The notes under the pieces are model-generated. The model saw nothing but the letters and a program-made list of their open reading frames with translations, was not told the origin of the DNA and made no database searches. From Herbaspirillum rhizosphaerae (GTDB taxonomy: Bacteria; Pseudomonadota; Gammaproteobacteria; Burkholderiales; Burkholderiaceae_D), in the NCBI RefSeq assembly GCF_001189965.1, contig NZ_LFLU01000001.1, forward strand, positions 434,001 to 498,000: a stretch of DNA of 64,000 nt. Direction: 5' to 3'. A program made the position numbers and the translations under genes. Below are positions 1 through 64,000 of the stretch, piece by piece; position 1 is the stretch's first letter, and the number at the start of each line of letters is the position of its first letter.

Positions 1-404
1 AGCAGGAAGTGTTCGGCCGCTTTGCCGAGCGCGCGTTTTACTGGATCGACTGGATTCCGGCGCGTTTTACCGCCTCGGCATTTGCGGTTGTCGGCAATTT
101 CGAAGATGCGATCTACGCCTGGCGCAATTTCGCGGATCGCTGGAAAGACGAAGCAGTCGGCATCATCCTGTCGGCCGGCGGCGGCGCGATGGGCGTGCGT
201 TTCGGCACGCCGGCAGAGTCCGCCTCGGACGTCTTGCCGATCGATGCGGCGACCGTGGATTCCACGTTGGATACGGCTGACGGCTTCCCCGGCGACCAGC
301 CTTCGCCGCGCACCCTGCAGAGCACGGTGGGTCTGGTGTGGCGTGCTTTGTTGCTGTGGATGTTCCTGCTCTTGCTGTTGTCTGTGGCAGTCTGGCTTGG
401 CTGA
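1..404 (+). CDS. CobD/CbiB-family membrane protein, 3' end only
   Basis: Only the C-terminal part (about 134 residues) is inside the window; the reading frame is open to the first base, so the GTG at position 9 is not the real start. The fragment has the WIDWIPARFTA and VGNFEDA blocks typical of betaproteobacterial CobD/CbiB (AmpE-like) proteins, then an acidic, poorly conserved stretch, and ends in one hydrophobic helix (LLLWMFLLLLLSVAVWL). CobD/CbiB enzymes attach aminopropanol to the cobyric acid side chain in cobalamin synthesis, but the betaproteobacterial relatives often sit outside cob operons and their role is not settled. No cob gene is visible here. A hairpin terminator follows 17 bp after the stop. 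Confidence 0.7.
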   Translation, partial: QEVFGRFAERAFYWIDWIPARFTASAFAVVGNFEDAIYAWRNFADRWKDEAVGIILSAGGGAMGVRFGTPAESASDVLPIDAATVDSTLDTADGFPGDQPSPRTLQSTVGLVWRALLLWMFLLLLLSVAVWLG

Positions 405-420
405 TGCAATATCGAAAAAA

Positions 421-460
421 TGCCTGAAAGACAAGTTTCTTTCAGGCATTTCATATTTCA
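421..460 (+). terminator. Rho-independent terminator after the CobD/CbiB-family gene
   Basis: Perfect 10-bp stem TGCCTGAAAG (421-430) / CTTTCAGGCA (439-448) with an 8-nt loop, followed by a T-rich stretch. An A-run precedes the left arm, so it could also act on the other strand. Confidence 0.8.
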
Positions 461-574
461 GATATAGGTACATTCCAAGTCTTCTATAAGATATAATACT
501 TGGGTTACGAAGGCTTCTTCCCCATCCGGCTGGAAGCTATTTATGTGGCAAGCGCTAGAGAACGAATTGCACGC

Positions 575-919
575 ATGGCTGATCCCATCAATACCACCAA
601 CGCGCCGGCACAAGAATTCATCATTCTGGGTCTGACCCAGGATGGTAAACAGTTCCGCCCCAGTGACTGGGCGGAGCGACTATGCGGCGTCATGTCCTGT
701 TTCCGCCCGGAAGGCACTGGCGGACGCAACGCTCACCTTCAATATTCCCCTTACGTTTTGCCTACGATGATCAATGGCGTACGCTCAGTCGTCGTCAATG
801 AAGCGCTGCGCGGTCTCGACCCGCTGGCGTACCATTTCGTGCTCAATTTCGCCAAGGACAACGGCTTGCAGGTGATCGACGCCTGCCTGGTGCCCGAGAA
901 AAACGCCAGCAAGCCCTAG
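575..919 (+). CDS. DUF3579 family protein
   Basis: Small soluble protein of 114 residues. The core FIILGLTQDGKQFRPSDWAE, followed by a cysteine (MSCF) and YSPYVLPT, is the pattern of DUF3579, a family of unknown function found almost only in Betaproteobacteria. I placed the start at the ATG at 575 because family members begin a few residues before this core. An upstream in-frame start near 500 would add 25 unconserved residues. No signal peptide or membrane segment is visible. It is transcribed alone: a terminator lies upstream and a long hairpin begins 2 bp after its stop. No function can be inferred from the neighbours. Confidence 0.75.
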   Translation: MADPINTTNAPAQEFIILGLTQDGKQFRPSDWAERLCGVMSCFRPEGTGGRNAHLQYSPYVLPTMINGVRSVVVNEALRGLDPLAYHFVLNFAKDNGLQVIDACLVPEKNASKP

Positions 920-920
920 G

Positions 921-970
921 ACGCATTACCTCAGTTGCTGTTGCGATCGCAGGCAATTGAGATAATGCGT
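921..970 (+). other. Long hairpin after the DUF3579 gene
   Basis: ACGCATTACCTCAGTTGC (921-938) pairs with GCAATTGAGATAATGCGT (953-970): an 18-bp stem with one mismatch and one G-U pair, loop of 14 nt. There is no T-run behind it, so it is more likely an mRNA 3'-end stabiliser or a factor-dependent end than a classical terminator. Confidence 0.55.
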
Positions 971-1004
971 TCTATCAACCTGCCTGTGATCTGTAGCGAG
1001 AGGC

Positions 1005-1130
1005 CATCAGCCGGTGGCGACCGGAGCGCAAGAACCGGAGTGTACTTCAGTACATGAGGATTCTGAGCACCGTACGACGCCGGATCATGGCCTCGCAGTA
1101 AGATCGCGGGCAGGTTCTAAGTTGTCTCAT
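1005..1130. repeat. Probable dispersed intergenic element upstream of fumC
   Basis: No convincing gene lies in 920-1218. The middle of it contains short dyads, including GTACTTCAGTAC (1042-1053), in a compositional context I associate with repeated intergenic elements of Burkholderiales genomes. That resemblance is from memory, not from a search. A short open frame across it (1014-1241) runs into fumC in another frame and has no family resemblance. Confidence 0.3.
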
Positions 1131-1218
1131 ATCGCTCAAGCCAGCCTGTGGTCGTGCGCCAGAGCCGTACGAGATGTAGCGGTTCTGTCGAACCATATTT
1201 CTTGCGGAGAAAAGCATC

Positions 1219-2607
1219 ATGAAACATCGAATGGAGCGTGACACCTTTGGCCTGATCGAGGTCCCCGACGATCGGCTGTGGGGCGCACAGACGCAGCGCT
1301 CGCTGCATCATTTCCACATTTCCACCGAACGCATGCCGGCTGAGCTGGTGGTCGCACTGGCGGCAGTCAAGCGCTCCTGCGCCGTGGTCAATCAAGGCCT
1401 CGGCAAGCTGGACGCCAAGAAGGGCGCAGCCATCGTTGCCGCCGCCGACGAAGTGATCGCCGGCAAGCATCCTCAGGAGTTTCCGCTGTCGATCTGGCAG
1501 ACCGGCTCCGGCACCCAAAGCAACATGAACATGAACGAAGTGCTGGCCAACCGCGCTTCGGAGCTGCTGGGCGGCGTGCGCGGCGAAGAGCGCCTGGTGC
1601 ATCCGAATGACGACGTCAATCAAAGCCAATCTTCCAACGACATCTTCCCGACCGCCATGCATGTCGCGGCCTGCATGGCCGTTGCAACGCATCTGATCCC
1701 GATGCTGCACAAGCTGCGCGCCACGCTGGAAAAGAAGTCCGATGCATTCAAGGACATCGTCAAGATCGGCCGTACGCATCTGCAGGACGCCACGCCGCTG
1801 ACGCTGGGCCAGGAGTTTTCCGGCTATGTCGCGCAGCTGACGCACGCGGAAATGGCGATCATTTCCACGCTCAACGCCGTCAGCGAGCTGGCAGCCGGCG
1901 GTACGGCGGTCGGCACCGGCCTCAATGCGCATCCGGAGTTCGGCATGCGCGTGGCTGCGGAGCTGGAAACGCATTACGGCTTCCCGTTCAAGACCGCGCC
2001 GAACAAGTTCGCTGCACTGGCCAGCCACGACGCGCTGGTGTCTGCACACGGCGCCTTGAAGACGCTGGCAGCCGCGCTGATGAAGATCGCCAACGACGTG
2101 CGCTGGCTGGCTTCCGGTCCGCGCTCCGGCCTCGGCGAACTCACGATTCCTGAAAACGAACCAGGCAGCTCCATCATGCCGGGCAAGGTCAATCCTACCC
2201 AATGTGAAGCGCTCACCATGCTGTGCGCGCAGGTGTTCGGCAACGACGTGGCGATCAATATCGGCGGCGCTTCCGGCAATTTCGAACTGAATGTCTTCAA
2301 GCCGCTGATCGTGCATAACTTCCTGCAAAGTGTGCGTTTGCTGGCCGACGGCATGGACAGCTTCGACGAACATTGCGCTCAAGGTATTGAGGCCAATCGC
2401 GATCGCATCGCTGACCTGATGGAGCGTTCGCTGATGCTGGTGACGGCGTTGGCGCCGCATATCGGCTACGACAAGGCCGCCAAAATCGCCAAGCAGGCGC
2501 ATCACGACGGCACCACCTTGAAACAGGCGGCGCTGGCGCTCGGCTATGTCACCGAAGAGCAGTTCGCCCTGTGGATCAAGCCGGAAGAGATGACCGGCCC
2601 GAAGTAA
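1219..2607 (+). CDS. fumC: Fumarate hydratase class II
   Basis: 462-residue iron-independent fumarase of the TCA cycle, interconverting fumarate and L-malate in the cytosol. It carries the family blocks in order: substrate-binding [11 protein letters not shown], the [20 protein letters not shown] block, and the [11 protein letters not shown] signature loop with the catalytic serine. Length is normal for FumC. The start ATG has a GGAG Shine-Dalgarno about 10 bp upstream. It stands alone, between a non-coding stretch and its own terminator. A class I iron-sulfur fumarase is also encoded in this window (45495..47039), so the cell has both types. FumC-type enzymes are stable to oxygen and superoxide and often take over under oxidative stress or iron limitation; whether that holds here cannot be read from the promoter. 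Confidence 0.97.
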
Positions 2608-2668
2608 AAAAACAATGAACATCGGCTTGGCTTGCTGAGCTTGTTACCAAAGTTTTCCGCTTGTCCGA

Positions 2669-2702
2669 CAACGCCGCTTCCCGTAAGCGGCGTTGTTGTT
2701 TC
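2669..2702 (+). terminator. Rho-independent terminator of fumC
   Basis: Perfect 11-bp stem CAACGCCGCTT (2669-2679) / AAGCGGCGTTG (2685-2695), 5-nt loop, followed by TTGTTT. Confidence 0.85.
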
Positions 2703-2874
2703 CACTCCTCGGAAAACCGCTTGTATGCGGCTTTGTAGCGGCATGTACAGTATTCTTAAATAGGGTTACGAATTGAAACAAAGCCGTTGAAACCTTGCCG
2801 TTTTGAGTATATTGAATGCAGAGGGATGGCGTGTGCCGTCTCCGTCAGATCTCTGTGAAATATTCGAGGCGAAT

Positions 2875-3207
2875 ATGAAGAAAGCAGCTTTGTTGGGACT
2901 GTTTGCGCTGGGTTGCATGGTGGCAAGCGGCGCCAGTTCTGCGCACACCCGTTTCGGCGTGTACATCGGCGGACCGCTCTGGATTCCGCCCCCGGTCTAT
3001 TACCCGCCTCCCGTGTATTACCCGCCGCCAGTCTATGTCGAGCGTCAAGCACCGCCGGTCTATGTCCAGCAAAACCCGACACCGGACAACTATTGGTACT
3101 ACTGCCAGGAATCCAAGGGCTATTACCCCTACGTGCAAAGCTGCCCGAGCAACTGGATGAAGGTGGTGCCGAACGGCCCCGGCGGCAATCAGCCGCCGCC
3201 GCAATAA
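2875..3207 (+). CDS. Small secreted Pro/Tyr-rich protein
   Basis: 110 residues. The ATG at 2875 gives a clean Sec signal peptide (MKKAALLGLFALGCMVASG, with a likely cleavage after ASSA). The mature part begins with a low-complexity block in which PPPVYY is repeated three times, followed by a short C-terminal segment with four tyrosines or tryptophans and two cysteines (WYYCQ and SCPSNW) that could form a disulfide. This layout (signal peptide, PPxYY repeats, CxxSKGYYPYVxxCPxxW) is common in small proteobacterial envelope proteins of unknown role. An in-frame ATG at 2803 would put 24 residues in front of the signal peptide and is unlikely. The glycine-zipper lipoprotein follows 89 bp downstream on the same strand. 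Confidence 0.7.
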   Translation: MKKAALLGLFALGCMVASGASSAHTRFGVYIGGPLWIPPPVYYPPPVYYPPPVYVERQAPPVYVQQNPTPDNYWYYCQESKGYYPYVQSCPSNWMKVVPNGPGGNQPPPQ

Positions 3208-3296
3208 GGATAACAAGGAGTGCGCACAGCGACGCTGTGCCAGCGCAGGCGGCATGAGCATTGCCTCTGCCGGGCTTTATTTTCGAGGACAACATC

Positions 3297-3860
3297 GTGA
3301 AACCAATTTACAAGACAACAGGCGCCGTTTCGGCGGTCGCCGTATTGCTGGCGCTGGGTGGATGCGTGAGCGTGCCGACCGGCCCGTCCGTGATGGCGAT
3401 GCCGGGCAACGGCAAATCGTATGAGCAGTTCCGTGCCGAGCAATCGCAGTGCCAGCAGTATGCGCAAGACTCCATCGGCGGCGCTGCGCAAGCGACGCAG
3501 AACAATACCGTCAACAGCGCCGCCGCAGGTACGGCGATCGGCGCGGTCGCCGGTGCGCTGATCGGCGCGGCATCCGGCAATGCCGGAGCGGGCGCAGCCA
3601 TCGGCGCCGGCGGCGGTTTACTGGTCGGCAGTGCGGCCGGCAGCAATGCGGCGGCGGGCGGCAATTATTCCATGCAGCAACGCTATGACATGACCTACAG
3701 CCAGTGCATGTACAGCAAGGGCAACCAGATCCAGACCCAGGCGCAGACCACGGTCTACACCTATCATCCGCGCCGCTACTACTATTCGGCGCCTCCGCCG
3801 CCTCCGGGATATTACGGCCCGCCGCCGGGCTACTACGGTCCTCCTCCTGGCGCCTACTGA
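3297..3860 (+). CDS. Glycine-zipper lipoprotein
   Basis: Start chosen at GTG 3297: it has a GAGGA ribosome site just upstream and gives a lipoprotein signal ending in the lipobox LALGGC, with cysteine at residue 23. The centre is a glycine-zipper region (GTAIGAVAGALIGAASGNAG and continuing small-residue repeats), as in Gly-zipper OmpA-like or SlyB-like outer-membrane lipoproteins. The C-terminus ends in a Pro/Tyr/Gly tail with repeated PPPGYYG. The preceding secreted protein has a similar Pro/Tyr tail, so the two may work in the same compartment. Glycine zippers pack helices in membranes; the exact role is unknown. An earlier ATG at 3261 would add 12 residues before the signal. Confidence 0.7.
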   Translation: MKPIYKTTGAVSAVAVLLALGGCVSVPTGPSVMAMPGNGKSYEQFRAEQSQCQQYAQDSIGGAAQATQNNTVNSAAAGTAIGAVAGALIGAASGNAGAGAAIGAGGGLLVGSAAGSNAAAGGNYSMQQRYDMTYSQCMYSKGNQIQTQAQTTVYTYHPRRYYYSAPPPPPGYYGPPPGYYGPPPGAY

Positions 3861-3880
3861 TCGCGACCGGAAGACCGGAC

Positions 3881-3925
3881 AAACCGCATTGTGTGCATCA
3901 CGCCTACAATGCGGTTTTTATTTTT
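3881..3925 (+). terminator. Rho-independent terminator of the lipoprotein gene
   Basis: Perfect 12-bp stem AAACCGCATTGT (3881-3892) / ACAATGCGGTTT (3906-3917), followed by TTTATTTTT. Confidence 0.85.
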
Positions 3926-4108
3926 GGGGCGCGGAAGGGCGCATTCGATCCGGTTGCAATGCAGCACAGGCGCGGGTCTTGGTGATATACTCGCCCGATG
4001 CAATACCGAATCCCACAAATTCCCTTTACGCAAATTCAGCATTGGTGGCGCACCTGACCAAGGTGGCCCGCTTTTGCACAGCTTTGCAGTACAGCTTTTG
4101 TTAATGTG

Positions 4109-4137
4109 ATGCCGCCAGTCCTGGCGGCATTGTTTTT
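4109..4137 (+). terminator. Terminator-like hairpin in the trpS leader
   Basis: ATGCCGCCA (4109-4117) / TGGCGGCAT (4122-4130) followed by TGTTTTT. It lies inside the 3918-4180 gap, about 45 bp before the trpS start, with a possible -10 (TATACT) near 3986. It may therefore be the end of a short leader transcript or an attenuator; no leader peptide with tandem Trp codons was found. The rest of the gap shows nothing I can name. Confidence 0.55.
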
Positions 4138-4180
4138 GCGGCGATGAGACTGGCGACATTCCGAAATTTCCGGAGTGACC

Positions 4181-5227
<1,047 letters not shown>

Positions 5228-5240
5228 TCTGGCTTTTCAA

Positions 5241-5266
5241 GGCGCGCCGTCCTGGCGCGTCTTACT
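5241..5266. terminator. Short convergent terminator between trpS and the kinase gene
   Basis: GGCGCGCC (5241-5248) / GGCGCGTC (5254-5261) with a 5-nt loop, in the 66-bp gap between two converging genes; the T-run is poor. Confidence 0.45.
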
Positions 5267-5293
5267 TAACTTGCTTGCCTATTCACACATTTT

Positions 5294-6724
5294 TCAGCTT
5301 TGAGCTGGTTTGCTGCGGGTTCTGCCGCCTGACTGCCTGAGCGGCAGCGACAGCAGCACTTCCAGACCGCCGTTGCGATAATTACGCAGGTTCAGCAGCG
5401 CGCCGTGGTTTTCGGCGATATTACGCGCAATCGTCAGTCCCAGGCCGGTGCCGCCGGTATCGCGCGAACGCGACGTTTCCAAGCGGTAGAAGGGATCGAA
5501 CACCGCTTCCAGCTGGTCTTCAGGAATGCCCGGGCCATAGTCGCGGATGCAAATCAGCACGCGGTTGGGCAGCAGGTCGTCGAGCGCGATCGTGACATCC
5601 GCTCGCTGGCCGTACTTGAACGCATTGTCGAGCAAATTGGTCAGGCAGCGACGCAGGGCGTTCGGCTGGGCAACGATGAAGGAGCGCGTGGTGCCGGTCA
5701 GTTGAACCTGCTGGCCGGCGTCGGACGCATCGGCGCAGACGCTGTCGAGCAGCGAGTCGATATCCAGGCGCTGCATCGGTTCGGACGAATCCATGCTGCG
5801 CGCCAGATCGAGTCCTTCGCGCACCATGCCTTGCATGACGGCGAGGTCGTCAATCAGCTTCTGCTGCAACTCTCCATCGCTGACCTTCTCCAAACGCAGG
5901 CGCAGGCGCGTCAACGGCGTTTGCAAGTCGTGCGTGATGGCCGCCAGCATATGCGTGCGATGCTGGATCTGGCGGCGGATACGCGCCTGCATGGCGTTGA
6001 ATGCCTTGGCCGCCAGACGGATTTCGGTAGGACCTTTTTCTGCCAGTGGCGGGTGATCGATGTCGCGCCCCAGCTCGGTGGCGGCGCTGGCCAGTTGCTT
6101 GATCGGGCGCGCCGTCATGCGCGCCACCACGTACGCCAGCATGGCGATCAGCACCAGGAACAACAGGATGTAAGGCGTGCCGCTGAACGATCCCATGTCG
6201 CCGCCGCGGCCGCGCCAGGTCGGCGGCTCGCCCGGGATATGCAGGCGCAGACGCAGCAGCGCCTTGTCCTGCAGGCTGACATAGATCACGCGGCAGGTTT
6301 CCATGCGCGGCTTGCCGGCAGGCACGGGCAAGTTATTGTGCGGCGGACGCGGCGTGCAGTCGCTCTCGCGCTGGACCACGATCTGGCGGTCGGCGCCCAG
6401 GCGCGCTTTCAGGATATCAACCATCGGGCTGGCGCTGCGGCTGACCGTATCGCCGACGCTGTCGACCATCGCCGCTTCAAAGCCGAAACTGCCGGCCGCC
6501 TGCAAGACGTTGCGGCGCGCTTCAGGACTGATTTCATCCAGCGCCTGCACAAATTGTTCGACCCGCTCCGCAACATGCTGGTAGCGGATTTCCTTGAGGG
6601 TATTGCGGCGTTCGTTGGAAGCCAGCCAGGTGGTGGTGACGGTCGCCACCACAATCCCCGCCAGCAGGATCAGGAAGACCCGGTTGGCCATCGAGCTAAA
6701 AAACGAACTGAAGATATGTTTCAT
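5294..6724 (-). CDS. OmpR-family partner sensor histidine kinase
   Basis: 476 residues. Two membrane helices (about residues 13-33 and 183-203) enclose a roughly 150-residue periplasmic sensor with two cysteines. A HAMP linker follows, then the dimerisation/phosphoacceptor box ITHDLQTPLTRLR with His265. The ATPase domain has N box NLLDNAFKYG, G1 box RDYGPGIPED and G2 box GTGLGLTIARN. All catalytic boxes are intact. Its start overlaps the stop of the response-regulator gene by 4 bp (ATGA), so the pair is translationally coupled. The signal is unknown. Because the regulator is divergent from a Spy-like chaperone and an MdtABC-type pump, envelope or toxic-compound stress (as for BaeSR/CpxAR) is a fair inference, not proof. 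Confidence 0.9.
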   Translation of the reverse strand: MKHIFSSFFSSMANRVFLILLAGIVVATVTTTWLASNERRNTLKEIRYQHVAERVEQFVQALDEISPEARRNVLQAAGSFGFEAAMVDSVGDTVSRSASPMVDILKARLGADRQIVVQRESDCTPRPPHNNLPVPAGKPRMETCRVIYVSLQDKALLRLRLHIPGEPPTWRGRGGDMGSFSGTPYILLFLVLIAMLAYVVARMTARPIKQLASAATELGRDIDHPPLAEKGPTEIRLAAKAFNAMQARIRRQIQHRTHMLAAITHDLQTPLTRLRLRLEKVSDGELQQKLIDDLAVMQGMVREGLDLARSMDSSEPMQRLDIDSLLDSVCADASDAGQQVQLTGTTRSFIVAQPNALRRCLTNLLDNAFKYGQRADVTIALDDLLPNRVLICIRDYGPGIPEDQLEAVFDPFYRLETSRSRDTGGTGLGLTIARNIAENHGALLNLRNYRNGGLEVLLSLPLRQSGGRTRSKPAQS

Positions 6725-7458
6725 TCAGGAGTTTCCATGGTCACGGTCGTTGCCAGCACATAGCCTTCGTTGCGAATGGTCTTGATGATGGTGGGCGTGC
6801 GCGCATCGTCGCCCAGCTTCTGGCGCAGGCGGCTGATCTGGATGTCGACCGAACGGTCAAAGGGATCGGCTTCGCGGCCCTGGGTCAATTCCAGCAATTG
6901 GTCGCGATTGAGGATCCGGTTGGGATGGTCGAGGAACACCTTGAGCATGCGGAACTCCGCCCCCGACAGCGCCACCACGACGCCGTCGTTGCTCAGCAGA
7001 TGGCGCGCCGTCAGATCCAGCGTCCAGCCCGAAAAATGCATCGCCTTGGCTTCCGAGCGGCTCATGTTGGGCGGCAGGGCCTGGGTGCGGCGCAATACGC
7101 TGCGGATACGGGCGAACAGCTCGCGCGGCTCAAACGGCTTGGCGAGATAATCGTCGGCGCCCATTTCCAGGCCGAGGATGCGGTCCAGCGGTTCGCCGCG
7201 CGCGGTCAGCATGATCACCGGCACATTCGATTGCGAGCGCAGGTTGCGGCACAGCGTGAGGCCGTCTTCGCCCGGCAGGGTCAGATCCAGCACGATCAGG
7301 TCGACGCGCGACTCTTCCAGCACCTTGCGCATGTCGGCGCCATTGGTCGCCGTCAGGGTGCGAAAACCATTGGCGTCGAGATATTCCGCCAGCAAGGTGC
7401 GGATCTCGCGGTCGTCGTCGACTACCAAAATGTGAGAATTTGTGTCCATGGCGGCCAT
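6721..7458 (-). CDS. OmpR-family response regulator
   Basis: 245 residues: receiver domain with the acidic pair DDD at 14-16, phosphoacceptor Asp58 in VLDLTLP, Thr in MLTAR and Lys in AKPFEP, then a winged-helix DNA-binding domain ending EGYVLATT. The ATG at 7458 has AGGA 9 bp upstream on its strand; an in-frame ATG at 7449 is the alternative. Extending the frame upstream gives no conserved residues. It is co-transcribed with the kinase and divergent from the Spy-like gene, with about 200 bp of shared control region (7459-7656). It probably controls that gene and possibly the mdt operon beyond it. Confidence 0.9.
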   Translation of the reverse strand: MAAMDTNSHILVVDDDREIRTLLAEYLDANGFRTLTATNGADMRKVLEESRVDLIVLDLTLPGEDGLTLCRNLRSQSNVPVIMLTARGEPLDRILGLEMGADDYLAKPFEPRELFARIRSVLRRTQALPPNMSRSEAKAMHFSGWTLDLTARHLLSNDGVVVALSGAEFRMLKVFLDHPNRILNRDQLLELTQGREADPFDRSVDIQISRLRQKLGDDARTPTIIKTIRNEGYVLATTVTMETPE

Positions 7459-7656
7459 TATGACAATTCCTGTAAAGAGGGCGACGCTGAATTGTATATT
7501 GGGATAACAGGGCGGCCGCCAGACATAGAGCGAAACAAAGCGACCTTTCCCATATACAAACCGATACAAATCGAGCAACACGGGAAAAATCGCGGTTACA
7601 CCTCAAGCGTTAAATGTGAAGCGTGCAGAAAGCACTATCACGAAAGGAAACACACC

Positions 7657-8178
7657 ATGTTGAATCTGAAAAAACGCCTGATGATCGGCGTCGCCGCCGC
7701 GGGTATCGGTCTGACTGCCATGTCCTCGTTCGCCCAGATGCCGCCGGCCGACGGCAACGCTCCGGCCGGACGCCATGCGCCGACCGCCGACCAGATCGCC
7801 AAATTCGAGCAGCACCGCGCCAAGCGCCAGGCAGCCTTGCATGACAAGCTGAAGATCACCGCCGCGCAGGAAGGCGCCTGGAAGACCTTCACCGAAAAGA
7901 CTACGCCGATGCATCCGGCCACGCCGCCGGTGCGTCCGAGCAAGGATGAATGGAACAAGCTGACCACACCGGAACGCCTGGACCGTCATCTGGACATGAT
8001 GAAGAAAATGGAAGCGCGCATGACGGACCGTATCGCCGCGACCAAGGAGTTCTACGCCGTTCTGTCGCCTGAGCAGCAAAAAACCTTCGACCAGGAATTC
8101 CGCAAGATGGAAGAACACCGCTTCAAACATGGCCGTTTTGGTCATGATCAAGGCGGCGATCACGGTCCGAAGAAATAA
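7657..8178 (+). CDS. Spy/CpxP-like periplasmic protein (LTXXQ family)
   Basis: 173 residues with a Sec signal (cleavage likely after SSFA, about residue 28). The mature part is helical and charged, with two LTXXQ-like turns (ITAAQEGAW and LSPEQQKTFDQEF) and a His-rich C-terminus (HRFKHGRFGHDQGGDH) that could bind metal. Spy/CpxP proteins are small cradle-shaped periplasmic chaperones or feedback inhibitors of envelope stress kinases. GAAAGGA precedes the ATG. It is divergent from the two-component pair, which is the usual arrangement for a stress kinase and its periplasmic modulator. A strong terminator separates it from mdtA. Confidence 0.8.
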   Translation: MLNLKKRLMIGVAAAGIGLTAMSSFAQMPPADGNAPAGRHAPTADQIAKFEQHRAKRQAALHDKLKITAAQEGAWKTFTEKTTPMHPATPPVRPSKDEWNKLTTPERLDRHLDMMKKMEARMTDRIAATKEFYAVLSPEQQKTFDQEFRKMEEHRFKHGRFGHDQGGDHGPKK

Positions 8179-8193
8179 GATTCTTTTGTAATC

Positions 8194-8231
8194 AAGGCCT
8201 TGCGCATATTCCCATGCGCAAGGCCTTTTGA
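8194..8231 (+). terminator. Rho-independent terminator of the Spy-like gene
   Basis: Perfect 14-bp stem AAGGCCTTGCGCAT (8194-8207) / ATGCGCAAGGCCTT (8214-8227), 6-nt loop, then TTG. The remaining 8232-8477 gap should hold the mdt promoter; I see no clear operator in it. Confidence 0.85.
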
Positions 8232-8477
8232 TTTTCCAGATGTTTTTGCGATGCAGCGATGAACATTTCCGGTATTTCATCATCGTATCGTCATGCTTCT
8301 GCACCATAATATAGAGTTGGCTTTTCCAGCGTCGTTGCAGAAGGTCGTTTCCTGACCGGATTGCTGCCGCAGCTGACGCCGAGCGCATTTTGTGAACACC
8401 CGCGGCCTGTGTCCCTTGGCAACGCTGATGTTCACGAAATGTCTTGATCAAAACCTATCCGTTTCCTGTCTTCCAAG

Positions 8478-10100
8478 ATGACTACCACACCAACTCCCGA
8501 TAACAAGCAAACGCCATCTTCCTCCTCTTCCGCCGGCAAACCGGGCTTGCTCAGGCGCTGGTGGTTCTGGGTCCTGCTGGTCGTGCTGGCCGGAGGCGGT
8601 TATTCCTATTGGAGCCATAAGCGCGCGGCGACCGCCGAGCAAGCTCAGGGACAGGGCGGTCCCGGTGGGCAAGGCGGTGCGGGCGCTCCCGGCGGCAGGG
8701 GCAAACGCGGCGCCGGCGGTCCGGGCGGTTTCGGCACTACGGGTTTGTCGCCGGTGGGCGTGGCGCTGGCCAAGACCGCGGACGTCAACGTCTACCTGAC
8801 CGGCCTGGGCGGCGTCACGCCGACCGCGACCGCGACGGTGCGCAGCCGCGTGGACGGCCAGTTGATGAAGCTGCATTTCAAGGAAGGCCAACTGGTCAAG
8901 CAGGGCGATCTGCTGGCGGAACTCGATGCGCGTCCTTATGAAGTCGCCGTCACTCAGGCCGAAGGCCAACTGGCGCGCGACCAGGCCTTGCTCAACGCTG
9001 CGCAGCTCGACCTCAAGCGTTATCGCACGTTGCTGGCGCAAGACTCCATCGCCAGCCAGCAAGTCGACACCCAGGCTGCGCTGGTCAAGCAATACGAAGG
9101 CACGGTCAAGTCCGATCAGGGCAACCTCGCCAGCGCGCGCCTGCAATTGACCTATTCGCGCGTGACCGCGCCGGTCAGCGGCCGCACCGGCCTGCGCCAG
9201 GTCGATATCGGCAACATCGTCCATTCCAGCGACACCAGCGGCATCGTCATCATCACGCAGGTGCAGCCGATCACCGCAATTTTCAGCATCCCCGAAGACA
9301 ACATCCCGGCGGTCATGAAGCAGCTGCAAGCCGGCAAAAAACTGGCGACCGACGCCTGGGACCGCGAGCAGAAAAACAAACTGGCCAGCGGCACCTTGCT
9401 GACCATCGACAACCAGGTCGATGCAACCACCGGCACCGTCAAGCTCAAAGCGCAATTCCCGAATACCGACTTCGCGCTGTTCCCGAATCAGTTCGTCAAT
9501 ATCCGCATGCTGCTTGATACCCGCCAGGGCGCGACGGTGATTCCAAGCGCCGCGATCCAGCGCGGCTCCAAGGGGCTGTTCGTCTATGTCGTCAAGCAGG
9601 ACAACACCGTCACCGTGCGCAACGTCAAGACCGGCCCGACCGAAGGCGACGTGACTGCGATTGAAGACGGCGTGGCGTCCGGCGAAACCGTGGTGGTCGA
9701 CGGTATCGATCGTCTGCGCGAAGGCGCCAAGGTGGAGCCTGTGATGCGTGGCGGCGCCGACGATCCGGCCAACAAGCTGACTGAAAAAGCCGGTCCGCGC
9801 CGTCACAAGCGCGACGGCGCCACAGGTGCAGGCGCTCCCGCTGCTGCCGGTGCGCCTGCCGCGCAAGCTGAACAAGGCGGGCAGGGCGGGCAGAACATGA
9901 CACCTGAAGAACGTCAAAAACGCTGGGCCGAGATCAACAAACGCATCGACGCCGGCGAATTCGGCGAAGAAATCAAGAAGCTTCCCGAAGACCAGCGTCG
10001 CCAGCGCATGATGGAAATGCGCCGCCAGCAGCGCGCCAATGGCGGTGATTCCGCTACCGCTGGAGCTCCCGCTGCAGGCAACGCCAATGCAAACAAATAA
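8478..10100 (+). CDS. mdtA: RND efflux periplasmic adaptor (MdtA-like)
   Basis: 540-residue membrane-fusion protein linking the inner-membrane RND pump to the outer-membrane channel. A short cytosolic tail and one N-terminal helix ([18 protein letters not shown]) anchor it. The adaptor core starts near residue 94 with the barrel/lipoyl blocks ([18 protein letters not shown] and [11 protein letters not shown]), an alpha-hairpin and the beta-barrel segment ([19 protein letters not shown]). It is more than 100 residues longer than E. coli MdtA (about 415). The extra length is a Gly/Pro-rich linker after the anchor and a C-terminal tail of about 100 residues with Ala/Pro/Gln-rich stretches and a charged helix ([16 protein letters not shown]). 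mdtB follows after 10 bp, so this is the first gene of a four-gene operon. Confidence 0.9.
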
Positions 10101-10110
10101 AGGCTGAAGC

Positions 10111-13100
10111 ATGAATCCTTCACGCCTGTTTATTCTCCGGCCGGTCGCCACGTCGCTGCTGATGCTGGCGATTCTGCTGGCCGGCATCATGGCCTACAAG
10201 CAGTTGCCGCTGTCGGCGCTGCCGGAAGTCGATTACCCGACCATCCAGGTCGTCACGTTGTATCCCGGCGCCAGCCCGGATGTGATGACGTCCTCGGTCA
10301 CTGCGCCGCTGGAACGCCAGTTCGGCCAGATGCCCGGCCTCAACCAGATGTCGTCGACCAGCTCGGGCGGCGCATCGGTGATCACGCTGCAATTCAACCT
10401 CGACCTCAGCCTCGACATCGCCGAACAGGAAGTGCAGGCAGCGATCAACGCCGGCGGCAACCTGTTGCCGTCGGACTTGCCGGCGCCGCCGATCTACAGC
10501 AAGGTCAATCCGGCCGACACGCCTATCCTGACGCTGGCGGTGACCTCCAAGACCCTGCCGCTGCCGAAGGTGCAGGATCTGATCGACACGCGTCTGGCGC
10601 AAAAGATTTCGCAGCTTTCCGGCGTCGGTCTGGTGAGCTTGTCGGGCGGGCAGCGTCCGGCCGTGCGCATGCAACTGAATCCGCGCGCGATCGCTTCGCT
10701 GGGCATGAACCTGGACGACATCCGCACCGCTATCGGCAACGCCAACGTCAACCAGGCCAAGGGCAGTTTCGACGGCCCGACGCGCGCCTCGACCATCGAC
10801 GCCAACGATCAGCTGAAGTCCGCCGACGAGTATCGCAACCTCATCATCGCCTACAAGAACGGCGCGCCGATCCGCGTATCCGACGTGGCCGACGTGGTCG
10901 ACGGCGCAGAAAACGTTCGCCTCGGCGCCTGGGCCAACGAGTCCGCCGCCGTCATCGTCAACATCCAGCGCCAGCCCGGCGCCAACGTGATTGCCGTGGT
11001 CGACAGCATCAAGAAGATCCTGCCGACCTTGCAATCCAGCTTGCCGGGCGCCATCGACGTGCAAATTCTCACTGACCGTACGACGACCATCCGCGCCTCG
11101 GTGGACGACGTCAAGTTCGAGCTGCTGCTGTCGATCGTGCTGGTGGTGATGGTGATCTTCGTCTTCCTGCGCAACATCCCGGCAACCATCATTCCGAGCG
11201 TGGCCGTGCCGCTGTCGCTGGTGGGCACCTTCGGCATCATGTACATGGCCGGCTTCTCGATCAACAACCTGACGCTGATGGCGCTGACGATTGCCACCGG
11301 CTTCGTGGTCGACGATGCGATCGTCATGATCGAGAATATCTCGCGCTACATCGAAGAGGGCATGGAGCCCTTGCAGGCGGCCTTGAAGGGCGCGCAGCAG
11401 ATCGGCTTCACCATCATCTCGCTGACGTTTTCGCTGATCGCCGTGCTGATCCCGCTGCTGTTCATGGGCGACGTGGTGGGGCGGCTGTTCCACGAATTCG
11501 CCGTCACGCTGGCGGTGGCGATCCTGATCTCGGCCGTGGTGTCGCTGACGCTCACGCCGATGATGTGCGCGCGCCTGCTGCATCACGTGCCGGAAGAAAA
11601 GCAGGGCTGGTTCTATCACAAGAGCGGCGCCTTCTTCGATCGCATCATCGCGCGCTACGGCGTGATGCTGGAATGGGTGCTCAACCGCCAGCGCTCCACC
11701 TTGCTGGTGGCGCTGGGCACGCTGGCGCTGACGGTGGTGCTGTACATCTACGTGCCCAAGGGTTTCTTCCCGGTGCAGGACACCGGCGTGATCCAGGGTA
11801 TTTCCGAGGCGACGCAATCGGTGTCGTTCGGCGCCATGGCCGAGCGTCAACAGCAACTGGCGAAAGTCGTGCTGGAAGACCCCGCGGTCGACAGCCTGTC
11901 GTCCTTCATCGGCGTCGACGGCATCAACGCCACGCTCAACAGCGGCCGCATGCTGATCAATCTCAAGCCGCATGCCGAGCGCGACATCAGCGCCAGCGAC
12001 ATCATCCGCCGCCTGCAACCCAAGCTCGCCGAAAAAGTCCCCGGCATCACGCTCTACATGCAGCCGGTGCAGGACCTGACCATCGAAGACAGCGTCAGCC
12101 GCACGCAATACCAGTTCACGCTGGAAGACGCCGACTCCGCCGAACTCAGCACCTGGGTGCCGAAGCTGGTGGAGCGCCTGCGCCAGCTGCCGGAACTGGC
12201 CGACGTCGCCAGCAACGTGCAGGATCAGGGTTTGCAGGCCTATGTCGAGATCGACCGCGACGCCGCTTCACGCATGGGCATCACCACGGCCGCGATCGAC
12301 AACGCCTTGTACAACGCCTTCGGCCAGCGCCTGATCTCGACCATCTACACGCAATCGAATCAGTACCGCGTGGTGATGGAGGTCAAGCCGGAATTCCAGA
12401 AGGGGCCGGATGCGCTCAACAGCATCTTCCTGGTCGCCTCCAACGGCAACCAGATTCCGCTGGCCAGCATCGCCAAGGTGACCGAGCGCACTGCGCCGCT
12501 GGTGGTCAATCACCTCGGCCAGTTCCCGTCGGCGACGGTGTCGTTCAACCTGGCGGCCGGTTCGTCGCTGGGCGAAGCCGTCAAGGCCATCACTGCTGCC
12601 GAGAAGGCGATCAACCTGCCCGACAGCATCGCCACCAACTTCCAGGGCGCGGCGCTGGCCTTCCAGGCTTCGCTGTCGAATACGCTGTGGCTGATCCTGG
12701 CCGCGATCATCACCATGTACATCGTGCTCGGCGTGCTGTACGAAAGCTACATCCATCCGATCACGATTCTGTCGACCTTGCCGTCGGCGGGCGTGGGGGC
12801 GCTGTTGTCGCTGATGATTTCGCGCAACGACCTCGGCATCATCGGCATCATCGGCATCATCCTGCTGATCGGCATCGTCAAGAAGAACGCGATCATGATG
12901 ATCGACTTTGCGCTCGAGGCCGAGCGCAACGAGGGCAAGTCGCCGCGCGAAGCCATTTATCAGGCGTGTCTGCTGCGCTTCCGTCCTATCCTGATGACGA
13001 CCATGGCGGCCTTGCTCGGCGCCTTGCCGCTGATGCTGGGCACCGGCGTCGGCTCGGAACTGCGCCAGCCGCTGGGGATCACGATGGTAGGCGGTTTGCT

Positions 13101-13278
13101 GGTGTCGCAAGTGCTGACGCTGTTCACCACGCCGGTGATCTATCTGGGCTTCGACAGCCTGGCCAAGCGCATGCGCAAGCGTTTCGGCAAGGACAAGCTT
13201 GACCATGCCGACGATCTCGATGACCGGGATGACAATGCGCCTTCTGCACCGGCACCGTCCTTGCCGCCGCACGCCTGA
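10111..13278 (+). CDS. mdtB: RND multidrug efflux transporter subunit (MdtB-like)
   Basis: 1055-residue proton-driven inner-membrane pump of the HAE-1 family. It has the standard layout of 12 helices with two large periplasmic loops; the N-terminus is the usual [18 protein letters not shown]. The helix-4 region ([19 protein letters not shown]) contains the adjacent aspartates of the proton relay. The C-terminal half repeats the fold and has [18 protein letters not shown]. In the MdtABC system two different RND proteins form a mixed trimer; a second RND gene follows 22 bp later. AAAGG sits 8 bp before the ATG. Substrates of MdtABC-type pumps include bile salts, novobiocin and some metals; which apply here is unknown. 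Confidence 0.93.
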
Positions 13279-13300
13279 TGCCGGAACGAGCTGAGACAGC

Positions 13301-16300
13301 ATGAATATTTCGCGTCCCTTTATCGAACGGCCCATCGCCACCACCTTGCTGACCATCGGCATTGCGCTGGCGGGCATCGTGGCGTTCCGCCTGTTGCCGG
13401 TGTCGCCCTTGCCGCAGGTCGACTATCCGACCATTTCCGTCTCCGCCTCGATGCCCGGCGCCAGCCCGGAAACCATGGCGGCCACCATCGCCACGCCGCT
13501 GGAGCGGGCGCTCGGCGCCATCGCCGGCGTCACCGAGATGACTTCGTCGAGCTCGCTGAACTCCACCCGGATCACGCTGCAGTTCGATCTCACGCGCGAC
13601 ATCGATGGCGCCGCCCGCGACGTGCAGGCTGCGTTGAACGCGGCGCGCAACCTGCTGCCCTCCGGCATGCCGAGCAATCCGAGCTATCGCAAGGTCAATC
13701 CGGCGGATGCGCCCATCCTGATCCTGGCGCTGACCTCCGACACCATGACGCAAGGGCAGATGTACGACGCGGCCGACAGTATCCTGGCGCAGAAGCTGTC
13801 GCAGGTGCGCGGCGTCGGCCAGGTCAGCGTCGGCGGCAGTTCGCAGCCGGCGGTGCGGATCGAGCTGAATCCGACTGCGCTCAACAAGTACGGCATCGGC
13901 TCGGCCGACGTGCGTACGGCAGTCGCCGCCACCAATGCCAATCGTCCCAAGGGCATCGTCGAAGACGGCGACCGCAACTGGCAGATCTATGCCAACGACC
14001 AGGCCAAGACCGCCGCCGAGTACGCGCCGCTGATCGTCTCGTATCGCAACGGTGCGCCGGTGCGCGTGCGCGATGTGGCCGAAGTCAAGGATTCGGTTGC
14101 CGACGTGCGCAACGCCGGTTCCGCCAACGGTAAGCCGTCGGTGCTGCTGATCCTCAACCGCCAGCCGGGCGCCAACATCATCGAGACGGTGGATTCGGTC
14201 ATGGCCTTGCTGCCGCAGTTGCGCGCATCGATTCCGCACGCCATCAACCTTGAGGTGATGATGGATCGCACGCCGACCATCCGCGCCTCGCTCAAGGACA
14301 CCGAGAAGACCTTGCTGATGTCGATCGCGCTGGTGATCATGGTGGTGTTCATCTTCCTGCGCAACTGGCGCGCCACGCTGATCCCGAGCGTGGCGGTGCC
14401 GGTGTCGCTGATCGGCACCTTCGGCGTGATGTACCTGCTGGGCTACAGTCTGGACAACCTGTCGCTGATGGCGTTGACGATCGCCACCGGTTTCGTGGTC
14501 GATGACGCCATCGTCGTGCTGGAAAACATCTCGCGCCATATCGAGCAGGGCATGAAGCCGGTCAAGGCGGCGCTGATCGGCGCGCGCGAAGTCGGTTTCA
14601 CGGTCTTGTCGATGAGCATTTCGCTGATCGCGGTGTTCATCCCCATCCTGATGATGGGCGGTATTGTCGGTCGCCTGTTCCGCGAATTTGCGGTGACGCT
14701 GTCGGTGGCGATTCTGGTCTCGTTGCTGGTGTCGCTGACGACTACACCGATGATGTGCGCCAAGCTGCTCAAACGCGAGAGCGAGCAAGAGCGCAAGCCG
14801 GGCCGCTTCTTCACGGCAGTGGAACGCCTGTTCGACAGCATACTGCGCGGATATGAACGTTCGCTGGCGTGGGCGCTGCGCTTCTCGCCGCTGATGATCG
14901 TCATCTTGTTCGCGACCATCGCGCTCAACGTCTACCTGTACGTGATCGTGCCCAAGGGCTTCTTCCCGCAACAGGATACCGGCCGGCTGATCGGCGGCAT
15001 TCGCGGCGACCAGTCGATTTCCTTCCAGGCGATGCGCATCAAACTCAATGAATTCATCGAGATCGTGCGCCAGGATCCGGCGGTGGATAACGTCACCGCC
15101 TTCACCGGCGGCGGGCGGCGCAACGGCGGCAGCATGTACGTTGCGCTCAAGCCTTTGTCCGAGCGCAAGATATCGGCCGACAAGGTGATCGCCCGTTTGC
15201 GCGGCAAGCTGGCGCATGTGGCGGGGGCCAACGTGTTCCTGCAGGCGGCGCAGGATATCCGCGTCGGCGCGCGCCAGAGCGACTCGCAGTACGAATTCAC
15301 GCTGCAATCGGACGACCTGGAGATGCTGCGCACCTGGGAGCCCAAGATCCGCCTGGCGTTCTCCAATCTGCCGCAACTGGAGGACGTCACCACCGACCAG
15401 CAGGACAAGGGTTTGCAGACCACGCTGACGATAGACCGCGAGACGGCGATCCGCAGCGGCGTCACACCGCAGCTGATCGATTCCAGCCTGAGCGACCTGT
15501 TCGGGCAGCGTCAGATATCCACCATCTACAGCGGCATGAACCAGTACCACGTGGTGATGGAAGCCGCGCCGCAATACTGGCAAAGCCCGGAAATCCTCAA
15601 CAGCACCTACGTCAGCCTGGCCAACAGTACCGCCAACCTGTCGCCGACGACCTCGGCGCTGGGTACGCCGCCGGCGCTGACGGCGGGCGGCAAGCTCAAC
15701 TCCAACTCGTCGCTGGCGCTGACCTTGTCGACTGCGGCATCGAAGCAGGTGCCGCTGACCTCGTTCTCACGGTTTGCGCCGACGACGACGGCCCTGAGCG
15801 TCAGCCATGAAGGGCAGTTCATTGCCTCGACGATCTCCTTCAACCTGGCCGAAGGCGTCTCGTTGTCGCAGGCAACCGACGTCATCAACGACACGCTGGC
15901 GCGCCTCGGTGTGCCGACGGCCGTGCACGGCGCATTTGCCGGCACCGCCAATGCCTTCCAGTCGTCGATGGGCAGCCAGCCTTTGCTGATCCTCACGGCC
16001 TTGCTGGCGGTGTATATCGTGCTCGGCATCCTGTATGAAAGCCTGGTGCATCCGATCACGATTCTTTCGACCTTGCCGTCAGCGGGTGTCGGTGCGCTGC
16101 TGGCCTTGCTGGCGACCGGGACCGACTTCAGCCTGATCGCGCTGATCGGCGTGATCCTGCTGATCGGCATCGTCAAGAAAAACGCCATCATGATGATCGA
16201 CTTCGCCCTGCAGGCCGAACGTACGCGCGGCCTGTCGCCGCGTGAAGCGATCTTCGAGGCGTGCAGCCTGCGCTTCCGTCCGATCATGATGACCACCATG

Positions 16301-16546
16301 GCGGCGCTGCTGGGTGCGATACCGCTGGCGCTGGGCACCGGCGACGGCGCCGAGCTGCGCCAGCCGCTGGGGATTTCGATCGTCGGCGGCCTGATCGTCA
16401 GCCAGATGCTGACGCTGTACACCACGCCGGTCGTCTATTTGTACATGGAGCGTTTCCGCCTGTGGAGCAAGGGCTTGTTCGAACGCAAGACGGCGCGAGT
16501 AAACTCGGCAGATTCGGCAGACTCGACGAATGCGGGCGCGGCTTAA
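13301..16546 (+). CDS. mdtC: RND multidrug efflux transporter subunit (MdtC-like)
   Basis: 1081-residue HAE-1 RND pump, second partner of the MdtB/MdtC pair. N-terminus [18 protein letters not shown] and the proton-relay block [19 protein letters not shown] are intact, as is [18 protein letters not shown] in the second half. Relative to MdtB it carries an extra Ser/Thr/Asn-rich stretch around residues 770-810 ([20 protein letters not shown] and beyond) in the second periplasmic loop, a place where MdtC-type subunits vary. The outer-membrane channel gene starts 26 bp downstream, completing a full tripartite pump in one operon. Confidence 0.93.
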
Positions 16547-16572
16547 GCAGCGGCGCTCACGGAGAAATGAAA

Positions 16573-18036
16573 ATGACACACGCAAAAAACTATCGCACCT
16601 TGACGATGTTCTCGCTGGCCCCTGTGGTGCTGGCGCTTGCCGCATGTTCGGTCGGTCCCGACTACGTGCGACCGAAGATGGACGAGGCGCCGGCCGTCTT
16701 CAAGGAAGGCCAGAACTGGAAGCCTGCGCAACCGCGCGAACTGACGGCCGACGGCAAATGGTGGGAAATGTTCGGCGATGCGCAACTTGATGCGCTGGTC
16801 GCGCAGGTCGATATTTCGAACCAGAACCTGGCGCTGGCCGAAGCCAATTTCCGCAGCGCCATGGCATTGGTGCAAACTTCGCGCGCGGCTTATTCGCCGA
16901 CGCTGGACGCCTCGGCTTCTGCCACGCGTAGCCGCTCAGGCAGCAGCTCCAGCAATTCCTCTTCGACGAATGCCGGCGTGCGCAACTCGTATTCCTTTGC
17001 GCTGAATGCTTCATGGGAAGCCGACGTTTGGGGACGGGTGCGGCGCGACGTCGAAGCCAGCCAGGCCAGCGCCCAGGCCAGTGCGGCAGATCTGGCGGCG
17101 ACCCGCCTCTCGGCCCAGGCGCAACTGGCGCAAAACTATCTGCAACTGCGCGTGCTGGATGCCCAGCAAAAGCTGCTGGACGAGACGGTGGAGGCTTACC
17201 AACGTTCTTACCAGCTCACGAAAAACCAATATGCGGCTGGCATAGTCGCCAAATCGGACGTTATCCAGGCGCAGAGCCAGTTGAATTCGGCCCAGGCGTC
17301 GGCGCTGGACAATGGCGTCTCGCGCGCCCAGATCGAGCACGCGATCGCGCTGTTGGTGGGCAAGACCCCGTCCACCTTTAGCCTGCCCAAGGCGCCGCTG
17401 GAAGCCAGCGCGCCGCCGATTCCGCAAGGCTTGCCTTCGATGTTGTTGGAGCGTCGTCCCGACGTGGCGGCAGCCGAACGCCGCGTGGCGGCAGCCAACG
17501 CCAAGATCGGTGTGGCCAAGGCGGCCTATTTTCCGAGTCTGACACTGTCGGCGTCAGGCGGCTATCAGAGTTCGAGTTTCGCCGACTGGTTCTCGCTGCC
17601 GGGACGCGTATGGTCGCTCGGCCCGCAACTGGCGCAATCGATTTTTGACGGCGGCTTGCGCCGCGCTGCCACCGATCAGGCGATCGCTTCGTATGACGGC
17701 ACCGTGGCGGAGTACAAGCAGGCCGTGCTGACCGCGTTCCAGGAAGTGGAAGATAACCTGGCGGCGCTGCGCATCCTGGAGCAAGAGGCCGTGGTACAGA
17801 ATGAAGCCCTGCTGTCAGCACGTCAGGCGGTGCTGCTGGTGACCAATCAATACAAGGCCGGCACCGTCAGCTATGTGAACGTGATTACCGCACAGGCCAC
17901 CGCATTTTCAGCTGAACGCACGGCGCTGGATATCCTTAATCGTCGCATGGCGGCCAGCGTGTTGCTGGCCAAGGCTCTGGGCGGCGGCTGGAGCGACTCA
18001 AGCCTGAACGACCTGCAACCGGTTGTGCGCAAGTAG
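16573..18036 (+). CDS. Outer-membrane efflux lipoprotein, NodT/OprM family
   Basis: 487-residue TolC-like outer-membrane channel. The signal ends in lipobox LALAAC; the mature protein starts CSVGPDYVRP, the classic NodT-family opening. The rest is the duplicated coiled-coil channel repeat, visible as SNQNLALAEANFRSAM and, in the second half, AAYFPSLTLSASGGY with LFQEVEDNLAALRILEQEA-type helices. Start at ATG 16573: GGAG is 8 bp upstream, whereas the ATG at 16567 would be only 2 bp from it. It closes the mdtABC operon and is presumably its dedicated exit duct. The next gene converges 17 bp later without a visible hairpin. Confidence 0.92.
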   Translation: MTHAKNYRTLTMFSLAPVVLALAACSVGPDYVRPKMDEAPAVFKEGQNWKPAQPRELTADGKWWEMFGDAQLDALVAQVDISNQNLALAEANFRSAMALVQTSRAAYSPTLDASASATRSRSGSSSSNSSSTNAGVRNSYSFALNASWEADVWGRVRRDVEASQASAQASAADLAATRLSAQAQLAQNYLQLRVLDAQQKLLDETVEAYQRSYQLTKNQYAAGIVAKSDVIQAQSQLNSAQASALDNGVSRAQIEHAIALLVGKTPSTFSLPKAPLEASAPPIPQGLPSMLLERRPDVAAAERRVAAANAKIGVAKAAYFPSLTLSASGGYQSSSFADWFSLPGRVWSLGPQLAQSIFDGGLRRAATDQAIASYDGTVAEYKQAVLTAFQEVEDNLAALRILEQEAVVQNEALLSARQAVLLVTNQYKAGTVSYVNVITAQATAFSAERTALDILNRRMAASVLLAKALGGGWSDSSLNDLQPVVRK

Positions 18037-18053
18037 GGCGGTTAGGGCAAGGC

Positions 18054-19901
18054 TCAGGCCGGCAAGTCGGCCAGCTGCGCGCGCAACATGCCGCGCAGCG
18101 CATTGCAGACAATAATCTCTTCCGCACGCGCCAGATCTGTGCGCGTGATGTTCGCTTCGCTTGCCGCCAGGTCCGGATCGGCTAGCAGCACCTCGCGCAT
18201 GATTCCCGGCAACACACCCGCCGACAGATGAGGCGTCAGCCAGCGACCATCCAGCTTCACAAACACGCTGCTGCGTCCGCCCTCGGTCAGTTCATCGCGC
18301 TCATTGAAGAACAGCATGTCGAAGCCGCCGCCGCGTTCGGCGTTTTTCCAGGCGTCGTCATAAATTGTGCGCACCGAAGTCTTGTGGCGCAAAAACAGAT
18401 CGTCGCTGGCGGTGGCGACCGGCGAGACGAATACCTTGACCGGTTCCGCCAACGGCGACAACGCGCCTTGTTGCAGGCGCAGCGCGCCGTCGCGATGCAG
18501 GTCGAGGCGGAGGCGGTGCGGCGTGGCCGGCGGCAGTTGTGCGCAAGCCTGATTGAGCGCGGCGCGAATGGCAGTGTCGTCAAACAGGAAATTGAAATAG
18601 TACGCCGAACGCTGCAGGCGTTGCAGATGCAGGTCGAGATGCCTACAGCCGTCTTCCTGCGTGGCGCAGATAGTTTCGAACAGGCTGAAATCGCTTTTCA
18701 GCCCGGTCAGGAAACCCGCCTTCAGCTTGCATTCGGCATATTCGTCGGCAGCATTGCTGTCATGGACGATACCGGCGCCGACGCCCATTTCACCGCTGCG
18801 CACGCCGTCTTGCGGCGCCTGCAATACCAGGGTGCGGATCGGCACCGACATGCAGAAGTCGCCGATAGCGGCGTTATCCCCGGCAGCGTCGAACCAGCCG
18901 ATGGCGCCCGTGTACAAGCCGCGCGGGGAGCTTTCCAGCTCGCGGATGATTTGCATGGTGCGTCGCTTGGGCGCGCCGGTGATCGAGCCGCAGGGATAGA
19001 GGGCGGCGAATAGTTCTGCCAGCGTGACATCGGGGCGCAACTGCGCCGTGACGGTCGAGGTCATTTGCAGGACCTGGCCGTATCGTTCGACGGCGAACAG
19101 ATGCGGCACCGCTACCGAGCCGTTGACGGCGATCCGGCCCAGGTCGTTGCGCAGCAGGTCGACGATCATCAGGTTTTCGGCGCGATTCTTTTCATCGTTC
19201 GACAATTCCTTTGCGCGCAATGCATCTTCTTGCGCATCGCCGCTGGCGCGCGCGGTGCCTTTCATCGGTTGCGCATGCAGCGTGCCGCGCGCATGGCGCA
19301 CGAACAGCTCCGGCGAGAACGACAGGATGCAGCGCTGATCCGGCAAGCGGATGAAGGCGCCATAAGGCACCGGCTGACGCGCGCGCAGCTTGTTGTACAA
19401 GGCAGTCGGCGCGCCGTAGGCGTCGAAGTGCAGCCGGTAGGTGTAGTTGACCTGATAGGTGTCGCCAGCGGCGATGTAGTCGCGGATGCGGGCGATGTCG
19501 TCGGTGAATTGCTGCTCATCCACGCTGGCGCGGACGTCGGCGACGCCGCTTGCATTCGCGGTGTCAGCGTCGGCTTGCTGCTGCAGCCAGGCCGTGGTCT
19601 CTGCTGCGCTCAGGAATTGGCATTGCTTGAATAGCAAGATTTCTGCCGGCGCCGGTTCGGCATCCCCGGTTGCCGCATGAGGATCGATGCCATGCAGTCC
19701 CGCACCCAGTTCATAGTGCAGCAAGGAGACCGCGTACAAACCGCCCCGGATTGCCTTTTCCATCGCGGCCAGCAGTGTCGGGAGTTCAGCGGCGCTGCGG
19801 CAGCTCAGTGTGGTGTGATAGTCCGTGTAGAGACGCGAGCGCGGCGTCGCGGCGCGCACATCGTTGTCGTCGAGCAAGGCAAAGCAGGGGAGCTGCATCA
19901 T
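18054..19901 (-). CDS. pabB: Aminodeoxychorismate synthase component I fused to a PabC-like lyase
   Basis: 615 residues in two parts. Residues 1 to about 390 are a chorismate-binding enzyme with KELSNDEKNRAENLMIVDLL and SITGAPKRRTMQIIRELE. The QPMKGT motif contains the lysine characteristic of aminodeoxychorismate synthase; anthranilate synthase has alanine there. Residues about 400-615 are a class IV aminotransferase fold like PabC, with the PLP lysine likely in RHKTSVRTIYDDA and the terminal block EGGRSSVFVKLDGRW. Together they would convert chorismate plus ammonia to 4-aminobenzoate for folate; the glutaminase PabA is not in the window. Two adjacent ATGs (19901, 19898) are possible. It stands alone and converges on the efflux operon. 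Confidence 0.9.
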   Translation of the reverse strand: MMQLPCFALLDDNDVRAATPRSRLYTDYHTTLSCRSAAELPTLLAAMEKAIRGGLYAVSLLHYELGAGLHGIDPHAATGDAEPAPAEILLFKQCQFLSAAETTAWLQQQADADTANASGVADVRASVDEQQFTDDIARIRDYIAAGDTYQVNYTYRLHFDAYGAPTALYNKLRARQPVPYGAFIRLPDQRCILSFSPELFVRHARGTLHAQPMKGTARASGDAQEDALRAKELSNDEKNRAENLMIVDLLRNDLGRIAVNGSVAVPHLFAVERYGQVLQMTSTVTAQLRPDVTLAELFAALYPCGSITGAPKRRTMQIIRELESSPRGLYTGAIGWFDAAGDNAAIGDFCMSVPIRTLVLQAPQDGVRSGEMGVGAGIVHDSNAADEYAECKLKAGFLTGLKSDFSLFETICATQEDGCRHLDLHLQRLQRSAYYFNFLFDDTAIRAALNQACAQLPPATPHRLRLDLHRDGALRLQQGALSPLAEPVKVFVSPVATASDDLFLRHKTSVRTIYDDAWKNAERGGGFDMLFFNERDELTEGGRSSVFVKLDGRWLTPHLSAGVLPGIMREVLLADPDLAASEANITRTDLARAEEIIVCNALRGMLRAQLADLPA

Positions 19902-20070
19902 AGAGCAAAAAACGCTGCAAATTCACAAGGGATGGCAAGTATGGCGTATTGCGCCCGGCATTGCAGGCGGCGAGGGCGTACCGCGTCGCCCGCTATGCGT
20001 GCCCGGCAGCATCATAGCTTAAACGGTATACTGGCAGACATTTCCCCGTATCCGGACCGGTCGTCCGGGT

Positions 20071-20100
20071 GGTTGCAATGAGTTGCATTTAGTTGCAATC
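20071..20100 (+). promoter_or_regulatory. Three exact-period 10-bp direct repeats upstream of the MFS gene
   Basis: GGTTGCAATG, AGTTGCATTT and AGTTGCAATC follow each other with a period of exactly 10 bp, one helical turn, 50-80 bp before the MFS start. This stacking on one DNA face looks like an operator. A TATACT -10 candidate lies near 20027, upstream of it. The remaining 19902-20149 gap holds nothing else I can name. Confidence 0.45.
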
Positions 20101-20149
20101 GGCTGTAATCGAAGCAGTCACGACCTCTTCTCCACTCTCATTTTCTCCG

Positions 20150-21574
20150 ATGGCATTTCCGCGCACATTCACCATTCCCCTGATCGTTGCCTGCGCCTTG
20201 TTCATGGAGCAGATGGATTCCACCGTGATCTCCACGTCGCTGCCGGTACTGGCGGTCGACATGGCGGTCGACCCGATCTCGCTCAAGCTGGCGCTGACGT
20301 CTTATCTGGTCAGTCTGGCGGTGTTCATCCCGATCAGCGGCTGGATGGCGGACCGCTTCGGCGCACTCACGATTTTTCGCTCGGCGATCTGCGTCTTCAT
20401 GATGGGTTCGATCCTGTGCGGCATTTCGCAGAACCTGCCGGAGTTCGTCGCCGCGCGCTTCTTCCAGGGCATCGGCGGCGCGATGATGGTGCCGGTCGGA
20501 CGGCTGGTCATCCTGCGCAGCGTGGACAAGGCCAACCTGGTCAAGGCGCTCAGCTACCTGACGATTCCGGCGATGTTCGGCCCGGTGCTGGGGCCGCCGC
20601 TGGGCGGTTTCATCACGACGTATTTTCACTGGCGCTGGATTTTCTTCATCAATATTCCGATCAGCATTCTCGGCTTGTACCTGGCCACGCGCTTCATTGA
20701 AAACAAGAAGGAAGCGCAGGTCGCGCCGCTCGACTGGCCCGGTTTTATCCTGTCGGCGCTGGGCTGTTCATTGCTGATGATGGGGCTGGCGACCGCCGGC
20801 CGTCATCTGGTGTCGGGAGAAATCTCGCTGGCGTGCGTGGTGGTGGGCGCGCTGTCGCTGGTTGCGTACGTGTGGCATGCGCGTCGTACCGAATATCCGC
20901 TGATCGATCTGAACCTGTTGAAGATCACCACCCTGCAAGCCGGCGTCGGCGGCGGTTCGCTGTTCCGGCTGGGGATAGGCGCGATTCCTTTCCTGCTGCC
21001 GCTGATGTTGCAGCTGGGGTTCGGCTTCACCGCTTTTCACTCCGGTTTGCTGACCTGCGCCTCGGCGGCCGGCGCCATGTTCATGAAGACGATCGCGGCG
21101 AAATTCCTCAAGCGTTACGGCTTCCGCCGCGTGATGATCATCAACGGCACCTGCGGCGTGATTTCGCTCGCGGCCATCGGCCTGTTCACCCAGACCACGC
21201 CGTACGCCGTGATGCTGATCGTGCTGCTGATCGGCGGCTGTTTCCGCTCCTTGCAATTCACCAGCCTCAACGCGATTTCCTACGCCGACGTCGATACGCA
21301 CAAGCTGAGCCAGGCCACCAGCATCGCCAGCGTGGCGCAGCAACTGTCGGTGGGGATGGGCGTGGTGCTGGGCGGTTTCGCCTTGCAGACTTCGAATCAT
21401 TTGCAGGGACATGCAACGCTGGTGGCGCAGGACTTCTGGCCGGCTTTCTTGACGGTTGCGGTGGCGGCTTCGTTTTCGATTCCCTTGCTGATGCGTCTGC
21501 CCGCGAACGCCGGCGCCGAGCTGGCCGGACGCGCTTCTGAATCTGCCCCGGCTGCCAAGCCCACATCCGCATAA
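20150..21574 (+). CDS. MFS drug/solute exporter, DHA2 (EmrB-like) family
   Basis: 474-residue inner-membrane transporter, about 14 hydrophobic helices. The N-terminal half has the DHA2 features: FMEQMDSTVISTSLP in helix 1, the motif-A loop GWMADRFGAL, and helix 5 motif C as MFGPVLGPPLGGFI. ATG 20150 is the most sensible start because the first helix begins 8 residues later; a TTG at 20093 would add 19 residues without similarity. EmrB-type pumps export hydrophobic compounds by proton antiport. No adaptor protein gene accompanies it. An EamA transporter gene follows after 23 bp, probably in the same transcript. Confidence 0.88.
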   Translation: MAFPRTFTIPLIVACALFMEQMDSTVISTSLPVLAVDMAVDPISLKLALTSYLVSLAVFIPISGWMADRFGALTIFRSAICVFMMGSILCGISQNLPEFVAARFFQGIGGAMMVPVGRLVILRSVDKANLVKALSYLTIPAMFGPVLGPPLGGFITTYFHWRWIFFINIPISILGLYLATRFIENKKEAQVAPLDWPGFILSALGCSLLMMGLATAGRHLVSGEISLACVVVGALSLVAYVWHARRTEYPLIDLNLLKITTLQAGVGGGSLFRLGIGAIPFLLPLMLQLGFGFTAFHSGLLTCASAAGAMFMKTIAAKFLKRYGFRRVMIINGTCGVISLAAIGLFTQTTPYAVMLIVLLIGGCFRSLQFTSLNAISYADVDTHKLSQATSIASVAQQLSVGMGVVLGGFALQTSNHLQGHATLVAQDFWPAFLTVAVAASFSIPLLMRLPANAGAELAGRASESAPAAKPTSA

Positions 21575-21597
21575 ACGCCGGAAAGACCATTCCCGAC

Positions 21598-22488
21598 ATG
21601 CAGCTCAAATACAGCGTCTTCCCCCTCGGAGCAGTACTGATCTGGGCCGGCAATACCGTCGTCAGCAAGATGTCGGCGGGGCTGATCGAGCCGGCGGCGA
21701 TTTCCTTTTATCGCTGGCTGCTGGCAGGCTTGATCCTGACGCCGTTCCTGCTGAAACCGGTCTGGCGGCAACGCCGCACGATACAGCCGCATCTGCCGAA
21801 GATCCTGGTGCTGGCCCTGCTCGGGATGGTGCTGTACCAGAGTCTTGCCTACTTTGCCGCGGCGACCTCGTCGGCGACCAGCATGGGCATGATCGCGTCG
21901 CTGATGCCGTTGCTGACCCTGCTGCTGAGCAGCCTGTTCCTGCGTGAACCGCCGACCTGGGGCACGCTGATCGGCGGCGTGCTGTCGCTGCTGGGGCTGA
22001 TGATCCTGATCGGCAAGGGCCACCCCATGCAGTTGTTCGAACACGGCGTGGTGTTCGGCGACATCCTCATGTTGCTGGCGACGGTGGCCTACGCTTTATA
22101 CGGCGTGCTGCTGCGCAAATGGGCCTTGCCGATTGCCTCCTGGCATCTTCTGTATCTGCAGATCTGGATCGCGGTGGTGCTGTTGTTCCCGCCATTCCTG
22201 CTGGCGCCATATTCGCCGGTGACGGCGGCCAATCTGCCGTTGCTACTGTACGCCGCCATCGCGGCATCGATCATTTCCCAGATCCTGTGGATGAACGGCG
22301 TCGCCCATCTGGGCGCCAGCCATGCGACGGTGTTCATGAACTTGTTTCCTATTTTTACCGTCATAATTGCGGTGGCGGCTCTGGGCGAGTCCGTGCATTC
22401 GTATCACGCCATCGGCGGCGGCATTACGCTGGTCGGCGTGCTGCTGGCGCAAATGCTGAAGCAAAGAATCGTGCGCCCGGCCGTCTGA
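21598..22488 (+). CDS. EamA/DMT-family transporter
   Basis: 296 residues with ten hydrophobic segments arranged as two EamA repeats. The first repeat begins VFPLGAVLIWAGNTVVSK and the second with GVVFGDILMLLATVAYALYG. The family contains exporters of amino acids, metabolites and small toxic compounds, so the substrate cannot be stated. It lies 23 bp after the MFS gene and 24 bp before corA on the same strand, so the three may be co-transcribed up to the terminator at 23547. Confidence 0.88.
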   Translation: MQLKYSVFPLGAVLIWAGNTVVSKMSAGLIEPAAISFYRWLLAGLILTPFLLKPVWRQRRTIQPHLPKILVLALLGMVLYQSLAYFAAATSSATSMGMIASLMPLLTLLLSSLFLREPPTWGTLIGGVLSLLGLMILIGKGHPMQLFEHGVVFGDILMLLATVAYALYGVLLRKWALPIASWHLLYLQIWIAVVLLFPPFLLAPYSPVTAANLPLLLYAAIAASIISQILWMNGVAHLGASHATVFMNLFPIFTVIIAVAALGESVHSYHAIGGGITLVGVLLAQMLKQRIVRPAV

Positions 22489-22512
22489 TCGGCATCAAAA
22501 AAAAGGTAAAAC

Positions 22513-23499
22513 ATGATCGAGACAAACATGATCGTCAACTGCACGGTCTACAAGAAGGGCAAGAAGCTGCGCGAGATCACTCTCGATGAAATCAGCGACG
22601 TGCTGGCGGAGGACGGCACCTTCGTCTGGCTCGGCCTGCTTGAGCCGAACGTCGAGCTGATGAACAAGATCAAGGAAGAGTTCCACCTGCACGAGCTGGC
22701 AGTGGAAGACGCCTATGCGGCCCACCAGCGCCCCAAGATCGAGGAATACGGCGATACCTTGTTCGTGGTGCTGCACACCGCGCAATTGGCCGACGGCGAG
22801 GTGCAGTTCGGCGAAACCCACATCCTGACCGGACCGCGTTTTGTGGTCACGGTGCGCCACGGCGCCTCGCGCAGCTACGCCAAGGTGCGCGAACACTGCG
22901 AGATGCTGCCCGAGCGCCTAGGACGAGGCCCCAGCTTCGTGCTGTACGCGATCATGGACTTCGTGGTCGACAACTACCGTCCCATCATGGACGACCTCGA
23001 GGCCAAGTTCACCCAGTACGAAGCACAGCTGTTCGACCCGACCGCCAATACCGGCAAAGCCTATCTGCAAGAGCTCTACCAGCTGAAGCGCCAACTGATC
23101 CGGCTGCGTTCGGCGGCTTCGCCCTTGCTGGATGTCTGTACCCAGCTGCTGCGCTTCCACGAAGGCCTGATCACCAAGGAAGGCAAAGTCTACTTCCGCG
23201 ACATCTACGACCACGTGGTGCGCTTCATCGACACCGGCGACCGCCTGCGCGAAATGGTCGAGTCGGCGGTGCAGATCAACCTGGCCCAGGTCACCATCCA
23301 TCAGAATGAAATCGTGCAGACGCTGGCCGGCTGGGGTGCGATCCTGGCCATCCCGACCATGATTTTCAGCTTGTACGGCATGAACTTCGCGAATATGCCG
23401 GGCCTGTCCTGGCAATGGAGTTTTCCGCTGGTGCTGTTGGGTATTGCCACCGGCTGTTCGCTGCTATGGCGTCGTTTGCGCAAGGCGGGGTGGCTGTAA
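22513..23499 (+). CDS. corA: CorA magnesium/cobalt transporter
   Basis: 328 residues. A large N-terminal cytosolic domain rich in charged residues is followed by two C-terminal helices with the diagnostic YGMNFANMP at the end of helix 1, the GMN selectivity motif of CorA channels. CorA forms a pentameric divalent cation channel in the inner membrane, mainly for Mg2+ and also Co2+ and Ni2+. A second in-frame ATG at 22528 is possible; the first has AAAGG upstream. It is the last gene before a strong bidirectional terminator shared with tamB. Confidence 0.95.
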   Translation: MIETNMIVNCTVYKKGKKLREITLDEISDVLAEDGTFVWLGLLEPNVELMNKIKEEFHLHELAVEDAYAAHQRPKIEEYGDTLFVVLHTAQLADGEVQFGETHILTGPRFVVTVRHGASRSYAKVREHCEMLPERLGRGPSFVLYAIMDFVVDNYRPIMDDLEAKFTQYEAQLFDPTANTGKAYLQELYQLKRQLIRLRSAASPLLDVCTQLLRFHEGLITKEGKVYFRDIYDHVVRFIDTGDRLREMVESAVQINLAQVTIHQNEIVQTLAGWGAILAIPTMIFSLYGMNFANMPGLSWQWSFPLVLLGIATGCSLLWRRLRKAGWL

Positions 23500-23546
23500 T
23501 GGTTGATGGATGCCGGTGATTCGTCGATAAGGCGACTCGGAAGAAG

Positions 23547-23586
23547 GACGTAAAAAAGGGCGGAGATGACCGCCCTTTTTTACGTC
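23547..23586. terminator. Bidirectional terminator between corA and tamB
   Basis: 17-bp perfect stem (23547-23563 / 23570-23586) with GGGCGG / CCGCCC at its core and 6-nt loop AGATGA. A-runs on the left arm and T-runs on the right arm make it work on both strands for the two converging transcripts. Confidence 0.9.
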
Positions 23587-23606
23587 CGTCGAAATGGCTG
23601 TCGAAC

Positions 23607-26600
23607 TCAATCGAAGCGGCGGTTATACAAAATATTCAAACCGTTGATGGTGCCCGTGCGCGCCACCACCGACCAGCGGCGCGACAGCTGCCACGTCGCC
23701 TTGGCGATACTGGCGGCGCCGGTCAGGCTTTGTTCGTAGCCGACTGATAGCTTTTCCGAAATCGCCTTGCCGAGATTGACGACCTGTTCGTCGGAGAGCC
23801 CCGATTCGCTGGAGCCGATGGAGAACTGGTCGAGGCCGATGTCCTTGGCGATCTTCTTGCCGCCGAAATTGCCGACGAAAGCGAGCGCCTGGCTGCTGGC
23901 GCTGCGCTGGCCGAGTCCGGAGCTGTCGCTGCCGTGGCCGAACATCATCCATGACAGTTTTTCGTCGTCCGGCACGTTCGGTTCCGACACCAGGCGCACG
24001 CGCGGCTGGTTGGCGTTGCCGGTGACTTCGACGCCGGCTTCGACGTCCTGGTTGCGGCGCATGGCCAGGATATTGAGATTCGGATTGCTGATCGGTCCCT
24101 GGAAATTGATGATGCCGCGCTCGATGTTGAGCTTGGTGCCGAAGGCTTCGTAGGTGCCTTCCGCGACATTGATGGTGCCGGTGGCGCGCAAGGGCAGCAG
24201 GGGTTCGCTGCGTACCGTCATGTCGCCGCGCAGGCGCAGGTCGGCGCCGCTGCCGTTGAAGCGGAAGTTGTTGCCCAGATCAACCTGGATGTTCATCACC
24301 GGCGCAAAGCGTCCGGCCGGTTTTTCGGTGGCGGCGGTCAGCTTTTCTTTCGATGTCGCTGCTGCGCCGGCTTTGGCTTGGGCTTTTCCATCCTTGTCCT
24401 TGCGCACGATCACGACGTCGTCGCCCAGCTTGGGCGCGCTGCTCTTGGGCAGATCGAACAAGGCTTTGTCGACCACGAATTTGCCGTCGATGCGCAGTTG
24501 TTCATTGACGTTGGCAAGCTTGGCCTGGCCCGACAGCATCAACTGGCGGTCGGGGCTGGCGAACAGCTGCAGGCGGTCGGCGACGATGGTGGCGTTGAGG
24601 TCGGGATCGGAAGCGCCCAACTGCACCTTGCCGGTGGCGCGCAAGGTGCCTTCGCCGCCGTGGAATTCGATCTGGCGCAGGTCGATGACGTTGTCGTCCA
24701 TGACGATGCGGGCGATGCCGTCCTTGAGCTGGATGCCCTGGTCGAACAAGGTCACGGCCAGGTTGTCGCCGTTGATGGAACCCGACAGGCGCGGCTTGGC
24801 GACCGTGCCGCCGGCGTTCAGCGCCATGGCCAGCTTGCCGTTCAGGCTGTATTGCGGACCGAGCAGGGCGCCGATGGTTTTGACGTCGGGGACGTTGAGC
24901 CGGGCTTGCGCCTTGAGCGGCGAATCCGCTGTCAGGGCGAGGATGCCGTCCTGCCGGATGAAGCCGGCCTGGCCGCCGGCTTCCACCGTGCCGATGCGGC
25001 TGGCGGCCATGCGTCCGTCGAATTTCGCTTCTTGTCCGGCCAGGTCGACACGCAATTGCAGCGCCGACAGCCCCAGCGCCACCAGCGAATTGCCGGCATT
25101 GACGGAGACGTCGCCGCTCTTGCGCGCGATCTGCAGGAAGCCGCTGGCGCTTTCCGCCAGCGCAAAGTTCCAGTCGGCGTCGAACACCAGATCGGTCTTG
25201 ACCGGCGGCGGTGTGCCGGTCATTTCCTGCACCAGTTCCATCAGGCGGCCGACGTCGACGGCCCTGGCGCTGCCTTCCGAGCGGATGCGGCCCTGTTGAT
25301 AGCTCAGGCTGCGCAGGTCGATGGCCATCTTGTCGACGTTGAGCCGCGTCGCACCGGCGATCACCGTATCGGGCGCCAGCGTCAGGCTCAGCGGCGAGGC
25401 CAGGGCGATGCGCGGCAAGCCCTGGTTGTCCAGCTTGTCGACGACGCCGTTCCAGCCGTAGCCGGTTTTATCTTCGGTGATCTTGCCGTGGGCGTTGAGC
25501 TGCAAGGCCAGCGTCTGATCCTTGATGCGGCCGTCGGCTTGCAGCGTCAGTTGATGACTGCCGTAGGTGCCGGATAAATTCACTTTCAGTTGCCTGAGCA
25601 CCGCGTCCGGGCCGCTGTAGCCTTCGCCGTTCAGACTCAGTTGCAGTTTATTGCCGGCCGATGCCGCGCCACCCGCGAGGTCGGTTTGCAGATCGGTTTG
25701 ACCGTCGAGTTTGTTCAGGTGATGCGGACCAAACGAGAGTTGCTCGCCGCTGTAGGTGGCACGCAGGTTCGGCCGCTGCATGGTGCCGGTCACCTGGCCG
25801 TCCAGCTTCAGCAGACCGGCGATGCCGAACCCCAGGCGTGCCAGTTGAGGTGCATTGACGTGGACGTCGAGACGGTCGGACGGCGCGCCGAAGGCGCCTT
25901 TGAGTTGCAACTGGTTGCCCGCCACCAGCAAATCGACGCTGCTGGGCAGCAGCCGTTTGCCGGCCAGTTGCACTTTGCCGTTGCCGCTCATGGGCAGGTT
26001 GTCGTAGCTGCTGTCGTGAATGGTGAAAGCGAGCTTCGCCTGCAGTTCCGGCGACAGCGAACCGCTGGTGTCGAAGTCCATGTTGATGCGTGCCGAGATG
26101 GATCTGCTGCCGGAATTTTTGGCACCCTTGCTGCCGGCGCTTGCCGGCACCGTGCCGGTATGCATCCACAAGGACGGATCGAAGTTGCTGAGTTTGCCCT
26201 TGAACGCATAATCCATCGCACCGACCGTTCCCAGTGTGCCGGCCAGTTCAAGACGCGCTTTGGCGGCAGTCAGCCGGACCTGTTTCAGCGTCACCTTGTC
26301 GGCGGTGACGGTGGCATCTGCGAGGACGTTGTAGACGGCGTCTTGCAGCTTGAGGGCGATGTCTTGTGCGTCCGGCTTCAACTGTACGGTGAGCGGGCCG
26401 CGCAGCGCGGTCGGTTTGAGTTCGCGGTGAATGGCGTGCAGGTCGAGATCGGTAATCTGGAAATCAAAACTGCTGGCTTTGTCTGCCGGGAGGAATTGTC
26501 CCTTGCCGGTGATGGCAGCCTTGTTGAGCAGCGCGACGTGCAAGTCCGACAGCTGCTGGCTGTCCGCACCCAGATCGACAGTAGCCTTGGCGGACGTCAA

Positions 26601-27602
26601 CGGCAAGCGTTGCTGATCGATGCTGCCCGGGATGGCATTGCTGATCGTCACCTCGCCCGTTACGCGCAACTTGTCGGCGGTGGCGCCTGTTGCCGGCGCC
26701 AGATCGGCTTGCAGGCGGATGTCTGCTTTCGGTGCGCCGGGGCTGAACGTCTGCGGATTGATGTGCTGCAGGTCGACCTTGGCCTGCTTCAGCGGGACGG
26801 CGGCGAAGGGTGTGGCGACCACGTCCGCGGAGCCGTTGAGCTTGTCGCCGCTGGCGGTCAGGGCGATGCCAAGTTCTTCAAGAGAGCCGGACAATTGCGC
26901 CGCCAGCTGGAATTTCTCCTGCAGCTTTTCTTGCTGATACAGGCCTGCCAGTTCGACGCCGCCGCTGGCGGCAAAGGGCCGTTTACCATTCAGATGCAGC
27001 AGCGCTGTCGCCTGGCCGAAAGCGGTCGTCAGCTTGTCCAGCACCAGCGTATGCTGCACGCCGTCGGAGGCGCCGTGCAATTGCAGGCCGCTGAGCTCGG
27101 TGACGGAAGTGCCGGTTTGCAGGCGCAGCTGCTGCAGCGAGATGTCGTTCAGGTCCAGGGCCAGCGGCAAGCTCAGCGAGGACGGCAGGACGGTCGGCGT
27201 CGGCGGTGTCGGCTGTTGGTTGATGTCGACCGTGCCGATGTGCAGATAGGACACCGTCAAGCGGCGCTGGCGCAAGGACAGGCGCCAGCTGGATTCGATG
27301 CGATCGATATCGAGCTGCATGGCGGCATCGCGGTAGCGCAGATCGCGCAGGCGTATGCCTTCGGCCAGATTGCCGCCGACAAACTGGCCCGACAACTTGC
27401 CTTGCATCGCCCACACCGCAACGCGCCATGCGTTGCGTGTGCCGCTGTCGGTGCCGGCCAGCCAGACCGTTGCCGCCGTCAGCGCGAGCAATGACGCGAC
27501 GACGATCGCCAGCAGCCGGCGTCCCAGGCGCCTGCCTTTGTGCGGAGCAGGGGCGGGCGCTTGCTGGTTGTCATTGGCGTCAGGTACTGTCGGAGCGGTC
27601 AT
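23607..27602 (-). CDS. tamB: Translocation and assembly module protein TamB
   Basis: 1331-residue AsmA/TamB-family protein. One N-terminal helix (LLAIVVASLLALTAATVWLAG) anchors it in the inner membrane; the rest is a long periplasmic groove of beta repeats. The conserved DUF490 domain is at the C-terminus, with the block FRFNGSGADLRLRGDMTVRS and the terminal SKATWQLSRRWSVVARTG-type motif that contacts TamA. TamB spans the envelope and works with TamA in outer-membrane protein assembly and/or lipid transport. It lies 30 bp downstream of tamA in the same operon. A Lys/Ala-rich insertion (around residue 1080) interrupts the conserved end and is probably a flexible linker. Confidence 0.93.
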   Translation of the reverse strand: MTAPTVPDANDNQQAPAPAPHKGRRLGRRLLAIVVASLLALTAATVWLAGTDSGTRNAWRVAVWAMQGKLSGQFVGGNLAEGIRLRDLRYRDAAMQLDIDRIESSWRLSLRQRRLTVSYLHIGTVDINQQPTPPTPTVLPSSLSLPLALDLNDISLQQLRLQTGTSVTELSGLQLHGASDGVQHTLVLDKLTTAFGQATALLHLNGKRPFAASGGVELAGLYQQEKLQEKFQLAAQLSGSLEELGIALTASGDKLNGSADVVATPFAAVPLKQAKVDLQHINPQTFSPGAPKADIRLQADLAPATGATADKLRVTGEVTISNAIPGSIDQQRLPLTSAKATVDLGADSQQLSDLHVALLNKAAITGKGQFLPADKASSFDFQITDLDLHAIHRELKPTALRGPLTVQLKPDAQDIALKLQDAVYNVLADATVTADKVTLKQVRLTAAKARLELAGTLGTVGAMDYAFKGKLSNFDPSLWMHTGTVPASAGSKGAKNSGSRSISARINMDFDTSGSLSPELQAKLAFTIHDSSYDNLPMSGNGKVQLAGKRLLPSSVDLLVAGNQLQLKGAFGAPSDRLDVHVNAPQLARLGFGIAGLLKLDGQVTGTMQRPNLRATYSGEQLSFGPHHLNKLDGQTDLQTDLAGGAASAGNKLQLSLNGEGYSGPDAVLRQLKVNLSGTYGSHQLTLQADGRIKDQTLALQLNAHGKITEDKTGYGWNGVVDKLDNQGLPRIALASPLSLTLAPDTVIAGATRLNVDKMAIDLRSLSYQQGRIRSEGSARAVDVGRLMELVQEMTGTPPPVKTDLVFDADWNFALAESASGFLQIARKSGDVSVNAGNSLVALGLSALQLRVDLAGQEAKFDGRMAASRIGTVEAGGQAGFIRQDGILALTADSPLKAQARLNVPDVKTIGALLGPQYSLNGKLAMALNAGGTVAKPRLSGSINGDNLAVTLFDQGIQLKDGIARIVMDDNVIDLRQIEFHGGEGTLRATGKVQLGASDPDLNATIVADRLQLFASPDRQLMLSGQAKLANVNEQLRIDGKFVVDKALFDLPKSSAPKLGDDVVIVRKDKDGKAQAKAGAAATSKEKLTAATEKPAGRFAPVMNIQVDLGNNFRFNGSGADLRLRGDMTVRSEPLLPLRATGTINVAEGTYEAFGTKLNIERGIINFQGPISNPNLNILAMRRNQDVEAGVEVTGNANQPRVRLVSEPNVPDDEKLSWMMFGHGSDSSGLGQRSASSQALAFVGNFGGKKIAKDIGLDQFSIGSSESGLSDEQVVNLGKAISEKLSVGYEQSLTGAASIAKATWQLSRRWSVVARTGTINGLNILYNRRFD

Positions 27603-27632
27603 GCGTACGTCGTGTCGATGTGAGAGTAAAAA

Positions 27633-29399
27633 TTAAAAGGCGATGCCGAGCGAAATGTGCGGACGGATCTGCTTTTTCTGTATGCCGTAAGCCAGGTCCA
27701 GATTGAGCGAACCGACCGGGCTGCGCCAGCGCGCACCGGCGCCGACGCCGTTGTAGAAGGTTTTGTTGTTCCAGTTGTCGGCCGCCGCGCCGACGTCGTA
27801 GAACACCGCCGCTCCCCATTTCTCGGTAAACCAGCGCTGATATTCGGCGCTGCCAGTCACCAGATATTTGGTCGGATAGACGGTGCCGTTTTGTTCGTTG
27901 CCGATGCTGTCGTAGCTGTAGCCGCGCACCGACTCGTTGCCGCCGGCGCGAAACAGCAGCGACGCCGGGACTTCCGACGCCGAGCCCTTGGTGAAGACGC
28001 CGCCCAGTTCAGTGCGGAAGATGATCAGGTCGCGCTTGGCGACCGGCAGGTATTGCTTGAAGCGCCCGTAGATACGGCCGAAGGTCTGGTCGGTGATCAC
28101 GCCCTTGAGCGCGAAACCGGTTTCTATCGTCAGCAGATTGCCGTGGCGCGGAAAGATGGGATCGTCAACATTGCGGCGCGCCCATGAGAATCCCGGCACC
28201 AGCGCCTGATGCTTGCCTTGCGAAATGACGGTGTCGCTCGGCAGGGTGGCGCCATTCTCCTGTTGCAATTCGTCGCGGTAATAAGTCAGCGTGTAGGCGG
28301 TGTCGTACAGCTCGCCGGTGCGTGCGCGTTTGATGCCGGCGCGCAGGCTGCGCAGGTCGACGCCCTCGAGCCGGGTGCGCTCCATCGAGGTGTTGACGCT
28401 GTTGACGAAGTTCTTGCTGTCCGGCGGCATGGCCAGGTTGAGCAAGCCGTACTGGCGCTTTTGCTCCAGCCGCAACTGGCTGTCGAAGACATAGGCCTTG
28501 TTGAAGACGTTGTAGTGCGTATAGCGGCCTTCGACCTGCGCACCGGTGTCGGTGGCGTAACCGACGCCGGTACGGATGCGTTGCGTGGGGAATTCGGTGA
28601 CCTGCACCTTGACCGGCGCCATGTCGGAATTCTCCGGATCGTTGTCGATGCCGACGATGGCGTTGCTGAAGTAGGGGGTGTTCTGGATCTGGCGTTGCAG
28701 CGACAGCAGGCGATTGACGTCGTATTCTTCGCCGACGCTGAGCGGGTTGACGTTGCGGATGATGCTTTCCGGATAGCGCTTGGTGCCGGTGATCTGCAGC
28801 GGGCCCAGCGTGAAGCGCGGACCGCTGTCGTATTGCACCGTCAGGTCGGCCTGCTGATCGTCGGGATCGACGCTGGCTTGCGACCGGGCGATGCGGGCGG
28901 CGGCATACTTGTGCTGCTGCAGTTTTTCGAGCCCCTGGTTCTTGGCCGTATCCCAGTCTTCCTGGCGGAACGGCGCGCCTGCAGGTAAAGACCAGTTTTT
29001 CCGGATGTCGGCGATACGCGCACTGTCTTGTTGAGCGGCGGCGCCCGTTGCGGTGACCTCGACCGATCCGATCCTGGTCTGCGGCCCGGCTTCCACATGC
29101 AGTTGTACATGCTTCGTGCTTTTTTCACCCAGGGACTGTTCGACCTTGATGGTTGTCCTGGGCGTGAAATAGCCTTCGGTCGACGCCAGTTGCACCACCT
29201 GGTCGCTCACGGTGTCGAGCAGGAACTGCAACTGCTCGTCGCTCAGGTCGGCGCGATCCTGATAGCGCACCAGGTCGAGGTATTCCTTGAGCATCTTTTG
29301 CAGCGGCGCAGGAGCGTCGATGTCAACTTTATATGCGGCATGGGCAGATCCCGCTGCGCATGACAAAACAGCAATGGCGAATCGACGAGTCCATTTCAT
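27633..29399 (-). CDS. tamA: Translocation and assembly module protein TamA (Omp85 family)
   Basis: 588 residues. Signal peptide cleaved after AHA (about residue 21), then three POTRA-like domains (roughly residues 22-260), then a 16-strand Omp85 barrel. The barrel contains RAGGNESVRGYSYDSIGNE, the conserved lid-loop motif (R-G-Y/F) of Omp85 proteins, and ends in an aromatic-type terminal strand (HISLGIAF), as expected for an outer-membrane protein. Length matches TamA (about 577). It is the first gene of the tamA-tamB operon and divergent from fpr; the 250-bp gap between them (29400-29650) shows no clear operator. Confidence 0.93.
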   Translation of the reverse strand: MKWTRRFAIAVLSCAAGSAHAAYKVDIDAPAPLQKMLKEYLDLVRYQDRADLSDEQLQFLLDTVSDQVVQLASTEGYFTPRTTIKVEQSLGEKSTKHVQLHVEAGPQTRIGSVEVTATGAAAQQDSARIADIRKNWSLPAGAPFRQEDWDTAKNQGLEKLQQHKYAAARIARSQASVDPDDQQADLTVQYDSGPRFTLGPLQITGTKRYPESIIRNVNPLSVGEEYDVNRLLSLQRQIQNTPYFSNAIVGIDNDPENSDMAPVKVQVTEFPTQRIRTGVGYATDTGAQVEGRYTHYNVFNKAYVFDSQLRLEQKRQYGLLNLAMPPDSKNFVNSVNTSMERTRLEGVDLRSLRAGIKRARTGELYDTAYTLTYYRDELQQENGATLPSDTVISQGKHQALVPGFSWARRNVDDPIFPRHGNLLTIETGFALKGVITDQTFGRIYGRFKQYLPVAKRDLIIFRTELGGVFTKGSASEVPASLLFRAGGNESVRGYSYDSIGNEQNGTVYPTKYLVTGSAEYQRWFTEKWGAAVFYDVGAAADNWNNKTFYNGVGAGARWRSPVGSLNLDLAYGIQKKQIRPHISLGIAF

Positions 29400-29650
29400 T
29401 GGGGCGTTCGGAAATCTTCGTAATTAAAGCACTCAGATGAAAGTGCAGTTAGGATGTTGTTTATTCTAGGGCCTGTTGACTAGGCTCTGCCGGGGATAAA
29501 TAGTTCCCTGTTCGGAGTTCTGCGATCAGTGGTCGGCAAGGCAAATCGGGGTTGTCGTTATTGTATCCGGCAAACCGGAAAATCGAAGCAGTAGCAGGCA
29601 ATTTGCTGCAATTTTTAATGTTTTCGCCATAGGGCAAGAGGAGCAGCTTG

Positions 29651-30442
29651 GTGAGTGAGCAAACAACGGCAACGGACAAGGCAACGCAGGAAAGTCTTAT
29701 TTCAATCCATCGTTGGACGGATAAGCTGCTGACCTTCAGGACCACGCGTTCTGCCGATTATCGTTTTACACCGGGCCAGTTCGCGCGCCTGGGTTTGCTG
29801 ATCAACGGCGAGATGGTCTGGCGCGCCTATTCGATCACGTCGGCTGAAGCCGAGGATCAGCTGGAGTATTACGCCATCGTTGTTCCCGGCGGCTTGTTCA
29901 CGTCGGCGCTGAACCAGCTGCAACCGGGCGACCCGGTGTGGGTGGAAAAACTCAGTTACGGATTCATGACGCCGGACCGTTTTGCCGACGGCGAGGATTT
30001 CTGGATGCTGGCGACCGGCACCGGGCTCGGGCCGTATATTTCGATTTTGCAGCAGCGCGAGGTGTGGCAGCAGTTTCGCCATCTGATCCTGGTGCATTGC
30101 GTGCGGCACGAAGAAGAGCTGACCTATCAGGAAAAATTTGAAACCCTGCGCGCAGAGGCGGCGGCGCAAAACTTGCCGGCGCAATTGCAACTGATCCGGA
30201 TGACGACGCGGGACGACGGTGCGGCGCAGCCCGATCGGCTGCAGGGCCGCATCACCAGCGCTCTGCGCGAAGGCCGGCTTGAGCGCGCCGCCGGCCTGGC
30301 GATCACGACTGCATCGTCGCGTCTGATGGTTTGCGGGAATCCGGACATGATTACCGAAGTGCGCGAGATCTTGAAAGAGCGGGGGCTTGGTCCTTGCCGT
30401 CGTGCCGGCGGCGGGCAATTCATTACCGAAGATTACTGGTGA
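29651..30442 (+). CDS. fpr: Ferredoxin/flavodoxin-NADP+ reductase
   Basis: 263-residue FAD-dependent reductase moving electrons between NADPH and ferredoxin or flavodoxin. The FAD site is VWRAYSITSA (RxYS motif), the NADP site is ATGTGLGPYISI, and the C-terminus ends in GQFITEDYW with the terminal aromatic of the bacterial Fpr subclass. Start chosen at GTG 29651, 7 bp after GAGGAG; a TTG at 29648 is only 4 bp from it. In many Proteobacteria fpr is induced by superoxide stress; no SoxR-type site was recognised here. It is divergent from tamA and monocistronic. Confidence 0.93.
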   Translation: MSEQTTATDKATQESLISIHRWTDKLLTFRTTRSADYRFTPGQFARLGLLINGEMVWRAYSITSAEAEDQLEYYAIVVPGGLFTSALNQLQPGDPVWVEKLSYGFMTPDRFADGEDFWMLATGTGLGPYISILQQREVWQQFRHLILVHCVRHEEELTYQEKFETLRAEAAAQNLPAQLQLIRMTTRDDGAAQPDRLQGRITSALREGRLERAAGLAITTASSRLMVCGNPDMITEVREILKERGLGPCRRAGGGQFITEDYW

Positions 30443-30574
30443 CGGGTTGTACAGCCCGGGGTGGGTGGCGATGCAGACGACCGGTCTCATCGCCATTTTT
30501 TTTTGCGTGTTGCGATAAGGCCTCAGATTGAGATGCGAGTCACGAAAATGAACGGCAAATCCTAAGCATTCTTA

Positions 30575-30606
30575 TCGATATATTATTGTTGCTATATCGA
30601 CAATAA
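30575..30606. promoter_or_regulatory. Two interleaved dyads upstream of the RcsB-like gene
   Basis: TCGATATA (30575-30582) / TATATCGA (30593-30600) overlaps a second dyad TTATTGT (30583-30589) / ACAATAA (30600-30606). The two cannot form at the same time. This AT-rich site lies in the 495-bp non-coding stretch 30443-30937, which otherwise contains only the RcsB-type box and a -10 candidate. Confidence 0.35.
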
Positions 30607-30762
30607 ACTCGGTTGGCGCCGACGATTTCCATCAATGTGGACGACGGTGGCGTCATCAGAAAGCAGGGGAGTCATTGCATGGCTTTTGATGCCGGATATC
30701 ATTTTTTGGAGGTCTGCATGCTCAAAAAATAGATAGAGGCAGGGGGAAAATATTCATAAAAA

Positions 30763-30806
30763 TAAGAATTTTCCTAAAGATTTTGGAGGGGCTCCCTTCC
30801 TATACT
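30763..30806 (+). promoter_or_regulatory. RcsAB-box-like site and promoter of the RcsB-like gene
   Basis: TAAGAATTTTCCTA (30763-30776) differs from the RcsAB box consensus TAAGAATATTCCTA at one of 14 positions. A -10 candidate TATACT lies at 30801-30806, placing the box just upstream of the -35 region, the usual place for activation by RcsB. The site precedes the gene of an RcsB-like regulator, suggesting autoregulation. Confidence 0.55.
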
Positions 30807-30937
30807 CGCCCTGTTATGAGTTCATTTTTTGGATGAATCTCGTAAATCCTTGTTGCTCCATTGCTTCTATTCCTGAGGGGGAAATATGTTTTGCATGGTT
30901 GGAGCGACAAATTGCCGAGTTGATGACAGGAGAAGCT

Positions 30938-31542
30938 ATGAGTTTGATTTTGAACAAGGTATTGCAGATTGCAATTGCCGACGACCATCCGGTCGTATTG
31001 AGTGCGTTGAAAAACGAGTTGAGCCGTCTGCCGGAATTTCGCATCGTACTGATGGCGCCGACCGGAGAAAAATTGCTGGAGTCATTGCAACGCACACCGT
31101 GTGAAGTCGTCATCACTGACTTCGCCATGCCGACTGACGACAAGGACGAGTCGGACGGCTTTGTCCTGGTCAAGCGTATCCGTAACGACTATCCGTCGAC
31201 CAAGCTGATCATCTACACCGCGATGAACAACAGCGCGGTAGTGAAACGTCTGTACCGCATGGGTGTGTTTTCGGTGATCAGCAAAAAGGAAAAAACGGAA
31301 GAACTGATTAACGCCTGCCTGGCGACGCAGACGAGCAAGCAGGTCTATTTCCCGGTTTCCTTGCGCGGCGAACTGGAGATGAGCTGGGCACAGGGCGACG
31401 CTTTTACGCAGAACAAGGAATTGACGATGAGCGAACTGGAAGTCGTGCGCTTGTTTGTCGGCGGCAGCTCGCTGAGCGACATCTGCGAACGTCTGTCGCG
31501 CACGCCAAGCACGGTGAGCACGCACAAGAACAACGCCATGCG
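30938..31542 (+). pseudogene. RcsB-like LuxR-type response regulator, N-terminal part (interrupted)
   Basis: Residues 1-201 of a NarL/RcsB-type regulator. The receiver has acidic pair DD at 15-16, phosphoacceptor Asp61 in VVITDFAMP, and lysine in VISKK. The start of the LuxR-type HTH follows (LTMSELEVVRLFVGG, then RTPSTVSTHKNNAM). The match in order and spacing to E. coli RcsB is clear: ADDHP, TDxxMP, a GD-rich insertion after the Asp, and LRLF/VRLF in the HTH. AGGAG is 5 bp before ATG 30938. The frame is cut after the codons for AMR by the island; read-through adds a short foreign tail. The missing 21 codons lie intact at 44055-44123. Joined, the gene would encode about 222 residues. Confidence 0.88.
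31536..31542. repeat. Left copy of 7-bp target-site duplication
   Basis: CCATGCG; identical to 44053-44059. The two copies flank the 12.5-kb island and overlap the same codons of the interrupted regulator gene. Confidence 0.8.
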
Positions 31543-31625
31543 TGCAGGCGACAGTAAATCTTGGACACTGAATCCGGTCTGAGTTGGACACTCAAACCGG
31601 ATCAAGTTGGTCACCTAGTCCAGCA
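31543..31625. repeat. Left terminal repeats of the island (IS21-like)
   Basis: Tip TGCA at 31543; repeats begin at 31562 (TGGACACTGAATCCGG), 31585 (TGGACACTCAAACCGG) and 31608 (TGGTCAC), exactly 23 bp apart. Such arrays are binding sites for the IstA/TnsB/MuA class of transposases. Confidence 0.7.
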
Positions 31626-31694
31626 AGAAACCAACTTCGGCATCGCAAACAGTGTTACGACGCCTGATGCAGAGATTTGGCATCGTGGATGCCA

Positions 31695-32447
31695 TCACTC
31701 TTCCGCGAGTGAATTTTTACCTCGAGTTTTTCGCATCGATTCCCCTTTCAGTTGGATCTTGTATGCCTGATGAACAACTCGGTCCAGCACTGCATCAGCA
31801 ATGGTTGGATCGGGAAAGAATCCATGCCATTTTTCCACCGGGTACTGACTGGTGATGAGCAAAGAGCCTGTCCGCATCCGTCTATCCGCAACATCCAAGA
31901 TGATCTGCGCTGTGAACGGCGTCATCTCACCGATCCCAAAATCATCCAAGATCAGCAATGCAGGCTTATAGAGCGATGCCTTCAGCTTGGGCAGTGAGCC
32001 ATCAAGTTGGGCTTCAACAATTTCTGTGTAAAGATCGCTTGTCCTGTGAAACGCTACTCCCATTTCAAGTCGACATGCTTGCTGCCCAAAGGCAGAAGCA
32101 AGCCATGTCTTGCCTACGCCAGTCGGGCCTATGATCATCAAGTTGAGATGACGGGTGATCCACGCACAGCTAGACAAGGCTGCAATCATCGTTTTATCCA
32201 GCCCACGAGCTGATTGAGTATTCAGGTCTTCAAGCGCTGCAGCTTCAGGAAATTTTGCTGTTTTAATCAGCTTAGTGACCTTTTTCGATTGACGCGATGC
32301 GACTTCTGCATCTAGCAGCATGCCGAGTCTGTCATCGAACATCAATTGGTGTAATTTTGGATTTTGCCCTTGAAGTTCATAGGCGCTCAGCATCGCTGAC
32401 AACTTCAGATCCCGCAAATATCCGACATTTTGATTCTGGGTGCTCAT
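31695..32447 (-). CDS. istB: IS21-family helper ATPase IstB
   Basis: 250-residue AAA+ protein with Walker A GPTGVGKTW and Walker B LLILDDFG, plus the SQYPVEKWHGFF block typical of IstB. IstB is the DnaC-like regulator that activates the IstA transposase and marks the target DNA. It starts 3 bp after the istA stop, the normal istAB arrangement. All motifs are intact and the length is normal, so the pair is probably functional. It is the gene nearest the island's left end. Confidence 0.95.
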   Translation of the reverse strand: MSTQNQNVGYLRDLKLSAMLSAYELQGQNPKLHQLMFDDRLGMLLDAEVASRQSKKVTKLIKTAKFPEAAALEDLNTQSARGLDKTMIAALSSCAWITRHLNLMIIGPTGVGKTWLASAFGQQACRLEMGVAFHRTSDLYTEIVEAQLDGSLPKLKASLYKPALLILDDFGIGEMTPFTAQIILDVADRRMRTGSLLITSQYPVEKWHGFFPDPTIADAVLDRVVHQAYKIQLKGESMRKTRGKNSLAEE

Positions 32448-32450
32448 ATT

Positions 32451-33986
32451 TTAATCCTCAAAGTAGTCGCCACCGCGCAAGTTTTCATGCTCCTCGGGTG
32501 ACGTTGTTGCTGGTGTGGTTGCTGGGCGCAAGTCCGTTTTATTCTTCAGAATTGACTCCATGTTGCGAAGCGTCTTAATGTTGACGGTCAAAGCATAGCC
32601 ACAGGCATGCTCGAAGCGTTCTTCGCCGTATTTCCTGGCCAATTCACGTAAGCGTTGGGCCGTGCGAAGGCCATTGGTGAGATCGTTGCGATCCTCCAGA
32701 TGGTGCACGATCATTCGCTTAGCATTGGCGCCAACTGAGTCTGCCCATTGCAGGAGATCAGCTGGCTCACCTTCGACGACACGCTGATGCGCCACCGGCC
32801 TGTGTTCATCCAGCGTCTGAATCAACCCCGCCTCGCCCTGGAACGAATGCAGTGCGACTCTTCGACCGTTGAAAAATACCTCCAGCGTCTTCGAGTCGTA
32901 CCTCAGATCCACCCGATTTCCAATCAGATGAGACGGCACCGAGTAGTAGCTACCGCCGTGTTCGAGGTGGTAGTCCACATTCACTCGAACTTGGTATCTC
33001 CATTCACACAACTCGAACGCTTTCACCGGCAACGGTCTCAGTTTCATCTTTTCACGCTCTTCGAACCACTTACTGCGAGATCCGGGAAGCTTTTTGAAGG
33101 GATGTGCGTTCAGTTGATCGCACAGATTTCTCAGCTCTTTGTTGAGTTCGTCGATGTCGAAGAAGACGCGATCCCGCAGCTTAAAAAGCATGAATCTTTG
33201 TATGATTTTTACGCCGACCTCAACTTTGCCTTTGTCTTTGGGGCGCCGGCTACGGGCCGGACGCGGTGCGCTGTCGTAGTGAGTCAGGCATTCGCGGTAA
33301 GTCGGGTTAATGACGATCCGGTCACGCTCTCGACGTATCACTGCAGCCTTCAAATTGTCGCTGACGACCCATTTTGGAACACCTTCCATGTACTCAAAGC
33401 ACTTCACATGGCATTCCACCCAACTCGCGATCGTTTGGTCGGGCACCGCGTACACGAAGGTGTAGTTTGAAAATCCCAGCACAGATACGAATATCTGAGC
33501 ATGAATGACGTTCTGGGTATGAGGAATATTGACGGGCACGGTGCGCCCCGCAAAATCCACAAACAGCTTGTCCCCAGGGGTATGAACACGCCGCATCACG
33601 ATGTTCAGCTGCTTTGTGAAACGTCGATAGCTGGTTGTAAATTGGCTATAACCGATCCCATCGGGACATGTTTCACGCCAAGTTTGCCAAAGGCCTTCCA
33701 ATGTCGCATCTTCCCGCTGCATTTCTTCGTGGATCCAATCCCAATCTGGAACGGGCTTATTGACGGCGATGCTGCGGTTATGGGTTCCCAGGGTTGTTCG
33801 CCAACGATGATCGTCGAGAGTCTGAAGCGTCGCCCAGTCCTTCTCAGAGTTCACAAGTGCTTTTCGCAGGACGCCAACAGTAGAAGGTGAGATTCCAAGC
33901 TGATCGGCTATTGAACGGTCGGAACCAGAAATGTCATGAAAATGTAGACGTGCTACGTCTCTTTGTAGGTGAATCGCAAGCCGCAT
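32451..33986 (-). CDS. istA: IS21-family transposase IstA
   Basis: 511-residue DDE transposase. The N-terminal helix-turn-helix (IADQLGISPSTVGVLRKAL) binds the end repeats. The retroviral-integrase fold follows with FVDFAGRTVPV (first Asp), VSDNLKAAV (second Asp) and a downstream DKGKVEVGVKIIQ segment (Glu), then a C-terminal beta-barrel domain. Full length for the family with no frameshift, so likely active. Upstream (33987-34387) there is a 400-bp non-coding stretch where the element's own istA-side end would be expected; no clear 23-bp repeats are visible there. Confidence 0.95.
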   Translation of the reverse strand: MRLAIHLQRDVARLHFHDISGSDRSIADQLGISPSTVGVLRKALVNSEKDWATLQTLDDHRWRTTLGTHNRSIAVNKPVPDWDWIHEEMQREDATLEGLWQTWRETCPDGIGYSQFTTSYRRFTKQLNIVMRRVHTPGDKLFVDFAGRTVPVNIPHTQNVIHAQIFVSVLGFSNYTFVYAVPDQTIASWVECHVKCFEYMEGVPKWVVSDNLKAAVIRRERDRIVINPTYRECLTHYDSAPRPARSRRPKDKGKVEVGVKIIQRFMLFKLRDRVFFDIDELNKELRNLCDQLNAHPFKKLPGSRSKWFEEREKMKLRPLPVKAFELCEWRYQVRVNVDYHLEHGGSYYSVPSHLIGNRVDLRYDSKTLEVFFNGRRVALHSFQGEAGLIQTLDEHRPVAHQRVVEGEPADLLQWADSVGANAKRMIVHHLEDRNDLTNGLRTAQRLRELARKYGEERFEHACGYALTVNIKTLRNMESILKNKTDLRPATTPATTSPEEHENLRGGDYFED

Positions 33987-34387
33987 GGGCTCCTTTCACG
34001 CAGCGCACGAGTTTTGCGTTGCATTAGGATGAGTGTCCCCATTCGCCTCACTATTGACATGTGAGGCGTTGCGGCCGATACTCGCGCCATAGATCCCTCG
34101 ATCTTCGGCTGCGGCCGACGAAAGAGCCCGAGTTTGCCGACTCGGGCTTTTTGCGTTTTGGGGGTGGATAAACGTAGCGTAGTTTCCTCTGTGGATAACC
34201 TCCTTAGTGTGCTCAAAAATGAGCCTATTGATTGATTAGGTTGGCGAATCCACCGTCCAGGGTGCTGAATCGGTGTTCACCGTGCCAAACCGAACTCCAA
34301 ATCGCTGAAACGCTGCCGAGATGCAATTTGGTCATGAATCCTAATAAATCTCGGGGGTCGAAACTACTAGGTTAGATGGACACTTGA
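33987..34387. other. Non-coding stretch upstream of istA
   Basis: No gene found. It holds one good hairpin terminator (34125-34152, listed separately), a GGTGTTCACCGTGCC segment at 34273-34287 that resembles sequences near ends of other IS21 elements (from memory), and a lone TGGACACTTGAAT at 34377-34389 resembling one unit of the island's end repeats. The istA-side boundary of the insertion sequence could not be fixed. Confidence 0.4.
34125..34153 (+). terminator. Rho-independent terminator upstream of istA
   Basis: Perfect 9-bp stem AGCCCGAGT (34125-34133) / ACTCGGGCT (34140-34148), 6-nt loop, then TTTTT. It has no gene directly upstream on its strand and may block read-through from outside into the cargo. 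Confidence 0.7.
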
Positions 34388-35314
34388 ATGCCGTTTTATC
34401 TTGAGGACGCGAATCTTTCGCTTTTGACTGAGTTGGAAGCTTCCGTTTTGCGCGCGATCGCCGACGAGATTGGGGAGAACGTAGTTAACCCCTCAATGGC
34501 GCTAACTTTGATTCGACGCTTCTTGACGCCGTTGCTTGCAGCAGAGCAGCATGACTTGCTACGTGTTGTAGGCCAGCCTTCTTGGGACCGCATCCACACC
34601 CTATATCCTCAGTTGGCGTTTGCTAGTAATAAAGGCGCGGATCGGCAGCTACTTGCCGCGGCGACCCTGGTACACCTACTTTTTCTGCACACCACTCGCC
34701 CACCGAGAGACGTGCAATTCCCGCCTTTTGTCGAATTGTCATCTTTTAGGCGTGTTGCCGGGTACTTGAAGCTTCCCGTGGTCCCCCTCTCCGTGCAGGT
34801 AGGGGAGCATCAATTAGATCTCTATAAATTTTGCCAATACTGCTGGTTGCCGGCGAGAGCGCGAGATTTATGTGCGCTTCATTCGATAAAGCCCGGGAAC
34901 CTCGGGCGTTTTGGGAAGCAATCCGCGTGCGGATATACCACTCAGAAGCAAGGGCAGCGTTTAAAGGAGTTGTTCAATGGGTGCACTCATGCATTCGTCT
35001 CGCAAGAGGAGCTTGATTTCCATGAGTCGGATTTTGCTTTGCCCTTCATGCTCCCCCCATCTGGGCTCGCGGCATGGCTCTTGGAGCGCCGGCCTTTTAT
35101 AGGGGGCATGTTCGCGCAGCGCCACACCCCCGAGGCGAATCCCTTGGACACATTACTTTCAATCTTGTATGGGTCTCAGGGCGATTTGGTAGCGGAATCT
35201 ATTGGCGGAGCGGTGCACCTTCTCACCCCCATAACTGCAAGGGCGGAAGGCTGGATGACGGCTTGGAACGTACGTCCAAGCCATGGTGGCAATCGCAGAA
35301 AATTGTCAGTCTGA
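34388..35314 (+). CDS. Unrecognised protein with a Cys/His cluster
   Basis: 308 residues, not recognised. The N-terminal half is helical and Leu-rich. The centre has a likely zinc site FCQYCWLPARARDLCALHS (C-x2-C-x8-C-x2-H, residues about 151-166), after which come Gly/Lys/Arg-rich residues. No signal peptide or membrane helix. Zinc clusters of this spacing occur in DNA-binding proteins of mobile elements, so an island accessory or regulator is possible, but nothing ties it to a named family. It is the first cargo gene after istA and its 3' end overlaps the convergent Xre regulator gene by 9 bp. Only a weak ribosome site is visible. Confidence 0.55.
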   Translation: MPFYLEDANLSLLTELEASVLRAIADEIGENVVNPSMALTLIRRFLTPLLAAEQHDLLRVVGQPSWDRIHTLYPQLAFASNKGADRQLLAAATLVHLLFLHTTRPPRDVQFPPFVELSSFRRVAGYLKLPVVPLSVQVGEHQLDLYKFCQYCWLPARARDLCALHSIKPGNLGRFGKQSACGYTTQKQGQRLKELFNGCTHAFVSQEELDFHESDFALPFMLPPSGLAAWLLERRPFIGGMFAQRHTPEANPLDTLLSILYGSQGDLVAESIGGAVHLLTPITARAEGWMTAWNVRPSHGGNRRKLSV

Positions 35315-35584
35315 AAACTTAATGGTTTCTGACAGTATTTTGTTGCAGAAGGTCTCAGCGTCGACGTTCTCTATCTTGCAGTACGCCATGGTCAAAAGAG
35401 TAACGGGATGAACACCTATTACTGAAGCAATTTCTTCAAGCTTGTCCAATGTAGGTGATTTTATGCCTCGTTCGAGTGTACTCAGATAAGTACGGCTCGA
35501 AACGTCCGAAAAATCCTCCTGGGTCAATTCCTGTTGTTTCCGAGTCTCTCGGAGCGCGGCAGCAAATCCTTCTCGCAACTTCAT
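35306..35584 (-). CDS. Xre-family HTH regulator
   Basis: 92 residues. A complete Cro/C1-type HTH domain: FAAALRETRKQQELTQEDFS, VSSRTYLSTLERGIKSPTLD, then IASVIGVHPVTLLTMAY. Start set at ATG 35584 because AGGAG lies 8 bp upstream; in-frame ATGs at 35617 and 35653 have no ribosome site and lie over the operator dyads. The gene is divergent from a small unknown gene at 35678 with about 90 bp between them containing two inverted repeats, so it likely represses its own and that promoter. Small single-domain Xre proteins of this kind commonly control island or phage genes. Confidence 0.85.
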   Translation of the reverse strand: MKLREGFAAALRETRKQQELTQEDFSDVSSRTYLSTLERGIKSPTLDKLEEIASVIGVHPVTLLTMAYCKIENVDAETFCNKILSETIKFSD

Positions 35585-35588
35585 ATAA

Positions 35589-35607
35589 CAGTCTCCTAAA
35601 GAGACTG
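35589..35607. promoter_or_regulatory. Operator dyad 1 of the Xre regulator
   Basis: Perfect inverted repeat CAGTCTC-N5-GAGACTG. The arm nearest the gene overlaps the Shine-Dalgarno of the Xre gene, so a bound protein, or a hairpin in the mRNA, would block translation start. Confidence 0.55.
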
Positions 35608-35619
35608 ATGTACTCATTT

Positions 35620-35652
35620 TGAACACTTTAGAGCTACAATCTATAGTGTTCA
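35620..35652. promoter_or_regulatory. Operator dyad 2 between the divergent genes
   Basis: Perfect 8-bp inverted repeat TGAACACT (35620-35627) / AGTGTTCA (35645-35652) with a 17-bp spacer, midway between the Xre gene and the divergent small gene. Confidence 0.5.
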
Positions 35653-35677
35653 TTTATTCGTTTTCAGGAATACACCC

Positions 35678-35920
35678 ATGAAGAAAGGCGAGATTCGGCC
35701 ATTTTCCATCTACATCGGACATGGCGGTGTCATTAGAAAAGTGAAATCCATCAGCATGGCGGTGGATGGCAGTCTGTTTGTCCAATGGCGCCTGATTCGG
35801 TCCCGCGGACAGTCGGAAGAGCCAGCTGAATCCATACAACCTATCGATGAATTCGCAAGATGGGCGAAGGCATTGAAACAGACGCTATCTAAAGATTTAG
35901 AACATCACCTGAGCAAGTAA
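35678..35920 (+). CDS. Small unknown protein divergent from the Xre regulator
   Basis: 80 residues, soluble, mixed charge; no family recognised. Segments such as RPFSIYIGHGGVIRKVKSIS and VDGSLFVQWRLI suggest a small beta-rich domain followed by a C-terminal helix (FARWAKALKQTLSKDLEHHL). AGGAA is placed just before the ATG. Its promoter region is shared with the Xre repressor and contains a perfect dyad, so it is probably under that repressor's control. Confidence 0.55.
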   Translation: MKKGEIRPFSIYIGHGGVIRKVKSISMAVDGSLFVQWRLIRSRGQSEEPAESIQPIDEFARWAKALKQTLSKDLEHHLSK

Positions 35921-35971
35921 TAGATGCGTGTCAACACGCTCTCATACGTCCTAAGAAAGTAACCAAGAAAA

Positions 35972-36298
35972 ATGGATAAGACCCAATGCCCGCATTGTGA
36001 GAAGAATTGCGTCCCAAAATTGTGGCACTACCGGCCAGCCTTTGGCGCCCTCCGATACATGGCGACACAGCACCTATGCCCGTTTTGCGGGGGCGTCATG
36101 TATCAGTCTGGCGGACAACTGACGATCTTTGGCTGGTTGGTGGTTATCGTGGCCGGCACGATCTTCGGCATAGGCTTCATCGCCCAGCTGTTTAAAAGCC
36201 AGGACATCACGGAGGTGTTCATTGGCCTAGGCTCTTTGGCCTTCTGGGGATTTATCGCCTACCAGCTGTACAAGCGATTTTCGGGACGTAGACGGTAA
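35972..36298 (+). CDS. Zinc-ribbon membrane protein of unknown function
   Basis: 108 residues. Two cysteine pairs at the N-terminus (CPHC and CPFC, about 28 residues apart) make a probable zinc ribbon. Two membrane helices follow (FGWLVVIVAGTIFGIGFIAQL and VFIGLGSLAFWGFIAYQLY), ending in a basic tail (YKRFSGRRR) that should stay in the cytosol. Zinc ribbon plus two-helix proteins of this size are common, uncharacterised membrane proteins. It follows the small unknown gene by 51 bp on the same strand. Confidence 0.6.
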   Translation: MDKTQCPHCEKNCVPKLWHYRPAFGALRYMATQHLCPFCGGVMYQSGGQLTIFGWLVVIVAGTIFGIGFIAQLFKSQDITEVFIGLGSLAFWGFIAYQLYKRFSGRRR

Positions 36299-36381
36299 AG
36301 AGTAAGGCCGCTGAGACTGGAAATTACCCCGACTGTGAACGGATTTAGTCAGCAGCCACTCCGTCGACGATCAAGGAACCA

Positions 36382-37059
36382 ATGACTCAATACCCGAACA
36401 TGATGAAAAACACGATGTATCGCGTACTCATGTGCGCTATCTGCTTGCTTACGGTCACCGCTTGCAAAAAAGATGGGAAACCATCCGACGATACGGCAAA
36501 GCTGACCTTGGATCAGTACTACGCAAAACGCGGCGATCTTTGCCTCTATGTCGGCAAGTTCCCAGTCGATATCAGTCCTCGGGACCTGAATCCTTCCATT
36601 ATGGAGATCATGAACGACGGCCTACCAGCGCAACTAAGTGCCTTGGAAAATGCGGGCTTAGTGGGGCGTAGTTCGATGAACGTCAGCGCCGGCGGGAATT
36701 TTGGCGCCCAAATGTCAGTAGTACGCTTCACGGTCACGGATCTAGGGAACAAGTTCTTTGGTACGAAACCTCGTGAAGCTTACGCGATGGGTGGATGGAT
36801 TGACGTGAATCGCCCTGAGTTCTGTTACGGTAAATTCGTCCTGGATAAGGTCGAATCAATCACAGAAATTGAGGGCAAAGACAGCAAGAGAACGGCCGAG
36901 GTCAAGTACGTCGTTCGTACTGATAACGTGGCCGGCTGGGCATCCAATAAGAAAATTCAGGATGCCTTTCCTGAAGTCAAAAGCGTACTGAAGAGCGCCA
37001 CAGTTGAAGTTACTAAGACGCTTACTCCAGTCAATGGCGACTGGAAAGTCGAAAATTAA
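36382..37059 (+). CDS. Unknown lipoprotein
   Basis: 225 residues. The N-terminus carries a lipoprotein signal with lipobox LTVTAC (Cys28) followed by KKDGKP. Two or three clustered start codons are possible; ATG 36382 has AAGGA 4 bp upstream. The mature part contains two cysteines (DLCLYVGKFP and PEFCYGKFVLD) and repeated beta-strand-like stretches ending VNGDWKV. No family recognised. It is one of four small unknown genes lying head to tail between 35678 and 37935. Confidence 0.6.
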   Translation: MTQYPNMMKNTMYRVLMCAICLLTVTACKKDGKPSDDTAKLTLDQYYAKRGDLCLYVGKFPVDISPRDLNPSIMEIMNDGLPAQLSALENAGLVGRSSMNVSAGGNFGAQMSVVRFTVTDLGNKFFGTKPREAYAMGGWIDVNRPEFCYGKFVLDKVESITEIEGKDSKRTAEVKYVVRTDNVAGWASNKKIQDAFPEVKSVLKSATVEVTKTLTPVNGDWKVEN

Positions 37060-37169
37060 TCCGTGGTCAGTTCATCAATTCAAGATCCGCTCTCATCCAA
37101 ATACGTGTCACGTATATAGCGGGACCTGGGTCTGTGCCTGACATGGACGTTTATTAGCGTGGTCTTCCT

Positions 37170-37619
37170 ATGAACATTCCATATGTCGCGCCAGAGGTGC
37201 GCACTACACTTCCTGTTTCAAGATGGGCTGTTAGTGAGTTGATTTTGCGTATGCAGAATCACGGAAGTGATGCTGACGTCTTAGGCGCGCTCGAAGCCCA
37301 TTGCTTATATGGGATAAAAAAGCGTGGCGCGGATGCCGTCTCCGACTTCCCTGCATGGCAATTTATTTGGCCGGCGCCTTATTTGATCAAAAAAATCTTG
37401 CCACATCTTTCTGAAAAGCCAGGATCTGAGATACACATATTCTGGACCGTTCAACGCGATGAACTCAACGAACTGTCGCCGGCGGAGGTTCTCGCCGGCA
37501 TGCCGTATGAAACGCGCGAGTTTATCGATGAATGTCAAAGAAAGTACATGGTGCAAACGAGCCAAGAGCGCGTAAAACGGCTACTTTCCGTGGTTAAGAA
37601 CTTAGACGTCTATTTATAG
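37170..37619 (+). CDS. Unknown cytosolic protein
   Basis: 149 residues, no signal or membrane segment. The C-terminal half (FWTVQRDELNELSPAEVLAG followed by MPYE and a helical tail) faintly resembles the ELxGLSPxEAL pattern of DUF2384/MbcA-type antitoxin tails, too weakly to name it. The codon usage and AT content match the rest of the island. It is followed by a strong Shine-Dalgarno (AAGGAGG at 37621) belonging to the next small frame. Confidence 0.5.
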   Translation: MNIPYVAPEVRTTLPVSRWAVSELILRMQNHGSDADVLGALEAHCLYGIKKRGADAVSDFPAWQFIWPAPYLIKKILPHLSEKPGSEIHIFWTVQRDELNELSPAEVLAGMPYETREFIDECQRKYMVQTSQERVKRLLSVVKNLDVYL

Positions 37620-37631
37620 AAAGGAGGCTGC

Positions 37632-37694
37632 ATGAGGTACTTCCAGCTCGAAGATAGCTGCCGTCAATTCAATCGGGGTCACTATGGATATTGA
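37632..37694 (+). CDS. Possible 20-codon leader peptide
   Basis: Starts with ATG 5 bp after a perfect AAGGAGG and encodes MRYFQLEDSCRQFNRGHYGY. Its stop overlaps the first codons of the next gene (ATG 37684). That gene has no good ribosome site of its own, so translational coupling is plausible. No similarity recognised. Confidence 0.35.
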   Translation: MRYFQLEDSCRQFNRGHYGY

Positions 37695-37935
37695 CTTGGA
37701 TATCGCTTTTAAGAAGCTACGTCAGATGGAATTAGAGGGCGGAGACCTGGGCGCCACCTATTGGCATCAGGTCGCAATGTTGTTGCGAGATGCAGACCAA
37801 CTTCGCACTCGAGCACTCGCTGCAGAGGAGCAGCTTAGGAAGGTCCGTAGTCGAAAAACTAAACGGATACTAAATTCACGCTTTGATCCCCCCGTCGGTT
37901 CTGAACGCTACTTACTTAAGCGATTTTCACCGTGA
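37684..37935 (+). CDS. Small unknown coiled-coil protein
   Basis: 83 residues. The middle is a probable helix or short coiled coil (VAMLLRDADQLRTRALAAEEQLRKVRSRKTK), preceded by an acidic N-terminus and followed by a basic tail. No family recognised. It may be translated through coupling with the 20-codon frame that overlaps its start. About 150 bp of non-coding sequence follows before the end of the convergent CBASS effector gene; no hairpin was seen there. Confidence 0.45.
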   Translation: MDIDLDIAFKKLRQMELEGGDLGATYWHQVAMLLRDADQLRTRALAAEEQLRKVRSRKTKRILNSRFDPPVGSERYLLKRFSP

Positions 37936-38084
37936 ATGAACACCCGCGCTTGTCGCACACATTGAATAATCTCGCCTACCTACGGCAAAATCAAACAAAT
38001 AGAGCGTCTCAGTGTTGGCAAGCGATCGTACTGACGACAAATCCCATTGGTTTGGGCTTAGTGAAATAGAAATTGCGCTGTCGT

Positions 38085-38597
38085 TTATTTGGGCACCTGT
38101 CCATCAATGTCGAAATCATAAGCTCCCGATTTTATTTTCTTCTGAGCTTTCTTAAAATACCCGTCTGGAACAGGAGGACTAGAGGCGCGCGCGTCATCCA
38201 TTCGATCCATGAGAGCATGAAATTCCTCTTCCAGAGCATCGATAGAATCGTTAGCTTTGATTTTTGCGGCCTGCCGGAACCTATCTTGAAGGACTTTGAA
38301 ACGGTGGGCACTATCGGCAATAGTTTTCAAACTAATGTCGAGTTCTAATGCCTTAAATATCGCCGGGAACAATCCGGCTAGCATGGCGCTAATGGCAATT
38401 ACCCAGTCGTACGTAGGGTCCCGCACCAATATTCGAGCGCTAGCAACTGCCCCCGCAATGATCGGCACAACGATAAAAATAACCCGCCAAAAACGAACTC
38501 TCTTGAGCCACTCGTAAAGAGCCGTTGAAGTGTAAAGGCACGAATCTTCTTGCCTCTTGCATTCTTTGATGATTTCTTGCAAACGTGCATCCATCAT
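38085..38597 (-). CDS. SLATT-type two-TM effector of a CBASS system
   Basis: 170 residues. Charged N-terminal helix, then two membrane helices (RVIFIVVPIIAGAVASARIL and WVIAISAMLAGLFPAIFKAL) and a long C-terminal cytosolic helical part (VLQDRFRQAAKIKAND and onward). This is the layout of SLATT domains (SMODS and SLOG-associating 2TM effector), predicted to form membrane pores or otherwise damage the membrane when a nucleotide messenger appears. Start at ATG 38597, which overlaps the CD-NTase stop by 4 bp (ATGA) with AAGGA 5 bp upstream; an earlier in-frame ATG at 38636 would overlap the first gene by 43 bp. Tight coupling to the synthase supports the CBASS call. The activating nucleotide is unknown. 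Confidence 0.8.
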   Translation of the reverse strand: MMDARLQEIIKECKRQEDSCLYTSTALYEWLKRVRFWRVIFIVVPIIAGAVASARILVRDPTYDWVIAISAMLAGLFPAIFKALELDISLKTIADSAHRFKVLQDRFRQAAKIKANDSIDALEEEFHALMDRMDDARASSPPVPDGYFKKAQKKIKSGAYDFDIDGQVPK

Positions 38598-39661
38598 GGA
38601 TTCCTTGGAATGTTGGGTCCAAAAATCATCTGCCACATTTCACCCGCGTCATTCATCGCATTATCCCTCTCGAATCCGCACGCCAAATCGGCACGCCTGT
38701 ATGCACTTTCCGCCTTACTTTTCCAATCATTTCCCAGCCAGAACAACTCACTCATGTTAGGAGCGACGAGGTAAGTGTTTGCCTTTTTAACCATCCATTC
38801 GAAGAAGTCCCTGCAAATCCAGTCGTAGTAGAAATGGTCTTGATGGCGCCAGGCGCATTGATCCAAGAACTCGATCGCAAGCAATTCCAGGTAAAACGAC
38901 TTTATAGGCACCGAGCACCAATCTTGCCAAACTTTAAGCATTCGGATCAAAGGACGGACATTATTGGCATTGCGCTGATCGGCTGTATTAATTGCGACGG
39001 CTTCGTCCCCCGGTCTTGTCTTCTTATACGCGCCGCCATCCTTTGTATCGCAAACAAAATAAGCGTGTTCTTCTGTGAGCGCGAACGCCGGCACGATCTC
39101 AATGCTGAAGCTCTCAAATGCCGCCAGCACAACCGGACCGTCCCCCTTAATGGCGCTACCCGGGTACTTTGCAAGTAGTTTTCCCTTCACCTCCTGCAGT
39201 AATGCCGACTGTCTATAGCCTTGGTAGGTCTCAAAGCGGTGATAGACCGCAGCCGGCAGCAAAAAATACAGGTCGACGTCACGAGGTGGCCGAACTCGAG
39301 TTCCTTTTGCCCAAGAGCCGATAAGAAAGGCGTTTTCCGTTTCCGATCCGTGTCCATAATATGCCCAGTTCAGGCATGCGATGACGCCTCGACACTTCCT
39401 CTGCCCATCCGTGATCTGATGCGTTGTGAGCTCGATATTGCTCAGAAACTGAGTGAAGCGACGCGTAACATAGCGCCAGGAAAGCGAGGGTGGGAATGCC
39501 AAGGCATTTGGCGTGGTCGATGGAGATGCGCTAGAAAGCCCCCCAAGCAGTGTAGGAGATGCAAGCCTGGCCAGGCTATTAAGAGCTGGTGGATTAGGCT
39601 CAGGCCACGTTCCAAGCAGAGTCGAAGCAGGAAGAAAACTATTCCAAGGCGATTCAGACAT
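38594..39661 (-). CDS. CD-NTase (SMODS-type cyclic oligonucleotide synthase) of a CBASS system
   Basis: 355 residues. The catalytic core has the nucleotidyltransferase signature LIGSWAKGTRVRPPRDVDLY, with Gly-Ser at 115-116 and the metal aspartates D128 and D130. The third acid is probably E188 in FSIEIVPAF. The C-terminal helical part (NNVRPLIRMLKVWQDW) fits the family. CD-NTases sense phage infection and make cyclic di- or trinucleotides that switch on a linked effector, here the SLATT protein, leading to cell death before phage release. GGAG is 5 bp before the ATG. There is no ubiquitin-like (Cap2/Cap3), HORMA/TRIP13 or nuclease gene next to it, so this is a minimal two-gene (type I) arrangement. 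The first 60 residues are unusually Pro/Ser/Leu-rich and may be a linker or a misplaced start. Confidence 0.85.
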   Translation of the reverse strand: MSESPWNSFLPASTLLGTWPEPNPPALNSLARLASPTLLGGLSSASPSTTPNALAFPPSLSWRYVTRRFTQFLSNIELTTHQITDGQRKCRGVIACLNWAYYGHGSETENAFLIGSWAKGTRVRPPRDVDLYFLLPAAVYHRFETYQGYRQSALLQEVKGKLLAKYPGSAIKGDGPVVLAAFESFSIEIVPAFALTEEHAYFVCDTKDGGAYKKTRPGDEAVAINTADQRNANNVRPLIRMLKVWQDWCSVPIKSFYLELLAIEFLDQCAWRHQDHFYYDWICRDFFEWMVKKANTYLVAPNMSELFWLGNDWKSKAESAYRRADLACGFERDNAMNDAGEMWQMIFGPNIPRNP

Positions 39662-39680
39662 GCGACCTCCATTTGAGAAG

Positions 39681-39700
39681 CACTGATTAAATATACAGTA
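39681..39700 (-). promoter_or_regulatory. LexA-box candidate in the CBASS promoter
   Basis: CACTGATTAAATATACAGTA has CTG-N10-CAG and matches 16 of 20 positions of the LexA consensus TACTGTATATATATACAGTA. It ends 20 bp before the CD-NTase start codon and overlaps a -10 candidate (TATATT on the minus strand) that has an ATGACA -35 candidate 18 bp upstream, so LexA bound here would block transcription. Confidence 0.6.
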
Positions 39701-39756
39701 AAACTACTGTTGTTGTCATCCAGTACACTTAAATGCGACATCTTGCCTCCAACGGA

Positions 39757-39828
39757 TGCATATTTCGGAGGCTCGTGGACACTCAATTCGGTTTGATTTG
39801 GACGCTCAGACAGGATCGAACTGGACAG
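39757..39828. repeat. Internal IS21-like end, same orientation as the island's left end
   Basis: Tip TGCATATT at 39757, then TGGACACTCAATTCGG at 39776, TGGACGCTCAGACAGG at 39799 and TGGACAGC at 39822, again 23 bp apart. The distance from tip to first repeat (19 bp) equals that of the left end at 31543, and the repeats align to it at about four positions in five. The right end of the island also starts TGCATATT on the opposite strand. So 39757..44052 may be a unit of its own. Confidence 0.65.
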
Positions 39829-39862
39829 CGCGGCGACTACCTGAGCAGAGCGACGCGTCAGA

Positions 39863-39890
39863 AGTCCGTTATTGGCCGGAAGCGGACAAG
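39863..39890. repeat. GTCCGCTT-type interspersed repeat, copy 1
   Basis: GTCCGTTATTGGCCGGAAGC, followed by GGAC: an imperfect dyad with GTCCG / CGGAC arms around a TGGCCG core. Similar copies lie at 40589 and 43363. Confidence 0.45.
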
Positions 39891-39896
39891 TCTCAC

Positions 39897-40514
39897 TTAG
39901 GACGAGCGCTTGGCCGTGGCAAGGAAGATGCCCAAGAAAATCATGGTTACACCTGAAATGCGGGCCATCATACGTGCCCGGGCCAGCCGAAGTTGCTCGG
40001 ATAAGAGAATCCGCGCGGCGGCAAACACTGCTATGACATCGACCAGCGTGTTGAGCAGAACGCAGATGCCGCCCAGAAAGGCGACTTGTTCCGTCATAGA
40101 GATATTAGCCGAGACGAATTGAGGCAAAAATGCCAGGAAGAACAGTGCAGTCTTGATATTCAAAGCCTCGACAACGATTCCCTCTGCCAACGCGCGTTTC
40201 CAACCTTGCGCCACTGCGCGACTGGCATCCAAACGTTCGTTTTTTCGACGAAGTAGCTGAATGCCGAGGAAAACCAGATAAGCGGCGCCAATGAATTTAA
40301 TGGCATTGAAAGCAATGGCGGACTTCGCGACGATAAGCGACAAACCGAGTGCCGCCGCCAACACGTGCAGCAATCCCCCCACAGCGGTGCCGATGCAGGA
40401 TGCCAAACCTTCAACGCGGCCTCCTGACACAGTTTTCGCAACGACATACGCAATGCCCGGTCCCGGCGTGATGGCAAGAATAGACGCAGCAATAACAAAG
40501 GTAATTAAGGACAT
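39897..40514 (-). CDS. LysE/RhtB-family exporter
   Basis: 205-residue inner-membrane protein with six hydrophobic segments. The N-terminal ITPGPGIAYVVAKTVSGG is the diagnostic first-helix motif of the LysE/RhtB family. Most members export amino acids; the wider LysE superfamily also includes metal exporters. It is divergent from a TonB receptor gene, and the 164-bp intergenic region contains a NikR-like operator near the receptor gene. A link to nickel or its chelator (for example histidine) is therefore conceivable but unproven. It lies directly inside the internal IS21-like end. Confidence 0.85.
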   Translation of the reverse strand: MSLITFVIAASILAITPGPGIAYVVAKTVSGGRVEGLASCIGTAVGGLLHVLAAALGLSLIVAKSAIAFNAIKFIGAAYLVFLGIQLLRRKNERLDASRAVAQGWKRALAEGIVVEALNIKTALFFLAFLPQFVSANISMTEQVAFLGGICVLLNTLVDVIAVFAAARILLSEQLRLARARMMARISGVTMIFLGIFLATAKRSS

Positions 40515-40588
40515 GGCATCAATCGTAGAGGAAGTCGTCAGATTTTACCGTTGAAGGCCGATTGTAGAGATAGACGGGCAATCCCTGA

Positions 40589-40617
40589 TGTCTGCTCCTG
40601 GCCGATTGGTGACATTG
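40589..40617. repeat. GTCCGCTT-type interspersed repeat, copy 2 (degenerate)
   Basis: TGTCTGCTCCTGGCCGATTG, followed by GTGACATTG; shares the TGTCxGCT...TGGCCGATTG core with the copy at 43363. Confidence 0.35.
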
Positions 40618-40640
40618 CTTTATGGCATAACACTTGCTAA

Positions 40641-40667
40641 GTATGATAAATTTAAAAAATATCATAC
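40641..40667. promoter_or_regulatory. NikR-type operator of the TonB receptor gene
   Basis: Perfect inverted repeat GTATGATA (40641-40648) / TATCATAC (40660-40667). The core GTATGA-N15-TCATAC is the E. coli NikR operator (GTATGA-N16-TCATAC) with one spacer base fewer. It ends 11 bp before the receptor start and nikR is the next gene, so nickel-dependent repression is the straightforward reading. Confidence 0.75.
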
Positions 40668-40678
40668 AGGGAGGGTAA

Positions 40679-42733
40679 GTGTTTTACGCAAAGAAGAAAA
40701 TGGCCCTAGCCATTCTGGCCGCGAGCCAGGGATTTCATGCCGCCTACGCCGCCGAAGGCGATGGCCTCGCCCCAATTGAAGTCGTCGGCAATTACGACAA
40801 TGCCATTGGTAGCTCGAATGCCGCAAGCCAAGGCACAGTCAACAGCTCATTGATTGCAACTCGTCCGATATTGAGAACCGGTGAAATCCTGGAATTCGTG
40901 CCAGGCATGATCGTTACTCAACACAGTGGCGACGGGAAAGCCAACCAGTATTTCCTGCGTGGTTTCAATCTGGACCACGGCACCGACTTTGCCACCTTTA
41001 TTGATGGCATGCCGATTAACATGCGCACGCACGCTCATGGCCAAGGCTACACCGATCTGAACTTCATCATTCCAGAGCTGGTGGAACGTATCGATTACAA
41101 GAAAGGCCCGTATTTTTCCGATGAAGGCGATTTTGCCTCTGCAGGTGCCGCCCACATGAGGTTGGCCAACACGCTGCCAGAAGGTATTGCCTCCGTTTCG
41201 ATAGGTGGACATGGCTATCAGCGTGCGCTGTTGGCGGATTCACTCTCCCTGGGAACTGGTAATCTGCTCTATGGCCTGGAAGTCACTCGCAATAATGGTC
41301 CTTGGGATGTGGCGGAAGGACTCCGCAAATACAGCGGTACGCTGCGCTATAGCGGTGGCACGCGGGCAGACGGTTATGAGGTCACGGCTATGGCCTATAG
41401 CAATCGCTGGAACTCGACCGACCAGATTCCTTCCCGTGCAGTGCAATCAGGACAGATTGGCCGTTACGGCTCGTTGGCCCCTACGGACGGCGGTGATACT
41501 TCGCGCTACAGCCTGTCCTATGCAATGCACAAGCGGGATGACAATGGGCTGTTCCAGCTCAACGCCTACTTGATCCAGTCGAAACTGGATCTCTATAGCG
41601 ATTTCACTTATTTACTGAGCAATCCGACCGCCGGTGATCAGTTCCATCAGGCAGAGAAGCGCCGCATTGCCGGTTTTGAGGCCAGCCAGACCTTGTTCGG
41701 CAAGCTGGCAGGTGTGGACATGACCAACAAATTTGGCATGCAAGTTCGTTATGACTGGCTATCGCCGGTCGGTCTGTACAGCACCACCGCACGACAACAA
41801 ACCAGCGTGGTCAGCGAAAGCAACGTGCGCGAAGGAAGTATTGGTCTGTTTGCCGAAAACACCATGCAATGGCTGGACAAATTCCGCACTATCGCCGGTA
41901 TCCGTTACGACGCCTATCGGTTCAACGTTAATAGCAGCATCGCTAGTAATTCAGGCACCGCCAACGATCATATCGTCTCGCCTAAGCTTTCTCTGATCTT
42001 TGGCCCTTGGGCAAAGACGGAATACTTCATTAATTACGGCAGCGGCTTCCACAGTAACGATGCCCGTGGCACGACACAGACACGCTTACCCAACGGGGAT
42101 CCGGCTTCGCCGGTCACGCCTTTGGTGCGAACCAAGGGATACGAAGTCGGCACCCGCACCGAAATTGTGCCGGGCCTGCAAAGTTCGCTGGCCCTCTGGC
42201 GATTGGATATCGATTCCGAACTGGTGTTTGTGGGTGATGCGGGAGAGACACAGCCTAGCCGTGCCAGTAAGCGCTATGGGGTCGAATGGAACAATCACTA
42301 CGTCGCCAATTCCTGGTTGATGTTTGATATCGATCTGGCCGCCTCACGCGCTCGCTATACACAGGACGATCCTGTCGGCAACTACATTCCCGGTTCGATC
42401 AATAAAGTAGCTTCATTTGGCGTAACGCTGAACGATCTTGGCCGCTGGTCGGGGGCATTCCAACTGCGTTACTTCGGCCCGCGTCCGCTGATCGAAGATA
42501 ACAGCGTGCGCTCCCAATCAACCACGCTGGCTTATGCTCGCGTGGGCTACAAGGTCGATACGAAGACGAAACTTAGCTTGGATATTTTCAACTTATTCAA
42601 CCGTCAGGCCAGCGATATCGACTACTACTATCCGTCGCGGTTGGCAGGCGAACCGGCTGAAGGGATTAACGACATTCACTTCCATCCGGTTGAGCCCCGT
42701 ACTTTCCGTCTCACGCTCACTCGCAACTTCTGA
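40679..42733 (+). CDS. TonB-dependent outer-membrane receptor, probably for nickel
   Basis: 684 residues. Start GTG 40679, preceded by GGGAGGG. Signal peptide MFYAKKKMALAILAASQG with cleavage after AYA. The plug domain starts IEVVGNYDN and contains YFLRGFNLDHGTDFATFIDG, the usual LRGF core. A 22-strand barrel follows, ending in the C-terminal motif RTFRLTLTRNF with terminal Phe. Histidines lie in the plug (INMRTHAHGQGYTD) and near the C-terminus (INDIHFHPVEP). Together with the NikR box in front and nikR behind, this points to TonB-driven uptake of nickel or a nickel chelate. Iron or cobalt remain possible. Its TonB/ExbBD partners are elsewhere. Confidence 0.85.
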   Translation: MFYAKKKMALAILAASQGFHAAYAAEGDGLAPIEVVGNYDNAIGSSNAASQGTVNSSLIATRPILRTGEILEFVPGMIVTQHSGDGKANQYFLRGFNLDHGTDFATFIDGMPINMRTHAHGQGYTDLNFIIPELVERIDYKKGPYFSDEGDFASAGAAHMRLANTLPEGIASVSIGGHGYQRALLADSLSLGTGNLLYGLEVTRNNGPWDVAEGLRKYSGTLRYSGGTRADGYEVTAMAYSNRWNSTDQIPSRAVQSGQIGRYGSLAPTDGGDTSRYSLSYAMHKRDDNGLFQLNAYLIQSKLDLYSDFTYLLSNPTAGDQFHQAEKRRIAGFEASQTLFGKLAGVDMTNKFGMQVRYDWLSPVGLYSTTARQQTSVVSESNVREGSIGLFAENTMQWLDKFRTIAGIRYDAYRFNVNSSIASNSGTANDHIVSPKLSLIFGPWAKTEYFINYGSGFHSNDARGTTQTRLPNGDPASPVTPLVRTKGYEVGTRTEIVPGLQSSLALWRLDIDSELVFVGDAGETQPSRASKRYGVEWNNHYVANSWLMFDIDLAASRARYTQDDPVGNYIPGSINKVASFGVTLNDLGRWSGAFQLRYFGPRPLIEDNSVRSQSTTLAYARVGYKVDTKTKLSLDIFNLFNRQASDIDYYYPSRLAGEPAEGINDIHFHPVEPRTFRLTLTRNF

Positions 42734-42740
42734 TCTCGCT

Positions 42741-42770
42741 TTGACCAGGCCAGTGCTACATTGCTATCAT
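42741..42770 (+). promoter_or_regulatory. Promoter candidate of nikR
   Basis: -35 TTGACC (42741-42746) and -10 TATCAT (42765-42770), 18-bp spacer, 28 bp before the nikR start. nikR can therefore be transcribed on its own as well as by read-through from the receptor gene. Confidence 0.4.
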
Positions 42771-42798
42771 CCTTGCAATACTACCTTGGAGAATGGCA

Positions 42799-43254
42799 AT
42801 GCAGCGCTGGACAATTTCAGTTGACGACGACCTGGCGGAGGACTTTGACCGGTTCGTAGCCAGCAAGGGGTATTCCAATCGCTCTGAAGCTTTCCGCGAT
42901 TTGGCGCGCAAGGAATTAGGTCAAACTGATGTTGAGGAAGGAACGGCCAAATGGTGCGTCGCGACGGTCAGCTACATATACGATCACCATGAACGCATGC
43001 TTGCGAATCGCCTAACTCAAATCCAGCACGATCATCATGATGTTGCGGCTGCCTCGCAGCATGTCCATCTCGATCATGACAATTGTTTGGAGACGGTCAT
43101 TTTGAAAGGCCGTATTGATGAAGTCCGCGCTTGCGCCGATGCCATCATTTCGCAGACCGGAGTGCGGCATGGGAACGTCCACATCGTTCCAGTCGAGATG
43201 AAGAAGGAGAAATACGTACGGGTTGGGCACATACACTTACATCCTAAGTCCTAA
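42799..43254 (+). CDS. nikR: Nickel-responsive regulator NikR
   Basis: 151 residues. N-terminal ribbon-helix-helix DNA-binding domain (MQRWTISVDDDLAEDFDRFV) and C-terminal ACT-like nickel domain. The four high-affinity Ni ligands of E. coli NikR (H76, H87, H89, C95) are matched by H77, H88, H90 and C96. Start at 42799: GGAG lies 8 bp upstream, versus 2 bp for the ATG at 42793, and family members begin MQR. NikR represses nickel uptake genes when nickel is sufficient; the perfect dyad in front of the TonB receptor is its likely target. No nikABCDE or urease genes are in the window. Confidence 0.95.
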   Translation: MQRWTISVDDDLAEDFDRFVASKGYSNRSEAFRDLARKELGQTDVEEGTAKWCVATVSYIYDHHERMLANRLTQIQHDHHDVAAASQHVHLDHDNCLETVILKGRIDEVRACADAIISQTGVRHGNVHIVPVEMKKEKYVRVGHIHLHPKS

Positions 43255-43361
43255 TGCCAGAGCTAGTAGTGGGGCTGCAGGTATCACCGTCGCCAAGGAT
43301 TTCACTTGTGACTTAACAACGTTCAAAAGCGCTGCATATTGCGGGGCCTTTGAATGTTCAG

Positions 43362-43387
43362 ACGTCCGCTTCTGGCCGATTGCGGAA
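43362..43387. repeat. GTCCGCTT-type interspersed repeat, copy 3
   Basis: CGTCCGCTTCTGGCCGATTG, followed by CGGAAG. It lies in the non-coding stretch 43255-43412, which shows nothing else. Confidence 0.4.
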
Positions 43388-43412
43388 GTAGGCTATGGTA
43401 AAGGTGTTCGAC

Positions 43413-43616
43413 CTATCCCTCCCGGTCAATCGCCTCCTTGGCCTCCATGGTTGCATATTGAAGGGCATCCTGACGGTGCTTTATCGGTGCACGTCGAGGT
43501 GACTCCAAGCGACTACCTGCAATATCCGTGTGCCAGAGCCAGCCGTCACCCGTCAGCGGTTGCATCATTTGGATACTGACTTGCTTTCCCTTGTATTCGA
43601 ATAGCTCGCCAGCCAT
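43413..43616 (-). CDS. Small unknown protein
   Basis: 67 residues, soluble. The pattern MAGELFEYKGKQVSI, a WLWHTDI block and a C-terminal Ala/Asp/Glu helix (DALQYATMEAKEAIDREG) resembles small Burkholderiales proteins of unknown function (the DUF6566 type), from memory. A GGGGG ribosome site is just upstream. It starts 17 bp after the stop of the next small gene on the same strand, so the two form a mini-operon at the right edge of the island. Confidence 0.5.
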   Translation of the reverse strand: MAGELFEYKGKQVSIQMMQPLTGDGWLWHTDIAGSRLESPRRAPIKHRQDALQYATMEAKEAIDREG

Positions 43617-43633
43617 GGTGCATCCCCCCGAGG

Positions 43634-43867
43634 TTAGTCTTTCTTGGCAACCAGGATGAAATCTTGAATCACTCCCACAGTTCGCTCCATAAATTCACGC
43701 GCGTCTTCCGAAGGGGAGAGATTTTCCTCAATGGAATCAAGCTGTCGCTGAAGGAGTATTTGAAAAAGGCGTGCTTGCTCAGGAGGCTGGACTGCGCAAA
43801 GCGAATAAAGCACAGCTTTCATACCTGTAATTTCCGCTCGCACTTTGTCAAATTCAGCATTTATCAT
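43634..43867 (-). CDS. Small unknown helical protein
   Basis: 77 residues, predicted all-helical (EFDKVRAEITGMKAVLYSLC, then QARLFQILLQRQLDSIEENL). GGGAG lies 6 bp before the ATG. No family recognised. It is the first gene of a two-gene operon reading away from the island's right end. Confidence 0.5.
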   Translation of the reverse strand: MINAEFDKVRAEITGMKAVLYSLCAVQPPEQARLFQILLQRQLDSIEENLSPSEDAREFMERTVGVIQDFILVAKKD

Positions 43868-43991
43868 CCGCTTCTCCCTTTGGATTTACCTTGAGGACAG
43901 TATAGCGGTTGAGTTAGATGGCGTCTCTTGGCGGATAGCAAATGTAATGTAGCTAGAAAAAACAAGCCTATTCACTTGGTCGACTGTCCGC

Positions 43992-44052
43992 GTTGCTGAA
44001 CAATCGATGTCCATGTTGTTGAACTACGTGACCAAATTCACTGGAATATGCA
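43992..44052. repeat. Right terminal repeats of the island
   Basis: On the minus strand from 44052: tip TGCATATTCCAGTGAATT, then TTGGTCAC, and TGGACA-type units at roughly 21-23 bp spacing (TGTCC at 43989 and 44012, TGACC at 44033 on the plus strand). TTGGTCAC-N-TAGT-N-CA-N-CAA matches the inner unit of the left end at 31607. Confidence 0.6.
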
Positions 44053-44059
44053 CCATGCG
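44053..44059. repeat. Right copy of 7-bp target-site duplication
   Basis: CCATGCG, identical to 31536-31542. Confidence 0.8.
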
Positions 44060-44123
44060 CAAACTGGGGCTGTCGACCGATGCCGACCTGATCAAGTACG
44101 CTTATGCGACGGGGATGCTCTGA
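44053..44123 (+). pseudogene. RcsB-like response regulator, C-terminal end (separated by the island)
   Basis: Codons from ATG 44055 read MRKLGLSTDADLIKYAYATG, then ML and TGA at 44121-44123. This is the missing end of the LuxR-type HTH domain: E. coli RcsB has AMMKLGVENDIALLNY at the same place. The left part of the gene ends in NNAMR at 31543, so the frame is continuous once the island is removed. The original terminator follows directly. Confidence 0.88.
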
Positions 44124-44149
44124 GTAGTGGCGGCATTTGCAGCGTCGAG

Positions 44150-44180
44150 GCCTGTTCACTGAAAAGTGAGCAGGCTTTTT
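44150..44180 (+). terminator. Rho-independent terminator of the interrupted regulator gene
   Basis: GCCTGTTCACT (44150-44160) / AGTGAGCAGGC (44165-44175), GAAA tetraloop, then TTTTT. Confidence 0.85.
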
Positions 44181-44382
44181 CATGTCGCCCGGGGCTTTTC
44201 ATTCAGGCAATAAAGCGGGAAATGCTCTGTCGCGGGAATGCCAAAGTCGGATAGGCTGAGGGAACGGCCGGAGCCGTGACGAAGTAGCGCGCAAAAAACA
44301 AAAAAGGACCGTATCCGGTCCTTGACGATTTGCTGCTGGGGGAGTTGCTCAGTGCAGAGCACTGTTTGCACATTTGCAGTAA

Positions 44383-44459
44383 TGGGGTGGCTGACGGGGC
44401 TCGAACCCGCGACAACAGGAATCACAATCCTGGACTCTACCAACTGAGCTACAGCCACC
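44383..44459 (-). tRNA. tRNA-His (GTG anticodon)
   Basis: Full cloverleaf on the minus strand: 5' GGTGGCTG with the extra G at position -1 typical of tRNA-His, anticodon loop TTGTGAT, T-loop GGTTCGAGC, and a genome-encoded CCA. The unusual -1 G pairs with C73. It has its own promoter about 50 bp upstream. Confidence 0.97.
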
Positions 44460-44506
44460 ACTGCATGACCAAGACTTGTTTCTGTCTTAAGTCAGTGAAG
44501 CAAAAG

Positions 44507-44535
44507 ATTATACAAAACTGTGAGGCTTATGGCAA
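44507..44535 (-). promoter_or_regulatory. tRNA-His promoter
   Basis: On the minus strand: -35 TTGCCA (44535-44530), 17-bp spacer, -10 TATAAT (44512-44507). Confidence 0.7.
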
Positions 44536-44581
44536 ATAAAATAGTCATTCAATTTTTGCAAGCCGGCGATGCGGGTGTTTC

Positions 44582-45442
44582 TCAGGTGATCTGGACGATA
44601 TCGGGGCGTATTTTCAAGAGACTGGCAAAGATCGTCTCGAGCGTGGAGGCGCTTGCCGTCGTATAAGCCCTCAGGGCCTCCGGCGGGGTGTTGTTGTTGC
44701 ACAGTGCGCGTTCCTCCAGCAAACGCTGCAGCTGGCGCGTGACCGCTTCGCCGGTGTCGATGATGACAGGCGATGCCAAACCGGCGTGACGGGCGGCGGA
44801 TTCGATCAGTGCGCCGACAAAAGGATAGTGCGTGCAACCGAGCACCAGGGTGTCGGCGCCTTGTGCAATGAGCGGCGCCACATATTGATCGACCAGTCTG
44901 GCGGTGACGGCGGAAGACAGTTCGCCCTTTTCGATCTGATCGACGAGGCCGACGCAGGCTTGCGACAGGAAGCGCACCTCGCTCGTCGCGGCGATCTGCT
45001 CGCGCAGCTGGATAAAACGCTTGCTGGCCAGGGTGCTGCGGGTGGCGAGAACGCCGACAATCCTGCTTTTGCTTTGTGCCGCAGCCGGCTTGAGGCCGGG
45101 CTCGATGCCGACCACGATCAGTTGCGGCCAGCGCCGGCGGATGGCCTGGATGGCGGCGGCGGTGGCGGTATTGCAGGCGACCACCAGCGCTTTGATGCCT
45201 GCCTCCACCAGGAAGCCGGCAACCGCCAGCGAGCGTTCGACGATCTGCTGTTCTTCCTTGTCGCCGTAGGGCGCATAGCCGGAGTCGGCGAAATACAGCA
45301 GCTTTTCTCGCGGCAGCGCCACGCGGACATGACGCAGCACCGACAAACCGCCGATGCCGGAATCGAAAATGCCGATGGGCGCATCGGCGGCCATCGGCAT
45401 CGGTATTGCCTGCGATTGTGACGGTAAAGCTGCGCCGGTCAT
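44582..45442 (-). CDS. murI: Glutamate racemase
   Basis: 286 residues. MurI supplies D-glutamate for peptidoglycan. The two catalytic cysteines are in VACNTATAAA and LGCTHYPF; the N-terminal IGIFDSGIGGLSVL block is typical. ATG 45442 has GGAG 12 bp upstream; a TTG two codons earlier is possible, and a shorter start near the IGIFDSG block would fit the family's usual length of about 265-270 better. The N-terminal 20 residues are not conserved. It lies 52 bp downstream of the class I fumarase and may share its transcript. Confidence 0.95.
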   Translation of the reverse strand: MTGAALPSQSQAIPMPMAADAPIGIFDSGIGGLSVLRHVRVALPREKLLYFADSGYAPYGDKEEQQIVERSLAVAGFLVEAGIKALVVACNTATAAAIQAIRRRWPQLIVVGIEPGLKPAAAQSKSRIVGVLATRSTLASKRFIQLREQIAATSEVRFLSQACVGLVDQIEKGELSSAVTARLVDQYVAPLIAQGADTLVLGCTHYPFVGALIESAARHAGLASPVIIDTGEAVTRQLQRLLEERALCNNNTPPEALRAYTTASASTLETIFASLLKIRPDIVQIT

Positions 45443-45494
45443 CAGCAAACGGTCTCCGGTTGCAGCTTTGCCTGTGTCGCTTGTTGCAGCGTCA

Positions 45495-47039
45495 TCATGC
45501 CGTCGTGACAGGAATCTTGCTCAGCGCAGTGTTGGTGGCGATCTTTTCCTTCCACTCGGCAGGACCGGTGTTGTGCACCGAGATGCCGTTGGCGTCGACC
45601 GCCACGGTAACCGGCATGTCCTTGACGTCGAACTCGTAGATCGCTTCCATGCCCAGATCGGCAAAACCCAGCACCTTGGCCGACTTGATCGCCTTGGACA
45701 CCAGATACGCCGAACCGCCGACCGCCATCAGGTAAGCCGACTTGTGCTTCTTGATCGCCTCGATGGCGGCTGGGCCGCGTTCCGACTTGCCGATCATGGA
45801 GATCAGGCCGGTTTGCTCCAGCATCATGTCGGTGAATTTGTCCATGCGCGTGGCAGTCGTCGGGCCGGCAGGGCCAACCACTTCGTCGCGCACCGGATCG
45901 ACCGGGCCGACGTAGTAGATCACGCGGTTGGTGAAGTCGACCGGCAGCTTCTCGCCCTTGGCCAGCATCTCCTGGATACGCTTGTGCGCGGCATCGCGGC
46001 CGGTCAGCATCTTGCCGTTCAGCAGCAGGGTCTGGCCCGGCTTCCACGAAGCGACTTCTTCCTTGGTCAGCGTGTCGAGGTTGACGCTCTTGGATTTCTC
46101 GGTGTCCGGCACCCAGTGCACTTCAGGCCATTCGGACAGCGACGGCGGCTCCATGTAGGCCGGGCCGGAACCGTCCAGCACGAAGTGGCCGTGGCGGGTT
46201 GCCGCGCAGTTGGGGATCATCGCGACCGGCTTGGAAGCCGCATGCGTCGGATGCATCATGATCTTGACGTCGAGCACGGTGGTCAGGCCGCCCAGGCCTT
46301 GCGCGCCGATACCGAGCGCATTGACCTTGTCGCACAGTTCGATGCGCAGCTCTTCGGTCTTGTTTTGGGGACCGCGCTGCTTCAGTTCGTACATGTCGAT
46401 GTCGTCCATCAGCACTTCCTTGGCCATCAGCATGGCCTTCTCGGCAGTGCCGCCGATGCCGATGCCCAGCATGCCCGGAGGACACCAGCCGGCGCCCATG
46501 GTCGGCACGGTCTTCAGGACCCAGTCCACCAGCGAGTCGGAAGGATTGAGCATGACGAACTTGGTCTTGTTCTCGGAACCGCCGCCCTTGGCCGCGATAC
46601 GCACGTCGACGGTGTTGCCCGGCACCAGTTCCATGTGGATCACGGCGGGGGTGTTGTCCTTGGTGTTCTTGCGTTCGAATTGCGGGTCGGCCACGATCGA
46701 CGCGCGCAGCACGTTGTCGGGATGGCTGTAGCCCTGACGCACGCCCTGGTTGACGGCGTCGGCGATGGAGCCGCTGCCGAAACCTTCAAAGCGCACGCCC
46801 ATGCCGATCTTCAGGAACACGTTGACGATGCCGGTATCCTGGCAGATCGGACGCTTGCCTTCGGCGCACATGCGCGAATTGGTCAGGATCTGGGCGATGG
46901 AATCCTTCGCGGCCGGGCTTTGCTCCAGCTCATAGGCGCGCGCCAGATGCTGGATGTAGTCCACCGGATGGTAATAGCTGATGTATTGCAGCGCGGCGGC
47001 TACGGATTCGATGAGATCGTCTTGCTTGATGATGGTCAT
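45495..47039 (-). CDS. fumA: Fumarate hydratase class I (iron-sulfur)
   Basis: 514 residues, oxygen-sensitive [4Fe-4S] fumarase. Alpha and beta domains are fused in one chain. The cluster cysteines are likely those in PICQDTGIVN, WCPPGMLGIG and PNCAATRHGHF. The C-terminal beta part has VGPAGPTTATRMDK and the GKSERGPAAIEAIKKH region. ATG 47039 is the start; the open frame continues upstream without similarity. The cell also carries FumC at 1219, so it can choose between a fast iron enzyme and an iron-free one. Gene order UPF0114 - fumA - murI on the minus strand is close enough for one transcript. Confidence 0.95.
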   Translation of the reverse strand: MTIIKQDDLIESVAAALQYISYYHPVDYIQHLARAYELEQSPAAKDSIAQILTNSRMCAEGKRPICQDTGIVNVFLKIGMGVRFEGFGSGSIADAVNQGVRQGYSHPDNVLRASIVADPQFERKNTKDNTPAVIHMELVPGNTVDVRIAAKGGGSENKTKFVMLNPSDSLVDWVLKTVPTMGAGWCPPGMLGIGIGGTAEKAMLMAKEVLMDDIDMYELKQRGPQNKTEELRIELCDKVNALGIGAQGLGGLTTVLDVKIMMHPTHAASKPVAMIPNCAATRHGHFVLDGSGPAYMEPPSLSEWPEVHWVPDTEKSKSVNLDTLTKEEVASWKPGQTLLLNGKMLTGRDAAHKRIQEMLAKGEKLPVDFTNRVIYYVGPVDPVRDEVVGPAGPTTATRMDKFTDMMLEQTGLISMIGKSERGPAAIEAIKKHKSAYLMAVGGSAYLVSKAIKSAKVLGFADLGMEAIYEFDVKDMPVTVAVDANGISVHNTGPAEWKEKIATNTALSKIPVTTA

Positions 47040-47071
47040 GGCTGGTTCTCTCGGGTTAATTAAAAGGGCTG

Positions 47072-47695
47072 TCAATGCGGTCCGGGCGGCTCGGACGGCT
47101 CCTGCGGATGGCTCATGAGGCGGTCGCAGTAAGCGATCGCCATGGCGGACAACAGAAAGGTGATATGGATGCCGGTCTGCGCCAGCAAGGTCTTGACGTC
47201 GTACAGGTTGGCGTTGATGAAGGTCTTGAGCAGATGGATGGACGAGATGCCGATGATCGCCGTGGCGAGCTTCACCTTCAGCACGGAAGCGTTCACGTGC
47301 GACAGCCACTCGGGCTGGTCGGGATGGCTTTCCAGGTTCATGCGCGAGACGAAGGTCTCGTAGCCGCCGACGATCACCATGATCAGCAGATTGGAAATCA
47401 TCACCACGTCGATCAGCGCCAGCACCACCAGCATGATGGTTTGCTCGTTGAGTTTTTCCGGGCGCAGCGCGCCGTCGATGGCGACGGCGTCGAGGATGTG
47501 TTCCAACGATGCGGCATTGCCCATGGCCGCGCCGATCAGATCGCTCAGCTCGACCCAGAAGTGATAGACATAGACGCACTGCGCCAGGATCAGGCCAAGA
47601 TACAAAGGCAACTGCAGCCACCTGCTCATGAAAATCAGATTGGGCAGGATGCCGATCTTTTGCTTGCCGGAAGAAGCGGGGCGGGTGTCTTTCAT
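47072..47695 (-). CDS. UPF0114 (YqhA-like) membrane protein
   Basis: 207 residues with about four hydrophobic helices (QLPLYLGLILAQCVYVYHFW, VVLALIDVVMISNLLIMVIV, VKLATAIIGISSIHLLKTFI, IHITFLLSAMAIAY). The block IVGGYETFVSRM matches the UPF0114/YqhA family, inner-membrane proteins of unknown function. It lies 32 bp upstream of fumA on the same strand and is probably the first gene of that transcript. Confidence 0.85.
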   Translation of the reverse strand: MKDTRPASSGKQKIGILPNLIFMSRWLQLPLYLGLILAQCVYVYHFWVELSDLIGAAMGNAASLEHILDAVAIDGALRPEKLNEQTIMLVVLALIDVVMISNLLIMVIVGGYETFVSRMNLESHPDQPEWLSHVNASVLKVKLATAIIGISSIHLLKTFINANLYDVKTLLAQTGIHITFLLSAMAIAYCDRLMSHPQEPSEPPGPH

Positions 47696-48242
47696 TGGCG
47701 CGAATCTTAAAAGTCGTAGAGTTGAAACCGGAGGTGTCTGCGCAGCGCGGGAGCGGCGACGCTTTGTCCAATCGTTGCCGATATGCCGACGATACTCGCT
47801 CGGTATCTAGTCTGGCGCGCCGTCGCAAGCTGCGGACGAATTCAGGCCGCTATTTTACACTCCCTTGCCGCTCTCTTGGCGGCAGAGCGCGATTCCATCC
47901 CGATCGCTGCCTATCCGCCCGGCAAATGCGATAATGCAGGCGGGCAATATCGCAAGACGGATGCTTTGCAAACTTCACTTCATCGCTGCGGTCTGACCTT
48001 CGGATAATCGTGCGCGCCGCTGTGAACGACGCGCAGACGCCGCTTCCGGCCGGTCATCAATTCAGAAGGTGTAAGGACTGAGTAAGTGAAAACGCCTATG
48101 TTTTGCGAAAAGCAAAGTTGCTCGTTTTGCGGAACGCAAAAACAAATCGGTTTTTAAGAAGCATGAAAACCGGAGTTTGCGGAACGCGAAAAACGAACCG
48201 CTTTTGCAAAAAGCAAAAATCATCAATCGCAGGAGACTAATC
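47696..48242. other. 547-bp divergent control region upstream of acs
   Basis: No gene. It contains a cluster of four TTTGC-N5-GCAAA-type palindromes (48101-48220, listed separately), a hairpin CGGTTTT / AAAACCG (48148-48171) between the second and third, and a GC-rich dyad near 47870. Promoters for UPF0114-fumA and for acs must both lie here. Confidence 0.5.
48101..48220 (+). promoter_or_regulatory. Four TTTGC-N5-GCAAA palindromes in front of acs
   Basis: Site 1 TTTTGCGAAAAGCAAA (48101-48116); site 2 GTTTTGCGGAACGCAAAAAC (48124-48143); site 3 GTTTGCGGAACGCGAAAAAC (48175-48194); site 4 CTTTTGCAAAAAGCAAAA (48201-48218). The last lies 25 bp before the acs start. Repetition of the same dyad four times indicates cooperative binding of one regulator; the TTTGC/GCAAA arms resemble sites of short-chain fatty acid regulators (ScfR/RamB type), and the GCGGAACGC centres resemble IclR-type operators. 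The factor is unknown. Confidence 0.6.
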
Positions 48243-50225
48243 GTGGCAGATATTCAAACCTTCAAGCAGGAAAACCGTGTATTCGCTCCACCGGCAGAAT
48301 TCGTAAAAAATGCCACCGTATCCGGCATGGATGCCTACAACGCCTTGTGCGCCGAAGCCGAGCGCGACTACGAAGGCTTCTGGGCCCGCCTCGCGCGTGA
48401 AAACCTGCAATGGAAAAAGCCCTTCACCAAGACCCTGAACGAGTCCAACGCACCGTTCTACAAATGGTTTGAAGACGGCCAGATCAACGTTTCGTACAAC
48501 TGCCTCGACGTCAATCTTGAAAACGGCAATGCCGACAAGACCGCCGTCATCTTCGAATCCGACGACGCCAAAGTCACCCGCGTCACCTATCGCGAACTGC
48601 ACAAGAAGGTCTGCCATTTCGCCAACGGCCTCAAGTCGCTGGGCGTGAAGAAGGGCGATCGCGTCGTCATCTACATGCCGATGTCGGTCGAGGGCGTCGC
48701 CGCCATGCAAGCCTGCGCCCGCATCGGCGCCACGCACTCGGTGGTGTTCGGCGGCTTCTCCGCCAAGTCGCTGCAGGAACGCGTGATCGATGCCGGCGCA
48801 GTCGCCGTCATCACCGCCGACTATCAGGTGCGCGGCGGCAAGCAGCTGCCGTTGAAATCCATCGTCGATGAAGCGATCGCCATGGGCGGTTGCGATACTC
48901 TCAAAAACGTCATCGTCTACAAGCGCGCCGGCGCCGACATCAACTGGGTCGCAGGTCGCGACCTCTGGCTGCATGACGTCGTCGCCCATCAGTCCGACGT
49001 CTGCGAACCGGAATGGGTCGACGCCGAACATCCGCTCTTCATCCTCTACACCTCCGGCTCCACCGGCAAACCGAAGGGCGTGCAGCACGCCTCCGGCGGC
49101 TACCTGCTGTGGGCCGTGCTGACGATGAAGTGGACCTTCGACATCAAGCCCGACGACATCTACTGGTGCACCGCCGACATCGGCTGGATCACCGGCCACA
49201 CCTATATCGCCTACGGTCCGCTGGCTGTCGGCGCCACGCAGATTGTGTTCGAAGGCGTGCCGACCTATCCGAACGCCGGCCGTTTCTGGGACATGGTCCA
49301 ACGCCACAAGGCCACCATTTTCTACACCGCGCCGACCGCGATCCGCTCGCTGATCAAAGCCGCCGACGCCGACGAAAAAATCCATCCGAAGCAATACGAC
49401 CTGTCGTCATTGCGATTGCTGGGTTCGGTCGGCGAGCCGATCAATCCGGAAGCCTGGATGTGGTACTACAAGAACATCGGCCAGGAAAAATGTCCGATCG
49501 TCGACACCTTCTGGCAAACCGAAACCGGCGGCCACATGATTTCGCCGCTGCCGGGCGCCACGCTGCAAGTGCCGGGTTCCTGCACGTTGCCGCTGCCGGG
49601 CATCACCGCCGCCATCGTCGACGAAACCGGCAACGATCTGCCCAACGGTACCGGCGGCATCCTGGTCGTCAAGCGTCCGTGGCCATCCATGATCCGCACC
49701 ATCTGGAACGATCCCGAGCGTTTCAAGAAGAGCTATTTCCCTGAAGAATTCGGCGGCAAGGTCTATCTCGCCGGCGACGGCGCAATCCGCAACAAGGAAA
49801 CCGGCAACTTCACCATCACCGGCCGCATCGACGACGTGCTCAACGTCTCCGGTCACCGCATGGGCACGATGGAAATCGAATCCGCGCTGGTCGCCAATCC
49901 CATCGTGGCCGAAGCCGCCGTGGTCGGCAAACCGGATGAAACCACGGGCGAATCGATCTGCGCCTTCGTGGTCCTGAAGCGTCCGCGTCCGACCGGCGAC
50001 GAAGCCAAGGCCATCGCCAAAGAGCTGCGCGACTGGGTCGCCAAGGAAATCGGCCCCATCGCCAAACCGAAGGAAATCCGCTTCGGCGATAACCTCCCCA
50101 AGACCCGCTCCGGCAAGATCATGCGCCGCCTACTGCGCGTGCTGGCCAAGGGCGAAGACATCACGCAGGATATTTCCACACTGGAAAATCCGGCCATCTT
50201 GGATCAGTTGAAAGAAGCGCAATAA
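48243..50225 (+). CDS. acs: Acetyl-CoA synthetase
   Basis: 660 residues, AMP-forming. It makes acetyl-CoA from acetate, ATP and CoA in the cytosol. Adenylation motifs: [20 protein letters not shown], the WQTETGG block, and [20 protein letters not shown]. The C-terminal [14 protein letters not shown] contains the lysine that is acetylated for control in Acs enzymes. Start GTG 48243, 7 bp after AGGAG; the frame extends 22 codons further up but into the palindrome cluster. Length and all motifs are normal. The four palindromes in front suggest tight carbon-source control. Confidence 0.96.
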
Positions 50226-50335
50226 GGTTTGGCCGATTGCCGGGAAGACCGGGCGGGTAGAGCAGCAAGCCCGCCAAAGCCCGGCGATTGATGGCAATCA
50301 GGCAAGCAGCAATGAAGCAACAGTGGAGCAACAGC

Positions 50336-50365
50336 GGCGGCGCAGTAATGCGCCGCCATTATTTT
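50336..50365 (+). terminator. Rho-independent terminator of acs
   Basis: GGCGGCGCA (50336-50344) / TGCGCCGCC (50349-50357), GTAA tetraloop, then ATTATTTTTT. Confidence 0.85.
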
Positions 50366-50409
50366 TTAGGGAGTGAGAGGAGAAAACCATCTCATTTTCT
50401 GAAAAATGT

Positions 50410-50418
50410 TGCTATAAT
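50410..50418 (+). promoter_or_regulatory. tRNA-Ser promoter (extended -10)
   Basis: TGCTATAAT: consensus -10 with the TG extension; no good -35. A short hairpin GGCTTCG / CGAAGCC lies between it and the tRNA. Confidence 0.6.
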
Positions 50419-50450
50419 CGGCGGCTTCGCTAAAAACGAAGCCAAATTCC

Positions 50451-50541
50451 GGAGAGATGGATGAGTGGTTGAAGTCGCACGCCTGGAAAGCGTGTATAGG
50501 TTAATAGCCTATCGGGGGTTCGAATCCCCCTCTCTCCGCCA
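50451..50541 (+). tRNA. tRNA-Ser (GGA anticodon)
   Basis: 91-nt class II tRNA: acceptor GGAGAGA / TCTCTCC, D-loop GAGTGGTTGAAG, anticodon loop CTGGAAA (GGA), long variable arm, T-loop GGTTCGAAT, discriminator G and encoded CCA. Its 3' end is a common integration site, and a partial copy of that end lies 126 bp downstream. Confidence 0.97.
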
Positions 50542-50547
50542 GAATAC

Positions 50548-50578
50548 AAATGCCCGCACCAGCGGGCATTTTCTTTAT
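50548..50578 (+). terminator. Rho-independent terminator of tRNA-Ser
   Basis: AAATGCCCGC (50548-50557) / GCGGGCATTT (50562-50571), ACCA loop, then TCTTT. Confidence 0.8.
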
Positions 50579-50587
50579 GGAGAGAAG

Positions 50588-50646
50588 AAAGCCGCCTGCG
50601 CGGCTTTCGCGGGGGATTCGAAGGGAATCGCTTGCAAGCGATTCCG
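50588..50646. repeat. Hairpin cluster with a 22-bp perfect palindrome
   Basis: GAAAGCCGC (50588-50596) / GCGGCTTTC (50601-50609) is followed by a perfect 22-bp palindrome at 50625-50646 whose half is GGAATCGCTTG. Both sit between the tRNA-Ser terminator and the partial tRNA repeat. Confidence 0.5.
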
Positions 50647-50666
50647 CGGCCTGCGCCTGTGTAGGC

Positions 50667-50683
50667 GGAATCCCCCTCCGCCA
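50667..50683 (+). repeat. Partial repeat of the tRNA-Ser 3' end (att-like)
   Basis: GGAATCCCCCTCCGCCA repeats the end of the tRNA gene (GAATCCCCCTC, TCT missing, CCGCCA). Such a copy beside an integrase fragment is what a decayed attachment site looks like. Confidence 0.5.
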
Positions 50684-50693
50684 AGTTGCAGCT

Positions 50694-50742
50694 AACCCCT
50701 TGAAATGCCAGAATGTCAGGCTACATCAAGGGGTTTTGTTTT
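50694..50742 (+). terminator. Rho-independent terminator before the integrase fragment
   Basis: AACCCCTTGA (50694-50703) / TCAAGGGGTT (50726-50735), then TTGTTTTTTG. Confidence 0.7.
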
Positions 50743-50826
50743 TTGTATAGTACATGAGCGGGTACAAAAGCAGCTACAAGCAGCGGATACTGGGGGGTAG
50801 CCACACACGACCCTATGCCACAATAC

Positions 50827-50985
50827 ATGTTCAAAAGTCCTCGCGGGATAGGCTATATATTCCGGCGAGCTGTCCCTGCCGATATTCAGCAAATCATCGG
50901 AAAACGAGAATTCAAGCATTCGCTCGGTGGAGATTTCCGCAGAGCAAGTACGCGCTGTCGAGAGTTGGCTGTGGATACTGGATAG
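50827..50985 (+). pseudogene. Tyrosine-integrase N-terminal fragment
   Basis: 52 codons from ATG 50827 to TAG 50983. The piece GYIFRRAVPADIQQIIGKRE, followed by a KHSLGGDFRRASTRCRELAV-type stretch, is the N-terminal arm-binding domain (DUF6538 type) of phage/island tyrosine integrases. The catalytic domain with its R-H-R-Y residues is missing: the frame stops and a different gene fragment begins. With the tRNA-Ser gene and the partial att repeat just upstream, this marks the tRNA-side end of a former integrative element. Confidence 0.7.
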
Positions 50986-51271
50986 AGGAGGCTCGACGCC
51001 TTACCTTGTCGCAGTGGCAGATTCGGCGCATGCCCCTAACAATGAAGAAAGAAGGGCTGCGTTGCGAAACGCTGCGAGCACTAAAGCTCGTATCGCTGTT
51101 TACGGGGGTCGAGAAGTAATTCGTGCGTTAGTCGACTTTGAAAATTCAGGTGCGCGTATCGTTGATACCGAAGGAAAAGAATTCTTTCTCGTACTTATAA
51201 GTGCGATGCGAAATAATGCTGAGGTTTCAAAGACCGATATTGAAATACTTTTGTTAGGCAGTAACGCTTGA
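50927..51271 (+). pseudogene. Gene fragment fused behind the integrase remnant
   Basis: The first 20 codons from GTG 50927 overlap the integrase fragment in another frame and are not meaningful. From about 50986 the frame is coherent: AALRNAASTKARIAVYGGRE, a VDFENSGARI stretch, and FLVLISAMRNNAEVSKTDIE near the end. This looks like the C-terminal half of small single-helix membrane proteins of unknown function that I have seen in accessory regions (from memory). The N-terminal half, which would carry the membrane helix, is missing, so a deletion has joined two truncated genes. No ribosome site is evident. Confidence 0.45.
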
Positions 51272-51308
51272 TTTGACATTGTGTTCATCTCTTAGTGAGG
51301 GCTTTCGA

Positions 51309-51803
51309 ATGGCGCTGCTTGAAAATCTCGATATCGACCAACTCAACAATATGGTTCCTGCATTCAACAAGGAGTCGGACCGTGGAGCGGCGATACTTGC
51401 TGGAAGTTTTCTTGAACACTACCTGGGATTATTTCTTCGCTCCCATACTGTTGAAAAAGCAGTTGCTGACAAGCTATTTGGAAGCATGGGGCCGCTCGCG
51501 ACTTTTTCACAACGAATAGCGATTGCATATGCATTTGGGTTTATCGACAAAGAAGCATTCGCCAATCTCGAACAAATACGTAAGATACGAAATCACTTCG
51601 CTCATAATCCGATAAACGCGACATTTGACGATGATGAGGTAAAAAAGAGGGTGTTATTGCTTTCGACTTATGGTGGCGAAGCCAAGAATTACAGCAATAG
51701 TCATGCTCGGCAAGTCTACTTATTCACGTGCGCCCTTTTTTGCGGAAAATTCAACAAGTCCATGCGTGAACGTTCTCTGGCATCAGGTGCCGTTGAACGA
51801 TAA
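51309..51803 (+). CDS. MltR/DUF4145-like protein, first gene of an AT-rich cassette
   Basis: 164 residues. ILAGSFLEHYLGLFL, then GSMGPLATFSQRIAIAYAFG and LEQIRKIRNHFAHNP give the pattern of the MltR / DUF4145 superfamily: an all-helical fold with the R-x-x-R-N-x-x-x-H/A signature also known from HEPN-like proteins. E. coli MltR represses the mannitol operon, but there are no mannitol genes here, so regulation of sugars is unlikely. GAGGG lies 8 bp before ATG 51309. It is followed 11 bp later by an HNH-like gene and then an unknown gene on the same strand, all markedly AT-rich. Confidence 0.65.
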   Translation: MALLENLDIDQLNNMVPAFNKESDRGAAILAGSFLEHYLGLFLRSHTVEKAVADKLFGSMGPLATFSQRIAIAYAFGFIDKEAFANLEQIRKIRNHFAHNPINATFDDDEVKKRVLLLSTYGGEAKNYSNSHARQVYLFTCALFCGKFNKSMRERSLASGAVER

Positions 51804-51814
51804 AGGGCTTAAAA

Positions 51815-52591
51815 ATGGATATATTTTTCGCGCCGTATCATGATGACCAGTGTTGCCTATGCGGGTCGTCGGAATCCCTTACGGGAGAGCATAAGATAAA
51901 AGCTTCAGCTCTCCGAAAAATTTTCGGAAATGATGCGATGGTCATCGGTAAGTTTGATGGTAAGAGTAAGCCGCGCCCGGCACAGGGACCGAAATCGAGT
52001 GCCTTTCATTTTGCCGTCCCCCTGTGCGCTTCTTGCAATAGCACTCGCACTCAAGCGCCCGACTGCGAGTTCGACCGCTTTCATGCTCTGGTTTCGACAT
52101 CACTAGCTACAGGTCGCACTCCGGATGAAGTGTTCAACATGCGGGAATACGAGATTGGGTCAGAGCCATACTTAAATGTATTTCGCTACTTTGCCAAACT
52201 CTTGTGTTGCCATGTGGCAGAATCAGGTGGTCCTCGGCCACTAGCAGTAAGTGAATTCGCTCTAGGGAATATGGATAGAAATGTCGTGTTGCTGCACATT
52301 GATGCAGACCCAATCTATGCAGCTTATGAAAGTAGTTTAGGAGAGAATCGGTTCGCTGGACATGGGGGACTTATCGTTCCTGTTGATGCAGAAACAGAAC
52401 TCGCTACAGGTTTCAGAAGTTCTATAATTCTTGGTGCAGTTCGTTATATCTTTTTCGTTCGCTTTGATTCTATGGTGGGAAGGGAACTCCGCACCTATCA
52501 TCATGATTTTTGGCTCAAATGCGAAGCAGCATATCGTGATGCAGTTGCAAATCCTATATCGGAGGAGCAGCGATATTTTTTGGGCGTCTAG
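51815..52591 (+). CDS. HNH-like protein, second gene of the cassette
   Basis: 258 residues. The N-terminal 75 residues carry the zinc-binding frame of an HNH nuclease: C13/C14 and C16 in QCCLCGS, then LTGEHKI with H26, and PLCASCNSTRTQ with C71, C74 and N75. The spacing fits an HNH fold with an insertion. The remaining 180 residues are not recognised. DNA or RNA cutting is plausible but the full catalytic set is not certain. It lies 11 bp after the MltR-like gene and about 40 bp before the third gene, consistent with one operon. Confidence 0.6.
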   Translation: MDIFFAPYHDDQCCLCGSSESLTGEHKIKASALRKIFGNDAMVIGKFDGKSKPRPAQGPKSSAFHFAVPLCASCNSTRTQAPDCEFDRFHALVSTSLATGRTPDEVFNMREYEIGSEPYLNVFRYFAKLLCCHVAESGGPRPLAVSEFALGNMDRNVVLLHIDADPIYAAYESSLGENRFAGHGGLIVPVDAETELATGFRSSIILGAVRYIFFVRFDSMVGRELRTYHHDFWLKCEAAYRDAVANPISEEQRYFLGV

Positions 52592-52630
52592 CTCCGTGTG
52601 CCGAATTATCTATTTTTCGAAAGGTGTTAC

Positions 52631-53083
52631 GTGACACGTGAACGATTTTTGGTGAAAACCTTTGGTGATAATCCCGACGGGGTTCGGTTAGGTCTGGTCA
52701 AAGTGCTGCAGCTTCTGGATACGTATCAGAGCGCTGTCATTGTAGTGCCAAATATTGGTAACGTAAAAGGTTCTATGCTCGCTAGTGTCTTAGGAGAAGA
52801 CACTACAAAAAAACTTTTGAAGGACAGAGAAATCACATTTCCTGATGGGAAAAAGATTTTTATATGTGGCCAGAGTGCTCTTAAAAAATATCGTGATCAC
52901 GATGTGTATCTGGATTTGTGGGGAAGTAAATTCTCAATCAAAGATATTGAAAATATGAGCTACTGGAGGGCCGTTGTACTTGTTACCTGGGGCCTTGATG
53001 ATTCGGTGGAATGGGTCAAGGAATATGATGTCCTTACGATACATGACGATGGGAATACAGGAAATACCGACTTGATGGGTTAA
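52631..53083 (+). CDS. Unknown protein, third gene of the cassette
   Basis: 150 residues, not recognised. GTG 52631 is preferred (AAAGGTG 6 bp upstream); a GTG at 52598 would add 11 residues. Visible features: AVIVVPNIGNVKGSMLASVLG, a strand-loop-helix that could be a nucleotide- or DNA-handling turn, and an acidic C-terminus with AVVLVTWGLDDSVEWVKEYD. No signal peptide or membrane helix. Very AT-rich codon use compared with the chromosome. The downstream 53084-53199 is non-coding and AT-rich. Confidence 0.5.
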   Translation: MTRERFLVKTFGDNPDGVRLGLVKVLQLLDTYQSAVIVVPNIGNVKGSMLASVLGEDTTKKLLKDREITFPDGKKIFICGQSALKKYRDHDVYLDLWGSKFSIKDIENMSYWRAVVLVTWGLDDSVEWVKEYDVLTIHDDGNTGNTDLMG

Positions 53084-53199
53084 TACAAAGTTCGGTATTA
53101 TTTTAAGTGTAGATGCATTTTTCTCTAAATTGTAAGTCATTATTTTTTAATATTTTTATTCTCAATGGTCAGACTCTCCCTCTCCTCCTGAATACAGAA

Positions 53200-53226
53200 A
53201 GGCCGCCTGATTGGCGGCCTTTTTCA
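53200..53226. terminator. Bidirectional terminator between the cassette and the carbamoyltransferase
   Basis: AGGCCGCC (53200-53207) / GGCGGCCT (53213-53220), 5-nt loop, TTTTC on the right and GAAA on the left. Confidence 0.8.
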
Positions 53227-53275
53227 TTTGTGCTATTCATCGTCGTCCGCTACGTCACGCTTGCGGACGTCGCGC

Positions 53276-54562
53276 TCAGCCATCCATCCCATGAAAGATC
53301 GCATCATCAGGCCCGATAAAGCGCGGCGCTTTCCAGCTTGCGTCTTTGAGCGAATGCGGCACCTGGTCGGCGACGCCTAGCAGCGATGCGAAGAGTGCCA
53401 TCCGGACCGGGATGCCGTTATCGGTCTGGCGGAAAATCGCCAGGCGCGGGTCGTGCAGAAGATCGGCGCCGAGATCGTTCGCGCCTGGGCGGCTGTCGCG
53501 CGGCAGCGGATGCATGATCAGCGTATCCGGTTTGCATACCGCATTGACCAGCGCCTGATTGACTTGGAAGTCCGGGGTATAGCCCTCGATGGCTTCGTTG
53601 CCGAAGCGTTCTTTTTGTATCCGTGTGGCGTACACGACATCCGCGCCGCGCAAGCCGTTGGCGAGATCCGATGTCTGCTCGACGATGTTGCCGTTGATGG
53701 TGATGCGCTCGACGATGTGCGCCGGCATTTCCAGTTGTTCAGGAGCGATCAGCGTGAATTTGACGCCGCGATAGAGCGCCAGCAATTTGCTCAGGGAGTG
53801 CACCGTGCGGCCATATTTCAGATCGCCGACCATGGCGATGTGGGCGCCGTCGACCAGCTTGCCCAGGCGGGAGAATTCGCGTTGTATCGTGTACAGATCG
53901 AGCAGCGCCTGGCTGGGATGCTCGCCGGGGCCGTCGCCGGCATTGATGACCGGAATATTGGTTGCGCGCGCGAATTCGGCGACGGAGCCCTGATCCGGAT
54001 GGCGCACCACCAGGGCGTCGACGTAGCCGCTCAGCACACGGCTGGTGTCGTAGATCGATTCGCCTTTGGCCATGGAAGAGAAGGTGAAGCCCGTCGTGTC
54101 GCACACCGAGCCGCCCAGCCGGCAAAAGGCCGCGCCGAAACTGACCCGCGTGCGCGTGCTCGCTTCGAAAAACAGATTCCCCAGCACGGCGCCTTCCAGC
54201 GCGCGCGACACTTTTTGTCTGCGCGCAATCGGTTGCATCACGTCTGCCAGTCGAAACAGCGCCTCGGCCGACTCGCGCGAAAACTGATCGACGGAGAGCA
54301 GGCAGGGTTTGCCCTCATGGGTGATGCTTAAGTCTGATGTCGGATATACGCTTTGCGTATCGGTGGCAGCATTTGTGCTGAGGATTTCACTCACAAAGCG
54401 TTCCACGATGTCGGGCATGCGCCGAAATTCCTGCGACTCCGCCGGTAGCAGCCAGGTGTCCAGCGCCCTGCGACTCACGCCGATTCGCGAAGAAAGCACT
54501 TCTCGCGTCATGTTCAGGCGGCGCATGGCGTCGCGCAGGAAGCTTTGTTGCTGGATAGTCAT
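53276..54562 (-). CDS. pyrB: Aspartate carbamoyltransferase with N-terminal HTH domain
   Basis: 428 residues. Residues 1 to about 65 form a helix-turn-helix (LNMTREVLSSRIGVSRRALD). The rest is a complete transcarbamylase: carbamoyl-phosphate site FFEASTRTRVSF, GEHPSQALLDLYTI, and MHPLPRDSRPG. ATCase makes carbamoyl-aspartate, the first committed pyrimidine step. The usual bacterial chain is about 310 residues; the extra is the HTH. ATG 54562 has GAGAAGAG upstream; an in-frame ATG at 54586 lies across the operator dyad. No pyr genes or PyrI flank it, so it may be a specialised or regulatory ATCase rather than the housekeeping one. Confidence 0.85.
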   Translation of the reverse strand: MTIQQQSFLRDAMRRLNMTREVLSSRIGVSRRALDTWLLPAESQEFRRMPDIVERFVSEILSTNAATDTQSVYPTSDLSITHEGKPCLLSVDQFSRESAEALFRLADVMQPIARRQKVSRALEGAVLGNLFFEASTRTRVSFGAAFCRLGGSVCDTTGFTFSSMAKGESIYDTSRVLSGYVDALVVRHPDQGSVAEFARATNIPVINAGDGPGEHPSQALLDLYTIQREFSRLGKLVDGAHIAMVGDLKYGRTVHSLSKLLALYRGVKFTLIAPEQLEMPAHIVERITINGNIVEQTSDLANGLRGADVVYATRIQKERFGNEAIEGYTPDFQVNQALVNAVCKPDTLIMHPLPRDSRPGANDLGADLLHDPRLAIFRQTDNGIPVRMALFASLLGVADQVPHSLKDASWKAPRFIGPDDAIFHGMDG

Positions 54563-54579
54563 CGCTCTTCTCAATATTG

Positions 54580-54592
54580 TACGCAATGCGTA
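54580..54592. promoter_or_regulatory. Operator dyad of the HTH-carbamoyltransferase gene, site 1
   Basis: TACGCAATGCGTA, a perfect 6-bp inverted repeat around one base, 18 bp before the start codon. An imperfect copy lies 52 bp upstream. Confidence 0.5.
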
Positions 54593-54631
54593 TTTTATTG
54601 ATTATTTTTATGAATGACAATGATATTTGTG

Positions 54632-54644
54632 TACATATTGCGTA
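54632..54644. promoter_or_regulatory. Operator dyad of the HTH-carbamoyltransferase gene, site 2
   Basis: TACATATTGCGTA, one good half (TGCGTA) and one degenerate half; 52 bp, about five helical turns, from site 1. A third related dyad ATACGCTTTGCGTAT lies inside the gene at 54347-54361. Confidence 0.4.
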
Positions 54645-54687
54645 GTGCCTGGCGTATCCGGAGGAACGGACGTCAATCCGTTCGTTG

Positions 54688-55452
54688 TCAGCCTCTGCCG
54701 ACGAAGGGCATGTTGCTTGCCATTACCGTGAGATTGAGCACGTTGGCGCTCAGCGGCAGCGAGGCCATGTAGCGCACGGCATCGGCAACGTGCTGGACAT
54801 CCATCATCGGTTCCGTGGCGGTCGAGCCGTTCGCTTGCAATACGCCTTTGGTCATGCGCGCCGACAACGAGGTCAGGGCATTGCCGACGTCGATCTGGCT
54901 GCAGACGATGTTATAGGGGCGTCCGTCCAGCGCGATGCTCTTGGTCAGGCCGGTCACGGCGTGTTTGCTGGAGGTGTAGGCGGAACTGAGAGGGCGCGGC
55001 GTATGCGCTGAAATCGATCCGTTGTTGATGATGCGTCCGCCTTGCGGCGATTGCTGCCGCATCAGGCGAAACGCGCCGCGCGCACAAAGAAATGCGCCGG
55101 TGAGATTGGTGTCGATGACGTTCTTCCACTGGTCGACCGTGAGTTCATCGAAGGGTATCGCCGGTGCATTGACGCCGGCATTGTTGAACAAGACGTCAAG
55201 CCTGCCAAACGAGGCGGAGATGTTTTCAAACAGCGCGTCGACGCTTGCAGGGTCGCGTATGTCCACCGGCATCGCGACGGCATGGCGGCCGGCGGCCTGT
55301 GCGGTTGCCACCGCTTCTTCGAGCACTTCGCGGCGGCGTCCGGCAAGGATCACGGTGAAGTCGTCGCTGAGCAGGGCCTGGGCGACCGCCAGGCCGATGC
55401 CGCTGCCGGCTCCTGTCACGAGGGCGATTTTCGATGCGGCGGGCTGGTTCAT
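54688..55452 (-). CDS. Short-chain dehydrogenase/reductase
   Basis: 254-residue SDR. Rossmann motif [10 protein letters not shown], the NNAG motif, catalytic Ser-Tyr-Lys in [20 protein letters not shown], and an Arg after the nucleotide motif (AGRRREV) that favours NADP. Start at ATG 55452 with AAGGA 6 bp upstream; the frame extends further up without similarity. Substrate cannot be told from sequence. It lies 70 bp from the dpp operon on the same strand and could be read through from it, but is more likely separate. Confidence 0.88.
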
Positions 55453-55520
55453 GGCAGATCCTTTTGGCGAGAGAGAAAGCGGTAACGTGATGCCGACAGA
55501 GGGCATCACGTTACCGCAGA

Positions 55521-56540
55521 TCAGGCAATCTCGCTGACGCGGTGGCAGGCGACCCGGCTGCCCTTGAAGTGCTGTAATAACGGAGTCTCGTGACGGCAGC
55601 GTTCGACGGCGTGCGGGCAGCGGCTATGGAAAGCGCACCCGGGCGGCGGCGCCAGCGGCGACGGCAGTTCACCGTCGAGCATGAGGCGCGCCTGGCGTTG
55701 CGCCGGATCGATGCGCGGCGTGCTGGCCAGCAGCGCGCGCGTGTACGGGTGTAGCGGACGGCTGAAGGTATCGGCCTTGCTGCCGTGTTCGACCACTTTG
55801 CCGAGATACATCACTATCACCTCATCGGCAATGTGCTCCACCACCGACAGGTTGTGGGAGATGAACAGATAGGCGACTTTGGTTTTTTGCTGGATGTCCA
55901 TCAGCAGATTGAGCACTTGCGCCTGGATCGACACGTCCAGCGCCGAGACAGGTTCGTCGGCGACAATCACTTTGGGATCCAGCATCAATGCGCGCGCGAT
56001 GGCGATACGCTGGCGCTGGCCGCCGGAGAACATATGCGGATAGCGGCCGTAGAATTCCGGGCGCAGGCCGACTTGCTTCATCATCTCCTTGGCTTTTTCC
56101 ATGCGCTCGGCGCCGTTGAGCCGCGTGTTGATGATCAGCGGTTCTTCCAGCATGGCGGCGACTTTTTTGCGCGGGTTCAGGCTGGCGTCGGGATTCTGGA
56201 ACACCATCTGCACCAGCGGGCGCACTGCCTTCAGGAGCGCGGGATCGCGTTCGGCGACATTTTTTCCGTCCAGCCAGAGTGCGCCGGCGGTGGGCGATTC
56301 GATCATGGTGATCTGTCTGGCCAACGTCGATTTGCCGCAACCGGATTCGCCTACCACCGCCAATGTTTTGCCGGCGGCGAGCGTGAAGGATACGCCGTCC
56401 AGCGCGCGGGAGATGGCCTTGGGTCTGAACCATCCCTGAGAAACGGGATAGTGCTTGGTCAGCTGGTCCGCGCGCAGCAGGACTTGCTCCGCAGATGTTG
56501 CGGACGAGCTTGCCGGAGTCGAAGTAGGGCGTTCGTTCAT
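55521..56540 (-). CDS. dppF: Dipeptide/oligopeptide ABC transporter ATPase (DppF-like)
   Basis: 339-residue nucleotide-binding subunit. Walker [14 protein letters not shown], signature [16 protein letters not shown], Walker [13 protein letters not shown], and the C-terminal oligopeptide-type Cys site ([15 protein letters not shown]). ATG 56540 overlaps the dppD stop by one base and has AAAGGC upstream; the ATG at 56558 lies within dppD. DppF pairs with DppD at the membrane. It is the last gene of the operon dppA-B-C-D-F. Confidence 0.93.
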
Positions 56541-57538
56541 CAGCTTGCCTTTTGCCATTGATTGGTCGGACGGCCGGCGCTATCCAGCGGAAAATGGCAG
56601 CGCACTTGGGCATGGGCGGGGCCGGTCAGGGCCGGGCGAGTTTCACTGCAATGCGGCACAGCGTAGGCGCAGCGCGGACTGAGCAGGCAGCCGGCAGGCC
56701 GGTCGTATTGGCCGGGCACCATGCCGGGAATGGTCTGCAGGCGTTCGCGTCCGGCATTGTTTTCCGGCAGCGCCGCCAGCAGCGCCTGGGTATAGGGATG
56801 TTGCGGCGTGTTGAAGATCTCGGGAACGGTGCCGGTTTCCAGCACCTGGCCCGCGTACATCACGACGACGCGTTGCACGGTCTGGGCGACCACGCTCAGG
56901 TCGTGCGTGATCAGCATCAGCGCCATGCCGCGCTCGCGTTGCAGCTCCAGCAGCAGGTCCAGCATCTGCGCCTGCACGGTCACGTCCAGCGCCGTGGTCG
57001 GTTCGTCGGCGATGAGCAGGCGCGGATTGCAGGCAATGGCGATGGCGACCATGACGCGCTGGCTCATGCCGCCCGACAGTTGATGCGGGTAAGCGTCCAG
57101 CCGGCGTTCAGGATCGGGAATGTTGACCTGTTTGAGCAGTTCGAGTGCGCGGGCGCGCAGTTCGGCTTTCGAACCTTTCTCGTGCACGCGCAAGGTTTCC
57201 ATCAACTGATACGCTACGGTGAAGGAGGGATTCAGGCTCGTCATCGGATTCTGGAAAATCATCGCGATGTCTTTGCCCAGCAAGGTGCGCCGTTCGCGCT
57301 CAGACATCTTCTGCAAGTCGCGCCCGTCGAAGGCCATGCGTTCGGCCTTGACGCGGCCGGGGTAGTCGATCAGTCCCATCAGCGCCAGCGAGGTGACGCT
57401 TTTGCCGGATCCGGATTCGCCGACGATGCCGACCACTTCACCCTGTTCGATATGCAGGTCGAGATCGTCGACGGCGAGGTGCGGATTGGCGTCCGAGCCG
57501 AATTCGACGCGCAGATGTTGGATATCAAGAAGCGCCAT
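56540..57538 (-). CDS. dppD: Dipeptide/oligopeptide ABC transporter ATPase (DppD-like)
   Basis: 332 residues. Walker [14 protein letters not shown], signature [16 protein letters not shown], Walker [13 protein letters not shown], and the Cys-rich C-terminal block [15 protein letters not shown]. Starts 3 bp after dppC and its stop shares a base with the dppF start, so translation is coupled throughout. It drives import of di- and oligopeptides with DppBC and the binding protein. Confidence 0.93.
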
Positions 57539-57541
57539 GGT

Positions 57542-58468
57542 CTATCGTTTCAATTTGGGATCGAGGGCGTCGCGCAGACCGTCGCCCATCAGGTTGAATG
57601 CCAGCACCGAGATCAGGATCGCCAGGCCCGGGAAGGTCACGACCCACCACGCGCTCTGGATGAATTCCAGCGCGCTGGCGAGCATCGAGCCCCATTCCGG
57701 CGTCGGCGGTTGGGCGCCGAGACCGAGAAAGCCCAGCGCCGCAGCATCGAGAATGGCCGTCGAAAATCCCAGCGTGGCTTGCACGATCAGCGGTGCGGCG
57801 CAGTTCGGCAACACGCAGTTGAACATCAGGCGCAGCTTGCCGGCGCCGGCGATGCGCGAGGCATTGACGTAATCCTTGGACAGTTCGCTGATCACGGCGG
57901 CGCGCGTTTGCCGCGTGTAATGCGGCAGCAGCACGATGGCGATCGCGTACATCGCATTCATCAGGCCGGAACCGAGCACGGCCACCACCGCCACCGCCAG
58001 CAGCAGGCTGGGCAGGGCGAGCAGGATGTCCATCAGCCGCATGATCACCAGTTCAGCGACCCCGCGGAAAAAGCCGGCGATCAAGCCGAGCGCGATACCG
58101 ACGCTCAACGAAATGGTGACCGAGACCAGCCCGATGATCAGCGACAGACGCGTGCCGTAGATGATGCGCGACAGCATATCGCGCCCGACCGGATCCGTGC
58201 CGAGCAGGAATTTCGTGCTGCCGCCGGTTTGCCATGCCGGCGGCGCCAGCGTGGCGTCGCGGAATTGCTCGATGGCGGAATGCGGCGCAATGACATCGGC
58301 AAAGATCGTGGCCAGCAGCATCAGCAGGATCAGCGCCAGGCCGACCACCGCGCCACGGTTCTGGCGGAAGTGACGCCACAGCTCGATCGCCGGATGCGGC
58401 GGCTTGCCGGTCTCAGCTGAGAGGTTTGCGGCCGTCGCCGGCGTAGTGGAAAAAGATTGATCGCTCAT
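57542..58468 (-). CDS. dppC: Dipeptide ABC transporter permease (DppC-like)
   Basis: 308 residues with six helices. After a cytosolic N-terminus comes the DppC-type first helix (VVGLALILLMLLATIFADVI) and the PLGTDPVGRDMLSR-type block (here LLGTDPVGRDMLSRIIYGTR). The EAA loop that contacts the ATPases is in ASRIAGAGKLRLMFNCVLPN. ATG 58468 overlaps the dppB stop by 4 bp (ATGA); longer reading up to 58609 runs through dppB and is not real. Confidence 0.93.
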   Translation of the reverse strand: MSDQSFSTTPATAANLSAETGKPPHPAIELWRHFRQNRGAVVGLALILLMLLATIFADVIAPHSAIEQFRDATLAPPAWQTGGSTKFLLGTDPVGRDMLSRIIYGTRLSLIIGLVSVTISLSVGIALGLIAGFFRGVAELVIMRLMDILLALPSLLLAVAVVAVLGSGLMNAMYAIAIVLLPHYTRQTRAAVISELSKDYVNASRIAGAGKLRLMFNCVLPNCAAPLIVQATLGFSTAILDAAALGFLGLGAQPPTPEWGSMLASALEFIQSAWWVVTFPGLAILISVLAFNLMGDGLRDALDPKLKR

Positions 58469-59475
58469 GTGCTGTGCCTGATTCTTGGGCTGATGACGCC
58501 GTAAAGCAAATCGACGATGAGATTCACGCCGATGACGATGCTGGCGGACAGCAGGATGCCGCCTTGCACCACGGTGTAGTCGCGGCTCTGGATTGCGCCG
58601 ACCAGCCATTTGCCGATGCCGGGCCAGGAAAAGATGGTTTCGGTCAGGATCGCGCCGGCCAGCAGCGTGCCGATCTGCAGGCCGATCACGGTCACCACCG
58701 GAATGAGCGCATTGCGCAAGGCGTGGATACCGATCACGCGTAATTGCGACAGACCTTTGGCGCGCGCCGTTCTCACATAGTCTTCACGCAGCACCTCCAG
58801 CATCGCCGAGCGCGTCATGCGCGCGATGACCGCCAGCGGGATGGTGGCCAGCGTCACAGTCGGCAGGATCAGGTGCGAGAGGGCCGAGCGGAAGGCGTCC
58901 ATGTCGCCCGCGATCAGCGTGTCGATCAGCATGAAGCCGGTCACCGGCGGCAGATCGAACATGATGTCGATGCGGCCCGATACCGGCGTCCAGCCGAGCG
59001 TGACGGAGAACAGCAGAATCAGGAGCAGCGCCCACCAGAACACCGGCATCGAATAGCCGGTGAGCGAGACGCCCATCACGGAATAGTCGAGCACGGTATT
59101 GCGTTTGAGCGCCGCCAGAATGCCGGCCGGGATGCCGATCAGCAGCGCCAGCAGCATGGCGCAGACCGACAGCTCCAGCGTCGCCGGGAACAGCGTCGCG
59201 AATTCGCGCAAGACCGGTTCATGCGTGACATAAGACACGCCGAGGTTGCCGCTCGCCACCTGTTTCAGGTAGCTGAAATACTGGATGTAGAGCGGCTGAT
59301 CCAGACCCAGTTCGTGCGCCATGCGCGCGTAGAGGGCGGGATCCATGCCGCGTTCGCCGGACATGGCTTCCACCGGATCGCCGGGGATCAGGTGGATCAG
59401 GGTGAATACCAGCAGGGTGATGCCGAAGAAGGTCGGAATCACCAGACCGGCCCGGCGAAGCAGAAAAACGAACAT
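58465..59475 (-). CDS. dppB: Dipeptide ABC transporter permease (DppB-like)
   Basis: 336 residues, six helices. The N-terminus MFVFLLRRAGLVIPTFFGIT and LIHLIPGDPVEAMSGERG are typical of DppB/OppB; the ATPase-contact loop is in ARAKGLSQLRVIGIHALRNA. ATG 59475 has AAGG 8 bp upstream. First permease gene after the binding-protein gene; about 300 bp with a strong hairpin separates it from dppA. Confidence 0.93.
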   Translation of the reverse strand: MFVFLLRRAGLVIPTFFGITLLVFTLIHLIPGDPVEAMSGERGMDPALYARMAHELGLDQPLYIQYFSYLKQVASGNLGVSYVTHEPVLREFATLFPATLELSVCAMLLALLIGIPAGILAALKRNTVLDYSVMGVSLTGYSMPVFWWALLLILLFSVTLGWTPVSGRIDIMFDLPPVTGFMLIDTLIAGDMDAFRSALSHLILPTVTLATIPLAVIARMTRSAMLEVLREDYVRTARAKGLSQLRVIGIHALRNALIPVVTVIGLQIGTLLAGAILTETIFSWPGIGKWLVGAIQSRDYTVVQGGILLSASIVIGVNLIVDLLYGVISPRIRHST

Positions 59476-59716
59476 AAGAAATACCTTGGGTAAAAATGAA
59501 AAGAACGCACCGGCACATCTGGTCTGCACTGACTTTTCAGACAAGCTGCGCTGGCGCTGGCCCTATCGCTATCGCATTGGCGCAATCAGTGACCGGTACG
59601 ACTTGTGTTGCCTGGTATTTTCAGTTGATTGAGGACTTGTCGAATTCTCCGGCGTCGCAGAAAAAAGGATGCCGTCCGTTTCACTGTCGTCTGGAGTTGC
59701 CAGTTTGCATTTGCCG

Positions 59717-59754
59717 CCGGCAGCCCTTTTTGTGAATGCAGGGAGGGCTGCCGG
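59717..59754. other. Hairpin between dppA and dppB
   Basis: CCGGCAGCCCT (59717-59727) / AGGGCTGCCGG (59744-59754), 11-bp perfect stem just after the dppA stop, no T-run on the minus strand. Such hairpins often stabilise the binding-protein mRNA so that more of it is made than of the permease. The rest of 59476-59774 shows nothing else. Confidence 0.6.
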
Positions 59755-59774
59755 GAACGGTGTTGCTCAGTAAG

Positions 59775-61385
59775 TTACTTGGTCAGATCGACCTTGTCGA
59801 AGTAGTTATGGATCGTTGCATCCATCTTGAAACCCACCACTTCCTTGCGGACCGGGACGAAACGCGTGGAGTGTGCAATCGTGACCCATGGCGCTTCTTC
59901 CTTGGCGATGACCTGGGCCTGTTCGTACAGCTTGGCGCGGTCGGCTTGCTTGTTCAGGGACTTGGCTTTTTGTACCAGCGCTTCATAGTCCTTGTTGCAC
60001 CAGCGCGCCACGTTGCCGCCGCCTTGCACCGCATCGCAGCCGAGCACGGTCTTGAAGAAGTTGTCCGGGTCGCCGTTGTCGCCGTTCCAGCCGTACATCA
60101 TGGAGTGCTGTTCGCCGGTTTTGGAGCGCTTGCGATACTCGCCCCATTCAAAGGTCGTGAGCTTGGTCTTGACGCCGACCTTTTCCCAGTCGGCCTGGAT
60201 CAGTTCGGCCATGCGCTTGCCGTCCGGATTGTAAGGACGGCTGACCGGCAGATACCACAGCTCGACTTCGACGCCGTTGGCGTAGCCGGCCTTGGCCAGC
60301 AATGCCTTGGCCTTGGCAGGATCGTATGCGTAGTCCTTGACCTTGTCGTTATAGCTCCACATGGTCGGCGGGATCAGGTTCTTGGCGGCCATGCCGGTGC
60401 CCAGGAACACCGTGTTCAGAATGCCTTGTTTGTCGATCGCCATGTTCAGCGCCTGACGCACTTCCTTGTTGTCGAAGGGTTTCTTCTCGACGTTGAAGGC
60501 GATGTAGCCGACGTTCAGGCCCGGCTTGGTCAGCAGCTTGATGTTCTTGTCTTCCTTCATCAAGGCCAGATCGGCCGATTTCGGATAAGCCATGACCTGG
60601 CACTCGTTGGCTTTCAGCTTGGCGTAGCGCACCGATGCATCCGGCGTGATCGCATAGATCAGGTTGTCGATCTTGGGACGGCCTTGCCAGGATTTGTCGA
60701 AGGCCTTGTAACGGATGACCGCGTCTTTCTGGTACGAGACGAACTGGAACGGGCCGGTGCCGACCGGCTCGCGGTCGATCACGTCAGGGGTGCCGGCGGC
60801 AGCCATCTTGTCGGCATACTCGGCCGACAGGATCGACGCGAAGTCCATCGCCAAGTTGGCGAGGAAGGGCGACTCAGGCGCCTTGAGCGTGAAGCGTACG
60901 GTGTAGTCGTCGACCTTTTCAAGCTTGTCGACGATCTTGCTCATGCCCATATCGTTGAAGTAGGCGAAGGACTGACCGGCCGCGAGCTTGTGGAAAGGAT
61001 GGTTTTCCACCGCCATGCGGTTGTACGAAAAAATCACGTCGTCGGCGTTGAAATCGCGGGTCGGTGTGAATTTGGCCGTGGTGTGAAACTTCACGCCATG
61101 GCGCAGCTTGAAGGTGTAAGTCAGGCCGTCTGCGGAGACCTCCCACGATGTCGCCAGACCCGGCACGATGTTGGTGGTGCCCAGCTCGAACTGCACCAGG
61201 CGGTTGTACATCGGCACCGACGAGGCATCGAAGGTCGTGCCGGTGGTGAACAGTTGCGGATTGAATCCTTCCGGGCTGCCCTCGGAGCAGAACACCAGCG
61301 TCTTGGCCGCCATGGCGACGCCGCCGTAAATGCACAGGACCGAGAACAGGCCTGCCTTGATCATTAACTTGTGCTTACTTTTCAT
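59775..61385 (-). CDS. dppA: Dipeptide ABC transporter substrate-binding protein (DppA-like)
   Basis: 536 residues. Signal peptide MKSKHKLMIKAGLFSVLCIY with cleavage after AMA (about residue 26). Mature domain of the SBP family 5: KTLVFCSEGSPEGFNP at the N-terminus, FNADDVIFSYNRM and DREPVGTGPFQFVSY in the body. The FCSEGSPEGFNP opening and a cysteine pair in LGCDAVQGGGNVARWC are DppA features. Start ATG 61385; only a weak ribosome site. Captures peptides in the periplasm for DppBCDF. First gene of the operon; 61386-61572 should hold its promoter. Confidence 0.93.
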   Translation of the reverse strand: MKSKHKLMIKAGLFSVLCIYGGVAMAAKTLVFCSEGSPEGFNPQLFTTGTTFDASSVPMYNRLVQFELGTTNIVPGLATSWEVSADGLTYTFKLRHGVKFHTTAKFTPTRDFNADDVIFSYNRMAVENHPFHKLAAGQSFAYFNDMGMSKIVDKLEKVDDYTVRFTLKAPESPFLANLAMDFASILSAEYADKMAAAGTPDVIDREPVGTGPFQFVSYQKDAVIRYKAFDKSWQGRPKIDNLIYAITPDASVRYAKLKANECQVMAYPKSADLALMKEDKNIKLLTKPGLNVGYIAFNVEKKPFDNKEVRQALNMAIDKQGILNTVFLGTGMAAKNLIPPTMWSYNDKVKDYAYDPAKAKALLAKAGYANGVEVELWYLPVSRPYNPDGKRMAELIQADWEKVGVKTKLTTFEWGEYRKRSKTGEQHSMMYGWNGDNGDPDNFFKTVLGCDAVQGGGNVARWCNKDYEALVQKAKSLNKQADRAKLYEQAQVIAKEEAPWVTIAHSTRFVPVRKEVVGFKMDATIHNYFDKVDLTK

Positions 61386-61572
61386 CTGTTGTGCCCCATT
61401 GATATGTACTAAAACAAAAACTCCACCGAGACGGTTTATTGCATCGTCTGAACACTTCGGCGGTTCCTTAGCCGCTTTGTTGCATTTCGCTAATGCAAAT
61501 ATCGGGCCAATTTCTTGAGCATGGCGTCGTACTGTTCCATTTACTGTCGGATGTCCTGTCCGCTGCACCCGC

Positions 61573-62964
61573 TCAGGTTGCCATGATTTCTTCAATCTCT
61601 GCGCAGGTTTTGGGGATGATCTCTCCCAGGATACGCGCGCCACTGTCGGTGACCAGGACATTGTCCTCAATGCGTATGCCGCCGAAATCCAGGTAGTCGT
61701 TGAACCGGTCGTAGTTGATGTGCTCGCGGTGCAATCCCTGATGTTCCCAGCGCTGGATCAGTTGCGGAATGAAATAGATGCCTGGCTCCACAGTGATCAC
61801 CATGCCGTCGCGCAGCGGCTTGGCCAGCCGCAGATTGCGCAGGCCGAACAGGTCGCTGCGGCGGTAGCGGTCGTCGTAACCGACCAGGTCTTCGCCATAG
61901 CTTTCCATGTCGTGGACGTCCAATCCCAATTGGTGGCCCAATCCATGCGGATAGCAAAGCGCATAGGCGCCGGAATCGACCACCGCTTCCGGCTCGCCGC
62001 GAAAGAAACCCAATGCCGTCAGGCCGCGCACCAGGTCGATTGCCACCGCACGGTGCACGTCGGCGTAGGCCATGCCGGCCCGCAGGGTGGCGATGCACTG
62101 TTGTTGCGCATGCAGCACCACCTCGTAGACGGCGCGCTGGCGGTCCGAGAAACGGCCGCCCACCGGGATGGTGCGCGTGATGTCGGCGACATAATGAAAC
62201 GGGCTCGCAGCGCCGGAGTCGTTGACGATCAGGTCGCCGTTGCGCAAACGGTTGTCATAGGAATGGTTGTGAAGAATTTCACCATGCCGGGAAAAAATCG
62301 GGATGTAGGGAGCATAGGTATTGTGACGGCGCAGCACGCGCTCCATTTCCGCGACGACTTCGTATTCATAGACGTCGGGTTTGGCATGCCGCATTGCCGC
62401 AATGTGCATCAGGCGCGCGACCGCTTGCGCCTTTTCCATTTCCGAGATTTCTGCGCTGCTCTTGACTTCGCGCAGGCGGACGATGGCGGCGATCAGCTCT
62501 TGCGATGCACCATCCTTGATTTGCCTGGCCGGCGTTTGCAGCAAATCGCTCAGCACGGCGACCGTCTCGGCGCGATAGGGCGGAACATAATGGATCGCGC
62601 GCTTCTGCTGCTGTGCGCGGGCCAGCACCTGTTGCAAATCCGCGCCGGGCAGGACCTTAGCGATTCCGACCCCGGCGGCTTCCTCTCTCAAACTCTTGGG
62701 GTGCGGGCCGTGCCAGATGATGTCGCTGTCGGACTGCTCATCGCCGAACAATACTTGGCTGCCGTCGTCGAGATCGATGATCGCGGTCAGTGCAGGGCGT
62801 TGCAGACCCAGGAAATAGGCGAAGGTGCTGTCCTGGCGAAACGGATAGGCATCGCGCGGCGAGCTGAGCGGAATGGCATCGGCGCCCATCAGCAGCACCA
62901 GCCCGGAAGGCATGGACTGCTGCAGTTGTTTGCGACGGTGTTGGTATTCGTTACGGGTAAACAT
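61573..62964 (-). CDS. pepP: Xaa-Pro aminopeptidase (PepP/AMPP type)
   Basis: 463 residues. N-terminal domain (RNEYQHRRKQLQQSMPSG) and C-terminal pita-bread metallopeptidase with all five dinuclear metal ligands in place: Asp in VNDSGA, Asp in ADITRT, His in GLGHQLGLD, Glu in VEPGIY and Glu in GIRIEDNVLVT. It removes the N-terminal residue before proline in peptides. Located just upstream of the dipeptide importer on the same strand, it can use imported Pro-containing peptides. Confidence 0.93.
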   Translation of the reverse strand: MFTRNEYQHRRKQLQQSMPSGLVLLMGADAIPLSSPRDAYPFRQDSTFAYFLGLQRPALTAIIDLDDGSQVLFGDEQSDSDIIWHGPHPKSLREEAAGVGIAKVLPGADLQQVLARAQQQKRAIHYVPPYRAETVAVLSDLLQTPARQIKDGASQELIAAIVRLREVKSSAEISEMEKAQAVARLMHIAAMRHAKPDVYEYEVVAEMERVLRRHNTYAPYIPIFSRHGEILHNHSYDNRLRNGDLIVNDSGAASPFHYVADITRTIPVGGRFSDRQRAVYEVVLHAQQQCIATLRAGMAYADVHRAVAIDLVRGLTALGFFRGEPEAVVDSGAYALCYPHGLGHQLGLDVHDMESYGEDLVGYDDRYRRSDLFGLRNLRLAKPLRDGMVITVEPGIYFIPQLIQRWEHQGLHREHINYDRFNDYLDFGGIRIEDNVLVTDSGARILGEIIPKTCAEIEEIMAT

Positions 62965-63520
62965 CGTGTCTCCGTTTTATTGTCGGTAAAGATATCAATG
63001 ATGCAAACGGATGCAGACTCTTCTCGGGCGCTGGCAGACTACATGGATCAGGATAATAGGTCCAAGTTGCCGGCGACGACAACTGTTTTGCATGTCTTGT
63101 CCGGTTTTCTTCAAGCTATCTTGATAACTCCTCATGCTGGTTGCGGTATGGTGCAGTTGCGTCACACAGCGCGTTGCCGGCTGTGTCGTGACAGCGGCGA
63201 TCGGTATAAGGCCGGGTTTTCGCGAATACTTGAAAGGGCTTGTGAGGCGGTCAGGATGAAGAGGGATTGGCGATGAGACTGGTTTCTTCCTTCGAACGTT
63301 TCTGCAAAAAACAGGAAGCCCGGATTCTATTTGACGAGGCGTATCCAACAAAAGAATATTTTCGCTCTAGCTTATCTATTTGTTCAGCATTTTTTGCTCG
63401 CCGATCTTCTGATGCTTTGCGCAGGTAGCGATGTCTCCACCAACGAAAAGGCTCCCAACCGGGAGCCTTTTTGCTTGTGTCGACCAATATGCATGCACTT
63501 AAAGCAAGCGCACCATTGGT
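62965..63520. other. 556-bp stretch without a gene
   Basis: No convincing coding sequence. It should contain the pepP promoter on the right of 62964. A terminator for the DHH gene or for an unseen transcript lies at 63447-63472; open frames here overlap it and have no family resemblance. Confidence 0.4.
63447..63473. terminator. Rho-independent terminator downstream of the DHH gene
   Basis: AAAGGCTCCC (63447-63456) / GGGAGCCTTT (63461-63470), AACC loop, T-run on the right and A-run on the left, so it can act on both strands. Confidence 0.8.
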
Positions 63521-64000
63521 TTAGCCATCCGCGTTAATCCGCGAAATCAGCACCTTCAACACTTCTTCCGCCTTGTCGTTCTCGACCTGGCAGGTGCCGG
63601 CGTTCTCATGCCCGCCACCGCCGTATTCCAGCATCAGCGCGCCGATGTTGGTTTTCGAGGTGCGGTTCAGGATGGATTTGCCGGTGGCGAACACGGTGTT
63701 CTGGTTCTTCAGGCCCCACAGTACGTGGATGGAGATGTTCGTTTGCGGGAACAGGGCGTAGATGATGAAACGGTTGCCGGCGAAGATGACTTCTTCGTTG
63801 CGCAGGTCCAGCACCACCAGGTTCTTGTGCACGGTGGCGCAGCGGCGGATCTGATCCTTGCATTTTTCCGCGTGCTCGAAATACAGGTCCTTGCGTTCCT
63901 TGACGTCGGGGGAGGCCATGATCTGGTCGATGGTGTGCGTTTTGCACAGTTCGATCAGGTCCATCATCAGGTTGTAGTTGGAGATGCGGAAGTCGCGGAA
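63521..64000 (-). CDS. DHH-family phosphoesterase, C-terminal part
   Basis: The frame is open to the window edge (FRDFRISNYNL precedes the first internal ATG at 63967), so the gene starts outside. The visible 159 residues contain the DHHA1-type motif GGGGHENAGTCQ, which binds the substrate in exopolyphosphatase/NrnA-like enzymes. The N-terminal DHH catalytic domain is not visible. The protein could be a nanoRNase or an exopolyphosphatase relative. Confidence 0.8.
   Translation of the reverse strand, partial: FRDFRISNYNLMMDLIELCKTHTIDQIMASPDVKERKDLYFEHAEKCKDQIRRCATVHKNLVVLDLRNEEVIFAGNRFIIYALFPQTNISIHVLWGLKNQNTVFATGKSILNRTSKTNIGALMLEYGGGGHENAGTCQVENDKAEEVLKVLISRINADG

What the first reader, a model, noticed from the sequence alone, without database searches (positions are those of the whole stretch)
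39897..43254. Mobile nickel-uptake module with a NikR operator of altered spacing
TonB receptor preceded by a perfect GTATGATA/TATCATAC dyad and followed by nikR with all four nickel ligands. The operator core spacing is 15 rather than the E. coli 16. NikR control of TonB receptors is known in Helicobacter, but a mobile receptor-nikR-LysE unit appears unusual, and the LysE-family gene shares the control region.
Basis: partly seen in the sequence, partly recalled or inferred. Interest (0 to 1): 0.65.

Follow-up and report, generated by a model that had tools for sequence, protein, structure and literature searches.

The report
Transposon-borne NikR-controlled nickel receptor pair
A bacterium carries, inside a jumping DNA segment, a predicted outer-membrane nickel receptor next to its own nickel-sensing switch; this is a known kind of pair with ordinary spacing of the switch's binding site, so it is mostly ordinary, with one unusual promoter hint worth a test.

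Summary
A perfect GTATGA-N15-TCATAC dyad (40641-40667) stands 11 bp before a TonB-dependent receptor (40679-42733), followed by nikR (42799-43254) with the four nickel ligands. It is the only exact N15 site in the 5.27-Mb assembly. N15 is usual: 23 of 26 perfect dyads in 80 named nikR loci; 29 of 40 receptors within 1.5 kb of nikR have N15 at 10/12 or better. Print gives N13/14 between heptamers (= N15/N16) for enterobacteria and 15 nt for Helicobacter. Receptor-nikR pairs occur in alpha-, beta- and gammaproteobacterial loci and on plasmids. The unit is mobile: a 12,510-bp insertion (31543-44052) with a 7-bp target duplication splits a response-regulator gene; two relatives have the empty site. 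LysE is not part of the module: homology with a relative stops at 40623, and LysE is missing from nearly all related loci searched. Most novel open reading: a sigma-54-like element 3 bp before the operator.

The parts
40641..40667 (.). NikR operator, perfect GTATGA-N15-TCATAC dyad
   Evidence: same spacing upstream of nikR-linked relatives
40623..40638 (+). sigma-54-like -24/-12 element TGGCATAACACTTGCT ending 2 bases before the operator (hypothesis)
   Evidence: consensus recalled
40679..42733 (+). TonB-dependent receptor, predicted importer of Ni2+ or a Ni-chelate
   Evidence: Plug and barrel domains; AlphaFold pLDDT 87 and TonB-receptor fold; 46% identity to the pHCG3 receptor beside nikR
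42741..42770 (+). predicted own sigma-70 promoter of nikR, TTGACC-18-TATCAT
   Evidence: TTGACC kept in 4 of 8 aligned relatives: L065, L067, L068, L069
42799..43254 (+). nikR, nickel-responsive RHH repressor
39897..40514 (-). LysE-family exporter gene, neighbour, not part of the module
   Evidence: missing from related loci
31543..44052 (.). 12,510-bp insertion carrying the module; TTGG(A/T)CAC repeats at both ends
31536..31542 (+). left copy of 7-bp target duplication CCATGCG
44053..44059 (+). right copy of 7-bp target duplication CCATGCG
31695..33986 (-). IS21-family istB and istA inside the left part of the insertion
30833..31542 (+). 5' part of the split response-regulator gene
44053..44124 (+). 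3' part of the split response-regulator gene

Best explanation
A nickel-uptake cassette: a TonB-dependent outer-membrane receptor that brings Ni2+ or a Ni-chelate into the periplasm, and the nickel-sensing repressor NikR, made from its own promoter. When cytoplasmic Ni2+ is enough, Ni-NikR binds the single N15 operator in the receptor's promoter/leader region, just before its ribosome-binding site, and shuts the receptor off; when nickel is short, the receptor is made. No NiCoT-type (NicO) permease was found in this host; a UreJ/HupE permease in a urt-urease cluster is a candidate inner-membrane partner, and urease a likely nickel consumer. The cassette sits on a transposon-like 12.5-kb insertion. 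Shown: sequences, spacing, conservation, insertion, empty site. Inferred: nickel as substrate, repression, partner permease, arrival by transfer.
For: NikR with its ligands; unique perfect operator at the receptor; N15 operators upstream of 29 of 40 receptors within 1.5 kb of nikR (66; the window is one of the 40); in relatives such operators also stand before a NiCoT gene (G142, L065 9859-9885, 19 bp before the listed ORF start) or between divergent NiCoT and receptor (G252, L209), which ties the regulon to nickel uptake; receptor homologues near hydrogenase genes, a HoxN-type permease or nikR on pHG1, pHCG3 and a Paraburkholderia plasmid; two strong urease-alpha matches and UreJ in the genome, no NicO match; four His invariant and one 98% kept in 53 receptors; insertion with target duplication and empty sites.
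Against: No expression, binding or uptake data. Receptor homologues (E<=1e-60) are in 139 of 245 family genomes but nikR in 34 of 245, so the receptor family as a whole is not tied to NikR. 10 of 40 nikR-linked receptors show no N15 or N16 site at 10/12 (66); the pHG1 homologue and the Paraburkholderia plasmid pair show none at N15-N17 in the stretches read. Substrate could be cobalt or another metal chelate. No inner-membrane nickel importer was recognised in the insertion among the proteins scanned. NikABCDE and CbiM-type importers and hydrogenases were not searched for in the host.
Confidence: 0.85

Rival explanations
1. The control region is bidirectional: NikR also controls the divergent LysE-family gene, making an import/export unit.
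For: LysE start is 126 bp from the dyad; in G142 the gene divergent from the receptor is another TonB receptor followed by solute-binding-protein and ABC-permease genes, and in G252 it is NiCoT, with two operators in between.
Against: Only one dyad here, next to the receptor; no sigma-70-like site on either strand in 40480-40720, which says nothing for LysE or the receptor; module homology to G142 ends at 40623, leaving LysE outside; LysE is closest, below cut-off, to homoserine/threonine exporters and not a NicO protein; not kept with the pair.
Confidence: 0.06
2. The receptor takes up cobalt, cobalamin or another metal chelate and its substrate is not nickel.
For: Best sequence matches in the PDB are BtuB, weak (2.5e-07); fold matches include PqqU, FecA, FyuA and OprC; the relatives' cluster in print is labelled nickel, cobalt.
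Against: NikR operators and nikR/NiCoT/hydrogenase neighbours point to nickel.
Confidence: 0.12
3. The insertion is a decaying remnant and the pair no longer works.
For: No site-specific integrase among the insertion proteins scanned; no NiCoT beside nikR here, unlike several congeners; low GC (0.51 against 0.60).
Against: Receptor and nikR frames intact, operator perfect, ligands intact.
Confidence: 0.08

Closest known systems
Predicted nickel/cobalt TBDTs Bll6948, Daro_3944, RPA_4757, pHCG3_081, Daro_1684 (PMC3400609, table passage; Daro_3944 and Bll6948 marked as predictions from Rodionov 2006 in PMC7142613, passages; Rodionov 2006 itself not held)
   Same: Homologous to the pHCG3 receptor (46%), which has nikR alongside and a NikR-type operator
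   Different: The pHCG3 pair is divergent with an N16 site (11/12) on a hydrogenase plasmid; here the genes are co-directional with N15 on a transposon-like insertion. That pHCG3_081 is OCA5_RS17450 of that record is my inference; the other members were not compared
Helicobacter pylori NikR control of FrpB4/FecA3 (PMC7055735 and PMC5385501, passages; title of a cited paper)
   Same: NikR acts on outer-membrane receptors for nickel; half-sites 15 nt apart
   Different: Other half-site sequence and a regulon of many genes; the receptors were not compared here
E. coli NikR-nikABCDE
   Same: Half-sites GTATGA/TCATAC (PMC7055735, passage); NikR 45-47% identical in E. coli records
   Different: N16 spacing; ABC importer instead of an outer-membrane receptor
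Same-genus genome G142, locus L065
   Same: Receptor 90%, NikR 86-89%, operator N15 (11/12), same order
   Different: NiCoT downstream with its own operator; divergent neighbour is a TonB receptor with solute-binding-protein and ABC-permease genes after it

Membership tests
NikR nickel-responsive regulators | RHH DNA-binding domain plus NikR_C | tested here: met
   NCBIfam: above cut-off for two of three equivalog models, below for the third and for two subfamily models
NikR nickel-responsive regulators | 3 His + 1 Cys high-affinity nickel site | tested here: met
   H77, H88, H90, C96 (E. coli numbering recalled)
NikR nickel-responsive regulators | operator of GTATGA-type half-sites 15-16 apart at a target promoter | tested here: met
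NikR nickel-responsive regulators | Ni-dependent DNA binding | not testable with these tools
   needs purified protein
Nickel TonB-dependent transporters | plug domain and TonB-receptor barrel fold | tested here: met
   domains, model and fold matches; strands not counted
Nickel TonB-dependent transporters | homology to a predicted Ni TBDT and linkage to nickel genes | tested here: met
Nickel TonB-dependent transporters | TonB-energised nickel uptake | not testable with these tools
   needs an uptake assay
Transposon-like insertion | target duplication and empty site | tested here: met
IS21-family mobile element | the whole 12.5 kb moved by the resident istA/istB | tested here: inconclusive
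   istAB inside; repeats at both ends, those of the right end partly degenerate, ends 14 of 30 identical without gaps; own right end of the IS not resolved

The most novel reading that the evidence does not exclude
The receptor is driven by a sigma-54 promoter (TGGCATAACACTTGCT, 40623-40638) whose start site is covered by the NikR operator, so that it is made only when an enhancer-binding activator, such as a nitrogen regulator, is active AND nickel is short. This would link nickel capture to urease, whose cluster with ureJ in the same genome has a sigma-54-like site (11/12) 57 bp before a urea-transporter-like gene. Support: GG/GC spacing exact, 10/12 to the recalled consensus; G142 keeps a 9/12 site at the same distance to the operator; homology to G142 begins exactly at this element; no sigma-70 match; 10/12 sites occur about 0.05 per kb per strand in the 80 named loci. 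Against: found post hoc; across 54 upstream regions 4 reach 10/12 (1.8% in mononucleotide shuffles) and 11 reach 9/12 (9.4% in shuffles), and only these two stand right before the operator; G252 has a sigma-70-like promoter instead (by eye); no upstream activator site seen by eye.
Probability: 0.25. Interest if true: 0.5.

Novelty: new member of a known kind. Interest (0 to 1): 0.3.

Why it matters
It is a simple NikR case (one exact N15 operator found in the assembly, one receptor, one regulator) on mobile DNA, useful for asking how a nickel receptor works with a permease encoded elsewhere, and for the operator-spacing question: N15 prevails in these loci, N16 occurs in two alphaproteobacterial receptor loci, one Rhodocyclaceae MAG and E. 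coli, with the same half-sites. As a discovery it is modest: NikR control of nickel receptors is in print for Helicobacter, a nickel/cobalt role is predicted in print for relatives of this receptor, and both spacings are in print.

Tried and rejected
Altered spacing: rejected. LysE as part of the unit: rejected. Integration into tRNA-His: at first suspected because the island ends close to tRNA-His; rejected, since the insertion splits the response-regulator gene and that gene's 3' end lies between insertion and tRNA. No direct repeat of 16 nt or more was reported in 28000-45000. nikR autoregulation: no dyad was seen before this nikR, which has a promoter-like site of its own; in two named loci (L139, L142) a perfect N15 dyad does lie about 100 bp before nikR, so autoregulation may occur elsewhere. 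Measuring whether the conserved His of the receptor form a site: not possible, no coordinates are given.

Limits of the counts: the loci overlap in part (same genomes under unnamed and named handles); one search removed duplicates by upstream sequence. 30 of the 40 loci show a nikR match; the other 10 were chosen for the receptor, for a fragment, or gave no match. One search lists 139 genomes but its match table was cut. Plasmid receptor list: 30 of 49 records shown; nikR list: 53 of 53; 7 of those 30 are also in the nikR list, compared by eye. The LysE searches used this LysE as query, so unrelated exporters were not counted. The sigma-54 consensus, IS21 traits, activator motifs and E. coli ligand numbers are recalled.
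Full report
What is there. The dyad at 40641-40667 is exact, occurs once in the window with none in 100 shuffles, and at one place in the 5,266,109-base assembly. Allowing one mismatch in GTATGA-N15-TCATAC adds two sites, with less AT-rich spacers. It ends 11 bp before the GTG start of a 684-residue TonB-dependent receptor (40679-42733), with a Shine-Dalgarno-like GGAGG between. nikR follows 65 bp after the receptor and has both domains and the four ligand positions. It has a promoter-like site of its own, TTGACC-18-TATCAT, with TTGACC kept in 4 of 8 aligned relatives; no dyad was seen before it.

Whose genome. NZ_AJVC01000001.1 (Herbaspirillum sp. GW103) has the same length as a contig of the same-genus genome G059 (357,191 bases), so I take the window's genus to be Herbaspirillum (inference). 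nikR is patchy there: matches in 13 of 34 genus genomes, the host included, one of them a 29-residue fragment and one with a stop inside. The six genomes closest by the flanking DNA (G250, G233, G247, G249, G152, G251) have no match. The receptor was found (E<=1e-60) in 2 of 18 same-genus genomes of the draw; two congeners outside that draw carry relatives beside or near nikR (71% and 49%).

Spacing. In 80 named nikR loci there are 26 perfect 12/12 dyads with spacing 8-24: 23 at N15, 2 at N16, 1 at N21. In 45 distinct receptors from nikR-bearing loci (the window's included), 16 have a perfect N15 dyad within about 400 bp upstream, 1 a perfect N16, none any other spacing from 10 to 22. At 10/12 or better it is 30 of 45 for N15, 2 for N16 and 0 to 5 for each other spacing, which is the background; of the 40 receptors within 1.5 kb of nikR, 29 have N15 and 30 have N15 or N16. 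The two N16 receptors are alphaproteobacterial (Nitrospirillum L181, Afipia pHCG3 L185), but the second perfect N16 dyad is in a Rhodocyclaceae MAG (L130), so the split by class is not clean. The spacing is therefore ordinary.

The pair is common. Receptor and nikR lie in the same fetched stretch (within about 8 kb) in 27 of 80 named loci, among them Methylophilus, Noviherbaspirillum, Variovorax, Ideonella and Nitrospirillum. On plasmids: Afipia carboxidovorans pHCG3, typed conjugative, with hydrogenase genes; a Comamonadaceae plasmid, a Paraburkholderia plasmid with a HoxN-type permease between and a Methylomagnum plasmid, these three typed non-mobilizable. The Comamonadaceae and Methylomagnum pairs have an N15 site (11/12); the Paraburkholderia one shows none at N15-N17. 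Cupriavidus pHG1 has a related receptor 4.4 kb from its HoxN-type gene, with no such operator in the stretch read. The receptor family is wider than NikR: 139 of 245 family genomes against 34 of 245 for nikR.

LysE. The LysE query hit 0 of 40 related loci (30 of them hold nikR), 2 of 80 named loci at 31-32%, over 3 kb from nikR, and among 33 other genus genomes, at E<=1e-30, only a fragment in G251, which has no nikR match. DNA homology between window and G142 covers 40623-43220, that is promoter region, operator, receptor and nikR, and leaves LysE out. The adjacency is best read as local to this insertion.

Mobility. Against G250 and G233, DNA matches run to 31542 and resume at 44053, overlapping by 7 bp in the relative; CCATGCG stands in both copies here. 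In both relatives the stretch is uninterrupted and close to tRNA-His. The LuxR-type domain at the gene's end is complete in G250 (2-57 of 57) and cut here (2-43 of 57). The insertion is 12,510 bp, starts and ends with TGCA, with TTGG(A/T)CAC at positions 19, 42 and 65 of the left end and 18 of the right end, then weaker copies at 39 and 62 (three hits of the weaker grade at such spacing arise in 1067 of 20,000 shuffled pieces). It holds IS21 istA/istB, a CBASS-type cyclase with a 2TM effector, LysE, receptor and nikR. GC is 0.51 against 0.60 outside.

Function in this host. No NicO/NiCoT match (the same model scores 366 bits on the G142 permease), two strong urease-alpha matches and two marginal ones, and a UreJ permease in a urt-ure cluster. 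In G142 the NiCoT gene next to nikR has an N15 operator (11/12) 19 bp before its listed ORF start; in G252 two perfect operators stand between divergent NiCoT and receptor. So the relatives' regulon is nickel uptake, and here only the outer-membrane half was recognised on the insertion. The receptor model is good (pLDDT 87.0, pTM 0.86) and matches TonB receptors of many substrates, so the fold does not name the substrate.

Promoter hint. 40623-40638 fits a sigma-54 -24/-12 element (10/12 to a recalled consensus) right before the dyad; G142 has 9/12 at the same distance. The pattern TGGCAY-N5-TTGCW is found twice in the window, 0.23 expected, and 4 of 100 shuffles also give two. A site of 11/12 stands 57 bp before a urea-transporter-like gene of the urt-urease cluster of this genome. 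Across 54 upstream regions, 4 reach 10/12 (1.8% in shuffles), and only the window and G142 have one of 9/12 or better next to the operator. I hold it as a hypothesis. A library search for NikR with RpoN listed mostly Helicobacter papers (listing only; none read for this point), so I make no claim that it is new in print.

Verdict. By sequence a NikR-controlled nickel-receptor cassette on mobile DNA; known kind, ordinary spacing, LysE incidental.

Noticed in passing
38085-39661: CD-NTase (SMODS) and 2TM/SLATT effector genes, an apparent short CBASS phage-defence pair, in the same insertion as the nickel cassette.
   Followed up: partly
40623-40638: Sigma-54-like -24/-12 element directly before the NikR operator.
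   Followed up: partly
L065 1160-5967: In G142 the gene divergent from the nickel receptor is a second TonB receptor, followed by an SBP_bac_5 protein with a His-rich N-terminus and an ABC permease: a candidate nickel-chelate import operon sharing the control region.
   Followed up: partly
L207 1655-1670: Sigma-54-like site 57 bp before a urea-transporter-like gene of a urt-urease-ureJ cluster of the host.
   Followed up: partly
G207:C18:364258-364341: A 29-residue nikR-like fragment (64%) in a congener, perhaps a remnant of a lost nikR.
   Followed up: no
34388-35314: 308-residue protein with a CxxC motif next to the IS21 genes; no match in Pfam, NCBIfam or PADLOC.
   Followed up: no
42799-43254, NikR residues 133-151: His-bearing C-terminal tail beyond the end of E. 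coli NikR; H144 is invariant in the 16 sequences of A1.
   Followed up: no
40697-40716, minus strand: Terminator-like hairpin on the minus strand at the start of the receptor gene (1 found, 0.1 expected).
   Followed up: no
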